Positions 1-64,000 of a stretch of DNA of 64,000 nucleotides are shown here, in pieces. Source of the DNA: Watersipora subatra. Taxonomy: Eukaryota; Bryozoa; Gymnolaemata; Cheilostomatida; Watersiporidae. The DNA lies in contig NC_088708.1 of NCBI RefSeq assembly GCF_963576615.1, forward strand, positions 3,906,001 to 3,970,000, written 5' to 3'. The first letter of the stretch is position 1; each line of letters opens with the position of its first letter. The position numbers and the translations under genes were made by a program. The notes beneath the pieces were generated by a model. That model saw only the letters and a program-made list of their open reading frames with translations. It made no database searches and was not told where the DNA came from.

Positions 1-1139
1 CATTCTCCCGTATTTATATCGTTGCTAGGCACACCAACGCGAGTTATCTTGCTTCTGAAATTTATCTATTCCTTGTGTTGTTATTTTTACATTACATAAG
101 AAGAATTTTGATTAGTCAGAGAAAAATTTTCTGGCTAATCAAACAAACGTACATATATGCCTCAATGATCTCTCTGGCAAAAGTTATAACTAAATTACTA
201 CGCCCATTGCGACATCTAACTGAACCGAAAATCATCGCTGTCACTTTAAAATTTATCGTTCGCGATCAATTTTTTTCAACTCCAGAAGTAAATATGCAGA
301 TTCAGAAAGGGTAAGACAGTGACAGACTGCATAAATAAAATTGAAACATTATTTTTAATGTTTCAAAGTTTTTACTGACTTTTAATTTTGTCAATTGGAA
401 TCGTTACACTCGAATAAGAATGCACTTTTTAGTCAGAAAAAAAGTTATCATTCAATATCGATAGGATCATATTCATTCTCAGAGCTGCCCCTGAAGTCTG
501 AAAAGTCAAGAGCAGAGTTACTGAACATATTGTTATTGTTTGAAACATGTTTATGACAGTTTATTTGAGTTATATATTGGGATGTAGATTTGCTATGCTT
601 TGAAGGAGAATACTCGCGAGGAAAAATTCGAAATTATAGTTTCGTGATTTTCATGTTCATGACTAACTGTACATGTATAAATAATATTCATAACTTTGTA
701 TTGTATGTAATAAATTACTAATTTTAGTCAAACACTGTATATTTTGTAACTTCTTTGGTGCAAGTCTAACTTTGTTTCAGCAAATAGCAAATAATTTTTT
801 GATTTTTTGCTGCTTACATATTGATTTTGTGTTGCTGCTTACATATTGATTTTGTGTTGCTGCTGTTGCAATTATTTAGTGTTTGCAGATTTAATGTGTG
901 TATGCCAACAAATTCATGTTCTTAGCAGCGCACAATTTTTGATTTTACTGAAAGTATGCCCATGTTGATGGGTATTGTATTACTTTTCTCATTTTTTTTG
1001 AAAACAAGTGTTCTGCATGTTTTGCTGTGCAACTGTTCTGTTTGCAACTTTAAGTTATAAAGTCAGAGTTATTTAATATCAAAGACTAGTTTAAGTTATT
1101 TTACATTATTCGATTACATTTCATTACAATTATAAGTTA

Positions 1140-1207
1140 CATCTGGCCCTTTGAGGACAGCCATTACGCTGATGTGGCCCTCGGTGAAAATGAGTTTGAC
1201 ACCCCTG
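1140..1207. repeat. terminal end of a hAT-type DNA transposon
   Basis: The segment ends in GAGTTTGACACCCCTG, the reverse complement of CAGGGGTGTCAAACTC. That is a widespread hAT-family terminal sequence, and the preceding bases (TGGCCCTCGGTGAAAATGAG) also fit the family. Only one end is visible. I saw no matching left terminus or target duplication, so this is a truncated copy or one running past the window edge. Confidence 0.5.
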
Positions 1208-1752
1208 ACCTAAAGCAACAAACAAATCTCAAGTGATAGTAAAATATCTATACTTTCTGATTAAAAATATTTAAAACTTCACACGAGTGACACTTTAACT
1301 TGCAACAAGCAATCTATGCTTTTGATTGATATATAGTTTGTATATGTACATGTATCTACTGATAAATACGTGCACTTATGACTGTCCTGATAACTTGAAC
1401 GCTCTAATAACTCGAACACTTTGGCTCGGTCCCTTGAAGTTTGAGTTATCCGTGTTTCACTGTATATATACATATTTACGTGGGCATGTTAAAGATCCAC
1501 CTCTGCCCTTCACACACCGGGCAAGTGAAATGGCTACCTGGCTCTGTCAGACTGGACGTGTTGCACTGGCATCCCTTCAGGTTAATCTGACAGTTCCAGA
1601 AGTGGTAGATACTGAGAACTGGGTCACCTCTTCTCTACCATACTGCTCGACCCAAGCATGCATCGCTAAGATGCAAGTAATTTTCGAAAGCGACCGACAG
1701 CAAGCCATATACTACTGAATGCTCGGCATTACCCAGGTATTAAAAAGTTTTT

Positions 1753-1874
1753 GCACAGAAAATTAATTTTTATTTAACATAACATTTACCATTCTAACTT
1801 GTAATGGTAAATTTACCATTACAAGTTAGAATGGTAAATGTTGTCTATGTTAAATTAAAATTAATTTTCTGTGC
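1753..1874. repeat. near-perfect 122-bp palindrome (fold-back)
   Basis: The left arm starts GCACAGAAAATTAATTTT and the right arm ends AAAATTAATTTTCTGTGC. The centre is TAAATTTA with no spacer, and the right arm carries a few extra bases. It would extrude as a long hairpin and could be a small fold-back element or a replication-slippage product. It lies in the probable TUFM upstream intron. Confidence 0.75.
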
Positions 1875-2591
1875 AATTAATTTTCTGTAAAGTTAATAAC
1901 AAATATTTTGTACATCTACAATAAGGCAAAACAACAAAATCTTTTTACTATAAAAAACAGTTATAACTGTTTGTCGTTTATCACTATTCAGGGGTCAAGG
2001 TTAGGATAAAAATAATTTTTGACGATACTCCAACTCATTACATTAAGACTGGTAGACCGACGCTGTAACACCTGCACCGATTGATCGCGTTTGTATTTAT
2101 GAACAATTGTGCAGCTAACCTATTCGCCTTTTTGTCGACACATTTACCGATTTATTACGACGAACTAGAATGTCGCGAAAGTTATATTTAATAGATATGA
2201 TGATAATAAACCCATGGTTCTTTTTCCGCAAATGCGGCGAAATAAACTAACATTCAAATCAATTTAAAAACTCGCCTGACTTGACACTTTGCGTTACATG
2301 GAATTTTTTACGTAATAGAAAATAAATAAATTTTTTACGTTATTTGGAATTTACGTTATAGAAAGTATACGTTATAGGAGATTACGTTGTTTCGATCAAG
2401 TTTTATCGATTTGAATGTAAAAAACATCCTGACCATTAGATCATCACAAAAATCAAAAACAATCGCAAATGATTGAAAAATACCGACACTTTCTGATAAA
2501 ATCTACTAAAATTTTCTGCAAGTTTATCTTTAAGGTGGTGATTATTTTTACTAAGCGACAAGTGCTGGGAGAGGGAGGCAGGTATTCGAGA

Positions 2592-2715
2592 GGAGTGCTT
2601 GTATTAACAGCAGGATGGATGTTTGAGTATTACCTCAATGTACCTATTTAAAGGGGAGTGCTTGTATTAACAGCAGGATGGATGTTTGAGTATTACCTCA
2701 ATGTACCTATTTAAA
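2592..2715 (+). repeat. 61-bp tandem duplication beside the TUFM acceptor
   Basis: Two nearly identical copies, 2592-2652 and 2655-2715, both begin GGAGTGCTTGTATTAACAGC and end CTATTTAAA. The second copy ends 22 bases before the exon at 2738, so the duplication includes the branch-point neighbourhood of that acceptor and is probably recent. Confidence 0.9.
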
Positions 2716-2737
2716 AAAAATTGTCGATTTATTACAG

Positions 2738-5700
2738 TCTTAGCTGAAGGAAAGAATGCACAATATAGAAAATATGAAGAAATTGACAATGCTCCAGAGG
2801 AGAAGGCAAGGGGTATTACTATAAATGCTGCTACAGTTAGTTATTCGACTGACAATCGTCACTATGGTCATGTTGACTGCCCTGGTCACGCCGATTACAT
2901 AAAGAATATGATAACTGGTGCTGCCGCAATGGAAGGTGCCATATTAGTGGTCGCTGCTACAGATGGTGCCATGCCTCAAACTAAAGAGCATATGATTCTG
3001 GCTAAACAGGTGAGGCCATTTTGATGTCTGTCCGCTTGCATCATACTGTTGCTGGTTATTGCTAGGACATTGTTGGACATTTCCAAACTATTTGTCCTTA
3101 TCGAGGATGTCACTTTTCAGATATTCACCACTAGTGAATATCTGAAATCTATTATCTATTATTAATCTATCTAATCTAAATTCTATCATAGCATGTCTGA
3201 TTTCTCTATATATGTAGGTGTGAAGCCTAGCTCTAGGACTGTTATGTTTTTATAAAATTAGAACATTCAAATAGTTCGTGTGTCATCAATGTTATGTTAC
3301 TGTTCGTATCTTAGTGGCTTATGGAGTGACCCTTTGTGCTTTTCTGACAGTTGCTGCGAATTTTATTGAACGATACTTGGCAAATGCTCTTTGATATGAC
3401 ACAAGAAGTTTTGCTATTTCTATCAGGTATTCAAGGTGTATGACTAAAGTATTCCTGAGGTTATGACAAATTGCAGATTGGTATAGAAAAGATTGTGGTA
3501 TTTGTGAATAAATGTGATGCTGCCGAGGAGGAAGTGATAGAACTGGTTGAAATGGAAATCAGGGAAATGCTGACTCACTATGGATTTGATGGAGAGGAAT
3601 GCCCAGTTATTAAAGGCTCTGCATTGGCTGCTCTGGAGGTAATCAGCTGCTGCCAGATGTGTAACTGGCAGCTCTAACAACTCCCTTGTATATAACTACA
3701 GATAACTACAACCTCCTTGTATATAACTACAGATAACCACAACTCCCTTTTATATAACTACAACTCCCTTTTATATAACTACAGATAACCAACTACAACC
3801 TCCTTGTATATAACTACAGATAACTACAACTCCCTTTTATATAACTACAGATAACCAACTACAACCTCCTTGTATATAACTACAGATAACTACAACCACC
3901 TTCTATATAACTGCATATATCTACAACTCCCTTGTATATAGCTGCAGATGGCAACAACTCTCCTGTATATATCTACGGATAACATAAACTCCCTTGTATG
4001 TAACTACAGATAGCTAAAACTCGCTTGTATGTCAATACTGATAACTACCTACAACTCCTTGCATCTCCTCTACTGTATGTGTAGCACTTCATTTTAGGAC
4101 AGAGATGAAAAAATAGGGACAGAGGCTGTTAAGGAACTTCTTGCTGCTATGGACTCCTACATACCACAACCAGAGCGTGACCTTGACAAGCCGTTCTACA
4201 TGCCGATAGAGCTCACTTACTCCATTCCAGGTTGGTATTCTCTGCATCCAATTAACATCACCCACGCATGCTATCTTTTGGCATAAATGGATGCAACTTG
4301 CCTTCATCTTGGTTCACCCCGGATATGCTCTACGAGTCTTGTCAGGACATGTTAGCTCTCAATCTACATTGGCTCAAATACTTTGCTGATAATAAAAATA
4401 TGTTTCAATACTACGATTACTTGCAGCGGTGATTGATTCATTTCTTGTTGAACAGATATTCAACTAAAAGACTGGCCTTGCTACTGTTGTAATGTTATTC
4501 ATTTAGCAATGCCAGAAATGAAACATATTTGCATAAAAGTAACAGGTTTACTTTTATATTTATATTCTTTGCAGTGACTTTCCTCACATCCTCTGTAGTT
4601 TAGTATCAACGGTTGCAGATTCACACAGATGTGAAATTAATCACATTCACTTTTTTCTCCAAGCTACAGAAATATAACGGAATCTGTCATGTTTTTGCAG
4701 GCAGAGGCACAGTTGTGTCAGGGAAATTGGAGCGGGGTACAGTGAAACAAGGGGACAAGTGCAGCATCCTCGGCTATGGCGTCGAGATGGACAGCATTGT
4801 CAATAGTTAGTAATCCTATAACTTATCATATTCTCCCTCTCGTATTCTCTCTCTTGCATCTTACTTTTTATAGGTTTCCTTTTGCATGCACCCTCTGACT
4901 TGTGCTTCATCTCATATTTATACAAACCCTTGACAGTCTCACGCTATGCGCTTGTTTGCTGTTTTGGCCTTTGTTCACCTTTGGGGCAGTTGTTTTAGTC
5001 AAAAGAAATTATATATGCAGCTGTTCATCAGCATACACGTGTCCTGGTTTGTATTTTGATCTGTGGCTCGGCCAACTCTTTGACTTCAGACGCAAATACG
5101 TTAACAACCAGCATTCACAGTTTGCACTCACTGCATTGCCATTTCTGCAAAAATTGTTTAATGTGTCTGAAAAGGCTAGGGCTACACGTTCAACAGTGCT
5201 TCAAATGAGTAACTACAGAGATAATTCGTCCGTTTCTTAGATAGGCTTATGACCTTGACATAGCGATAAATCGACTACCTAGATAATAGTCACACATCGT
5301 CAGAAGGTTCTCTGTTACCCAGGTGTGGAGATGTTCAAGCAGTCACTGGACAAGGCAGAAGCAGGAGACAACTGTGGAGCTCTACTGCGAGGAATCAAGA
5401 GAAATGAAATTCGTAGGGGACAGGTGCTGTGCAAGCCGAAGACTTGCAGCATCCACAATCATGTAGAGGCCCAGGTCTACATCCTCTCGCAGGCCGAGGG
5501 AGGCACGAACAAACCCATTACCAATCATTTTCAGCCTCAGATGTTTTACCAGACCTGGAATTACCCTGCTTACATAGAACTCAAGGATGGCAAGATGATC
5601 ATGCCCGGAGAGGATGCAACTATCACTTTAGCTGTCAAAGGCAAAATGGTGAATTTTAATTTTAGAGAGATTTTCTGTGTGTCAGATCTTGGCCATCTGC

Positions 5701-6105
5701 CACTCAAGAGGTTGTTTTGAGATCATAGTTGATTTTTATTGCTCTTTAAGCTTTCACGGTTGTAGTTGACAGATGTTAGCGATCTGACTGGCACAGCACA
5801 TTGCAACAGTTGCCTTATTGTTAGGTTTATCATACTTCACTCAAACTGAGTTGTTTAAACATCATTCATAGGGTTTGTGCTCATGTAATCCCTCACTTAG
5901 GTATGATCCTTGTACCAGTTGTATTTCCTCATCATAGGTTATGGAGAAAGGTGGACGATTTACTTTGCGAAGTGGAGCTAAAACCTTGGGCTATGGCGTT
6001 GTGTCGAATATTTTGCCTGATATTGATATGGACATTTATGAGGCTGAGAAGAAAAAAGTGAAAAAGGCTGAGAAGAAAGCCCAGGAGGCTGAAGGTTATG
6101 CATAA
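2738..6105 (+). CDS. TUFM: mitochondrial elongation factor Tu (3' six exons, N-terminus outside window)
   Basis: GTP-binding factor that delivers aminoacyl-tRNA to the mitochondrial ribosome. Exons: 2738-3009, 3477-3638, 4098-4230, 4701-4805, 5323-5648 and 5938-6105, all with AG/GT borders and consistent phases, giving 387 residues to the TAA. Seen: the [13 protein letters not shown]...GITINAA stretch that leads into the G3 motif DCPGH, the G4 motif NKCD, the G5-type SAL, then the two beta-barrel domains ([38 protein letters not shown]). The G1 loop and the mitochondrial transit peptide must be encoded left of the window. The protein ends in an unusual lysine-rich tail ([20 protein letters not shown]) in place of the short end of human TUFM. 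Fourth intron donor is GTTAGT at 4806. The gene converges tail-to-tail with the CARD gene at 7523. Identification is secure; the start is missing. Confidence 0.95.
3678..4046. repeat. minisatellite in TUFM intron
   Basis: About a dozen degenerate copies of a roughly 30-bp unit built on CTCCTTGTATATAACTACAG fill most of the intron between exons ending 3638 and starting 4098. Copies towards the right end are more diverged. No coding potential. Confidence 0.85.
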
Positions 6106-6209
6106 GCACCCAGCCTACCTCTGTATTGTTAAGTGTGTTGAATTATGTGTAATCTTTGTGTAATATACATAACATGTATGATAATGCATATTTATAAATG
6201 TTTTTTTAC

Positions 6210-6215
6210 AATAAA
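6210..6215 (+). terminator. poly(A) signal of TUFM
   Basis: A canonical AATAAA lies 105 bases after the TUFM stop codon in an AT-rich context, the expected place for 3' end formation. Confidence 0.7.
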
Positions 6216-6225
6216 GTTTCTCTGT

Positions 6226-7522
6226 AGTGTTAGATTTTGATGAGCGGCAAACAACTGATTTAAATTAATTTGTTACTATGGAATAACAAAGATAAACAAT
6301 TAATGAGGCCATAATTATTTTAATTTTACCAAGTGTAATAATTGCAAAAAACAACAAATACATTACTGAGTGCTCCATGCAGCTTATTATTGTCTCGATA
6401 TTATGCAAAACCTCATGACCTGTCGATAGAGGCTTCTGACTACAAGTTTGCTGCAAGTTGTATCATTCTAAATATCATTTTGATAAGTCTTTGGATGCTT
6501 GATCATGTATGGCCTTTATTTCAATATCTTCGCATTTTCTTCAGTATTATCCAGTTCAAACCGATGTCATACATGCGAGGTGCCGCACTCTTGCATGACC
6601 GCGCAGGACAATGCACTGGTGGAGTACTCACAGGATTTAGTTGTCATCCTGCAATTTCATCGCTATCGCGGTTCAATCAATCGCACACCTGCCAATGCTT
6701 GCATAGCAGGACGTGGCACCTCATACACATTGGTCTGAACAAGGCATAAATTATAACAACTAATTGTAAGTAATCGTTTAACGCATTCATTGAACTCAGT
6801 TTACAATACATATTTGTCAATAATTGACTCTCGATATTCAAAAGCACGTAAAACTTTAATTTATTGGATATTGAATTTCCTAGTTTGCTCAAGAAGAGCA
6901 GACTGACATGTAAGAAGAGGCCTTGAAGTGTAATTAAACACCCTATACCATAACAATGATATATAAATGTAATAGGAATCAACCCAGTTCACTGATGTAT
7001 ATAATCAAAGTGAAATGAGGTGGCTTCATTCACTATCTGACTCAAACATTAAATCATAAGTTGTCAGCCTTGAAAAATACTTCATTGCTTTTAATGTTGG
7101 GAACCCAAACCTGTAATTCAATAATTTGTAATTGTTTAGACTTGCAAGAAAACACGCAGAAGCGATCAGCCATCTTCAATTAGAATCGATCAAGCTGTGT
7201 CTATATTTATAGGTAGCCTATCTAGTACAAAGCACCACTAACCACTTGACGCAATAACCAAATTTAGGGTGAAAAGACCTTAAACAACAGTAAAAGTACC
7301 TCACAACGTGTCACATTAATGAATAGTAGCTAGCGCTTTACCGTTACAAATTTAGCATTGAACGCTGGTAAATAATTATGTACAAATGTAATTTTAATGT
7401 AACTGCTATTTGTTTAAATTTTTGACAGAAGCGATACACAATTTGGATGCATGCACACTGAAATTGCTCCAGAAAGTTTGTATTTCAGACATTTTAATGT
7501 GATACATCGAGGTATAATCATC
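6226..7522. other. intergenic region between convergent genes
   Basis: This region separates the 3' ends of TUFM (plus) and the CARD gene (minus). I see no coding exon, RNA gene or clear repeat. ATTAAA-type signals on the minus strand, near 7393 and 7493, could serve the CARD gene. Confidence 0.5.
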
Positions 7523-10500
7523 TCAATGCTTTAGCTCTCCTAGAATGATTGCTTGTGCATCAGCTAGCTTGTCTAGGATGACATAGTGGCAGGCCAACAG
7601 GCCTCTGTAGCACAGTGTCTCCAGTGTTGTCATCCGAAGTGTCTGAGGGTGAGTAAGGGATGAAAAATCATAAGACGATTGCAGCATTCTCTCAACAGCT
7701 ATCAATTGCTCTATACCAGCTTCTACCTGTTGGTAGCTGCCATTCACTCTTCCTCCTTCATTAGTTTTACTTACAAAGAGAGCTGCAGATATTTTATACC
7801 GGAGAGATGTTATCTGCATATAGAACATAAAATTTTGCTGTTGTTACAGTTGCATATGTAATTTTATGTGCTCAAGGGAAGAAAAGGCTGATGGATTACA
7901 TGCAACGAAATCAACAAAATACACTGAATGATTCAAGTCTAACTCCAACATGAATAGTAACAGGTAATGATCATGTGTCTATCATACCTTATCAACAAAC
8001 TGCTGATGTAAATCAAGAAAGTGGTCAATTGATGCAGTTGAAAGGATCCTGGGTGTATGCATCGATACATAGCCTTTAAAAGTGACGAAGTCCTCCATAG
8101 TTGATATGCGAGTGAAGGTTGGAGGATGGACAAGCTGCAGCGTCATGAGCAGCTCAGATACTTCTTTGTCAAACTCAGCCAGAGAAGAGGATAGATCGCA
8201 CCGCATATCTTCTATGAGCTGAACACAGTTATCAATAAATTGGCTGTTTTCCTCTTCCTTCATGGATCGTTCTTCACCTGTGAAAATGTGTCGGTAGACT
8301 AGCTGACACCCTGGAAGTACTGAGTCAGTAGACTAGCTGACACCCTGGAAATACTGAGTGAACTAGTATTGAGTGGCTAGACTGAGTACTCAACATCAAT
8401 TCAATATAATCAATGAGCTCACCTGAATCCTCCTGCTCGCTGGTAAAACAGCTGTCAAACTCTGTTTCCGACACTGTCCGTTGATCACTGTTCACAAGGG
8501 CCAGAAGCTCCCGTCTGCACTCCTCATAATCAGCTGAAAGAATCTCAACTGTCATTCTCACTTCTGACATGTTATACTTGGCAAGGAGCTCTTCCGTCAC
8601 GAGTACCTGCTCTATTAACTTGACCAACTCATCGCTGTTGTAGAGTTTCATCAGTCTGTCGAGGGCGAGAAGATGCATGACTTGCGTCTAGAAAATGCAG
8701 ACATCTCACCTAATGCTCTGAGCATGTGAGAAAACTTAGCTTGTACCCATGACTATTCTTATTTCACACCAAGTATTTGAACTACACAAAATATAGTTAG
8801 TTAAAGATCTCAGGCCAACTTTTATATTTCTATGAGAATGCATACATTTATTTTGCAACTAGTAAAGGCTGCCTTAGATATCGAGAATATGAGTATTGCG
8901 CACTGAAACTTGTTGCATAGCCTGAGAGTTTAATGTTATGTTTCAACTACATGTATAAATACAAGTTATAGAAAGGGGGTACAAATAGCATGCATAAGCA
9001 AATCATTGCACAGGATCACAGCGTAGATAACGCAAAGAGAAAGATGAGACAACCTCAAGAATGACGCTGCCTTGGTAAACTCTGTGAAATATAATTCCTT
9101 GGAGTCTTTCAACAGTATTCAGTATTTGAGTGTGATGCTCTCCCTGCTCTACCATGCAGCTGGTGATAGTCGTAGCCATGTCAACAAATGCCTTCTGGGA
9201 GTGTTCCACAGTGCCATTGAAATCATTGCTTGACATTCTTTCTATATCGCATCTGATAGGGAGATGGCCTAACACAGAGCACATGTATCATCATATGCCG
9301 AGTTGACGTGGTCAACAACGATTAGGGCACTTGGGATGATAAAATCCAAAAGAACTTCTACCAAGACTCACACAAGAAATAGTGCAACAACACTGCACAA
9401 GCAACACTGCACAGTCAAAAGGTAACAATCAGATTAGGTGTGGAAATAAGCTGATTCTCAAACAGAATATTAGTTGGGCTACCTGAACGTCTGATGGCTG
9501 AGCTTAGCTGCATCAGTGAATTTTTTTGCCCATTGCTTGTTTTTCGCACAATCGAGGGTAATTTTGCAGGCCCAACAATCCCTATAGCGATGTTTCCTGT
9601 AGAGGTTTTCCGTTTGCCCTTTGCTTTAAACTTGGGCACTTCATATATAGATATCGCCTCTGTAAGAAAAAGGTGGATGTTTAAGTTCAACGACAAATGT
9701 ATGTACTTTACATTCTGTATATCTCAATCTAATTGGCAAATCAAAGAGCAATACATACCTAGGGCCTTGCGAGCATCGATCTCTTTTAGCGCATTTACTA
9801 GCTTCTGTCTCGTCGCTCTCGACTTGTCCTTAACAAGCCATTTCTGTAAGACCATATCGGCACAGCGAGATTGCTTCTCATGGGGCGCCACAGTAATGCT
9901 TGCTATGTCTTCTTGTGAGAGACCGAGTGCTGTGGCCAGTAGCTGCCACTTTTTAATAATGTGAGGAATAACATATGGCAGCAAATGTGAAATACCTGTG
10001 AATACATGAACAGCTATTATCTTTAGTTTTCTCATACAAAGTACCAACTTCCTTTTAAGAAACAATAATTATTTCAGCTGTTAAACATTATCTTACTGAC
10101 CTGGCAGCTCTTCCTTGTGTGCTTGTTTATGTTGTAGCTTCTGTCTTGATTTCCTTTTTTTAATCGGCTAAAAAGTCCAAAAGCCTAGTCACACATTATC
10201 TAACTTAGACGTACAATGCTTACCGAACAGTAAAAGACACACCAGTAACATTGTAAATAAAAGATGAGCGAGATTACCTTCAACCCTGCTAGCTGAGAAG
10301 GTACTCTCAGACGAGAGCTTGTTCGCTGACTGACAGGTCTCGTTAATGAAGTGTCACCTTCAAAATCCGAGGTGCTACAGCTGCATCTTCTAGAACTTCC
10401 ATTCAATTCATCCTCCAACTCTGTTAGTTCTACAAAAGCAACTGGATCAACAAAGCCAACAATAGAGGTAGACAAAGGTCAACTAAGAGAGTCAGCAAGG

Positions 10501-11005
10501 TACTGCTAGCATAAAGATCAAGACCACCCACTTGGTATGGAACTACCACCAAAGAGTAGACTAGTGATGTCATAACATCTTTACAGACCTTCCACCGTGA
10601 GTTCAGTCTCTTCCATCAGGTCAACAAGGTGAGTCTGACCAGAGCCATATTTGAGCGCAGCTATTAATGTTTCATACGCATTGTCACCCCTTTTTGGAAG
10701 TATCTTTAGAAGTTTTTCATTTTTTGCAAAAGACTTGACTGCACTTCGAATATCTTCTGCCATATCAAATGTTATGACACCCTGCAGTGAGTACGCGTAT
10801 CATACAATATGACTACACAGATGTACAAGTTTAGTAAAATGGCTGAAACTATGCTATGCTGACTTATCGTGCGAATGAAAGAGAGAGAGCTACCTACTGC
10901 TTGAATGAAGTATGGCATCATGTACTCTAGTTGCATTTCATTGACGAGTTGTACATGATTCTTCTTCAGTTTGAGTCGATGTTCAAGGGCCATGGGCTTC
11001 CCCAT
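7523..11005 (-). CDS. CARD-Death domain-TRADD-N-like adaptor protein
   Basis: Ten exons: 10898-11005, 10589-10781, 10278-10429, 10101-10167, 9759-9995, 9483-9659, 9054-9268, 8423-8687, 7988-8277 and 7523-7813; 664 residues. Residues about 7-90 are a CARD split over two exons (MMPYFIQA/GVITFDMAEDI, then KLLKILPKRGDNAYETLI). Residues 163-167 are basic (KKRKS). Residues about 176-250 are a Death domain (KKWQLLATALGLSQEDI, later VLQKWL). Residues about 340-440 match the TRADD-N-like pattern (YQGSVILE, then ALDRLMKLYNSDELVKLIEQ and LVTEELLAKY). The C-terminal 190 residues are helical and unknown to me. CARD plus DD recalls CRADD/RAIDD (about 199 residues), but that protein ends after the DD. By family knowledge such proteins assemble death-fold signalling complexes; a role in immunity or apoptosis is inference. 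The donor at 9053 (GTTGTC) is weak, chosen because it restores family spacing. The start ATG could instead be Met5. Confidence 0.85.
8294..8359. repeat. 34-bp tandem duplication in CARD-gene intron
   Basis: Two copies of GTAGACTAGCTGACACCCTG plus 12 further bases, offset by 34, lie in the intron between the exons ending 8423 and starting 8277. Only one mismatch is visible, so it is young. Confidence 0.9.
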
Positions 11006-11451
11006 GCCGTATAAGACTGCCCTTTTTCTGCCAACCTCTTGCTAGTCTACTATATTTACAGGAATTAGCGGTAAGCAATTGCTGCCTGTATTTTGGGCAA
11101 TGAACACACATTAGCAATCGATATAGCCGAAAGAAGCAAAGGCGGACAAGAGATCAATAACTAATGAGGAAGAAAGGCAGAGCAGCTTTTGTCAAGTTTG
11201 AATAGTCTGTCAGTGGATGCTATTGTTATTGACTTCACAAATCGATTGATGCAACTGTTAGGAATCACAAATAATAAAAATAACACAATAGCAAGGAATA
11301 ACACAATCCTTTAATTACCTTTTATTACAAATACATCAACAATTTACAAAATATTGCACGAATCATTGTTCAATATATAACATTATTCTATTTGTGTGAC
11401 AAACACCTGTACAATAGTCACTGTATTATATAGATATATACGCTAATTGCT
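11006..11451 (-). promoter_or_regulatory. short spacer between NUP107 and the CARD gene
   Basis: Only 446 bases separate the NUP107 stop codon from the presumed start codon of the downstream CARD gene on the same strand. The spacer must hold the NUP107 3'UTR (AATAAA signal at 11321-11326) and whatever drives the CARD gene. I see no TATA-like motif that decides the promoter. Co-transcription followed by trans-splicing cannot be excluded. Confidence 0.45.
11321..11326 (-). terminator. poly(A) signal of NUP107
   Basis: On the minus strand AATAAA occurs 126 bases after the NUP107 stop codon (plus strand TTTATT). Confidence 0.65.
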
Positions 11452-14400
11452 TTACTCTTTCCCACTGACAGACTCCTCGAGGCTGTGCAATATCCTCTTC
11501 AAGTCATTCGGAGTGAATGCCTGCAACAAACAGTGTTGAACAAATGAGATCTCAAACTGCTATTCAATAAATATTTAAAAAAGTAGCCTGTCTAGCTCGC
11601 GAAGAGGAAACGAAATGTGACGACATGAACTCTGACCTTGTAGAGCTGATAGTTCTCCGATTGGATGATATCTATGAGCTGTTTCAGCTCATCCTTTCGC
11701 TGCGTTTCATCAAGAATCTTATGCAAAAGGGAGACAACTTCTGGTATACAAAGTTGCCTCAGTCTAGTCAGTTGCTCCTGCCTAGCCAGATAGTTGGGGT
11801 CCTCAGATTCTCCTTCCGACATGTCCTCCATCCAACCACCAGCAAAGAGCAACACAGCTTTCAGCTGGTCTATCGTGTGCTGTACAAAGAAAACGAGACC
11901 ATCTCGCTCTAAGATATACTTGCATCGTACCAACTAATGGAGTATGAAACTAATAGTTAAGTAAGATGAACCTGACTTGGTACATCTGATGAGCATTCAG
12001 TTGAAAAAAACATTATCGATTCCTGATTAAAAGATACCATATATAAAAATCGAATGAATAACAACTCTCAATATAGTAATATGTATTTATACACTAGCAT
12101 TTACATAATGTAATTATGTCACACAGTATCTGAAGATATGATGTATTTGTAGACTAGACAGTGTATGATGCCCTTCTTTGCTAACTTAGACAGAATCTAG
12201 TAAAAACTGACCTCCGTAGAGGCTATCAGTGCATTTTGCCATCGCTGTAAATCATGCTCATACTGTTTCATCTTGTGTTCTAAAGTGACAGATTCAGCAA
12301 AATGCCTACTGGCATTGTTGGCAGGTTTAGTAGGTGCTTGATGCAGGTGAGTAAACCAATCATCGAATGCTTGCAGGGCCTCCTGTAAAAACCACAGTGA
12401 ACGATGACCCGCTGTAGTGAAAGGGAGCCACGCTCAAATTAGAGATTCTCAAGAGAACACTCCGCAAATGGTGAATGAATATAAGACTTAACTATAGAAA
12501 AATAATTCGTGTTAGCAGCGGTTACATTTCATAAGATAAACTATTAACTAGTTTACCAAACCTCTCTGACATGGCTTATTGCTATTGTCACAGAAGTTGA
12601 ACATGACACTCAGAAGACAACTATTGAATCTGATAGAGTGGTTCAACTTAGGATGGTACAACTGGCTAAACTAAAGAGAAGACAACTTTGTATAGGCTGA
12701 GGAAAGCTGACCAACCAAGTAAGTCCTGAAGCAGATGCATTCTTTAATAGCGTTTGAGTCGTCCATGAGTTGCATGTCCTCCTTCCCAGCAAGAGCCCTG
12801 CCTATGCAGTCAGCTGGCAACTTGGAATAAACCTCCTTCAGTCTCTGGTGATCCTTTATAGCTATAGAACACAATAAATCATGATTTACATGCGATACAT
12901 GTTTGTTCCCTGCTACAATAATTTCTTTCCAACTTTAACAATACAATTTAGAAAATATCAAGACTCAGTGCTATATATGAATAAAGTCAAACTTCCCGGT
13001 GGACTTTTACCCATGATGTAAAACTTGGTAGCTGCAGCGAGAGATGAACTCAGGCAATAAGTAACAGATAAACATGAGCAAACACCTTCAGATTAATTCT
13101 GTCAAGTCTGCGGCATTTAGTCATTACTAGCTTACTAAAAACACACTTGAAGCAAAGTTTTAACCTTTTACTAAACTTGCTTTAATTTTGTCGTCTTTAT
13201 AATCTGTTTCTGGTTCGGTGCTTTTTGCCTCGCATTCACTATACTTCTAGCCAACCTTTTAAAAAACTTTTTTAAACTTATTTAATAAGAAATATTGAGC
13301 GACGCTGTTCTCGAAAGTGGTCTCTCGGATACTTCGCCATGTAGTGGCCATTGAGAACCGGCTCGTAGGCTCATATCTCAATGATTACTCGTATCTGAAA
13401 GAAACTTAGTTAAAATGCTGCTCGTATCTAGATTTCCTAGCATGTTGAACACTCATAAGTTGAGGTAAGACTGTAATGTTGAACACTCATAAGTTGAGGT
13501 AAGACTGTATTGTTGAACACTCATAAGTTGAGGTAAGACTGTAATGTTGAACACTCATAAGTTGAGGTAAGACTGTAATGGAATAATAAAAATATATTTT
13601 TATAAATTAGAACCTTATTCGGTTTCTTACCCATAATTCATATTTCAACTTTAGTCTCTTACGTAATTTATATAATGTAGGCCTACTTGTTTTAATGCTA
13701 TATATGTAATTATCTGAAACGTTTATCTTTAAGTTTTTGAGCTATGGAATGAATTAAATGGAACTCAATATGCTCTTACAAGAATAATTGCTCCGACATT
13801 GACTGCTTTGACATACAAAACAGTGATATTAGAATAGATAAACTTCATACGCCGAGGTTTGACTGTATGATCATCATCAGTGATTACTCAGTCCTGTCAA
13901 AAGGTCTAAGAATATCAAGTGCAGAAGGACTGACGATATCAACAGTACATGGTGAGAGAGAGGAGGCAGTCTAAAGAGAACGACTGAAGAACTTATTGAA
14001 CCAGCCTACTGTGCAAGAGTCCTCTCTACATATAATCACTACGGTTCAGACCATTCTAAGCATCAACCTTCTTATAATATGCTAATATGTAGATGCATGT
14101 TTGGTCACAACTTCAACAGCATTTATTGTTTGAACACTAATGAGCAATCACAGGTGCCATTGCTTATGACTGTTGACCAATGAGTTGACAGTTCACTAAC
14201 CATGAGTTGTCAGTTCACTAACCAATGAGTTGTCAGTTCACTAACCAATGAGTTGACAGTTCAATAACCAATGAGTTGACAGTTCACTAACCAATGAGTT
14301 GACAGTTCACTAACCAATGAGTTGACAGTTCATTGACCAATGAGTTGACAGTTCACTGACCAATGAGTTGACAGTTCACGAACCAATTGACAGTTCACTA

Positions 14401-17400
14401 AGCAGCATAACTGTCAAAGCACTGTTGACAGAATCAACAGAACCTCAGGGTTGTGCGAGAAAAGATCTATTTCCTACCTAGAAAAACCCTCATCTGGGCA
14501 TTGCATTGATGGATGCAGTCCATAATCTGCTCTGGGTCAATCAGTAGCCACTCAAGGCTGTCAATAATACTGTCGACCTATCAAAAATAAATTATTACAT
14601 GTATTTATGCATTGGCATACTCTATTTTAAAGCCGAAGCTACACTTTTCATGTTGCTTTAAGATGCACCGAGCAGCAGATTTACTGATTTATCAGAGCTG
14701 TGACCTTCATAATAAAAGGTCAGCCTGAGGTGAGCTGTCTACAGATCTGCACCTTGTAGATCATGAGTCTGAGTTATGGTAGCGAAAGGACTAGCGATCC
14801 AACATCTCAACGTTATAAAAAAATCATGGATTTGTCAGATGTACATAAGATGGTCTGTTTCCTTTGAGAGCATTGAAAAGGTAAAAAGTCATACCTGCGG
14901 CCTGTTCTCAACGCTGATGACCTCATTTCCAGATGCATGGATGTCTATCAGATTTTTAAGTTTTACTAATGAGTTTTCTGTCACAATCCTGGTGATGGTA
15001 GACATGTCCAGACCGGCTTGTTTGCCCAGAGTCAAAACCATGAGTCTATCATCCTTCTCCTTCACACCTGTCAAACATGAGATATTCCACTGGGCTTTAA
15101 AAATGAAATTTTAAATTGAAGGGTAATAACTGAACAAGTAAATGTTTGTCAACATTCCATTTGTCTTTTCTTTAGTGGCTGTAGAACACATTTCATAAAT
15201 ATTTAGAGCTTGCATTCAAGCAAGTAGGACTCGTTCCTTAGCAATTGTTCTCAAGTCTTTCAGAACTAAATGTTAACTCTACGGTAGTAATTTGTGTTAT
15301 GCAAGAAAGCAGCAATTTATCAGGAAGCTGGCTTTTATTAAAGAGAATGTCTGGCATCAACGAGCAAAGTTTTGTTCCAGAACTTTAGTCGAAAAAGGAT
15401 ACTAAAGAGCACCATTGAACTGATTCTCGTACTAAACATGTTTGAGAAGGTAAAAGACGGACAGGAGGCAGCTAGTAAATCATAATATAGGCACGCACTT
15501 TCTAAAAAGAGGCCGTAGGTGATGAGTTGACTCTCTCTTGGAAGCACAGCGCAGTAAGTAGCCACTAGCTTATACTGCTTACTGTCCATCAGGTATCTCA
15601 TATATCCCTCTACCAGTTCACACACCTGCAAAACATGTCACCATCATTTAGCCCCTTCACAGAATATAACCGGATAGAGAAGACAAGTATAAACATACAA
15701 AAATACAAGCGATTGAGAAGTGTTTGTAGTGAAGTGGATGAAGTCATCTCAGCTCTTCAAAGTCACATCAATCTACATAAAGTGTTGATAGATACTCACA
15801 GACTCCTCCACGGCAACTTTATCCATGCTTCTGAGAAAGAGTACAAAGTGAGCCATGAAACGTAATATGTGGGGTGAGAGTGTGTTGCCCCTCTGTGCAT
15901 CCACCATGACTTCCACTAAGGCTACAATCAATAAAGAAGCTGTCTTAGAACTACAAGTTACTTTATTCTGTAGCAATTTTATGCTGAGAAATATGTGTTA
16001 GTCGCTCACTTGAATGCCATTAACCATTCAACTCATATAGTCATCGCCCTGACATAACTAGGCAATTGTTATATGTGCACTAAGTATGTGTGACCTTGAA
16101 GCAATGTTATGGGTGGTCCAGCTGATGCTATCTTTATGACTCATCAGTACTGATCAAGCAGCCTAGCTAAGCAGTCGTCTTGAGTTATCCTTGTCAACAT
16201 TCATACAATAAAACCACCTTGAGGAAACTCCACATTATAACAGCAATACCATGATCATACACATCCATTCTCATAGGCTAGCAATGCTATGTTTATGGTG
16301 CAGACATCCTGAATACGAGACTTTAGCAAATGCATCTGCCAGAGTCAAACAGGTCAAGCAGGTCACATACTAGAGTCGAACAGCAAGGATTCAGTGGTGT
16401 AATCAGCAGGTCACACACCAGAGTCGCACAGCAAGGATTCAGTGGTGTAATCAGCAGGTCACACACCAGAGTAGAACAGCAAGGATTCAGTGGTGTAATC
16501 TAGAGGTGGAACGGGATAGGTTTTTTAAGTTCGAGACGAGACTCAATTGTAAAAATTCGAGACTCGAGACAGTAAAATAATGAGCATTTGGTGATGATTT
16601 CACAACACAAGGACTAGCGCACTTGATATATGAAATTGATAAACCTCTTTTTAAATTGAATTTTCTGCTGGTGTAAACGATTTAAATACAACATTTTAAT
16701 AGCAATATGCATGTATTTTTTGTAAACAAAAGTGAGTTAAGTGACACAAACAGCTCTAAAATAGCAAAATTATATATTTCTAAGAATTTGGAGCTTGATT
16801 GATAATAATTATTATAAACATATTGCTTTGTACATGCATATTTTTACCATCTATTGAATAGGTCTTACTTTATATTGTAATGAAATGTGTAATGAAGCCG
16901 ATAGCCAGATCTACAAAGTGCCGCAACTAAAAGAACACACAATAACACTTTCATTCTCATTGGTTCATTTATGTTAAGTTTTGTTTGTGTATTAACAGTA
17001 GTATGTGAATTATATTTAAATTTTACTCATGAAATTATATGAATTACTGTATATATTTTTATATTTAACTAACGATAATGTCATTGTTACCCAGAACGCG
17101 GACTATGGTCGACACAGCCTTTTGTTCGTTTCTTTGTGTCTGGGCAAGTTTTACCTGCAATTGGTTGTATATAAAAGAAGCCTGAATTTTATGAAGGGCA
17201 GTTGGTGTTTGGACACGATACGATAAAATACAGATATTTTACCCGCAAGTCTTATTTATTAAACTGGATTACCCGGAGGGCAATTGGATATGAGCTGGTA
17301 TCTTTTTAAGGACACAGAACCAGACTACAATATATTAACAGGGTCATTGTCAGGACTACATGATTAGACTCGGCGGCCAACATAATCAATAACAACAGGT

Positions 17401-20400
17401 AGTAACGGACCGGGTATAACTTTAAAGGCAGTCGCCCGCAATCGATTACAATATATGGAGTTGTTGTTACCGCGGGAAGCCATGTTTTAACAGCCGTGCA
17501 CAGGCGCTTTAGTTCTATTTCCTGTCTCGAGTTTGGCAATAGTTAGGTCGAGACAAGATCAATCCGGGATGAGACAGGTCGATACTTGAGATGTCTCGTG
17601 TCTCGTTCCACCTCTAGTGTAATCAGCAGGTCACACACTCAGCAGACTCGGTGCCCCTAAACACATCTCATTAGGCAGTCTCCGTTTGCTCAGTGATATA
17701 TTTCATTCAGCCCTGCCACCAAGCATGACTGTGTCAACCATCTCCATCATTTACACATGCATAAGGCTTAATATGTAGAATATTAGCACTAAAGGGAGAA
17801 CTGTGTGACTTTTACCTTTGATGACAGTTTACCTAGCCAATCAACTGGTAGTACCAGCGATCTACTTGTTTAAAGCTCCCCGGGAGCTGTCTATGCCAAA
17901 GAACGTGACAAAGGCAAATACTACGCATGTACAAAATGTGTCATGATCACAGAAACCATGGTTAAGTCGGGATTATAAGATTTAGAGTTATCTGCATTAA
18001 CAGAAGGAGAAAATTCTCACAATTATTTTGCAAAAAAAATTTTGATTCTAGCTTAATTACAACAGATTTTATGGTCAATAAACTGAATGCATGTTTACCA
18101 TCAGTGCGAAAACCTAGTTCCGAGAAAACTGGTGTTAAAGTCTGAGAAACGAAAACCGATGCACAGTTTTGTTTGCATTTCAAAACGTCATAGCAACCAA
18201 TATTAAGAGGTTGTGATATTTATCTAGATTTCTGAATTTGTATCAAAAAAATTATGCTGAATTTAAAAATCTAAACAGATTTTGGCCGGTTGTCATAGAA
18301 ATGGCTGTATATCTATAAGAAAATGTATTACCTAATTTTGCAGATATTAAAAACGGCTTGGCAGTGCTGCGATATTGAGCACAACCGTAGTATGATCCAC
18401 AAAATGTTAAAAAATAATAATAGCGGTAACATATTGCACATCATTGGTCACTTCATACTTTGATCTTGCAAATTCGAATAATTTTTCTTATAATCAAATC
18501 TTATAAAATCGAATAATTATTCTTATAATTAATATTGTAAAAATCTTATATGAATGGTTAAGAATATATCATGGTCATTCCCTTTACTTACACTGCTTTT
18601 GGCATCAGTTGGAATACCAAAGTACTCATTATAAGTGTCCAAAATGTCAGAATTATCCCTCAAATCGGCAAAAAAGAAACGATTACGTTTTTCGGACGCC
18701 ATTTATCAGTACTTCCTGTTTAGCATAGCAACGGTTTTAAGGGGTTTTTCCGAGGTTTTAAGACATTTATTATCTAAACTGACTTCAGATTCAGAAAGAT
18801 CACTCTTTGATTAGTCCAGAAGCATGTGTTATCAAAATCCTTACCAAAATTATAAATTCAGTTAGTGGAACTTTAAAGTCGAATAACTCAACTTCGTGAT
18901 TTGCGACTTAACCATGGTTTCTGTGACCGCGACCCAAATAGTCGCAGGCTGATAATTTCATATTAAGAATAATTTTCATATAAGAAATTTTTTAGTCAGT
19001 CAGTGTACATGACATGTAAAGAGTTACATTTCAAGTAAATTAATCAAAAACTCCCTTGACTATTAACGGCCTACATGTCGATTATGCTAAAGGATTACCT
19101 ATTTATATTTTATGTCTTTATGGAACATTGACCATGGTTACTAGTTATTACCAAGTGACCTTTTTACTCAGCAACCAATAGGAGAAACTTATCAGTGGTT
19201 GTTATATGACTAGCAACATCAATGTAGATCTACAAAATGATATCAACAAAATGAGAGAAGATATTGTAGTGGCCAGTGCAGAAGAGCAGTAGCCTCACAA
19301 GAGGCTACTGCTCTTCCGCACGTTTGCGAAATATATAGCCTCACAAGAGGCTATATATTTCGCAAATATTCACATATGTACCTCTTTTGTAGTAATTTAA
19401 ACACCTTGGAAAGACTAATTGATGATAGAGGACTTGTTACCTCTTATACCTTACCATCATAATCACCGGTTATGAGGTGCTTCTGTATTTTATGGAAGAA
19501 TCTCTGGCACTGATCTCTCACAGACTCCTTTTGTGAAGCCTCTAGCTCTTTGAAGAGTTGATTAACATTTGTAGTCTTGGCCCAGTAGGCTGCGGGTAGC
19601 TCTACAAGCTGGTGGTCTGCACTGGAGGTGTGCAGCCTCATATGCTGCTCAAGTTCTATGTCAACCAGCACCTGACGACAAAGTTAAAGCAGGCTTGATA
19701 GCGAACAGTAACAGACCTTGAGAGAAGCATTGGTATCCACAAATAGTCCACGACAGGAACATTTAAGGCTGATTTATACCAGTCCATCTTCAGCGTATAT
19801 CTCTATTACAAATATTAAATTTTTTGCCGTTTTCTTTGCTCTAGTCTCAGCGACCTAATCAGGTTCTTTTTATGATTATGAATTTGAGGTCAAGGTTCTG
19901 CCTGTTTCAAGATACCACCAAAACCTTTCTTATGAGATGATATGTCTCTTCTTTCATTGGCCATACAAAATCTAAGCAGCTTCTGAAAAAAGGCTTTTAC
20001 TGAGATGGAGGTTTGTAACACTGAAAAATCTCGAAGCTGATACATAGCTAGTGCACTCCAGCCTCTACATCTTAAATGTCTTGCTGTGCTGCCCACACCA
20101 CTCTGCTTACAAGGCTTTCATTTCCAACCAAAAAGCAGGAAAAATAAAAACAGAGTGAAGCTGAGGACACATCAACGTTGAAAGAGACTAAATCATAACA
20201 GTTGGCTACTCGTGGTCAGTATTGCTTCTTCGCAGAGCACCAGATGCATTGATACAAACAGGCTTTGAGATCTAATAGGAAAATAATTAACTCTCAGAGA
20301 AATTATTACTTGTAAGTCAATTGACTTTAGTTAAAGCTGAACGAGGAATTGCCCACAAAGGCTTACCATACAATGTCAAGCCTTTGACGGCGATTCCTCC

Positions 20401-23400
20401 TCTAATTACATCATCGCTATGGTGAATGACAATCTATAATATACCTTGAGATGTGCCCAGAGAGCATCTGTCCAATTATCACAGACAGCAAGCACCTGCT
20501 CCAAGTTGCCAGAAAGGCTGGCATAAATGGCCTTCTCATAAGTTGAACATGAATCCTGGCAAATATAAATATGCATGAAAGCCTCTAAGTGTTTAGTACT
20601 AGTATAATGACAACTGTAACACCTGACTAAAAATTGGTTGTTGTATACAAAATATTATTATTAAAATATTATTATTTAAAAATTATTTTTTAAACAGTTT
20701 CATTAGCAAAAGTTTTAAATTCACATAAAAGCCATTTACATATTCACCATGCAAGTTTGAGCAAGCGTCTAATACTACCTCTTGTGAAAGAGACCAACAG
20801 GTAGACTTCCATACATCACGAAACTGGTTGCCAGTTGAGTCCAGCTGTTCGTCTACATCACTGGTAAAGTTGGGATCATGAGAGAGCTTCCAACCTTCTA
20901 GAGTCGCCGCCCTCCATGACTGGCCACAGCTACAATATCCATTCATATGAACATGGTGTGCCTCACACACAAAACTGTAACACGAATTTCATTGGGCTCA
21001 AAATGCCCATAAATTATAAGCCTCTAACAAATATGTTTTTAATACTTATCGATTTTAGCTAACAACTAATCATCAATGATCATGCAAGCTACCAAAATGA
21101 GTTACTGATTAGACATGATAGAACAGCATAATGGTAAAATGAACAATCACAGTGTGAATAAGATATGAATTAGAATTCACTGTAGAAGTGCCCAATTTTA
21201 ACATACATATGGCGAAGGTTTTACATAATTATATCAACCTTGAAAAGTGAATTGCATAAAATGAAAAAGTACAAATTTCTCATGCTAAAACAAGACAGAC
21301 ACAGAGTGTACAACCCACCGCACGCATAACTGATGTGCCTCTTCTAGCTTTCCAGCCCTGAGTAGAGCAAATACATATCTCACTAATCGGTCATCATCCT
21401 CTTGGTCAAGGCTGGCCAGCCGCTGACCGGTTCGGTGAGGAGCGTCAGGGTCCTGAAGTGAATTCAAACAACGACTGTATGTATCGTGCTAAGATTATAC
21501 TATTTGGTCTTTTGGGAGCTTTCACATCAACACTTTACTCTCACATGATACACAAAAACAACAGGCATTCTCCTAGCAAAGAAAGTCTCATAGAAAGTGC
21601 GATAATAGCTAACCAGAGAAATGTCGATAATTTCATATACATTAGACGCTTCTACAATGTAAATAATCCGTTCCAGGAACATTTCCGTTATAGGAATTCT
21701 ACATTATACGATCAGTACGGCAAGTCGTGCAAGCAGGGCAGGACAGTGTGGACAAGTGGGGCAGGGCAGTGTGGACAAGCGGGGCAGGGCAGTGTGGACA
21801 AGCGGCGCAGGGCAGTGTGGACAAATGAGGCAGGGCAGTGTGGACAAGCGGGGCAGGGCAGTGTGGACAAGTGGGGCAGGGCAGTGTGGACAAGCGGGGC
21901 AGGGCAATGTGGACAAGTGGGGCAGGGCAGTATGGACAAGCGGGGCAGGGCAGTGTGGACAAGTGGGGCAGGGCAGTGTGGACAATGCGTGCAGTCCCAA
22001 GTGCAACAAGAGAAAAGTGATATTTTATGGCCAACTGATATTCTTGTTAATCAAATAGAATTTGAGAACTTGCTCCGACTTGACACTACGTTATGTGGAA
22101 TAAAATGACTAGCATAAGCATACCCTGATAGCACTTAATAAGTAATAATTCAGTAGCTGATGTGCAACTCACCAAATATTCCACAAGAATCTCTGCCTTC
22201 TTAGAAGAAGACTTTTTGAGATGCAGCGTGTTCTCCCTGTAGAAAGGAGACACGTGAGCCGAAGGTACAGAATTGTACATATACTAAAAACTCTTTTGTA
22301 CAAACTCTGTACATGCACTTTTGAAAGTAAGAGAACAGTTAGCGGTTGTAGAGAAGCGAGGTTCCTACAAAATCAAATATCGGAGATGTAAATATTGATC
22401 AGAAGAAAGCCTAGACTCACCACATGACACTAGACTTCTCCGAAAAATATTGCACTTTGTTATAGAAATCGTCAAGCACATCCTCGCTGTTCATCATCTC
22501 AAGCCAGTCAACCACAATCTGGCACCGTCTAACTTTCTCATTATCGCTGAAGAACTGCTCCATCAGTTGTCTGTTGGTCATCACCTGAAACGAAGTGAAC
22601 TGCAAGTCTAGCTACTCATCAGCGAAGATAGCGCAGACTGTGACTAGCTGCGGTGGCTGAAGCTGACAGGTGACCACAGGTGCTCAGCAATGCTATTCAT
22701 TTATATAGAACACAAACCGTCTGCTCTTCATCCTCCATCATCTCCTCATCAGGCCTCAGCTCCATATCTACGATGTCCTTGAGAAGTGAAGCTGCTAACT
22801 GCCACGTCCACATTTCTGATCGCAAGTTCGTGTGCAGCTGCAGAAGACCTGATATTCTGTAAGACACAAATATTCTCATTATTTGCGTCTCTCTTCATTC
22901 TAAAACCTGACTTACTAAAACAAAGATAAAACTGGTAGAAAAATTACTTTATTGATTAGTAAGTTTACATGCATCTGTGTGTAGCTTGTGGTAAGCGCAT
23001 TCACCTGGGGGATGTTTAGTCTCAATGGCATGAAAAAACCTTGTTCCTAGTTAATCTCTCACAATTGAATTTAAATTATACTTCCTAACACAATTAACAA
23101 GCTGTCTAGCTTTTTGGTTTATGAAAGACCACTTCCAAAAAATGTTGAAAAACGAAAGGAGTGACAAGTGCGAGATTACCGGTGTCGAGATGCTGTTGTG
23201 CCCTTTATCAGTGATTTGGAAATATTAGTTATAGTACTGAGAACAGTACTGTAGGCCTGCATCATATCAAAGACTTGACTAGGGGCAGAATTCCTTCGAA
23301 ATATCTCCTCAAAATGTTCAAATATCTCGCTGCTTTCTAAAATTGCAGAGCTACTAGTTGATACTGTCAAAAGGCGACACCTGAGTGATTAAAAACAGAG

Positions 23401-24059
23401 TAATGATTACGCTAATGAACTGCTAAAAACCCGAGTCATTATTTTAACTGCTAAAGGATGGTGTACCTAGATTGGCTGTTTTGTCCTCCAATAAGAGCGA
23501 TACATTGGTAGTCGCATCCCCTGAGAGTGTGACATCTAACAAAGGATTAAATGTCTTGCCACCGAGTAGGTTGATGGTATGATCTTGTTCTCCTCCCTCA
23601 AACTACAAACATCGAGCATGAACTAACCACTAAAAGACCACAGTAACATACACCAGATATTATAACATACTTATGTAAATACTAAATAACTTACAGTTAA
23701 ACTTAAATCTGCTGGAGACTGGTAGAATGAGCCACGACCAGGAGAGGCTATCGGAACCCTTCGAGTGGTAGAAGACAATCGAGGTGACTCCAACTGACCT
23801 AAACCGTACAAAGCCATAAATGGTAGCATAAAACTATCTGAAAATCCTCACCATTGTGGGAAATAACATGTTATATAACTGCTCCATTACATGCATAAAA
23901 TCACACATCGAAAAGCAAAATCCAAGATGGCTAGATAAACGTACTGTGATTAAAGACACTACGAGAGAGCCTGGCAGATCGAGAGGGGCTACCAACTCCG
24001 GTAAAAGAGGTCCTGAATGGACTTGGTTTACTACCACTTGCAGCATCAAGCAATTTCAT
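11452..24059 (-). CDS. NUP107: nucleoporin Nup107, complete 19-exon gene
   Basis: Scaffold subunit of the Y-shaped (Nup107-160) complex of the nuclear pore. Exons: 23945-24059, 23695-23798, 23467-23602, 23180-23363, 22718-22856, 22421-22584, 22173-22236, 21319-21452, 20779-20974, 20445-20555, 19455-19671, 15800-15921, 15499-15625, 14895-15067, 14478-14577, 12716-12861, 12212-12382, 11637-11933 and 11452-11520. They total 2769 bases, 922 residues, against about 925 in human. Family signatures along the chain: [98 protein letters not shown]. All introns have GT/AG ends and matching phases. The N-terminus ([19 protein letters not shown]) is Ser/Arg-rich and disordered-looking, as in the family. 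The intron between 15921 and 19455 is 3.5 kb and contains two transposons; a full coding frame suggests a functional gene. Confidence 0.95.
13441..13580. repeat. 34-bp minisatellite, four copies
   Basis: Four almost identical copies of a 34-bp unit beginning TGTTGAACACTCATAAGTTG lie in the 1.6-kb NUP107 intron 12862-14477. The remainder of that intron shows nothing else recognisable apart from the array at 14170. Confidence 0.9.
14170..14400. repeat. 23-bp minisatellite, about ten copies
   Basis: The unit is close to CAATGAGTTGACAGTTCACT plus AAC, repeated head-to-tail with point differences, just inside the intron that precedes the exon 14478-14577. Confidence 0.9.
16340..16500. repeat. roughly 48-bp tandem repeat, interrupted by a transposon
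   Basis: About three copies of a unit containing AGCAAGGATTCAGTGGTGTA and TCAGCAGGTCACACACCAGA. The array is broken at 16500 by the inserted element 16501-17616 and resumes at 17617 with GTGTAATCAGCAGGTCACAC, so the array is older than the insertion. Confidence 0.85.
16501..17616. mobile_element. non-autonomous hAT-like transposon with 8-bp target duplication
   Basis: The element begins TAGAGGTGGAACGGGATA and ends with the inverted TCTCGTTCCACCTCTA, and both flanks carry the 8-bp duplication GTGTAATC (16493-16500 and 17617-17624). An 8-bp duplication and these termini suit the hAT superfamily. The 1.1-kb interior contains subterminal CGAGAC/GTCTCG repeats and no transposase frame that I can recognise. 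It sits in the 3.5-kb NUP107 intron and must be spliced out. Confidence 0.85.
17947..18926. mobile_element. inverted-repeat element in NUP107 intron
   Basis: The ends are inverted copies of TCACAGAAACCATGGTTAAG (plus TCG), at 17947-17969 and 18904-18926, about 980 bp apart. I cannot find a convincing target duplication, so superfamily is open. No coding frame inside. It lies about 330 bp from the hAT-like element in the same intron. Confidence 0.65.
19281..19366. repeat. two adjacent perfect hairpins sharing one core
   Basis: Hairpin 1 (19281-19316) has a 16-bp stem and hairpin 2 (19323-19366) a 20-bp stem. Both have the loop ACAA and the same inner stem GCCTC/GAGGC, while their outer stems differ completely. 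They lie in the NUP107 intron, about 90 bases from the exon 19455-19671. See the finding for interpretation. Confidence 0.9.
19672..20444. other. NUP107 intron, nothing recognised
   Basis: This 0.77-kb intron between the exons 20445-20555 and 19455-19671 holds no exon, RNA gene or repeat that I can support. Confidence 0.5.
21733..21990. repeat. GC-rich 23-bp minisatellite, about eleven copies
   Basis: Copies of a 23-bp unit close to GGGCAGGGCAGTGTGGACAA plus GCG lie in the intron between NUP107 exons 22173-22236 and 21319-21452. The array lacks stop triplets in most frames on both strands, so it produces several long spurious reading frames. Base composition is far richer in G than the surrounding intron. 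Confidence 0.95.
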
Positions 24060-24114
24060 AGCTAGAATAGCGTTAAGGAAGAAGTACTGCTAGCTGTTCT
24101 TGTTGTTTATAGCG

Positions 24115-24775
24115 CAAGTCCTCATGCTCAAGCCGCGCGGCTTGTGCTCAAAAACAGATGACTCACGAAAGAAAAATATAATCCACCAACAAGCCGCATA
24201 TGCCCACAGACCGCGGCTAATGACTGAGGTTTTGTCGTCCTAGACCCCTTTGAGAGCAAAAGTGTTGAGACGGGTTTCGCTATACCCCCGTCCTCTTGAA
24301 TAAGAAAACAGGTTACATCAGTACACGTGAAAAGAATTTTCTTTTACATCCAAGTTCGAATTAAAATTCCTAAACCCTTGCATCAAGAACGTACTTGCCA
24401 TGTCTCAGCTAGATTTTTATTGCGCTGTTAGAGGGCTTCACATTTACGAAAAGATGTCGGTCAAGAATGAAAAGGTGTTAATAACCTAAGACTGTGGTGA
24501 GTTAAACCTGAGCGATAAATTTTTCTTTAGTCTAAAGTATTCCATAAATATGACCTTGAAAATAAACGAGTAGGTCGCCAAACCCCCGTACATACATGAG
24601 TGTATCATGACTGCGATTCTACGGTTATAGCGCGAAACTGAGCAGAGACCGCATTTATCGAGAAGCCGCCCTGAGCCACACGTAAGTTCTAAAAACTTGG
24701 CTTTAGCCGCGGCTTATGACTTTGAACCAGAAGCCGCGCCCAACGACAAGCTGCGCGGCTTGAGCATAAGACTTA
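24115..24775. mobile_element. inverted-repeat element abutting the NUP107 5' end
   Basis: Inverted ends share ATGCTCAAGCCGCGC with a GGCTTGT continuation (24115-24145 and 24746-24775). Several further GCCGC/GCGGC motifs occur inside. The left end is only 55 bases upstream of the NUP107 start codon, so the element forms the proximal promoter or 5'UTR region. No target duplication is clear and no coding frame is present. Confidence 0.6.
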
Positions 24776-26211
24776 CGGTAGTCACCTGGTATTATAGAGA
24801 TGTACAAAAACAAGTACACATTCAAACCTTGAAACTTAAATAGAGACGCAACGTTATACAGTTATAGTTTACTAAATAATTGAACAGTCAGTTAAAACAT
24901 CTTATATAATCTTACACATCTGGAGGAGGTATTTACTTAGTACATATGATGCTGCGTGTTGTGGACACTCTATAACAAATACAAGTATAATCAATGGGTA
25001 TAGACAAGCAGTTAGTGTCGTAAAATAAGAGGATACACCGACTAAGATTTAGTTGTACGGAGGGTTCATCATGAGACGTCATCACCCTATTAAACCTGCA
25101 ACATAAATGAATGATAAATAATATTTGAACAATGAAAACGTTGATTAAAATACTCCCAAATCTTTAATTGTTAAGCTAAAGGGTGGCCACAGTGTCACTG
25201 AACTGAAGCTTCTAATGCCAAAATTATAAAGCAGTTTTAGGTGTAAGCATGATAAATGCATGAAAATAAAATCACATACAGAATATATATACATGTAATA
25301 TATACAGAATATTCGGATACAAAATATATTTATGCAAGTACTTTGTGCTATATAAATTATATATAAAAAAGCGTGTCACAAAACCATAGGAATATTTAGT
25401 TAGCTATTATATTAGGCAGTCAATTTGTCTAATCCTATCGGCTTGCTGTTTTGTTTTACCAGATTTCTCGTTACAGGGAAAAGGTAAAAGCTCAGAGGAG
25501 TCCGTCAGTTTCTTGTACATTAACAAAATAATAATTATACATGTAGATGAGAATGGCACGGACCACAAAATAAATGCCTACACCTTTTGTTACAGGAAAG
25601 CCTCTGTAACAAGCCGTGATATTTTTGTCTCACAACATTGTTACCCAGAGCAATGGCAAGCACTGTGTTTACCCATTTCCCAATAATCATGTTATGCTTG
25701 TGATCAAAGACCAATCAATTACCCAATTGTCATCAACCAGTTGGATTTAAAAAATAAATTGTAACAAATCTTTACAATCCACTGCAGCTACCTTTCTCTG
25801 ATAGCAATTGAGACATACACGATGAGCAATGAATCAACTACAGAAAGGCCCATAAGAAACTGCTAAACTAGCAGCTACCCAATGTTAAGCATCATACTAT
25901 TTATAACGGATATTAGACACTGTTGTGGAGTAACGAATAATAGACACATAAGATGTGCTGTTTTCGAGTGCAGGATTTCATCCAAAGCTGCCCATTCATT
26001 AAACTGCCTTCAACATGTATTTGCACTACAGATGTGAGAGGAGGGATGTAGTTGGATTCTAAGGGTACGTGTTGTTTATGCAAGTTAGTGTGTCAATTGG
26101 TGTGTGGATAATTACCAAGAGCTTGTTGTGAGGAACACATTTTGTGATATATAGCATATGCATAAAGCACTCATGTGTTATTCGGTAAAACCGCAACTAT
26201 GATTGGCTAAA
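24776..26211. other. intergenic, nothing recognised
   Basis: AT-rich sequence with short TA-rich stretches near 25270-25370. I see no exon or repeat with supportable identity. Confidence 0.5.
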
Positions 26212-26215
26212 TTAA

Positions 26216-27172
26216 AGGTTGACTTGCAACAAAATTGATGTTGTAAATTATGTTGTAAATTATTAGTTGTAATTTATGTTGTAAAATTTATGTTGTACAG
26301 TTATTTGGTATCAAAAGGTTCACCATATCTTACTCTGCTGTGTTGTAGGTTCAAAATATGTGGAAATGTGATTACAAGCTCTTAAAAGCTCAAAAACAAA
26401 CAGGTAATCGCAGCTATCACGAGAACAGCTATAGGTTAAAATCCCTCTCAAAACTGCTCAAATGTGACGTACATGTAATTAAACACAATGCGCTTTTGTT
26501 CACATTTTCATGCAACTTCATTCATCGAAATATTTTTACAAATATACTTCACGCATTTTAATAAAACCATGTCTATTGTTCTTACGCATCTATTTCATTA
26601 TCATTGTAATGCTGTCACTTTGAACACTGATATCTCAAAACCTAGCCAAAAATCAGTTTAATTTTTTGACCTTAGCTCGAGAGGACATATCATTCGCAGA
26701 TAAACATGAGCCTGCTGGTAACCTGTGATGGACGAAAAATGCTGCAGAAACTGTTCACGCCATGTACCAGGAAATATAGGTCACATGATCAGATTATGAA
26801 TAGATGATCAGACCAAGCTGAAACGAAACTGTAAAGTAGTGAGCATCTATATTTGACAAGGGCTTTCCAGTAGAACCCGAAGTGTTTGTCATAAAACTAG
26901 TGCTACGAGAAGTATTATATTGAGCCTTTCATTGACCTTTCATTTCCCGTGATAACATCACGTGTCAAAGCAATAACCACGTCGAGTTGAGTATGTCATC
27001 AAAATAACGGGATTCCAACATACACCCGGTTTTTTTACCTGTTCGTTTTTTAGCTTTTAAGAGCTTGTAATCACATTTCCACATATTATGAACCTACAAC
27101 ACAGCAGAGTAAGACATGGTAAATCTTTTGATACCAAATAATTGTAATGTAAATTTTGTTGCAAGTCGACCT
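26216..27172. mobile_element. TTAA-flanked inverted-repeat transposon, copy 1
   Basis: The element is bounded by TTAA on both sides and has long inverted ends (about 150 bp with small gaps): left AGGTTGACTTGCAACAAAAT, right the complement of the same sequence. Subterminal inverted sequence includes GTGGAAATGTGATTACAAGC. Two further copies are at 50406-51275 and 56580-57466. TTAA target sites point to the piggyBac or Kolobok groups. No transposase frame is seen. Confidence 0.85.
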
Positions 27173-27176
27173 TTAA

Positions 27177-28439
27177 GTTTTTTAACATGCACCATAAGAT
27201 TCGAGCTATTTGGACTTTACACTCAAAGTAGTTTTCACTGTATAGTGTTCAAATTTTTCAAAACATCACAAGTTCATAAATGAAAGAGGCTGAAGGCAGA
27301 AGTTTAACATAAAAAATATAACCTGCTTGTTAAAACTTGACTGATCTAGAGAAGAGTAACGCTGCTTATCTGTATCACCACATCACCCTTGACATCCACA
27401 CACCACAACGCATGTGTTCCATTCACGTGTGTCAAAGGTGAAGTAGCTACATGGATTACTTTTTTATTATTTCATTTCTTCACATATTTTTATAATACAA
27501 TACAGTTGTTTTACTGCTATGTGTAATAGTCTACAGTGTTTATTGAAGAGTTGTTGTAGGTTTACGTGCCATAAAATGAATTTAATGAGATGCTGTGTAT
27601 TTATAAGGAAATATGTGATCTAATATATGAGTTCTAACAAAGAAAACAAGCCCCTGTAGTAGATAATAGGACAAAAGCTAGAAAGAACCAAAAAATATCA
27701 TTGTTGATGCAGCATATTTGGAACGTTTTATAGCATAACGATGTTTAAGGTACATGTATAACTTCCAGCTGAAATTTTGGCCCACTCAAAGGTGCCCTTC
27801 TTTAGGTTACCAGTTTGTAAAGACTACAAATAATAGATTTCAGGTGCTATTGTTTTGTCTCTTATTGAAGTGGGTAAATCAATTAGTAGCATAAACTGAG
27901 CAGTTTGAAATTTATGTGATAAATTTTCGCCTCATTTAGAGTGTGCGCCGACAACACACACTTTTCTAGTTTATGGAGCAACTCTAAACAGCCAGATGAA
28001 AGCAACTCCAACAGTTTTATTGAACCGTATGCGTTATCACAGCGTGAAGTCATTACAAGAAAGCCAAGGGTCTAGCTGCAATATAGGGCTTTTATACTAG
28101 TTGTGCTTTTTTCCGTTAACTGCAAGAGGGGCAAACCATTCCTATGGGAGCTTTTACAATTTTTGAACAATTTTTTACAATTACAACTGAAACTGTATGA
28201 CTGATACCACTTCCATTGTGCTAGTTATGCTACCAGCACAATTTTAGATATACTTAATATCTGCTACTTAATAACATATGCTTACAGATGGGAGTGTTGT
28301 ACGCATATGTTATAATTATGAAGGGAGATACAATATATCTTATGGTTCTAGCTACACAAAGTTTTATACAAGTAATCACTCAATGAAAAAATGAAACGGT
28401 ACTTAAATGTCTCCATTACATTTATCTGATCAGAAAAAT
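27177..28439. other. intergenic, nothing recognised
   Basis: No exon, RNA gene or clear repeat visible on either strand. Confidence 0.5.
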
Positions 28440-28800
28440 GTGAAGTCATTCACAGCTTTGTGTCGTCCTGTGCTGGAATATGATTGTACAGTATGGGATC
28501 CGAGTGACAGACAGTACATAACTTGGAAATGGTTCAAAACCGAGCAACACGATTCATAGCCAATATTAAAGGTAGAGATAGTGTCAGCAACACCCGTAAA
28601 AAGCTAGGTTTACAATCGCTTGAATCCAGAAGAAGAAATCAGAGAGTAGCTTTACTGATGAAGATTCTATCACATGAAAGTAAGCATAATGTGCTAGCTT
28701 CTGCTTATGAGCTTACTACTGATAGAAAGGATACTGCCATAATCAAACGTGCTGCTGCCCTGCTGCCCGTGGTGAACCAACATCAATATGTGCCATGACT
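28440..28800 (+). pseudogene. LINE reverse-transcriptase C-terminal fragment
   Basis: The peptide has the pattern that follows the reverse-transcriptase core in Jockey/CR1-type LINEs: LCRPVLEYDCTVWDPSD, then LEMVQNRATRFIANIKGRDS and LGLQSLESRRRNQRVALLMK. One single-base frameshift near 28520 separates the first block from the second. The 5' part of the LINE is absent, the usual result of truncated insertion. Not expressed as a functional protein. Confidence 0.8.
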
Positions 28801-30984
28801 CGCCTCTTTCATAACAGTTTCTTACCCAAAACCGTTAGAGAAATAAGACTTAATTCTCAGACTGAGACATAACTCAGCCTAATGCTGAAATCTAGGTGAA
28901 CCAGTCTTAACCAAATTTTTACTTCCGAGGCACTTTCTCAAGGCCCCTGGGGCTAATTACAAATGTACTAGTACTATCGAGTAAGTATTCATTTTCCGTG
29001 CGTACAGACGGTACAGTATTACCGAATATTCTTTTGACTTGCCCCTCAATTGCTGCCACTGTTAACACCGTTATGCTTGTTTTTGACTACCTACTTAACT
29101 AAGAACTTTATAATTATTGAAAAAATATGTCGATGTCTTTTTTAATTGTCAATGCAGTTCATAAAGGTGAGCGTGTCTGGTAGCACGGGTTGCTAGTGCT
29201 ACTAGACAAGTACTAACGCCTGGCACATAAATTTAGTGGTTTAAACCTTGAATGTTGTACCATATATGACGGCAAAAACTAAAATTGACCCTAAAAAGGC
29301 CATGCTAGCACACTAGCCAACCACTTGAAAACTACGAGAGTTTTCCAGCTTCCAGATCGGAGAAAGAAAAATTAGCGATTCAAACGATTACCAGGGCGCG
29401 CATGCTTTAGACTTATTTTTCTTAACTTAGGAATGGATTCATTATTTCGAAAAACTATTACCGTATTGCATATTGGTCCTAAGGCTTTCAGCTCACGATT
29501 CCCTGGTAATGGAACTCAAAAATTTCCATGACCTATCACCCACAAAGAGAGAGAGGACAACTACACATTGAATAGTGACTATTTTACCAACATTACTTTA
29601 ATCTACATGTACTTTCTTCAGATTATTGCTTGATATTTCAATGGTTTCCTTGTGTTTTTGCTTATTAAACAATGTGTTTTGTTTTTATGCGTCACCAACG
29701 AGATTAAGTTTGTCCATAAAAACATTGTTCAATAGAATAGAGTCTTAAGACCAAAACAAGGCAATTAAAATTATTTGTAAAACCTTTAGGTTCTTTTCAG
29801 TGACATATGGTCGAAGGTTATTGAACCTGCATACTTTGGCCAGTCATTGCTCATATTTTACAAAAATTTGATAAATACTATTCGGACTCAGTGCCACTAT
29901 TTCATATGATTATATCATCAGGCAGACTGAACAACAAAACTCTCAACAAAGTCTCAGGTCTAACTGTGTATATATTACTCCTTCTATTAACGAAGAATAT
30001 AGCAAAAACTATTTAAAATATAATTCAATCAAGGTCATGAAGAAGGAGATCTATTCTCCAGATAGTTTACTAGTCTTTGAAACAGACTGGCATTAGTTTT
30101 CTTATTCCTGTTTTGAGCTTATTGTGAATTAATTATATTTCATTGTATACATTAATACATACATGTATGTGTCTGTGAATGTATGTATATGTGTGAACAT
30201 ATACATAGGCGTGAATGTGTCTGTGTGTGCATATACTCTTTTTTTTCTTTATTATTTATAAACAATACCGGCTGTCCACATTGATTAGGCTAGAGCTGGC
30301 TCTTGAATAGTAGAGTAGGAGCCTCCTGCAATAAATTAATTTTTTTACATAGACAACCATAGGTACAACCAATTATTCTAATTTCTACTTTAGTTGTCAA
30401 ATGAAATGTTTAGTTTTTCATATCTCATGTATATGCAGTGTTTAATCGATTCTACTCGATCCCTTACTTAATTGCTTTGTACGCATACCACACCCTATCC
30501 ACTACTCATATCATATACCCATTAAAGTTCTGTTTTTGTTTCTTTGCGCTGGTATTAGTGAGGTTGACAGAATTCTGTATTCTCATGCTAACCTCAGTAC
30601 ATATTATATACAAACAAACAATTATTGCAGGAGACCTGTGCATACCTTTTGTGCATCCTTAGAGTGTCTCAGACCTATGGGATTTTTTATTCATAAAGAT
30701 ATTAGTGCCCACTCACTAGGAATTTTGCTCTCGTGTTTCGTTTTAAAGTACAAGCCTATTTGAATGAATAAGTTCCAGTGAGTAACTGGGCAAAATAATT
30801 ATGATTTTGCCGAAATTTGATAAGCTTTCCCTTCCAGCTTCCCTAATAAAGTTTTTTTTGTAAAAAATCGTTAATCAGAACTATATGTAAATGCTTTTTG
30901 GTAGTGTCAGTCATTCTATTTTGCATAATAATATTTGCACTATTTTCAATAAACACCCATTTTGAGTATTACATTATTAGGGCT
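28801..30984. other. intergenic, nothing recognised
   Basis: AT-rich DNA with a short stretch of ATGT-type dinucleotide-like repeats near 30150-30230. No exon identified. Confidence 0.5.
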
Positions 30985-31365
30985 ATAGTAATCAGTGTTT
31001 TTCACACTGTTATAGAACTTACAGCTAGTCTGTGATTCAGTGTTATTCTCACTGTTATAGGACTTACAGCTAGTTCGTGAGTAATCAGTGTTATTTACAC
31101 TGTTATAGGACTTACAACTACTCTGTGAGTCATCAGTGTTATCCACACTGTTATAGGACTTACAACTAGTCTGTGAGTCAGCAGTGTTATTTACACTGTT
31201 ATATGACTTACAGCTAGTCTGTGTCATCAGTGTTATTAACACTGTTATAGGACTTACAACTAGTCTGTGAGTCAGCAGTGTTATTAACGCTGTTATAGGA
31301 CTTACAGCTAGTCTGTGAGTCATCAGTGTTATCCACACTGCTATAGGACTTGAAATTAGTCCGTA
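30985..31365. repeat. 48-bp minisatellite, about seven copies
   Basis: The unit contains GTTATAGGACTTACAGCTAG and TGTGAGTCATCAGTGTTAT. Because 48 is a multiple of three, the minus strand reads as a 16-residue peptide repeat (SCKSYNSVNNT...). No start signal, splice context or homology supports a gene. Confidence 0.9.
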
Positions 31366-32204
31366 AATTTTAAAAATACTTAGCCAATTGCGTCCATACT
31401 GCTACACAATCTATTGCTAGCATATTTAAAAAAATAAAATTTGACATCCCAAAGCAATTTTTTGAATAGCTTTCAACTCTTCATCATTCACTTTTTCCAA
31501 ATTTTAGCTATAACATTTTGAGTCTGATATTAAGAGATATAACACAAAGCTGATAATCGAAGCTGATAATCTTTGTAGAAAATGTTGTAGACTCACTTTA
31601 CAATGTAGTTACTGTATATAGCACCACTCATTGTCTTGCCCACACCTTTTGTATCCTGTAGCATCACTTCACAAGATCTCTTATGGTTTGGTATCCTGTA
31701 AGACTCTTCTGATAATTTAGCCAGCAAACCAGAATCTGATACCGCTCACTCCAGCTCTAGTTGAGTTCACTGCCTGACTAGTGTCATGCCATTAGAATTG
31801 GGATGTCAAAATTCGAAGTTCCTAATAAATGTTTGAAACCTATGCAGCATGCATCTCGTCTTTAGTGCTGTTTTTGTCATTCTAATTTTGGTTATACATA
31901 GAGTGGAGTTTGTATGTATACACATTCTTTTAGTTGCCTTTCACAATTCAACTCTTGCATCTCTATAATATATATATAGTTAGCAATCCTCTGCAGGGCT
32001 ATGAGTATTGCTTTTATATAACAAGCGTCCCAGTCTTGCTAGCACCTAGATAACATTATTGATATTAACCATGTTTGCTGCTCTCTTGGCCATGGGGGCA
32101 AAACAAGTAGACTTTGATATAAACAGTAATTGCTTATTTGGGTTCCAAAATGACAGCTAATGTCTGGGGTATCAGATCTTCCTACAACTGTCTTCATTGT
32201 TAAC
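31366..32204. other. intergenic, nothing recognised
   Basis: No exon, RNA gene or repeat that I can support. Confidence 0.5.
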
Positions 32205-32735
32205 TGTGCTTGTTCTACTAGTCAGCCCTTGTCCTACTAGCCAGCCCTTGTCCTACTAGCCAGCCTTTATCCTACTAGCCAGCCCTTGTCCTACTAGCCA
32301 GCCCTTGTCCTACTAGATAGCCCTTGTCCTACTAGTTAGCCCTTGTCCTACCAGCCATCCCTTGCCCTACTAGCCAGCCCTTCTCCTACTAGATAGCCCT
32401 TGTCCTACTAGCCAGCCCTTGTTTTACTAGCCAGTCCTTGTCCTACTAGCCAGCCCTTGTCCTATTAGCCAGCCCTTGTCCTACTAGCCAGCCCTTCTCC
32501 TACTACATAGCCCTTGTCCTACTAGTCAGCCCTTGTCCTACCAGCCAGCCCTTGCCCTACTAGCCAGCCCTTCTCCTACTAGATAGCCCTTGTCCTACTA
32601 GCCAGCCCTTGTTTTACTAGCCAGTCCTTGTCCTACTAGCCAGTCCTTGTCCTACTAGCCAGCCCTTCTCCTACTAGATAGCCCTTGTCCTACCAGCCAG
32701 CCCTTGCCATACCAGCCAGCCCTTACCCTACTAAC
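32205..32735. repeat. 19-bp minisatellite, about 27 copies
   Basis: Head-to-tail copies of CCAGCCCTTGTCCTACTAG with variants such as CCAGCCCTTCTCCTACTAG. A block of several units is itself repeated (near 32340-32460 and 32520-32640), showing segmental duplication within the array. It ends about 400 bases downstream of the macro-TIR stop codon. Confidence 0.95.
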
Positions 32736-33141
32736 TGCTAGGATGTTAGACTGAATCAACCAATACATATGCTGCTGTTGCTGCACTATCCATCTCTCAC
32801 CTTGTCCTACCAATTATTGGGATGCTAGACTGAACTGATGGCCAATATACACGGAACTATATTATTATATTAAAAAATGGTATTTCACAAAAATAAAGCA
32901 TTTGGAAGGATTGCAATTGTAGAAACATGTAAAAAGTGTTAAAAAATACTCGAGGTATAGAAATTAATGCTTAGCATGCTATCATCGCTTGTGAGGAACA
33001 TCTAATTTGATTGCAGAAAAGAATGAGCTAACAAGCTCTGATATTACATACATGTGGATTAAGACAAAATGACTTAACATGTAAAACATTAAGTAAGATT
33101 AAGTAGGATAATGTTGCAAAACTCCCGAGAAGTCTGACTTT

Positions 33142-36100
33142 TCAGAGAAGCGCACATGAGTGGGAAGCCGTGGGTTTTTCACCTTTGGCATATCTGCTCT
33201 TTAAACTCTCTATGTTCTTTTCTCCTCGAGACTGGTTTCCATTTTCCTGCAAATACCAATGATGATGCCTTTCTAAATAACAATGATGCAGTAAAGATAT
33301 ATGTTGAAAATCAATGAAGTCAATCTGTCTGAATTCCACCCATTCATAAACGCAGAGTCTAACCCTACATGACCAGGTTGGTCTTGCTTACTTTGGTATC
33401 TTGCGGTTGAGGGGGTGCGGTGTAAGATTTAGCTATGGATTCAAGAGCTGCCACTTGCTGCTTTTCTGTAGATTCATTGTCTAACACGACCTCTTTGATG
33501 ACAGCAAACGTATCTATTAGGACCATGCTCTTGACTTCTCTGTGAACAACAGAAATTTTAAGTGAAGCTCATAATTGATAATCAATTTTATAAATGCTCT
33601 AAAGCTTCACTAAAACAAGACTTACACTAGACAAGACTTACGCAAATACTGCTCGCAAGTCTAATTATACGTAGAGTCTTGATTACTAGTGCACGTGACA
33701 GTAAGCTATATATAATATCAGTTTATACAAGTCTGATAATGTGATACTCGCTTGCCATGTTTGCTCTAGTTGTTAAAAAGTTTTGTGGGTTTTTACAGAG
33801 TTCATCAAACTATGACGAACCAACAATTAGTTCTGCTCCCAAGTAGAGTTGAAAACTTGAACACCCACTTCATCAGATATAATGCATGAAAGCTTTCTAG
33901 ATTTGCAAATGCCTGACTCATGGAGTACGTACTCAGCTTGTGTTAGGTGGTGAGCGATACGGTTGCAGACAGTCGCATAGAACTTTAGTCGTTTAAGACT
34001 TGCATCCTTTTCCGTTCTAGCCAACTGCAATGCAGGATCATCTTCTTCTTGAAGGTAGGCCTCCGTGTGCTCATCTTCAAACTCCTGTTGCAGCTTAGCA
34101 CATTTCACCATTGTCTCCTTGTAGTTATCATGGCTTTCCATTGTTTGATCTAAGAAAAGGCTTCACACGTAAACGTCCTGCTGTAATTGTACTCCTAATA
34201 GATGTAACTTATTCACACTCAAATGATTAGCTGGGCTATTGGTTTGATTTCACTTATTTTTGTCAGCTTTTTTCAGTCTATTTCGTCCTTTGCTTAGTTC
34301 TCGTAAAAAGCTTGCGGTATTCAATTTAAACCAGAATAAATTAGAAAAAAATTAGGTTACGACAAAAAGGGTGCTGGTATACACCTGACAAGTACCTAAA
34401 CCCAAGTGTCACAATGACAAGTACCTAAACACAAGTGTCACAATGACAAGTACCTAAACACAAGTGTCTTAATGACAAGTACATAAACCCAAGTGTCAAA
34501 AATGACAAGTACCTAAACGCAATTGTCACAACGACAAGTACCTAAACACAAGTGTCACAATGACAAGTACCTAAACACAAGAATCACAATGGCGAGTACC
34601 TAAACATAAGTGTCACAATGACAAGTACCTAAACACAAGTGTCACAATGGTGAGTACCTAAACACAAGTGTCACAATGACAAGTACCTAAACACAAGTGT
34701 CACAATGGTGTGTACCTAAACACAAGTGTCACAATGACAAGTACCAAAACACAAGTGTCACAATGACAAGTGTTTTAGCACAGGTTTTACCGTGAGAAGC
34801 AACTAAACACAAGTGTCATTAAGAAAAGTACTTAAATATGAGTGTTTTTGCTGAAATGGACATACTGGCCATACTTCACTCACCTACATTCACGTTCATC
34901 CAAATGGGGTCAGTTAGGCAAACCTCATATAACAGCAGCTCGCAGTACACATGGTAGTGCTTTAAACTGATCCCAAGTGAGCTTCCCAGCAGTACAGGAT
35001 ATAGCCTGGTACAATCCCCTACAGCAAGTCACTTGTTGCAAATTCATTTTGGCATATGCATCTGAATAGATACACTGATAAAAATGTACATGTACATCAG
35101 CAAAATCTTCAAGAATGTGCAATTTATTAAAAATCAAGTATGATGTTATACCATAGCGCTGTCTGTTTATAGCCACTTGTAGCTCCTCAATAAGGTCACT
35201 GTCTTGCAGCAGACTAGCTGAGACAAGTACAACAATGAGAGTAGCTTCGTCGAGCTTTTTCACATTAGTCGCAGTGTCATAGTCTGCACTCAGTTCAACT
35301 CTGAACTCTATCAAAGAGAAAAGTGTGTAAAAGCTGGTTGAGCAGAGTTGGAGGAAAGAAACAAGAGCAGGATAACTAGAGCAATGCCATAAATATAGAG
35401 TTAGAACTCCTGAGTGGTCGAACTCATCTTTGTCACACCTACAGTTTACTAAATACCTTTGTAGTCACGAACTTTCATAGATCCAAATTGATCGAGAAAA
35501 CATCTTTTGATTTCTTTTGCGATTTGCAAATCATAATCATCTTTGGAGGATAGAATCTGTATCCTCACAGATTCCGGCATCTTTTGAGGATTAAAAACTG
35601 GCTCACTTTCTATGATTTTGCTGAGTTTAGTGCATCGGCCATCTTCAAGCAGCCTCGCCAAGTTATAGGTAGTCTGCAACGAGCAGCACTGATATGATGG
35701 CAGCGAGGAGGGAGGTGAGCAATTCTATACAAGATACTAGTAAAATGATTGTTGTGACAAAAACTAGTCAAAATGATTACCTTGTTTAGAGAGAAGCACA
35801 AACCATCACACTTCCCTTCTTGAAGATAATCTCTAACAAGCGGAACAAAGTACTCGGTGATGTGAGTGTATCTGTCTTGGTTTCCTAAAACGCTGTTGTG
35901 CAGAGCAGAGTATCTGTCTGGTAAGGCATCCATATCCATTTCCTCTATCCGCACTGGGAGCAGATGGTACCTTTTCTGAAAAATGTAATCTGGCTGATTA
36001 TTACAGCAAATATTTTTGAACTATCCAACACTATGATTAATTTTAAGGGTTATCTCATCTTAAACAAAGGGTAGACAACTTGAAATATAGTGCTTTTGCA

Positions 36101-39100
36101 TGATCTGCGATATAAAACAACTAACATCAGTAAAGTGTCTGGCTATAGAAAGCCTAAACTCTTCATCGCACATGCGAGAGTTGAGATAGGCTGGGGATAT
36201 GAGCGCTATCGTCATTCTGCTAGACTCCAAGGCATGGTATAACTTTTGCTGCCAAGACCCACCTAAACACAAAAGTTGAGAGGCTAATTGTGTCCCTCAT
36301 GCATTTAATTAAACATTGTATAGAATCAGGGCACTCAATATACAACACATATACACACACAAGTCCAACTACTTTAAATAAATCATACCAGTTCTAAGTT
36401 CTTCCCTGTCAATAAATATTTTAACAGCCGGAATCTTCCGCTGTAATTCCTCTACTAACAGCTTGCATACTTCCTCGTCAGCATGAGCATATGACACGAA
36501 CACATCATAAGCTTTCTTTTCATTTTCACCCACATCGTCTTCTTTAGCTTTAGTTCTAGATTTTGCAGGTCTAAAAGAGAGTAAGATGAGGCTTTCTGTC
36601 GTCCACTTCAGATACAGTCTGCGCCGTGCATATTTTAAGAAGGTGACTCACCTAACAAACACAGCGTGACTAGCGGTTTCGGCAGAAATATCAGAACTAA
36701 ACTCTTGGATGTAGCCAACTACATAAAGAGTGATGTTGCGCACAAGTCTCTCAGTCTGTCCATTCTGTAATCTGTAACGTATGGATTACTAGATAAATGT
36801 CCGGCGTTGCACTGGTAATAAAAACCAGCTCATAAGCAGTGGCAGGTAATGCACTTGCCATTGGCTAATTTAAATAAGCTAGCATATGTATTTCTAATTT
36901 TTTTAATGAGAGCCGTGAGAGCAAGCTTTAGTGACATTGCGGGTAACACAGCATTATTATGCGTATTTTAACCCAGATAATGACTATCTTCCCAATGAAT
37001 CCATTGTATCCCATATAGCCTAATGGGTTAGTTAATCGTCTTGTGAACGGGAGGTTCTGAAATGAAATTCTTTGCGATGTAGATTTTAATGGCTATATTT
37101 CAATCGCTATAACTGGAGATACGGATGAAAACAAAAAGAGAAACTCTGAGATTTATATATACAGCTACAACCTAAATGTATACTAGGTAGTGACTTGACC
37201 ACTCTGGTTTTCACAACCTTTAAAAACGCTTTTCTCACCTGATATCTACCCACTGAATAAGTGACATGTATGTAGGCAGCCCAGCAATATCCTGGCAAAG
37301 CATCGGAGCCAGCCTAGTTGTAGAATCTGGTTTCCTGTTTAGACACCAAGCTGTATTGTATTCCTCGACCCTGTCTCCATCAGCTAAATAGGAGGGACTC
37401 AAGAAAGCCACAACTCTACAATTTAGAATAGGTAGAGCAACATCATAATGTGTCAATGCTCACCTCGTAATAAAGAAGAAAATGAGTTTAACCATGCTTG
37501 TCATGCAGTTGCCTACCTTTTACAAGTTTTCATTATGTCAAAGAGTTGTTCCTGTGTCAGCTGTTCTTGAGGAGAATCTCCACGATTTTCAGCCATGAAA
37601 AATTTCAGATCGCTTTTGTGCTCCAAAAACATGTTTTGAACTCGCTCAGCATCAGAACTATCCTCAGACACGTATGACAAGTAAAAGTCAAACTTTGGTA
37701 CTGAAGGTCGGATTGATTTGAACCTCATCATAGCTCCTGGCACTAAACCAGTTATAACCGATAATATGATAGCTGAGTAGGAACAGGCATTAAAAGGGCT
37801 GAACCATAATGAGTGATTGGAACAACCAAATATAGAGTAGAATAGTGGGAAATGTGTCAATACTAGATACTTTAAAGTAAAAGAGTTGAGAAAAACACAA
37901 TCACTTGTTTTGACAGATCATACAATGCTACAGAAGTTATCAACTTACATCTGTTATGCTCCCGTTTTAAGAGTCTAAAGGTCTCAAGAATCTCATCATT
38001 TCCACGGTAGATGACAAGTTTAAACTGCTGAACGCTGAGACCATTCTTCATCCAAACAACGGCATTACTTACGATTGCCTTTAACATTGTTGTCTCATCG
38101 TAGCGCTAGCAAATAGTTACCAACAAAAACTCCGTACAACTGGCAATGACTGAGTACAAGGCTGGTTGCAGTTAATGCTGTTTACTCACTCTCTACTCTG
38201 CTAACAAAAAGACAAATTGCGTGATTGACTGACTAACGCACAAGTATTATTGGATGGGATTGAATGTAGCCGTAGAGTTAAATATAATAAACTATAATTA
38301 AAAAAACTGTATGAAGTTGAGCAGAGTGCATATAATAAATTAGAATTTAATAAAAATTCGTTAAGTAAAGTCGCATATACTTGAGTAGAGTTGCCTATAG
38401 CTACAGTAGTAGTGCTGTAGCTATAGTCAACTGTAGTACTGTAGTAGAGTTGAATCTATGTAGATATAGTAAAATATAATTGAATGAAATTGAATGGTGT
38501 ACCATGCGGTTGGATAAACTGGCATATAGTTAAGAAGAGTCAAATATAGTTGAACAGAGTCTAGGTAAATATAATCAAATATAATTGCATAAATTTAAAT
38601 AGAGTAAAATATAGTTGAGTAGAGTTAAATGTATTTGAGGAGAGAGTTGAATATAGTTGAATGTAGTTCAATATAATTGAGTGGAATTAAATATAATCGA
38701 ATAGAGACAAATTTAGTTAAGTTAAATATAGCTGATAAGAGTTTAAAATATTTGAGGAAAGAGTCGAATATTGAGTTGAATATAATTGAATAGCATTGAG
38801 CAAAGTTTAATGTAATTGAATAGAGTCGGATATAGTCGAGTTGCAGAAAGTTGGTTAAAGTCAAATGTAGTTAAAGAGAAACGAGTGTAGTTAGGTAGAG
38901 TTGAATAATGCAAGCTAAAGTTGAATATGCTGATTAAAGTTGATTTAGTTGATTAGAGTTGAACACAGTTGAGTAGAGTTGAATATACCTAATTAGATAC
39001 ATGTAGTCAAATAAAATTGATGAAAATTGAATATAGTTGAGTAAAGTGCTACATAGCTGAATAAAGTTAAATATGTAAGCAAATGTAATAGTGTTTTCAT

Positions 39101-40891
39101 ACAAAAAGTGTTAAGTTGAAGGCTCTAAAAACTTTGTACCTGATTGCCGGTGTTCAGTAGAGGAGAGACAATTATTCCTTCTGAAAACAGGCCGCATGCT
39201 GGAACTAAGGCTTTAAATATTGCTTGCACTGCCTTTTCTGGTAGTAAATGTGATGTACCCGACTCAAAACACAAAATCCTTCTGTAACAAGCAAACAAAC
39301 TCACTACAACAGATCATTGACATTTGTTGAGGGTGATGATACACTTTTACCATTTGATTTCTAATCGTGATCTATACTAGCCATTTACAGACCTAAAAAG
39401 AACAGAATGATGCAAATGATGTTTGACTTGCTCAACTAATCTACCTTTCTAGCAACACGCTTCTCCATGAATCACTCCTAAAATTTTTTAGTGATTTGGA
39501 AAAGCTGCCTATCACTCCTTCTCTTTCTTAACATGTTCTTCAATGCCTTCTCCTCATATGCCCTTGTCTAGCAATCTCTCTAAAGTGTAAATCTCTCTCC
39601 TAACATATTCTCCAACGACATCCGATCTCTAGAGTGCTCCTTCTGAGTGTCTTTTTCAGCATTTTTTAAATATTTTACTTTGTAGACTCTTTTCAAGTGC
39701 ATCTTTCTCTAGTTTCCTTTTTACAAAACTTACTAAACCCTGTATGACAATATGCTATCTCTGGCATTTCCAACAACTTCTCAATTTAGATGCTTTAGTT
39801 AGATGTCAAATTTTGACTGACGAGGCACCAACTTGTTTAATCTTTTTCAGGGTAATACAAACTAATGATACGCAGAAGCCAAACTAGAATAATAGACCAA
39901 CCGAAAAGCCAAATGATCTGGCAGTGGGTTAGACCACCAGCAATGGAACAATTTCCTTAAATCTTCTTCTTTATTTGCCGCTAGCTTCGCGACACTTACG
40001 GATAAGTTGCGCTTAAGTGCACCAATCAGAGATGTCTTGGTTGGTATATAATCTCCTGAAAACAAAATTTAAGTAAATTTCATAAATTTAATGCTCCCTA
40101 AATATATGCAAACTTCTTCTACTTCTACATTCATTGTAGCTAGGTGGCTTTATTTGTGTTGTCTCAGCATGAAAAAAAGATACCACTAATTTCTACAAAC
40201 TCTTTGTTGATGCATGCCTACAATGTGAGTTGATAGACTTTTGATAAATTAAATTATTTTTGCAACTGCTGTCTTAGTGACTGTTTAAAACCTAGTTAAC
40301 CATCTTGTTCCCTGAAGATTCTGCTTACAAAAGAGTCGATTATTAAAACTAAATAGCAAATAAGCCGCAAACCAAATTTTGCTGCTAGTATGATATGCAA
40401 AATAAACAAGCTCAGTAAAAAAGTTTGAATCTGATGCTTTACCTTACAGTTACGAGAAGAACATTTTTACTTTGAATATACTGCAAATGAGAGCCTTTCC
40501 CTACTTATGTGCTTTAAACCATACTTAATACTACATGTCATATTTATAACGTCAATGTGCTGCCTTAGCATCACACCATCATATGTACCACTTTAGGCAA
40601 AAAGTGTGTGTGCATTATAATAATGGCGTAGGTGTGTGGCATATGATATGTGTATAGGCATAATGCATGTATAAATTTTATTATGGCATAAAATCTTTGC
40701 CACACGTTCGCAAGAACATTGAGATGTTCAAAAAATTGAATAAATATCTCACCATGATAAGCAGATACCATGAGTATGTCTGCTCTTGGATTACTAGGCA
40801 TGCTCGTGATATCTCCATAGTAGAGCTCTATAACTTTTGAGCCAGTAGAAGTATCAAATTCTATCTTATCTTTTTTCTGCAATTCCATCAT
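33142..40891 (-). CDS. macro-like domain, three TIR domains, C-terminal CaaX box
   Basis: Fifteen exons: 40753-40891, 39902-40055, 39140-39281, 37949-38105, 37517-37742, 37239-37415, 36652-36771, 36389-36570, 36126-36262, 35781-35975, 35457-35673, 34951-35307, 33933-34149, 33392-33539 and 33142-33246; 890 residues. Residues about 15-195 are macro-like (IELYYGDI, ADILMVSA, RILCFES, PLLNTGNQ). TIR1 about 208-330 (FDFYLSYVSEDS, VVAFLSPSYL), TIR2 about 390-500 (YDVFVSYAHADEE, DREELRTGGSWQQ, IALISPAYLNSRMCDEE), TIR3 about 580-720 (IQILSSKDDYD, TLIVVLVSASLL). Each TIR keeps Glu after the serine-rich strand, where TIR NADases have the catalytic Glu. Residues 735-860 are helical and unknown; the end is CALL. 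TIRs signal by oligomerising or cleave NAD; macro domains bind ADP-ribose. Immune role is inference. Donors at 34950 and 33932 were picked by phase; both exons could run longer. Extra 5' exons are possible. Confidence 0.82.
34395..34790. repeat. 29-bp minisatellite in macro-TIR intron
   Basis: About thirteen copies of a unit containing ACAAGTACCTAAACACAAGT and TGTCACAATG, in the intron between exons 34951-35307 and 33933-34149. Copies near 34600-34740 alternate between two variants, which suggests a two-unit higher order. Confidence 0.95.
38270..39080. repeat. degenerate AT-rich array in macro-TIR intron
   Basis: Diverged copies of a roughly 20-bp motif close to GTTGAATATAGTTGAATAGA fill most of the intron between exons 39140-39281 and 37949-38105. 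Divergence implies an old array. No coding content. Confidence 0.75.
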
Positions 40892-41436
40892 TCTAAGATG
40901 CCATAAAACTTTTGCACATCTACAATACCAAAATTTGTAGAATGTTCAAGTACAAATCAATAATCATTAACTGCGATTCCCATCTTTTTGTCTCGCTCAT
41001 TTTACTACATATTTTAATAAGATTATCAATTGCCTAATTTAAATATACATATATAGCATAGGCCAGCATACGTTAATCAAAGAAAGCTCTTTGAGCAATG
41101 CACTCATAATTTTCGCTCGTGAGAGCATTGCTCAGCGTTTGTAAAATATTCCTTTAAACAATATATTACAAAACCTAGAGCTACGCCCTAACAGCGGCAT
41201 GAAAATAGTTATTTAAAAACATTCTACACGTATTGAAAATCTTGAAAGTAATGATTTTTATAATCTGAAAACACTGCTACATACAGAGAATTATAGTAAC
41301 TTGTTTGATATACTATGTTGACATTCTGAAAACTATCGAAGGCATTAAATAATATGTAGCAGGTTTAATAAAATGACTAATCGAGACCAATAGCTCGTAC
41401 ATGTACTGCCTTTTTAGCGAGCAATTATATGTATAC
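40892..41436 (-). promoter_or_regulatory. presumed upstream region of the macro-TIR gene
   Basis: This 545-bp stretch lies between the first recognised coding exon and the 4.3-kb transposon. It should hold the promoter or a 5'UTR intron border: TTAG directly before the first ATG (40892) could be an acceptor, in which case the promoter is farther right. No motif is decisive. Confidence 0.3.
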
Positions 41437-41454
41437 GTTGACTGGGGTGCCAGA

Positions 41455-41610
41455 GATTACGCCTACAAGTGATTTTGCCTACAGGAGATTACGCCTACAA
41501 GTGATTTTGCCTACAGGAGATTACGCCTACAAGTGATTTTGCCTACAGGAGATTACGCCTACAAGTGATTTTGCCTACAGGAGATTACGTCTACAAGCTG
41601 ATAGACTATG
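41455..41610. repeat. 32-bp tandem array, left end of the 4.3-kb element
   Basis: Between four and five near-identical copies of a 32-bp unit containing GGAGATTACGCCTACAAGTG and ATTTTGCCTACA. Confidence 0.95.
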
Positions 41611-44029
41611 CCCACGATCTAGGATATTGCCCCTACTTTAATTCTGTGAATTGTGATGCAGAAAATTACGAATGGCACGATGAATGCATGTTATGAACGT
41701 GTGTTGATGTATTTTATTATGTAAATTATTTTTTATATCAAATCCTATTATCATCCGTATATCAAATCCTTGCAAATACATAAATTTAATTCGAGTTGAT
41801 TATTGGGAACCATGGTGATTTAACAGCCGTTTATTTGCAACAAAGCGGATTATTGAAGTTAAAACCACATTTTTATTGAATCATTAAGCAAAAAACAAGC
41901 GTATGTATTTTTGAAGTTGTTACTCTTATACATACAGACACATGTCAATAACTGAGTATTTCTATGTTATCAGCAGCCCATCACTTAAAGTGATCAATGG
42001 TTGTTGGTCAATATATCATTTCATAACTTTGGAGTTGTTTTTTATCTCCTATTGCATACCATTATGTTTCACTTTTACATGGAGCCTCCCTCACAGCCGG
42101 TTGAGATCACCCTTGAGTACATATGCATTTATACAGAGTAAATTACAAATACAAGTTATATGATTTACAATAGTGTCATCCATCATAAATGAGCAAAAGA
42201 AGGCTCTCATAAAAAGTTGATTTTTCTGCATATAACCTGTTATTTCACTTTGATACAAAAGAAATTATTTACTAAACAATATTGTTTTAGCAAGAAAAAA
42301 TATGACATATAAAGGAGCCAACTCTAAATTAACATAAAATTATGCTAAAGTGGCCATAGCTTCAACCACATTGTGATGCTGTAATAAATATCTTTGAAAT
42401 GAAGTAAAAACTCATTTCTCAATCTCCTTGCATGGCTACTATAACTGCTCCTTCTCTTTAGCTTTGCTATATAATAAGCATAGATTAAAAGACTATTTCG
42501 AAGTGAATACCATTTAGACTTATACAAAATTACTCACTTTTGTATAATTTGGAGGAATTGGGCTACTTTTGTACACACAACAGTTCATATGCTAAGTACA
42601 CATTCTTGCAGTATTTTTACTTGCTGAAGTTTTCCTATTTCATCAATTGAATCAATAGATAGATTATAAGTTTATGATTTATTCTGCAAAAAAATACAAA
42701 CATCCAGTTACAGATTTATTTGCTCTATTTTCTCATTCATCACATATTAGCACCATCATGTCAGTGATACATCTTGAAATGGTAGTATCTGTACTTGTAC
42801 TAGTATTTGATCAATAACGTATGTATCGTCATATCACCCTATCTTTTGACTGTCACCATTCTTTCTCAATCGACTTTCAATGTTCTACAAAGTAGAGTAG
42901 AAGGTCATGAAAAAGCAATATGTTTTTTGAGAATATTAGAAAGTATGATAATGCAATTTACTTTCTCTAGCTCGATGCATCAGAAACCCAACACTGAGCG
43001 GATAAGAAAATTTGCACAGAGAGATGAGGAGAAAAATGGCAGCAATTATAAACAAGTATTGTAAGTGTTTTGGCTCACCATAAACTAATGAGTTAACTTT
43101 ATATGAGATACAAAAACAATTTGTAAAATTGGTTTCTTTGTAAATACAAATTTGGTAAAATTCACTCAAAAGAACCTTAACCGTAGAGCACTAAGTACAA
43201 GTACATTTTTTGAATTTATAACAAACATTTATGGCACTGTAATGATAACCCACTACTTTTTGATTCGTATGCCAATCACCCGCATTAGTAATATTATTTT
43301 ATACTACAGAAAGAAAGATTGTATACCCATACCTCTGGCAGAGTCACCTATCACTGGAATGATCGCCACAGCTGCACCTCTCATTGACAACGTACCATCT
43401 CAGATGGAGCAAGATAGAGCACATAGCAGCCATCGAGATATTTCTAAGAGGTATAAAAACAGTAACATAGCAGTTTAATCGGTAAATTTTAGATGAAATT
43501 TTCGGAGTAGAATTATGTAGGACTAATCACTAGCACCAGACTTGACAAAATAATTGCAAGTATCTACAAACTAGGAATTCACTGATTTAGGTTATCAATT
43601 AGTTTTGATGCTGGAAATAAATTGTCCTAATTTACATAACATAGAATTAATGGTTAAATGCACATAATTTTTGCAAGATACAGAACAAATCAACATAAGC
43701 TAAGTTATAGGTATAATATTCTAAAATGTTCAAACAGTAATATAATGATTAAACTTTTGCTTCATATTTTGTGAACCAAAAGCCCTGCTAATCATTGTAT
43801 GAGCTAGTTTAGCCTGTTTAGACTAGCTTTAAGAAAGGAGTCGTGTGTTCAACAACAGCAAAACTCTAACAGACAACTCCCAAACCGCTTGTTGAGAGAG
43901 TTTACAGCTATTTTTGTGCCTGCTACATATTGCATAAAATGATGCTTGGTAGGCTAAGAGACGAGGTATTAAGGGACTCCATGCGAGTGCCGAAAAAGTG
44001 GCTGAAGATGAACTGACAACTTAGCTGAT

Positions 44030-44600
44030 AACACAAAGCCTCAACAGCTACACAAGACAAAGCTCCCATGCTGCAACAAGATTTATGCTCTCTTGAATTT
44101 TGAGCCAAAATTTGGCACATGAAATTTAATCCATAAAAGTATTACCATTTCTCTATTGGCAAGTCGTCTTTGCCGATGGATACAAATAACCTTCTCATCT
44201 TATATGATCACCATCTTCAAAGTGTGACTTCTAATCCTTATTTTGTGGTAGAGTTGCAAAATGATCTGAAATTTAATCAACATATTTTTAAAATTGAATC
44301 CGAGGAAGAGCAATTAATCGGCATGCTTACAATGGTTCTGAAAGATGCAGATCAAAAGACAAAAAAGATAGCTGATACTTCACGAGTTAGACCTGGTCCT
44401 GAGTATGGCTGCATGGTTTGGGACCCATACCTTACAAAGGATATTACTTTACTAAAGTGAACTCAAAACGCTGCACTGAGATTTTTGTATAGACAAAAAA
44501 GCAGAGTTAGTTTTCTTCAACTATGAGAAATTAATTATTTTGAAACCTTGAAAGACAGATGAGTTAAACTTTGTCATAATGTTTTTAGTAAAATTCTGGG
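44030..44600 (+). pseudogene. LINE reverse-transcriptase C-terminal fragment
   Basis: Residues follow the post-catalytic thumb region of Jockey/CR1-like LINE reverse transcriptases: MKFNP, then NPYFVVELQNDLKFNQHI, then YGCMVWDPYLTKDI and NAALRFLYRQKSRVSF. Several stops interrupt it and both ends are missing. It lies within the 4.3-kb inverted-repeat element, so it either inserted there or was carried by it. Confidence 0.75.
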
Positions 44601-45645
44601 TGGTGATATTGACTTATTGATCAGGACCAATATCAATATACCAATATTGACATTGGTCCCATTCGCTACCTGGGACTTGTAATTTAGATGTTGCGTACAA
44701 AGCTACATAAATGGAAAATGGTAGCGTACAGCCTGCTACACGGTGTTGACGTTTCATAATTTACAGTTTTCGACTAATTGTACTGCTCAGAGGATGAAAT
44801 TTTTAATGTAATGTTACTTATCACAATTAGCCATCCCAAGACAAACAGTTTTAACTCATGATTCAACCTTTCAATCAATCAACCTTGCTTGCAACACAAA
44901 ATAATAAAACCACTACATAATTATATGTAATATATATTATGCATATGGTATAATATACCAAAGATATAATATTACTACTACTATGTATATATTAGCAATG
45001 CATAAGACATGTCTAAAACAATGTTTTACAAAGCAAGCTAAAACAAAGCAATGCGTAAAACATTAAAAGTGACCAGAAGAATGGAACAATTTAGTTATAA
45101 AACAACTATTTATTTTTTTGTTATTTATTCGCAAATAGTCATATTATTTTGTCTCATTCATTTACCCAAACTCGTTTGACTATTAAATTACTATAAGCAG
45201 CCAGACCAATGCCCAATATATCGAATTATTAATACTAGTTCACCGTTAGTTGCAGACTATTAATTAATTACAAACTATCAACAAATAATAATTCGTAGTA
45301 CAACGAATGGTACTATCACCCTAAGGTGGTGATGATTTTATCAGACTCAAAGCATCAACCAAAGCTTTGAGATTTTAAGCACACATCTTAGCGTTCTTGT
45401 GGCTCCGAACAGCCACCAGTAGTAATAGTAGCAGTGGTAGTAATCGTTAAGAATGCCAAGAAAGGAAAGGAGATAATAAATTGTTTTTATTTTACACTTC
45501 CACGATTTTCGTTCTGATTGATAGATGACTTTAATCAATAGTATGTTTTTCAATCAATGTTAAGTGAAAACACTATTATTGCATTATTTTTTACGATTTT
45601 TCTTACATTTTTTCTTCAACAATCAATGGTATGCACCATCTCCAT

Positions 45646-45745
45646 AGCTGTAGACGTAATCTCCAGGAAGTGTAGACGTAACCTCCAGGAAGTGTAGACG
45701 TAACCTCCAGGAAGTGTAGGCGAAACCTCCTGTAGCCGAATCCTC
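45646..45745. repeat. 22-bp tandem array, right end of the 4.3-kb element
   Basis: Three to four copies of TGTAGACGTAACCTCCAGGA plus AG, in inverted orientation relative to the left array and sharing the TTACGTCTAC/TTACGCCTAC core with it. Confidence 0.9.
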
Positions 45746-45777
45746 TTGTAGGCGTAATCTCTGTAACCCCGTTGACT

Positions 45778-46464
45778 GCAATGTTTTCATCGTAACCCAG
45801 TAACGTGACAGCTATTCTCCATCCATTTTTATTATACTTATTTATCACCCCGATTTTCTATGAATAGAGCGTTTACTCTATGTGCTTTGCGACCAAAGTA
45901 TATTCAGGCTACGATACACGTGTTTTCAAACTTTAGGCAAAATAGTGAACGCACGTTCCGGAAAACGAAGTCGCAAAAGGAAGAAAAAAGCGGAACACTG
46001 GTTCACCTCCTTCGCGCTCGCAGTTGATTTTCGGTTTTCCAGCCTCAACGCACTATTTAGGGAACGCGGTGTTCATTGTATACTAAATTTCAACGCCTTC
46101 CGTGAAATTATGTAGTGAGAGCGAACTTATCGGCATAGCCTCAACTACAAAACATTAACTTGGGACTGTAAGGACTGAACATTATTTAAATACTGAAATA
46201 TCTAAATACTGAAAATTAAGTAAATTAGGGTAGGAAATACACACTTGCTATTGCAGTTACACGAGTTCGCATAGATACACGTGTATGGTAATTATCGCAG
46301 TGCTATAGTAATGATACATATGTGAAAAACAGTCAACTCCAGCATTTTTTATTACCTATAATGAGAAGCATTGCCTTGATGATAGTTTTTTTTGTTATGA
46401 GCATCAACTTAGTGAATCGAAGCTTCTGAGCAGCTGTGTTGAGTCTCTGCGAGAGCTCCCTGCT
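45778..46464. other. intergenic, weak inverted similarity only
   Basis: Around 45935-46065 the motif AAATAGTG with GGAAAAC recurs in inverted orientation, possibly the remains of a small transposon. Nothing else is recognised. Confidence 0.35.
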
Positions 46465-46472
46465 CTCACATC

Positions 46473-47405
46473 CCCAGGGCTGATACTCCCCCTCAAAAGA
46501 CCCATTAGGTTCGGCCCAAAATCACGTTTTAGGGGGGGTTTTCAGACCATGGGGCACTGTCAGTGAATTTGCTACTTTAGGGGGGTTTCCACAACCAAGC
46601 CAGTAAAAGGGCCCATGCTCATTAAGGTTTTATTCAGCCAAAGTAATACCAATAAATTGCACCAAAATTCCACAGTCTTCATTTTAATGCAGATTGCATT
46701 AAAATTTGCATGCTTGCTGACGGAAAAGGAAGGGAAAAGAGACAGTCGACACTGCATCATCTTAGCAACCCTTTAGCAATATACTCAGAATGAATGATAT
46801 GATATTTCTTTTATTGGTATTATTATGTTTTCTTTTGTAAATGAAATGATAATCTGATGGTTCGTGTTTGGAATAAGTTTTATTAACCCTTTTGCAGGCA
46901 TAGCAACATTTTTGTCGTTTTGCGATACTGACGCTAGTGAACAGAGCGACTATTATGTCACCACACGAACGGTTTTTATAAGTTGATTTATGGTTATCTA
47001 ATTGTCTTTTTTTTGTTTAATTTTTTTTCCAATAGTAAACTACAATATATTGGTCTATGTTAGCAACAAAAAATAAGCCGTTTTCAGAAGAAAAACGATC
47101 GTTTTTGCAATACTAAACCAACAAAAAATCCGAAATAAAAACGTAATTAAATAAAATTGGGAATTTTGTTTGTAGCTTGTTTCTGCTTTATTAATACATG
47201 AATCATATTAGATGTTTAGCGCAGCCTGGAACCTGGGCGCCCTCTAGGGAACACCCAGTGTTTAGGGGGTGTATTTCAAATTGACCAACCAGGTGATTGG
47301 GGGTACATTATCCAAATTCCAATTGACCAACCAGGTGATTGGGGGTACAATATCCAAGTCTGGGCCTATCCAGGTGGGTGTTTCTTTCAGAGTATCAGCC
47401 CTGGG
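46473..47405. mobile_element. 933-bp inverted-repeat transposon with 8-bp target duplication
   Basis: Terminal inverted repeats are CCCAGGGCTGATACTC at 46473-46488 and its complement at 47390-47405. The flanks both read CTCACATC (46465-46472 and 47406-47413). An 8-bp duplication suits hAT-type elements. The interior includes a direct repeat of AATTGACCAACCAGGTGATT (near 47278 and 47321) and no transposase frame. Confidence 0.88.
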
Positions 47406-47489
47406 CTCACATCCTTCTATTGAGATGATGTATGTTTTATCATAATTTGCTGACCCAGCGTATCTTGTGTTGTTGTTTACCTTGAGGGG

Positions 47490-48054
47490 TGTGATGGATT
47501 TACTGAGTTGAGCTTTCTCTAATTTTAAGTGGTCAACTATTCTCGGATTAGCCCAAAAGCCAGTTTGCACAGAAAGCCCATAGATTAACACCCAGCCTTT
47601 GCTATATAAGCAAAGGTGCTCCAGTGTTAAGCAGGAGGGGTAAGGATATGCAACAAGAATAGATACCATAGTGAGAGAGAACAAAGAGCACAGAGCAAGT
47701 GATGCAGACTACGAATGACAGAACTAAGGACTGAGAATTACGTTTTTAATCTGCATTAAGAACAGAGTGGTAGCATTAACCTACCTTTGTGCAGCTTTGT
47801 GTATACATATCTTAACATTCTTACATTTACAAGTGTAACTGTTTGAGTATTTATTATTTGTAACTCATTTCAGCATTACACTTGATTGTAGTGAATTGTA
47901 GTGAACCTAATTGTTCTATCTTTTTATGCTTATAGAGCTTGTGTAAATAAAGAGCTATTATTCAATAAGACACCTTGCTTGCAACAATTACAGTTGTGCA
48001 TGAAAGCTATTACTCATTCGGTATAAGACAACTTGTACACAGAGCCCACTTGCA
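47490..48054 (+). repeat. LTR, left copy
   Basis: Begins TG and ends CA. It contains a TATATAAG motif near 47602 and an AATAAAG motif near 47946, the usual promoter and polyadenylation signals of an LTR. The bases just before it (CTTGAGGGG) form a polypurine tract that also occurs at the end of the pol fossil near 55000. Confidence 0.85.
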
Positions 48055-48179
48055 AGTGGCTAGTCAGCGCTGACTTCCACAACATTGGTGGCAGCAGTGA
48101 GATATCTGTAATCCTTTTGCTACTGAAAGTTTAGCTGTACGCACAACCTAGTAATTGTTAAACAGATCTCTGGAAAGAG

Positions 48180-48872
48180 ATGGCTCAAGGCACAGATCAT
48201 CGAATGTCTACTAATCCATTCCTGCCGATCAGTAACCCATTCTGGGACATGGCTAATCCATTTAGTGATACTGCTGAAAACTGGCCAAAGCAGATCATGC
48301 ACTCCGATACATCAGTACACATTGATGGGGCAACCTTCATTGACGATGTGTACCAGCAATGTGTGTTGGATCTGCAGGACAGACAGGCTACCAGCAATCG
48401 CATATTGTCTCCAGCAAATAATGAATTAGCTGGTCATCAACCAGTACAAACACTAAGGATGACAGATCTTCCTAAAGTTACCCAAAGAGAAAATATGAGG
48501 GATGTTAGCTGCGGGTCTGCAGAAACTTACACTGACTGCGATAAGACAAATTTAGCTGCTGTGCTACGTTCAATTTCACTAGAAATGGCCAAACAGACCA
48601 AGCTGATAAAAGATCAGTCTGCCAGAATTGCTGCTCTAGAGCAAAGGAGACAAAGCGATGACAAAGCCAATGGCAAATATCGGAGAGTCAAATGTTGTTT
48701 CAGATGTGGAGACTCCTCACATCTAATAAGGAGTTGTACGGTACCAAAGAAATGGTCACAGCCATCCATAGGCCCTAATCGGGAGAAGCGACAAAGGTTG
48801 GCTCCTAAGATTATAGGTAATTGGTTAAACCTGCCTGTGTCCTATGCCAATTACGACAAATCAGATGAATGA
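48180..48872 (+). pseudogene. gag-like frame with one zinc knuckle (fossil)
   Basis: A 230-residue frame rich in Gln, Asn and Asp, with a coiled-coil-like stretch around residues 130-160 and a CX2CX4HX4C zinc knuckle at about residue 180 (CFRCGDSSHLIRSC). It follows the left LTR by about 125 bases and reads as the nucleocapsid end of a gag. Rest of the interior to 49716 carries no supportable domain. Confidence 0.65.
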
Positions 48873-49716
48873 TGCAAAAGAAAAAGAATAAGAGTAAGCC
48901 ATGCAGACAGTGGTGGTAAGTTGCCTCATTCACGATATTGCAATGAAACAACTGTTTTGCTTCCCTTGTTTGTGCACAGTTCTTGTCATGCTAAGAGGTT
49001 TGTAAGTAATCTTTCTGATTGCAGTACCAAAGTTGATGCAGAGAAACCCTGCACCAATCTTGCAGCCGCTACCGCGGCACTCTATGAGCAAGGAATGGTT
49101 GAGGAGCGGCTGCATGACGGTTCAGATAAATGGCTTCAACCTGCATCAGCAAAGGCGGTTGCGGCTCAATAAGAGCAATACCAGTCAAGGCCCACACATT
49201 GTAAGAGACACCCACGAAATCGTGCTGGGCATAACTCTTACGGCAATTATAGTAGTCCTTTCACAGGAAGGGTACAGCATTGTGGAGCAACCAGTAACTC
49301 TCGCAAGCATTGGATTGCTGGCACAGCTGGTAGCAGCAGATTGTATTCGATTAGCAAAGCTGCTCATGCACCTGAAACAGCTTATCAGCTGAAAAAATAT
49401 GCAAAGCAACCTCATGACTACAAATATACACTGGAATTTTGCCTTGATGAAATTGTCCAAGAAGGAACGAAATGCTACAGCGCTACGCGAAGCTGCTTCT
49501 CAAATATGATGACCTGAAGTATCACTTCGACTCGGGCCAAAAGAACACTCTAACAACATCCTAGTTGAACAAGAAATAAGTTGTGCTATGAAGATAGCTA
49601 AGAATTGTAACCTAAGGTTGCAACAGGTTGTCACAGTTAAAGCTAAATTCATAACTGCCTTATTGACGCTGGTGAGCCAACATTTGGATACTGGCACTGC
49701 ATTTAGGGGTGGAGAA

Positions 49717-50276
49717 TGTGATGGATTTACTGAGCTGAGCTTTCTCTAATTATCTTAAGTGGTCAACTATTCTCGGATTAGCCAAAAAGCCAGCTTGCGC
49801 AGAAAGCCCATAGATTAACACCCAGCCTTTGCTATTTAAGCAGAGGTACTCCAGTGTTAAGCAGGAGGGGTAAGGATCTGCAACAAGAAAAAATACCATA
49901 GTGAGAGAACAAAGAGCACAGAGCAAGTGATGCAGATTACGAATGACAGAACTAAGGACTGAGAATTACGTTTTTAATCTGCATTAAGAACAGCGTGGTA
50001 ACATTAACCTACCTTTGTACAGCTTTGTGTATACATATCTTAACATTTTTACATTTACAAATGTAACTGTTTGAGTATTTATTATTTGTAACTCATTTCA
50101 GCATTACACCTGATTGTAGTGACTTGTATCTAATTGTTCTATCTTTTCATGCTTATAGAGCTTGTGTAAATAAAGAGCCATTATTCACCAGACACTTTAC
50201 TTGCAACAATTACAATTGTGCATGAGAGCTATTACTCATTCGGTATAAGACAACTTGTACACAGAACCCACTTGCA
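49717..50276 (+). repeat. LTR, right copy
   Basis: Second copy of the LTR, with a TATTTAAG motif near 49835 and AATAAAG near 50168. It is followed by TTCCCCTTTTTCCGAT, which is found again at 55005 next to the pol fossil. Confidence 0.85.
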
Positions 50277-50405
50277 TTCCCCTTTTTCCGATGCGCATTA
50301 GCCTGCTTACTAGTACTTGATTGGTCAAACTGATGTACTATTTCTGTATGGGTGGGCTCTGACTAGGCTGATTGTTCTGGCTAAATAATGAAGAGAGAAC
50401 GTTAA

Positions 50406-51275
50406 AGGTTCACTTGCAACAAAATTCACATTACAGTTATTTGATATCAAAAAATTCACCATGTCTTACTCTGCTGTGTTGTAAGTTCAAAATATGTGGA
50501 AATGTGATTACAAGTTCTTAAAAGCTAAAAAATGAACAGTTAATCGTCGCCATCACGAAACTGCCGTAGATTAGAATCCTTTTCCAAAACGGCTCAAATG
50601 GGACGTAACTGAACAATATGGCTTCTGTTTACACTTTCATGCAACCTCATTCGTCGAAATACTTTCACAAATATACTTCACGCACTCAATAAAACCATGT
50701 CTATTGTCCTTGCGCGTCTGTTTCATCATCATTGTAATGCTGTTACTTTGAGCACTGATATCTCAAAACCTACCGTAAACATTTGTTCAATTTTTTAACC
50801 TTAGCTCGAAGGAGTGCATGTCATCCTCTAATAAACATGATGAGCCTGGTCACCTGTGATAGTCAAAAAATGCTGCAGAAATTATTCACACTGTTTGGCA
50901 GGAAGTGTGGGTCACGAGATCAGATTACGATTAAACCAAGCCAAAACAAAACTCTAAAGTAGCGAGCATCTATGTTTGATAAAGGCTTTTCGGTAAAACC
51001 CGATGTGTTTGTCATAAACTAGTACTACGAAAAGTTTTATATTGAGCCTTTTATTGGCCTAAATCATTAACCAAATCGTTTGAGTACGTCAGAGAAATTA
51101 AGTTTTTTCAATCTACATCGGTTTCGTGATGGCGGCGATTAACTGTTCGCTTTTGAGCTTTTAAGAGCTTGCAATCACATTTCCACATATTTTGCACCTA
51201 CAAAACAGCAGAGTAAGACATGATGAATCTTTTGATACCAAATATTGTAATGTGATTTTTGTTGCAAGTCAACCT
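50406..51275. mobile_element. TTAA-flanked inverted-repeat transposon, copy 2
   Basis: Bounded by TTAA at 50402-50405 and 51276-51279. The left end is AGGTTCACTTGCAACAAAAT and the right end is its inverted partner; the interior runs in the same orientation as copy 1. It lies between the LTR element and the pol fossil. Confidence 0.88.
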
Positions 51276-51289
51276 TTAACAAACTTACT

Positions 51290-54200
51290 GCGCTCTAAGA
51301 TTTTCGGGCATTATAAAAAGCTATGCGGACACCAGTGGAGAATTCTTTGTGTGGATTAAAAAATTAGAGCTTGTAGCAAAACGGCAGGATGTGACCGACA
51401 AACTAAAGTTTTTGCCATTGTTCTGCAGTGTATCAGCAGTTGAGCGATGAAGTAAAGGCTGATTATAATAAGCTGAAACATGAACTGAGGTCTGCATTTA
51501 GCATTGATGTCTTTTCATCATATGAGCAGTTAAAAAGCAGAATGTTTTCAAAAGGTGAGTCTGGATGTATATTTAGCTGACTTGAGGCGATGGATGAATT
51601 TAATGGGAGAAACCAAGCTAGATCCTTTGCTAAGATGTGTTTTTGTTGCTTTGCAGCTAAAATCAATTGTAGATGTTGCTAGTATGGAATTGCCTGCCCT
51701 AGTGAGTAAGGCCAGACCTATGTTGGCTTCAAGGAGGAGCAACTACCAGCTTTGTGTGTGCTGGGTTGAACAAAGGTGGAGCCATACAATGTTATAATTG
51801 CTCCGGCAGTGGGCACATGGCCCGTCAGTGCCCTACAGGAAAAATTGACAAATCTGCAAGTAATCATAACCAGCATGTTCATAAGTACTATGTCTGTGAC
51901 TCGACCACTCATTTGGCCAACAGGTGTCCTGAGCGCTTGAGAAATGCGAAAGGGGGAGCATGTGTCAGATTTTCGCCCTGCGCGACAGCAATAGATACAG
52001 CGCTCTTTGATAATGAATCTCCTAATCAATTGTGTAGAAATTCAATCATTAGTAGACGCTGGGTTGTCAACAATCTGTAGTGAGTGTCCAGGCTCTGCAG
52101 GTTTTGGGTATTAGATACAGCGCACGTCGTACAATTGTGATATTAGATGTTAAAACCACAGAGTGCCTAGGGAGGTAGATTTGCACATTGGCATTGGGGA
52201 AAACACAGTTAAGCTCTGCTGTTTGGTTTCTATACCTTTAGTGTGCGACTTAGTAATTATTTGGATGGATGCAGTGAAAAGATTGGGAGTCGTGAGTGTA
52301 AGCCCTGTATATGTGCCATCTTTTGGGGTTCGCAAGGGTGCAGAGCCAACAGTTGCAGTAGGCATACGCAGAAAACTTGTCGGACTACAAGTTGAGGACA
52401 CTGATTTCATAGCCACATTTGATGAGAAGTGGACAGTAGCATGACAATGGAAGGACGGAGAACCTGTTCTGAAAAATCAATGTGGGCAGTACAGCATGTC
52501 AGATGAGTGCAGAGAAGGTTATGAGCAGGAAGTTGAAGCATGGATTGATAGTGGATAGTTGGAAGAGCACGATGAAGTAGTAAATGCCAAAGTTCAAGGC
52601 ATTATACATTACCTCTCATGGCAGTGCTACAAACAAACAAGGCGAGAAAAATTCAGTCAGTGATGAACTACAGTCAGGAATTGAACCAGCATATAGACTG
52701 CAATCCAGGTGCAGATGTAGCCATCTGTCAAGACAAGCTGCGAAAATGGTGAAAGGTTTGACCCAACTGTTGTATGCTCGACTTGAAGAAAGCCTATATG
52801 CAGTTGTATGTGAATAATGAGCTTTTAAAATTTCAGGCTTCAAGGTACAAAGAAAAGCTCTTGGTGATGACACGGATGGGCTTTGGGCTTAATGCGGCAC
52901 CTAAGATCACGTCAAAGGTGATAAGCAAGGTACTTTCATTGGATAGTAAGATTGAAGCAGGTACTGATCATTATATAGATGAAATAATTGTAGATAACGA
53001 TATAAAGTTTCAGTAGCACCTGTAAGGGAGCATCTCACCAAGTATGGCTTAGTGACTAAGGAGCCTGATGCATTGATGTTGCTAGAGTTTTGGGGCTCTG
53101 TGTTAAAAGAGATGAGTCCGATAGACTTCAGTGGTGCAGAGACAATGGTGTTGGTGAAAAGACAGAGAGCATGACGGAAAGGGAATTGTTCTCCTGTTGA
53201 ATTGTGTGGGAGGCTCATAATCTACTATCCAATTGGTGATTGGTTGAGGGTGGCCTGTAGTTACATGAAGAGAGAAAGTAACGAATGTGGCTAAAATGTG
53301 ACAGTTCTAGGAGCCAGTTCATGTAATGAATGATACATGATACAATGAAGATGCTGAAGGAAAAAGACTCAGTAGGTGGACAGTAGTCAGTACCTGACAA
53401 GAGACGTGGAACAATATTATTTTTAATAGTGTGACACAAGCAACCTGGCAGTTGGTGGGTCTGTGAAGATTGATGGGCCACAGGTGGAAGATTGCTGCTG
53501 GTTATGCAAAGATGATGGCAACCATATCAATGTCGCAGAGCTGGATGTAGTAATATGAGGTGTTAGTTGTGGAGTAAAATGGGGCCTCACGTCAGTATGT
53601 GTGATCACCGACTCAGCTACCGTGTATGGTTGGGCCAAGTCTAGTATCGCCAACAGTAAACGACCAAAAGCATGCAGACTGGGAGAGATGATTACTCGAA
53701 GGATGCTCAGTATGATTGCCAAGTTGATAGAACTATACAGCTTAGATGTAGAAATGAATTCGTAAAGTCGGAAGAGAACTTAGCAGACACGTTGACAAAA
53801 GCTCCTAGAAAAAGGCTAAAGGATCGAGTGGGTGCTACAGCGGTGGTCAGCATGAACCCTGTCCAAGCAATCAAAGATCTTCATGACACTAATCACCTCG
53901 GAGTCGATAGGACATTTTATTTAGCCCGTCGAAAATAGGGTGACTCAGTGTCAAAGAAAGATGTTGAACAGGTGGTTAAATAGTGTCATGTCTGTAGGCA
54001 AGTAGATTCCTCACCGGTGAGATGGGATTGTGGAGAACTAGCTGTTAAAGAAATGAGGGTAAGATTAGTATCAGACATCACTCATTACCGAAGAATCCCT
54101 TACTTGACAGTAGTTGATTGTAGACCTAGCAGGTTCTCATTGTGGAGACAGCTGAGGTGGTATTGAGAGAGCTCAAGCAAATATTTTATGAACGGGGTTC

Positions 54201-55004
54201 TCCCAGGGAATTTCTGTCAGGGAACGGCCAATGCTACCGCAGCCAAGTAATGAAAATACTGGTGGAGAAGTGGGGTTTTGACCACATATTCGCTAGTGCC
54301 TATCGACAGCGAGGGAATGGCATTGCAGATTGACAGTTAGAACAGTAAAAAGGATAATGGCTCGAACAGGTTGCAGTGCAGAGGAGATGCTCTATTGGCA
54401 TAATTTCTCTTCAAAGTTTGATGGGCCATTCCTGCTGAAGAGGCGTACAAGTATGAAGGGCAGCATACACCAGATGTTTCTGGAAATTCCTTTCTGCCCA
54501 GGAGTACTGAGCTGAATCTTTTCAAACCAGGAAAAGTTGTGTGTGAAGCCACCATGGGCCAGGTGTACGACACAATGGAAAAAGGGCAATGTAACATCAT
54601 TAGTGTCAAACACAGCGGTAAAAGTAAACTCAATGTCCAGACGCATTAGTGATTTGAGGCTTTGCCACCCACATTCTGCAGCTGAGAAGTGCGACACATA
54701 CATAGAAGTGCATGAGTCAGACACCGAACAAGTAGAAGACGATAGCTTAGAACATGACAATGACAAATTGCAATATGCCCCAGATCAGTTTCAGATGACT
54801 GTGATAATCTAGTTAACAAGGTCGTGATTCTCAGTGACTATGCGTGACCAACACGAAACAGAAACTATCATATGTATTAAGTTTGGAACAGCAAAATATT
54901 AATTTTGTTTTTGTTGATTTGGAAATCAAGGGAAGGTGTGATGATTTGTTTTCGCATGATTTGCTGACCCAGTGTATCCTGTGTTGTTGTTTAGCTTGAG
55001 GGGA
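51290..55004 (+). mobile_element. broken Ty3/Gypsy-like gag-pol region (fossil)
   Basis: Recognisable parts in order: capsid-like remnant (51300-51700), two zinc knuckles (about 51790-51940), protease-like region (52030-52450), reverse transcriptase with LDLKKAYMQL and MGFGLNAAPK (about 52770-53010), RNase H-like piece (about 53590-53760), integrase zinc-finger and core pieces (about 53850-54330), and a tail ending in a polypurine tract. Domain order fits Ty3/Gypsy. It is broken in at least ten places and has no flanking LTR of its own at the right edge. Family assignment is from motifs only. Confidence 0.75.
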
Positions 55005-56575
55005 TTCCCCTTTTTCCGATTTTTAAATTTTCTATCACCGCTATACTGCAGTTTTACTATCTTACTATCGTGACATCTATCTAGGTACCCTTAATAAACA
55101 TGCCTCACCAAACGATCATTACACCTAAATTGAAACTCACGGTGAAATATTCGTTTTAACAATCTTCAACAACCACTCACTACATTAGCTCTTTCATTGT
55201 ACAGGTTGTCATCGACTTGTGACTAGGTTATTTTCAGGCCGACAGGTCGTAAGCCGGTCTGGACGTAAGTTGAACCATTAAATATAACACCTTATTATAT
55301 TACCTTATTAATTATTACCTTATCGATATTATACCTTATTTATAACACCTTGTAAATATTGTTTTGACTGTAGGCTGTTATATATAGTGTTGTGATGTTG
55401 TGTTGTGATATAAGTTTGTGATGCTGGTAGAATCTTAGTCTTTAGGCTATAGTTGCATAGTCGACTTAGCCCCTATAGTTGTGTAGGCAAATTTTGTCTA
55501 GTACATGTACATGTATTTTTTATACTGTAATTTTATGAGATTTTTTCTTGAAAACGTGGCCTAGACTTACCGTTGTTTAGCATATGATACTTGCATGTAC
55601 TGAATAAATCCTATCATCTTTGGAGTGTTTTGTTTTTTAACCTTTTTATAGAGTAATCAGGTTTTCTTTGAGAGATGCATGCAAATTATTGTAATGCTTA
55701 TTTGTTTAGTTTCTTATTGACAATGAATGGCCTAAGCTACGCATTGTTTAGGTTAAACCCAAGTTACAATTGGTCATCGGTTACTCTTGAAAATACTCTG
55801 TAGGGTGAAGTAAAATCACTGTATAATTTACATTTTATATATTATAAAAGCTGTAAAATCATGCCAAATGCTATTCAAAATCAGAACACAATTTATTTAC
55901 CAGAACAGTATTCTTTTCTGCAATGAATAAATATTCTTATCGACAATGGACTACCGCATAGGCTAAAAAAGCTTACTGCTACTGTTTGTTGAGTTTATGC
56001 TACATAAAACAATTATAGATGTACTGCACAGCCAGGCATGACATATTTGCTAAGTACTTTACTAAAGGTTAAATATGTGAATGTATTATAGAAATCTTAT
56101 AAATTGTGGCTGCGGCCTTTGTAAAGTCAGTCAGATGTATAGATTATTTAAGTTGTAAGTCGATGACAACCTAACTCGACTTAGGTTGATATATTGCTTT
56201 TTAACAATGCACCAGTCTGAGTTTATTGTGCCATTTCAAGTTCGACAAATGAGATCACTTGCTTTGCACACAGTATGTGCTCAGATGAAATCAATTACGT
56301 TATCTCATCTTCCCATTGAATACTCTTTGATAGTTGCGCAATCTTTCATTTAAATATTTGGCCACAGGCTTGAGACCATTTTATTTAATCTCCTTTGTTC
56401 TTATGAAATATCTTTTACTCCGTGAGGAGGTTGAAAAGTGCTGGCTTGTAAGAACAAATGTAATTCCGGTAGTCCTTGGAACATGAGGTACAATAAGACT
56501 GCACATCAAATGTGGCTGACCCAAATAACGGCAACAATAAACACAAGTTGCAAAAATGTGTGTTATTGGGAATGG
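55005..56575. other. intergenic, nothing recognised
   Basis: The first bases repeat the TTCCCCTTTTTCCGAT seen after the right LTR. Otherwise AT-rich DNA without exons; TACATGTACATGTA occurs near 55503. Confidence 0.5.
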
Positions 56576-56579
56576 TTAA

Positions 56580-57466
56580 ATGTTGACCAGCAACAAAATT
56601 CACATTACAGTTATTTGGTATCAAAAGGTTCATCATGTCTTACTCTGCTGTGTTGTAGGTGCAAAATATGTAGAAATGTGAATATAAGCTCTTAAAAGCT
56701 CAAAAATGAACAGTTAAAAAAAATGGTTGTAGGTTGAAATCCCTTTATTTCGATGACTTACTCAACTCGACGTGATTATTGTTTTGACATGTGATGTTAT
56801 CACGTGAATTGAAAGGACAATGAAAGGCTCAATATGAAACTTCTCGTAGCACTAGTTTATGACAAACACTTCGGGTTCTACCGAAAAGCCCGTATCAAAT
56901 ATAGATGCTCGCTACTTTACAGTTTCATTTCAGATCGGTCTAAACATTTAGTCGTAATCTGATCATGTGACCCATACTTCCTGCCCATAATTTTTGCAGC
57001 ATTTTTCGACCATCACCGGCGACCAACAGGCTCCTTATGTTTATCAGAGGATGATATGCACTCCTTCGAGCTAATTTTAAAAAATTAAACTAATATTTAG
57101 GCTAGGTTTTAAAATATCAGTGCTCAAGGTCACAGCATTACAATGAGGATGAAATAGATGCGTAAGGACAATAGACATGGTTTTATTGAATGCGTGAGGT
57201 GTATTTGTGAAAATATTTCGATGAATGAGGTTTCTTGAAAGTGTAAACAGAAGCACATCGTGTTCAACTACGTCCCATTTGAACCGTTTGGGAGAGTGAT
57301 TCCAACTTACGGCGTTTTCATGATGGCTGCGATTAACTGTTCATTTTTGAGCTTTCAAGAGCTTGTAATCACATTTCCACATATTTAGCACCTACAACAC
57401 AGCAGAGTAAGACATGGTGAACCATTTGATACCAACAGTAATGTTAATTTTGCTGCAAGTCAACCT
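56580..57466. mobile_element. TTAA-flanked inverted-repeat transposon, copy 3 (inverted)
   Basis: Left flank TTAA (56576-56579), right flank TGAA (57467-57470), one base off. The interior is the reverse complement of that in copies 1 and 2: GACATGTGATGTTATCACGTG here corresponds to CACGTGATAACATCAC-type sequence read backwards near 26950. Confidence 0.85.
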
Positions 57467-57470
57467 TGAA

Positions 57471-58464
57471 GATCTTCAGTTGAGGGCTCAAACTCTCAGG
57501 TTTTTTTGTAGGAAACCCTAGCTTGAGTAGACATTACCACCCACTTGGGTTAGTTGGATGATGAAACAGTTTTTATATATAGGGTGTCTGTTTGTGTTTG
57601 TGTATGTCATCTTTGGATAATTTTATTAAATTGACCAGTGGGTTTCAAACTGGGGCAGGAAAATTCCCTCCGGAAAAGAAAATTTTCAAAAATCAACGGT
57701 AAAGTTACTATGGTAGAGTTACTATATTTCTTATACATGGCAAAGAGGTTTTTATTGGTCACCAACTAGTCAGCAGCAGTTCAACTATGACATATACAGG
57801 CAAGGACAGTGTGGGGAAAATAATCCTCTATAATTCATGATATTTTATTACAACGACATAGTTTCAACAATTCAGCAATAATTGCATTTTTTTATATAAT
57901 TATTGCGTCAAATGTTTATCTGTCTATTTGCTTATCTGTGTCTCAAAGGGATGTGGGAACTAAGACGAGAGCCAAATAATCACCTCAGAGTAAACCTGTG
58001 AGCACCCAAAGAATCACTAAAAAGCAAAAGCACATTAAGCACACTTGTGTAGCTCAGGCTTTGCTGAGGCATGCTGGTCTAATTTAATTCCTATTCAGGC
58101 TCTTGTCTGCACCCAGCGCTTTTAGTATGCCTCCAAAATGCATTTCGCATCCTTCTCTTTTACCACTCTTGCGCATATACGGCTTTCTGCAAGATAAGAT
58201 ATATACATGTAGCTTCCAGTTTTTAACAGGTAATAATACTCCTTGAATTCGTTAAAGCTTAGTTTGTATTATATCGCCTCTACAGAGACTGCTAGTATCA
58301 TTTTATGGACATTATCTAAAGATTATTTAGAACTTGCTCAACCTCAACTGCATCAAAAACTGGTAGTTTAAGATAAAACTGGCTCAAGTGATGCATATGT
58401 AACATCGGCTCAACTGGTTCATTTTTTGATTCGAATCAAACTCTCAATGCATTTTTTTCATGAT
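57471..58464. other. intergenic, nothing recognised
   Basis: No exon, RNA gene or repeat that I can support on either strand. Confidence 0.5.
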
Positions 58465-59105
58465 TTACCTTGTGGCAGATCTGTCCAACTGCTCGCTACA
58501 GACCTGTCCAACAGTCTATTGCAGATCTGTCCAATGGAGCAGATCTTCTCTAGATTGTCGGACAGATTGGCCCAATAGCCTGTTGCAGACCTGTCCAAAA
58601 TTTTGCTGCAAACCTGTTGGATAGCCTGCCACAGACTTGTCCAACAATCTGCTTCAGATCTGTCCCTTAATCGACATGAGATATGTATAACAATCTGATG
58701 CAGACCTGTCCAACAGTCTGATGCAGACCTGTCCAACAGTCTGCTGCAAACTATTTCAACAGTCTGCTGCAGACCTGTCTAAAAGTCTGCTACAGACCTG
58801 TTCAACAGTCCGCTATAGACCTGTCTAGCAATCTGCTGCAAACATGTCCAACAGTCTGCTGCAGATCTGTCTAAAAGTCTGCTACAGACCTGTTCAACAG
58901 TCTGTTACAGACCTGTCTAACAATCTGCTGCAAACATGTCCAACAGTCTACTGCAGATCTGTCTAAAAGTCTGCTACAGACCTGTTCAACAGTCTGTTAC
59001 AGACCTGTCTAACAATCTGCTGCAAACATGTCCAACAGTCTGCTGCAGATCTGTCTAACAATCTGCTGCAAACATGTCCAACAGTCTGCTGCAGATCTGT
59101 CCTAC
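58465..59105. repeat. 23-bp minisatellite with four-unit higher-order repeat
   Basis: About 28 copies of a unit close to TCTGCTGCAGACCTGTCCAA plus CAG. Between about 58750 and 59040 four different variants recur in fixed order (about 92 bp per block, roughly three blocks). The array ends about 155 bases before the Ashwin start codon. Confidence 0.95.
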
Positions 59106-59258
59106 ATTAAATGATTAAGTTCATTTTGTCTGACTTTGTTTCTTATCTAACTACTGAATACTTTTTCACTGTACTAAATAAATGTCTTGTTTATGTGACT
59201 GATAAAGCGTGGCTCATGTTAGTGCAATATCTTGTTACAGCCACAAGTGATCATAGCA

Positions 59259-60525
59259 ATGTCTGGGGATCTTCTTCATCCTGAGATGATGGATACAGCC
59301 CAATTGGTAGAGATATTAAAGGAGGTGAGCTACTCTGAAATGCGCCATCATGCATAGCTATTTATTTATAAAATAGTAAAATAATGGTAATTCATTCCAG
59401 AATGATTTTTGATCAAACGCAAGTTTCAATGCCTCTCATTCAAATGGTCATCATAAGGATCTTCTGGACTAATTTGTGGCATTGTTCAAATATGACTTTA
59501 ATATGTCTCACATTCATAGCAATTTGAGTTTAAGTTCAGCCCATGCCTGACAGGTCTACATTTTATCAATTTGAAAGAGGTTAGCAAAATGGCACAGATG
59601 ATTATTAAATTTCATCTTCTTAACCATGCCTCGTCACTTAATCGCGCAAAAAGTATTCCATCAAGTATTTTAAGGAAACAGGGTTTGACTTTAAGCACCA
59701 TGCCCAAATTAAAATTAGGGCTTTTATGCCAACCTTAGAAACTTAGCATTGTTAGCTACATGAACTTATTTTAGGGAATACATATTAAGAATATATAACT
59801 CCATTAGCAGGCGTTTGCTAGCTAGTCTGCATTATGTACACTAGCCCTCCGTTACTCGCTACCTGTTTCCATTTTTATAGCGCAACTTGTCAGACATAGA
59901 TGAATATGATAAAAACGCCTTGATTGAAGCGTTCTACACTCACGTTCTGCCTCTGCCACAACGACAGCACAGATCAAACAGGGAGGGTCTGCAGCTCCGT
60001 GAATCCCAGGGCCATCATCGTGATGTAGAGGAGAAAAGGGTCACTTTTAGCGATAGATGCCAAATTCGCACAATATGCTCTGAAATAAGGTATAATGATC
60101 TGTTAGTATGCAGTTGGTGGCAAAATATGCTCTGAAATAAGGTATGATGATCCGTTAGTATGCAGCTGGTGGTTTGTGCAATTAAGAAGATGGGAGATCT
60201 TCCACTCTCAAGTCATTAATTGATGCCTTATATTTCACTTTACTTGCTTAGGAGTTCTAACTCTCTTAGTTTTTCTTCAGCAGTTTTAATGTCTTTTTGT
60301 AGCCCTACAACAGTGGTATCAAACAGTATTCCAGCTGAGGGTGATGCCAGAGCAGTAAAGAAGCGCCCCTCATCGACTATAAACTTTGAAAATAAGAGAA
60401 TTAAGCTTACCGGTAGCACAGTCAGTCCTGATATCAAAGGAAGCAAGCGAGAGGCACCTCTCGACTCCGAGAAGACACATGAGCCTCCCAAGAAACATGC
60501 CAGGACCAAAATAACATGGCCTTGA
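59259..60525 (+). CDS. C2orf49: Ashwin-like protein, three exons
   Basis: Exons 59259-59324, 59881-60089 and 60303-60525; phases agree and the total is 498 bases, 165 residues (human Ashwin about 232). Seen: the N-terminal LLHPE block, the ALIEAFYTHVLPLPQR block equivalent to the conserved DLYVQHAIPLPQR of vertebrate Ashwin, a basic and disordered C-terminal half (KKRPSSTINFENKRIKL), and the terminal KITWP that matches the family's conserved TWP end. Ashwin is a nuclear protein found with the tRNA ligase complex and is needed in Xenopus embryogenesis; the exact role here is not shown. An acceptor-like TTACAG lies 19 bases before the ATG (59234-59239), so a 5'UTR exon may lie upstream, possibly beyond the 23-bp array. 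The donor of exon 2 is duplicated 52 bases downstream. Confidence 0.85.
60072..60172 (+). repeat. tandem duplication covering the Ashwin exon-2 splice donor
   Basis: Copies 60072-60120 and 60124-60172 (period 52) both start AATATGCTCTGAAATAAGGT, which contains the end of exon 2 and its GT donor. Only a few mismatches separate them. Confidence 0.92.
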
Positions 60526-62414
60526 CATCATTGTTAAAGTTGATGCGATTCAGACTGAGACTTGGATTGGGCTGTCAAGTAATATTTGGTTTATCTGGCC
60601 AACCATGTCACTATCTGAGCTATCCAATGCTTCTAGACATGAACTCTTCAAGGCTGTCTTTGGTTCAAGGTAGTTTCATTGGGTACTACGAAGTTATAGC
60701 CGATTTAAATATTGACAGGTGTTTTTAACATCAGAATTTTAAAACTATATGGAGTTTGTTTGCATCTGGTTTACTGACGAATATTATTGCTAATATTTTA
60801 GCAAAGTCTAGGCGAGTACTTGCTGTTGGAATACTTGTGATAATGCTTCTGATCAGCCATGCCTCAGCAGTATTGTGATTATGATAGATGCAATTATGAT
60901 CTTCTGTCCAACATACTTCTCCCTCATAGAAGATGAGGGAGATGCATTGCTCAGTCTATCTAAATAAGGATAAGTAACTTTTAATTTAAGGAAAGATAGT
61001 GGAGCTTTTGAACATTGTTTTGTGCAGTTGTAAATTATTGGTCGATACTTACTGTTGTAAAACTTATATTTATTGAACTTTGTGCATGTTTTATATCAAA
61101 TGTTTTGATAGTTATCTTCTCAAGCCCACACTGCGGACAACTCTGCATGTCAATGCTTTTGAGATTCAAGTGTTCATGGGAAGAACACTAAGTATATTTT
61201 ATGTTGAAACATGTTTCTGCATGAACGTATTGTTTATGTTTTGATTAAACATCTTTGAAAGACGAAGTTCAGCCACAGTGGCAAATACAACATCGTATGT
61301 GTTTAATCATTTGTTCAAATTCTACCAATTGGTGAGTATCAGCAGCAACCTATATTCAGATGAGCTACCTTGAAACAGCTTCCCATATTGAAAGAGAAAA
61401 GAAATTGCTTTGGAACTATGCGCCTTCGGTATTCATACCATTCTGGGTCAAAATGGTATGGATGCAGCTGAAATGTATGATGTTACTTCAGTATTCGTAC
61501 CATTCTGGGTCAAGATGGTAAGGATGCAGCTGAAATGTATGATGTTACTTCTAAATTCTTCTATAGGATTCCGTCTACATGTTAGATTGTACATTTTGTT
61601 AAATCAAGCTTCAAGCTGATATAGCTACCAATGAGATTTCATATCCTATACACTCTATTCAATTGATTTTCACTTCCATACATGTATTTTGCAAGCAACA
61701 TATCTCACCAGCATGCTGAATAATCAAAGGTTCGAGTTTGAATAATCAAAGGTTCAAGTGTGTATTTCACCTGGTGGGAGAGCTGCTAGACAGAGTTGAC
61801 ATATAAAACAGTATTACAATCACAGAAAAAATAATTCTACAGAAAATTATATTTAACCGTAGCGCTTAACATAAAAAATCAGATAATTTAATTGGAAATG
61901 TAACATCAAATAACCATAATATCGATGGGGTTGTCAATACAACTGCATTAACTATAAAAGAAACAAACTAATAAATTATAAAAGTACGGAAGTGTATGCT
62001 TGGACATACAGGCTTGTAAATCAGATCAGCCCAAAGTATACACTCTTGTTAAAAATTCTTAACCATACCAATTGTAACTCACCCTTTAACCATGTTTCTA
62101 ATTTAGTCGCTCAAGTTATTTATACTTCAGAGTAATGAGTTCATTCAATAAAGTTAAAGATATGTTCCACAACTATAAGTTTTACAGAAGTAATAACACA
62201 AGCTTTAGATTTCTGACAGCGACTTACAAGGCTGTCGGTTTAAAACAGTCGATAGGTCAGGAGAATTGTTCTCTAACGAAAGTTAAATCTGTCTAATATA
62301 GAAATTCCTCGCCATGTATAAACAAAAATCAGTGAAACCATAAATCCTGAAGCTTTAAGATTGCAGAGCTGAAGATGAGCATATACAGGTGTTGTACGCG
62401 GATAAAATGACAAC
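60526..62414. other. 3' region between convergent genes
   Basis: Separates the 3' ends of Ashwin (plus) and the FBXL6-like gene (minus). It holds a 62-bp tandem duplication (61429-61490 and 61491-61552, beginning GTATTC and containing CCATTCTGGGTCAA) and a short repeat near 61720-61760. No coding exon recognised. ATTAAA near 61240 could serve Ashwin. Confidence 0.5.
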
Positions 62415-63845
62415 CTAGATTTGTTCTCGGAGGGCCTTAAGCTCTCTTGGAGAACTGTGACACCTTTTGAGTCCCCGTTTGATCCTCCGACAAGATTCGA
62501 GATCAATCCTTTGAAGTTTTGAGCAGCTATCCAGAATAGACCTTAACGAAGAGATGGGATTCAGTCTAACAAAAGTGGGTCTCGAAGGAGAAGCTGGTGT
62601 AAAATACAGTGATTCCTAGCTACCTCGCAGTTCACCTTTTGCGGCATCAGTAGTTCATGGGGTTAAGAATATTCATTAAAAAGTTACATAAAATAAATAT
62701 AAGTACATTTGTAAAATACACGAATCTCTCACATACTACGTGAGATTCCTCCACGAGCATGACTGCGCTGGCAGTCATCGCAGTTCGGTATTATCCTGCC
62801 AGTTTTGTGTAGTTTGTAAGTGCAACATGCTTGTGACACCTTTCATCATGCCTCTTACACACTCTCGGCCCTCAACATCATCTAATGAACTTAAGAAAAT
62901 GAGGAAAGTGCTTACAATTAATAAAAAAGTGACTTATGAGATATAGATATGAGCTTATTAGTTGTTATTTCACGGATGTTCACTTATCATGGGGGAGGGG
63001 CGCCGGGCCTGATTAACCGCAAAAAGTGAGGAATTACTCAATTTCATTTTTGTGTAAAACTACAAGCCTAGAAGTTTACCCGCTGTCAGAATGCATTAAT
63101 ATTGGCAAAGAGTGGACCAACCTGAGCTGCCTCATTGTTATGGGCATCCCTACGCAGTATAGAGACTTGAGGTTGCTAGCTGGCATGAGATTATCAAAGA
63201 AAGCAGTAAATGCTGCCTCATTACACGACATCCAGGAAATATCTAGTTCCTCTAGGCTCTCGGAAATCTACACATAAAACAACAATGGTTGCAGAAAGAA
63301 AGTTGGTAGGAAGCTTTCTCGATATACTGAGCTGGTTGGCAAGTATTTATTACTAGAAAGGGGTGTTTGGCAGGTAGTTATACTAGCATGTACTAGAAAG
63401 GGGTGTTTGGCAGGTAGTTATACTAGTGTGTGCTAGAAAGGGGTGTTTGGTAAATAGTTATACATACATGTACTAGGAGGGGATGGTTAGCAAGTAGTTA
63501 CACTATTATGTACTAGTAGAGGTTGGTGAGCAGGTAGTTACACTATTATGTACTAGTAGGGGTTGGTGTGCAGGTAGCTACACTAGCATTGAAAATAAGC
63601 AACAGCGATGAGTCAAAGAGATCATGACATCTTGGTTAATAAATGTATAAGATGAATATTGAAATGGCCAGAGACAGACCTGTGAAAGGTCAAGTTCAAT
63701 TGACGATTCCCAATAAACACTCCGCAAGTTTAGGGTTTGTAGTGGAGGGAGAGTATGCGGAGATTCTTTTTGCAAACAGGTGAGTTGAGATGTGCACCAA
63801 CCACGCACATCGATGTGCTTCAGACATTGAGCCTCCTTTAAGATG
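62415..63845 (-). CDS. FBXL6: F-box/LRR protein resembling FBXL6 (3' three exons)
   Basis: Exons 63680-63845, 63122-63267 and 62415-62565 encode 154 residues to the TAG with consistent phases (2-0, 0-2, 2-stop). Seen: leucine-rich repeats CLKHIDVRGW, LQTLNLRSVYW, LEELDISW and LKSLYCVGM, then the C-terminal block LDSCSKLQRIDLESCRRIKR with GLKR, which parallels the ending NLESCRCLPRGLKR remembered for FBXL6. FBXL proteins are substrate receptors of SCF ubiquitin ligases; the F-box itself must be encoded right of the window. Another FBXL paralogue is possible. The 63122-63680 intron carries a 40-bp minisatellite. Confidence 0.7.
63340..63590. repeat. 40-bp minisatellite in FBXL6-like intron
   Basis: About six copies of a unit containing TACTAGAAAGGGGTGTTTGG and CAGGTAGTTA, with later copies reading TACTAGTAGGGGTTGGTG. 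Lies inside the intron between the exons at 63680 and 63267. Confidence 0.9.
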
Positions 63846-64000
63846 CTGTAAGAGTTGATAAAATATATCATGCATGAAATTCAGCTGTAGGAGAACCAGC
63901 TAATAAGATTTAGCGGAGGAGGCAGCTGGAAAGACTGGAAGAGATTCATGAAAGCAGACAAATACCGTGAGTATCCGCACACCCTTGACCCACAGGCCTA
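63846..64000. other. window edge, coding status undecided
   Basis: The plus strand reads open from an AG at 63889-63890 to the edge (GGSWKDWKRFMKADKY, with a GTGAGT donor at 63966), which looks exon-like. The minus strand, where the next FBXL6-like exon is expected, has shorter open stretches. Too little sequence to choose. Confidence 0.25.

What the first reader, a model, noticed from the sequence alone, without database searches (positions are those of the whole stretch)
33142..40891. Macro-like domain fused to three TIR domains and a CaaX box
Seen: one 15-exon frame-consistent gene with a macro-like N-terminus, three TIR modules and CALL at the end. Known: TIR domains can hydrolyse NAD to ADP-ribose species (SARM1, plant TIRs), and macro domains bind ADP-ribose. 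Inference: the protein could couple NAD cleavage with ADP-ribose sensing, a self-contained NAD signalling receptor. All three TIRs retain a Glu at the position where NADase TIRs have theirs, and TIR2 also has a canonical BB-loop. I do not recall a characterised protein with this order.
Basis: partly seen in the sequence, partly recalled or inferred. Interest (0 to 1): 0.85.

Follow-up and report, generated by a model that had tools for sequence, protein, structure and literature searches.

The report
Divergent macro–TIR protein shared with prokaryotes
A gene of an unidentified animal-like genome encodes a divergent macro domain joined to TIR immune domains, and the same two-domain pairing turns up as a small, undescribed protein scattered through bacteria and archaea, which suggests a shared but untested immune sensor.

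Summary
The gene is real: minus strand, 40891-33142, GT-AG introns, open spliced frame. The N-terminus is a divergent macro domain: no hit in Pfam, NCBIfam, PADLOC or PHROGs, but profile comparison, a PDB profile search (26 of 26 hits are macro domains, some so identified by recall) and the AlphaFold model of a bacterial relative agree. TIR1 and TIR2 are solid, TIR3 is degenerate. The last exons and the CaaX box are unproven. The macro+TIR order is not new: 26 of 28 prokaryotic loci found encode this domain followed by one TIR, some beside defence-type genes. The animal-like protein adds TIRs. Canonical macro Asn/Asp positions are replaced in 29 of 29 sequences, so ADP-ribose binding cannot be assumed. 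The TIR Glu also aligns in TLR2 and the WxxxE Trp is missing in 26 of 26 relatives, so NADase activity is undecided. Best reading (inference): a cytosolic immune receptor built on an ancient prokaryotic macro-like-TIR module, with Thoeris-like logic in one chain.

The parts
40753..40891 (-). exon 1, start ATG; macro-like domain, strand with GDIT motif (aa 1-47)
   Evidence: GT donor, frame; 5 of 26 prokaryotic homologues hit it by tblastn
39902..40055 (-). exon 2; macro-like domain, signature DYxPTxxSLIGAL...DLR...CWxS (aa 47-98)
   Evidence: 25 of 26 prokaryotic queries hit it, best 1.1e-12 at 62% identity
39140..39281 (-). exon 3; macro-like domain, loop-2 NTGNQ (aa 98-145)
   Evidence: 3 of 26 queries hit
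37949..38105 (-). exon 4; end of macro-like domain (aa 146-198)
   Evidence: 3 of 26 queries hit
37517..37742 (-). exon 5; TIR1, first half (aa 198-273)
   Evidence: Pfam TIR_2 2.4e-10 over TIR1; 5 of 26 queries hit
37239..37415 (-). exon 6; TIR1, second half with Glu (DRVEEY) and LPTYMxLIQ..DxR tail as in prokaryotic proteins (aa 273-332)
   Evidence: 10 of 26 queries hit; alignment A4
36652..36771 (-). exon 7; end of TIR1 and linker (aa 332-372)
   Evidence: frame and splice sites
36389..36570 (-). exon 8; TIR2, first half, BB-loop region IDREELRTG (aa 372-433)
   Evidence: Pfam TIR_2 4.1e-22; 17 of 26 queries hit exons 8-9 together
36126..36262 (-). exon 9; TIR2, Glu in MCDEEF (aa 433-478)
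35781..35975 (-). exon 10; TIR2 end and linker (aa 479-543)
   Evidence: frame and splice sites
35457..35673 (-). exon 11; start of degenerate TIR3 (aa 544-616)
   Evidence: frame and splice sites
35152..35307 (-). exon 12; TIR3 core with DLIEEL (aa 616-668)
   Evidence: 11.8 bits to bacterial TIR profile; best of 1000 shuffles 8.4; no TIR hit in Pfam
34951..35061 (-). exon 13; end of TIR3 (aa 668-705); end uncertain, in-frame stop if read through
33918..34149 (-). exon 14 (uncertain), charged C-terminal region of unknown fold
   Evidence: codon score 0.28, reached by 1.3% of 229 intron windows; weak donor by eye
33392..33539 (-). exon 15 (uncertain); ends KTNLVM* if unspliced
   Evidence: codon score 0.40, above all 229 intron windows
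33142..33246 (-). exon 16 (unproven); ends SHSCALL*, possible CaaX box
   Evidence: acceptor TTTGCAG present; in-frame codon score 0.22 below its other frames 0.40 and 0.28
34386..34836 (-). 29-bp tandem repeat array, about 15.5 copies, inside the proposed intron 13

Best explanation
The gene encodes a cytosolic immune receptor or adaptor whose core, a divergent macro-like domain followed by TIR1, is homologous along its whole length to a small prokaryotic protein (macro-like domain + one TIR) that looks like a defence gene. Shown: the homology, the macro fold of a relative, two clear TIRs, and retention in the window of the macro-like residues that are invariant in the prokaryotic proteins. 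Inferred: the macro-like domain binds a nucleotide or NAD-derived ligand in a pocket of its own kind and thereby controls assembly of the TIRs. TIR2, the most canonical TIR, would be the enzymatic or filament-forming part; TIR1 and TIR3 would be scaffolding. It would thus work like a one-chain version of the TIR/macro coupling of Thoeris.
For: Macro superfamily: hhalign of the family profile (window + 28 relatives) against 9 canonical macro proteins gives probability 96.3, E 1.5e-9 over 163 columns; 50 column-shuffled controls reach at most 1.3, reversed 0.1, a TIR profile 0.2. The family profile against all PDB sequences: 26 of 26 hits at E<=10 are macro domains, 6 of them at E<=0.01, best PARP14 2.8e-5; the matches cover mainly the second half of the domain. 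AlphaFold model of L002 (pLDDT 89.3): among the 50 Foldseek rows shown, PARP14, AF1521, macroH2A, PARP9, YmdB, with TM normalised to single-macro targets 0.60-0.78. In four phylum draws the only weak hits (5) read by eye as canonical DIT...VNAAN macro proteins. Same architecture: 26 of 28 loci carry macro-like + TIR; of the others one is cut by a stop at the start of its TIR and one has DUF4145 instead. Window macro+TIR1 is 29-34% identical to 10 of the 26 aligned. Interchangeable partner domain (TIR, or DUF4145 in L029 and L039) fits a sensor-plus-effector plan. Defence-type neighbours in some loci: SLATT/DUF4231 (L009), patatin (L010), a second TIR protein (L019), TPR-S/MAP3K_TRAF_bd (L027). 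Patchy occurrence: full-length domain in 2 of 1,285 non-seed genomes. The 15 macro-part columns invariant in the 26 prokaryotic proteins are all kept in the window.
Against: No ligand, enzyme activity, expression or phenotype is known. Canonical macro Asn and Asp positions are replaced in 29 of 29. The WxxxE Trp is absent in 26 of 26 relatives. Foldseek of the bacterial TIR model ranks scaffolding TIRs (MAL, MyD88) above AbTir and SARM1. Of the 4 TIR columns invariant in the prokaryotic proteins, window TIR1 keeps 2 (by eye). Of 31 operon-like neighbours only 9 were scanned, picked by eye, so the defence context is selected. Of the 2 non-seed genomes with the full domain, only one (L045) has the TIR; the other (L039) has DUF4145. 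Among 398 Pseudomonadota genomes only the seed and one canonical macro matched, which argues against a widespread role.
Confidence: 0.5

Rival explanations
1. Non-enzymatic scaffold: all three TIRs only assemble signalling complexes, as in TLR/MyD88 signalling, and the macro-like domain is a protein-protein or ligand-gated regulator; no NAD chemistry.
For: Glu aligned in TLR2 as well; no Trp at the WxxxE position in 26 of 26 relatives; Foldseek top hits for the bacterial TIR model are MAL and MyD88 filaments; TIR3 is degenerate and TIR1 scores lower than TIR2.
Against: Fold ranking does not separate scaffolds from enzymes: AbTir (rank 7), RUN1, SPARTA and SARM1 (rank 32) also match, and Cat1, an NADase by recall, is the second-best profile hit. 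The Glu is invariant in 26 of 26.
Confidence: 0.35
2. One reading: the macro-like domain recognises ADP-ribosylated proteins or nucleic acid made by antiviral PARPs and recruits TIR signalling.
For: Macro superfamily membership; nearest structures include PARP14 and PARP9 macro domains.
Against: The hydrolase Asn and Asp are replaced in 29 of 29; all 28 relatives found are prokaryotic, though only prokaryotic and viral collections were searched.
Confidence: 0.1
3. Two genes: macro-TIR1-TIR2-TIR3 ends at the stop in exon 13 (near 34926), and exons 14-16 with CALL belong to another transcript or are not coding. (This concerns the gene end only and can be true together with the best explanation.)
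For: In-frame stop after RAAVI; unusual donor 13 (GTGTAC); exon 14 has its own ATG (MESHDNY) 8 bases in; an 801-bp intron with a 29-bp repeat array separates them.
Against: Exons 14 and 15 score as coding in the frame that continues the chain; acceptors of exons 14-16 look good by eye.
Confidence: 0.45
4. Decaying gene: a formerly active receptor, now drifting.
For: Long branch of the window protein (3.94) in the tree; TIR3 degenerate.
Against: No stop or frameshift in 13 exons; the macro-like residues invariant in the prokaryotic proteins are kept.
Confidence: 0.05

Closest known systems
Thoeris defence with TM-macro ThsA and TIR ThsB (Shi et al. 2024, PMC11204291; abstract, outline, passages and section 7 seen)
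   Same: Couples a TIR that uses NAD+ with a macro domain that binds the nucleotide product (ADPR, IAD).
   Different: There the TIR and macro domain are on separate proteins, and ThsA has transmembrane helices. Here the domain is not recognised by Pfam's macro models, has lost the canonical Asn, and is fused to the TIR.
Metazoan TIR-STING fusion (PDB 6wt6, seen as a hit; bacterial TIR-STING named in the abstract of PMC13142454)
   Same: One chain with a nucleotide-sensing domain (recalled) and a TIR, found in bacteria and animals.
   Different: The sensor is STING, not a macro domain.
SARM1 / tir-1
   Same: Animal intracellular protein with a TIR related to bacterial TIRs (hits; origin discussed in PMC13142454 section 5).
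   Different: ARM-SAM-TIR layout (recalled); no macro domain.
Macro domains of PARP14, AF1521, YmdB
   Same: Fold and profile.
   Different: NAAN/GGG loop replaced by SAF/SAY...DYxPTxxSLIGAL; own invariant set Y49, W86, S88, E104.
Uncharacterised animal TIR clades 10-13 of the TIR atlas (Culbertson et al. 2026 preprint, PMC13142454; abstract, outline, passages and section 5 seen)
   Same: Diverged TIRs common in non-model animals, not yet studied.
   Different: A search of its main text for 'macro' gave only 'macromolecules' and 'macrophages'; whether the window TIRs fall in those clades was not tested.

Membership tests
macro domain superfamily | macro fold | tested here: met
   AlphaFold model of relative L002 and Foldseek hits; profile evidence. 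The window's own spliced protein was not folded.
macro domain superfamily | Asp of GD(I/L)T that contacts adenine | tested here: met
   D27 in the window; 26 of 29 D, 3 of 29 N
MacroD/YmdB-type ADP-ribosyl hydrolase | NAAN Asn and GVD Asp | tested here: not met
   YmdB N22, N25, D35 align with window V42, Y45, I57; in 29 of 29 rows none is N or D
macro domain superfamily | binding of ADP-ribose | not testable with these tools
   needs protein
Pfam/NCBIfam/PADLOC/PHROGs families | a curated model matches the N-terminal domain | tested here: not met
   window domain: no hit at E<=10 in Pfam, NCBIfam, PADLOC or at 0.01 in PHROGs; in the 3-4 relatives scanned, hits lay in the TIR (or DUF4145) part or were below cut-off
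TIR domain | TIR model above cut-off | tested here: met
   TIR1 41.4 and TIR2 79.4 bits, cut-off 28; TIR3 not met
NADase TIR | Glu in the alpha-C helix | tested here: met
   all three window TIRs by alignment; 26 of 26 relatives; not diagnostic, also in TLR2
NADase TIR | Trp four residues before that Glu (recalled) | tested here: not met
   26 of 26 relatives lack it; window TIR2 has Met, TIR1 and TIR3 Asp
NADase TIR | NAD+ hydrolysis | not testable with these tools
   needs protein
Thoeris | separate TIR and ThsA genes | tested here: not met
   both domains in one ORF in 26 of 28 loci
Toll-like receptor | LRR ectodomain | tested here: not met
   no LRR hit in Pfam at E<=10 in the spliced protein; a transmembrane helix was not tested
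prenylated CaaX protein | C-terminal CaaX in the mature protein | tested here: inconclusive
   CALL depends on unproven exon 16

The most novel reading that the evidence does not exclude
An undescribed branch of macro domains, with its own nearly invariant residues (D48, Y49, K75, D78, W86, S88, E104) in place of the usual ADP-ribose loop, is the sensor of a one-chain TIR receptor kept across bacteria, archaea and an animal. It reads a different NAD-derived or nucleotide signal from the known macro and STING sensors and switches the attached TIR on or off.
Probability: 0.3. Interest if true: 0.85.

Novelty: new variant of a known kind. Interest (0 to 1): 0.6.

Why it matters
Sensor-plus-TIR receptors shared by bacteria and animals (TIR-STING, SARM1) have explained where parts of animal immunity come from. 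This would be a further one, with a macro-like sensor domain that four curated family libraries do not match. The prokaryotic members are small (24 of the 26 in A3 are 328-389 aa with the starts I chose), so the ligand and the enzyme question are directly testable.

Tried and rejected
Searching the window's own genome: none is held. Finding relatives with the window sequence alone failed: genome contigs, 54 pattern matches, 0 confirmed; PDB, 0 hits; plasmids by tblastn, 3 Rhodococcus rows at E 9, taken as chance. A bacterial member against plasmids gave no match at E 1e-5. Viral contigs gave nothing. Placing the window in a tree: long branch 3.94, no supported group, so neither horizontal transfer nor vertical descent is claimed. 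Paralogues in the window: none; two stray matches at E 0.1-0.2. Rfam and tRNA scans of the window: no hit. Glu conservation as proof of NADase: rejected. MacroD-like hydrolase: rejected. Literature: 'macro-TIR'/'TIR-macro' 0 papers; in broader searches I saw only titles and abstract starts, none of which describes this fusion; two likely papers by Burroughs and Aravind are not held, so prior mention there cannot be excluded.
Full report
What is in the sequence. A gene lies on the minus strand from 40891 to 33142. Donors 13 (GTGTAC) and 14 (GTCAGG) look weak by eye and I picked them to keep the frame; donors 2 and 9 (GTTGGT, GTTAGT) are also unusual. No other copy lies in the window. Support that does not depend on my model comes from tblastn of 26 prokaryotic homologues against the window: they hit exons 1-6, 8 and 9 (one alignment runs through exon 7), only on the minus strand, and nothing else at E<=1e-3. 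Exons 10-16 have no such support. The introns argue against bacterial contamination. Neighbouring genes (EF-Tu, a Death-domain exon, Nup84/107 exons) suggest an animal, but the species was not identified.

The N-terminal domain. It has no hit at E<=10 in Pfam, NCBIfam or PADLOC, none at 0.01 in PHROGs, and none by single-sequence search in the PDB. A search with widened patterns found 28 prokaryotic loci with relatives at 32-48% identity, bacteria and archaea (46 stretches matched, 28 confirmed). The profile of the window plus these 28 (A5) matches 9 canonical macro proteins at probability 96.3, E 1.5e-9, against at most 1.3 for 50 column shuffles, 0.1 for the reversed profile and 0.2 for a TIR profile. 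Against all PDB sequences 26 of 26 hits at E<=10 are macro domains, 6 of them at E<=0.01; I count the VTC4-macroH2A fusion, the AF1521-based designed hydrolase, 1spv and two viral polyproteins as such from names, or by recall, and the matches cover mainly the second half of the domain. In draws of 395, 301, 195 and 398 genomes, 5 weak hits beyond the full-length ones read by eye as canonical macro proteins; not all first-look candidates were scored in every genome, so these tallies are lower bounds. The AlphaFold model of the L002 protein (pLDDT 89.3, pTM 0.85, 26-row alignment) matches macro structures by Foldseek (50 of 1,339 rows seen; TM to single-macro targets 0.60-0.78); the SPX entries 5iit and 5lnc in that list are macroH2A fusions, while I did not check 7d3y. 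The window's own domain was not folded.

What differs from usual macro domains. The GDIT Asp is kept (26 of 29; 3 Asn). YmdB Asn22, Asn25 and Asp35 align with window V42, Y45 and I57, and none of the 29 rows has Asn or Asp there; among the 9 canonical controls these positions are N in 9, N in 6 and D in 6. Instead the family has its own set: D38, S43, A44, Y49, L60, W86, S88, E104, F120 in 29 of 29, D48 and D78 in 28 of 29, K75 in 26 of 29. The 15 macro-part columns that are invariant in the 26 prokaryotic full-length proteins are all kept in the window. So the domain is probably under selection and probably binds something, but what it binds is open.

The TIRs. TIR1 and TIR2 pass Pfam (2.4e-10 and 4.1e-22). 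Against the profile of the 26 bacterial TIRs they score 72 and 107 bits; TIR3 scores 11.8 bits over 36 residues, the best of 1000 shuffles 8.4. TIR1 shares the tail LPTYMxLIQ..DxR with prokaryotic proteins. Of the 4 TIR columns invariant in the prokaryotic set, TIR2 keeps 4 and TIR1 keeps 2 (by eye). The helix-C Glu is present in all three and in 26 of 26 relatives, but it also aligns in TLR2, so it does not prove NADase activity. The Trp expected four residues before it in WxxxE TIRs (recalled) is absent in 26 of 26. Foldseek of the bacterial TIR model (pLDDT 92) matches both scaffolds (MAL, MyD88 at the top) and enzymes (AbTir, RUN1, SARM1).

The architecture is prokaryotic. Of the 28 loci, 26 encode the macro-like domain followed by one TIR (TIR checked by Pfam in 3: L002, L008, L028; the others by alignment A3). 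L024 stops at the start of its TIR; L029 carries DUF4145 instead, as does L039 from a genome draw. Further macro-like-TIR copies: L042 (a second copy in a seed genome) and L045 (by eye). Window macro+TIR1 is 29-34% identical to 10 of the 26 relatives. The family is rare and patchy: outside the four seed genomes, the full-length domain was seen in 2 of 1,285 genomes, one with a TIR and one with DUF4145. Of 31 operon-like neighbours (mechanical ORFs), 9 were scanned, chosen by eye: SLATT/DUF4231 beside L009, patatin beside L010, another TIR protein beside L019, TPR-S/MAP3K_TRAF_bd beside L027 and an AAA ATPase beside L029 are, or may be, of defence type (in part by recall); the other L019 neighbour had only a sub-threshold TIR-like hit, L011's and L029's other neighbour gave no Pfam hit, and L018's is a DnaJ protein. 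The selection by eye makes this suggestive only.

Mechanism. Known logic: in macro-type Thoeris a TIR protein makes ADPR or a related dinucleotide from NAD+, and a separate macro protein binds them and oligomerises (PMC11204291; abstract, passages and section 7). The family here puts a macro-like domain and a TIR in one chain, and has DUF4145 in place of the TIR in two cases. I infer a sensor (macro-like) plus effector (TIR) plan, with extra TIRs added in the animal for assembly. Steps shown: homology, fold of a relative, domain order, residue retention. Steps inferred: ligand binding, switching, enzyme activity, immune role.

Gene end. Exon 13 would stop at RAAVI if read through, exon 15 at KTNLVM; exon 16 carries CALL. 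Codon scores support exons 14 and 15 and leave 16 undecided (E16 0.22 in frame, 0.40 and 0.28 out of frame). The test is weak: its null windows come from the introns that trained the background, and the well-supported exons 3 and 4 do not score best in their own frames either. The CaaX box is a possibility, no more.

Literature. No paper in the held library uses 'macro-TIR' or 'TIR-macro', and none of the titles and abstract starts listed describes this fusion. Passages seen in PMC8195603 (12 of 42 places), PMC9503650 (12 of 21), PMC7159879 (11 of 11), PMC7075850 (12 of 17) and PMC13142454 (6 of 6, plus section 5) do not mention it. Two Burroughs/Aravind papers are not held. I have a recollection, unverified here, of similar uncharacterised proteins in marine invertebrates; the bait rows were written from it.

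Verdict. The most useful correction is that the unusual pairing is a scattered prokaryotic module with an uncatalogued macro-like domain. New variant of a known kind, interest 0.6.

Noticed in passing
window 9724-10068, minus strand: Exon with a Death domain (Pfam 4.5e-10), a possible second immune or cell-death gene near by.
   Followed up: partly
window 11592-11933, 15338-15637, 20683-20988, minus strand: Exons of a Nup84/Nup107 nuclear pore gene.
   Followed up: partly
window 2671-3024, plus strand: EF-Tu-like GTPase exon, with what looks like its later part near 5283-5720 by eye.
   Followed up: partly
window 48162-48872 and 51706-52080, plus strand: ORFs with CCHC zinc-knuckle look, retroelement gag-like by eye; the first gave no Pfam hit at 1e-3, the second was not scanned.
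   Followed up: partly
window 32209-32733, 30987-31351, 58572-59102: Long tandem repeat arrays (19 bp x 27.6, 48 bp x 7.7, 23/46/92 bp).
   Followed up: no
L029 2635-3756 and L039: Macro-like domain fused to DUF4145 instead of TIR: the same domain with another partner.
   Followed up: partly
L027 1866-3302: Neighbour with MAP3K_TRAF_bd and TPR-S domains, an animal stress-kinase-type module beside a bacterial macro-like-TIR gene.
   Followed up: no
L023 5902-7479: Macro-like-TIR protein with a long hydrophobic insert between the two domains, possibly membrane-spanning (by eye).
   Followed up: no
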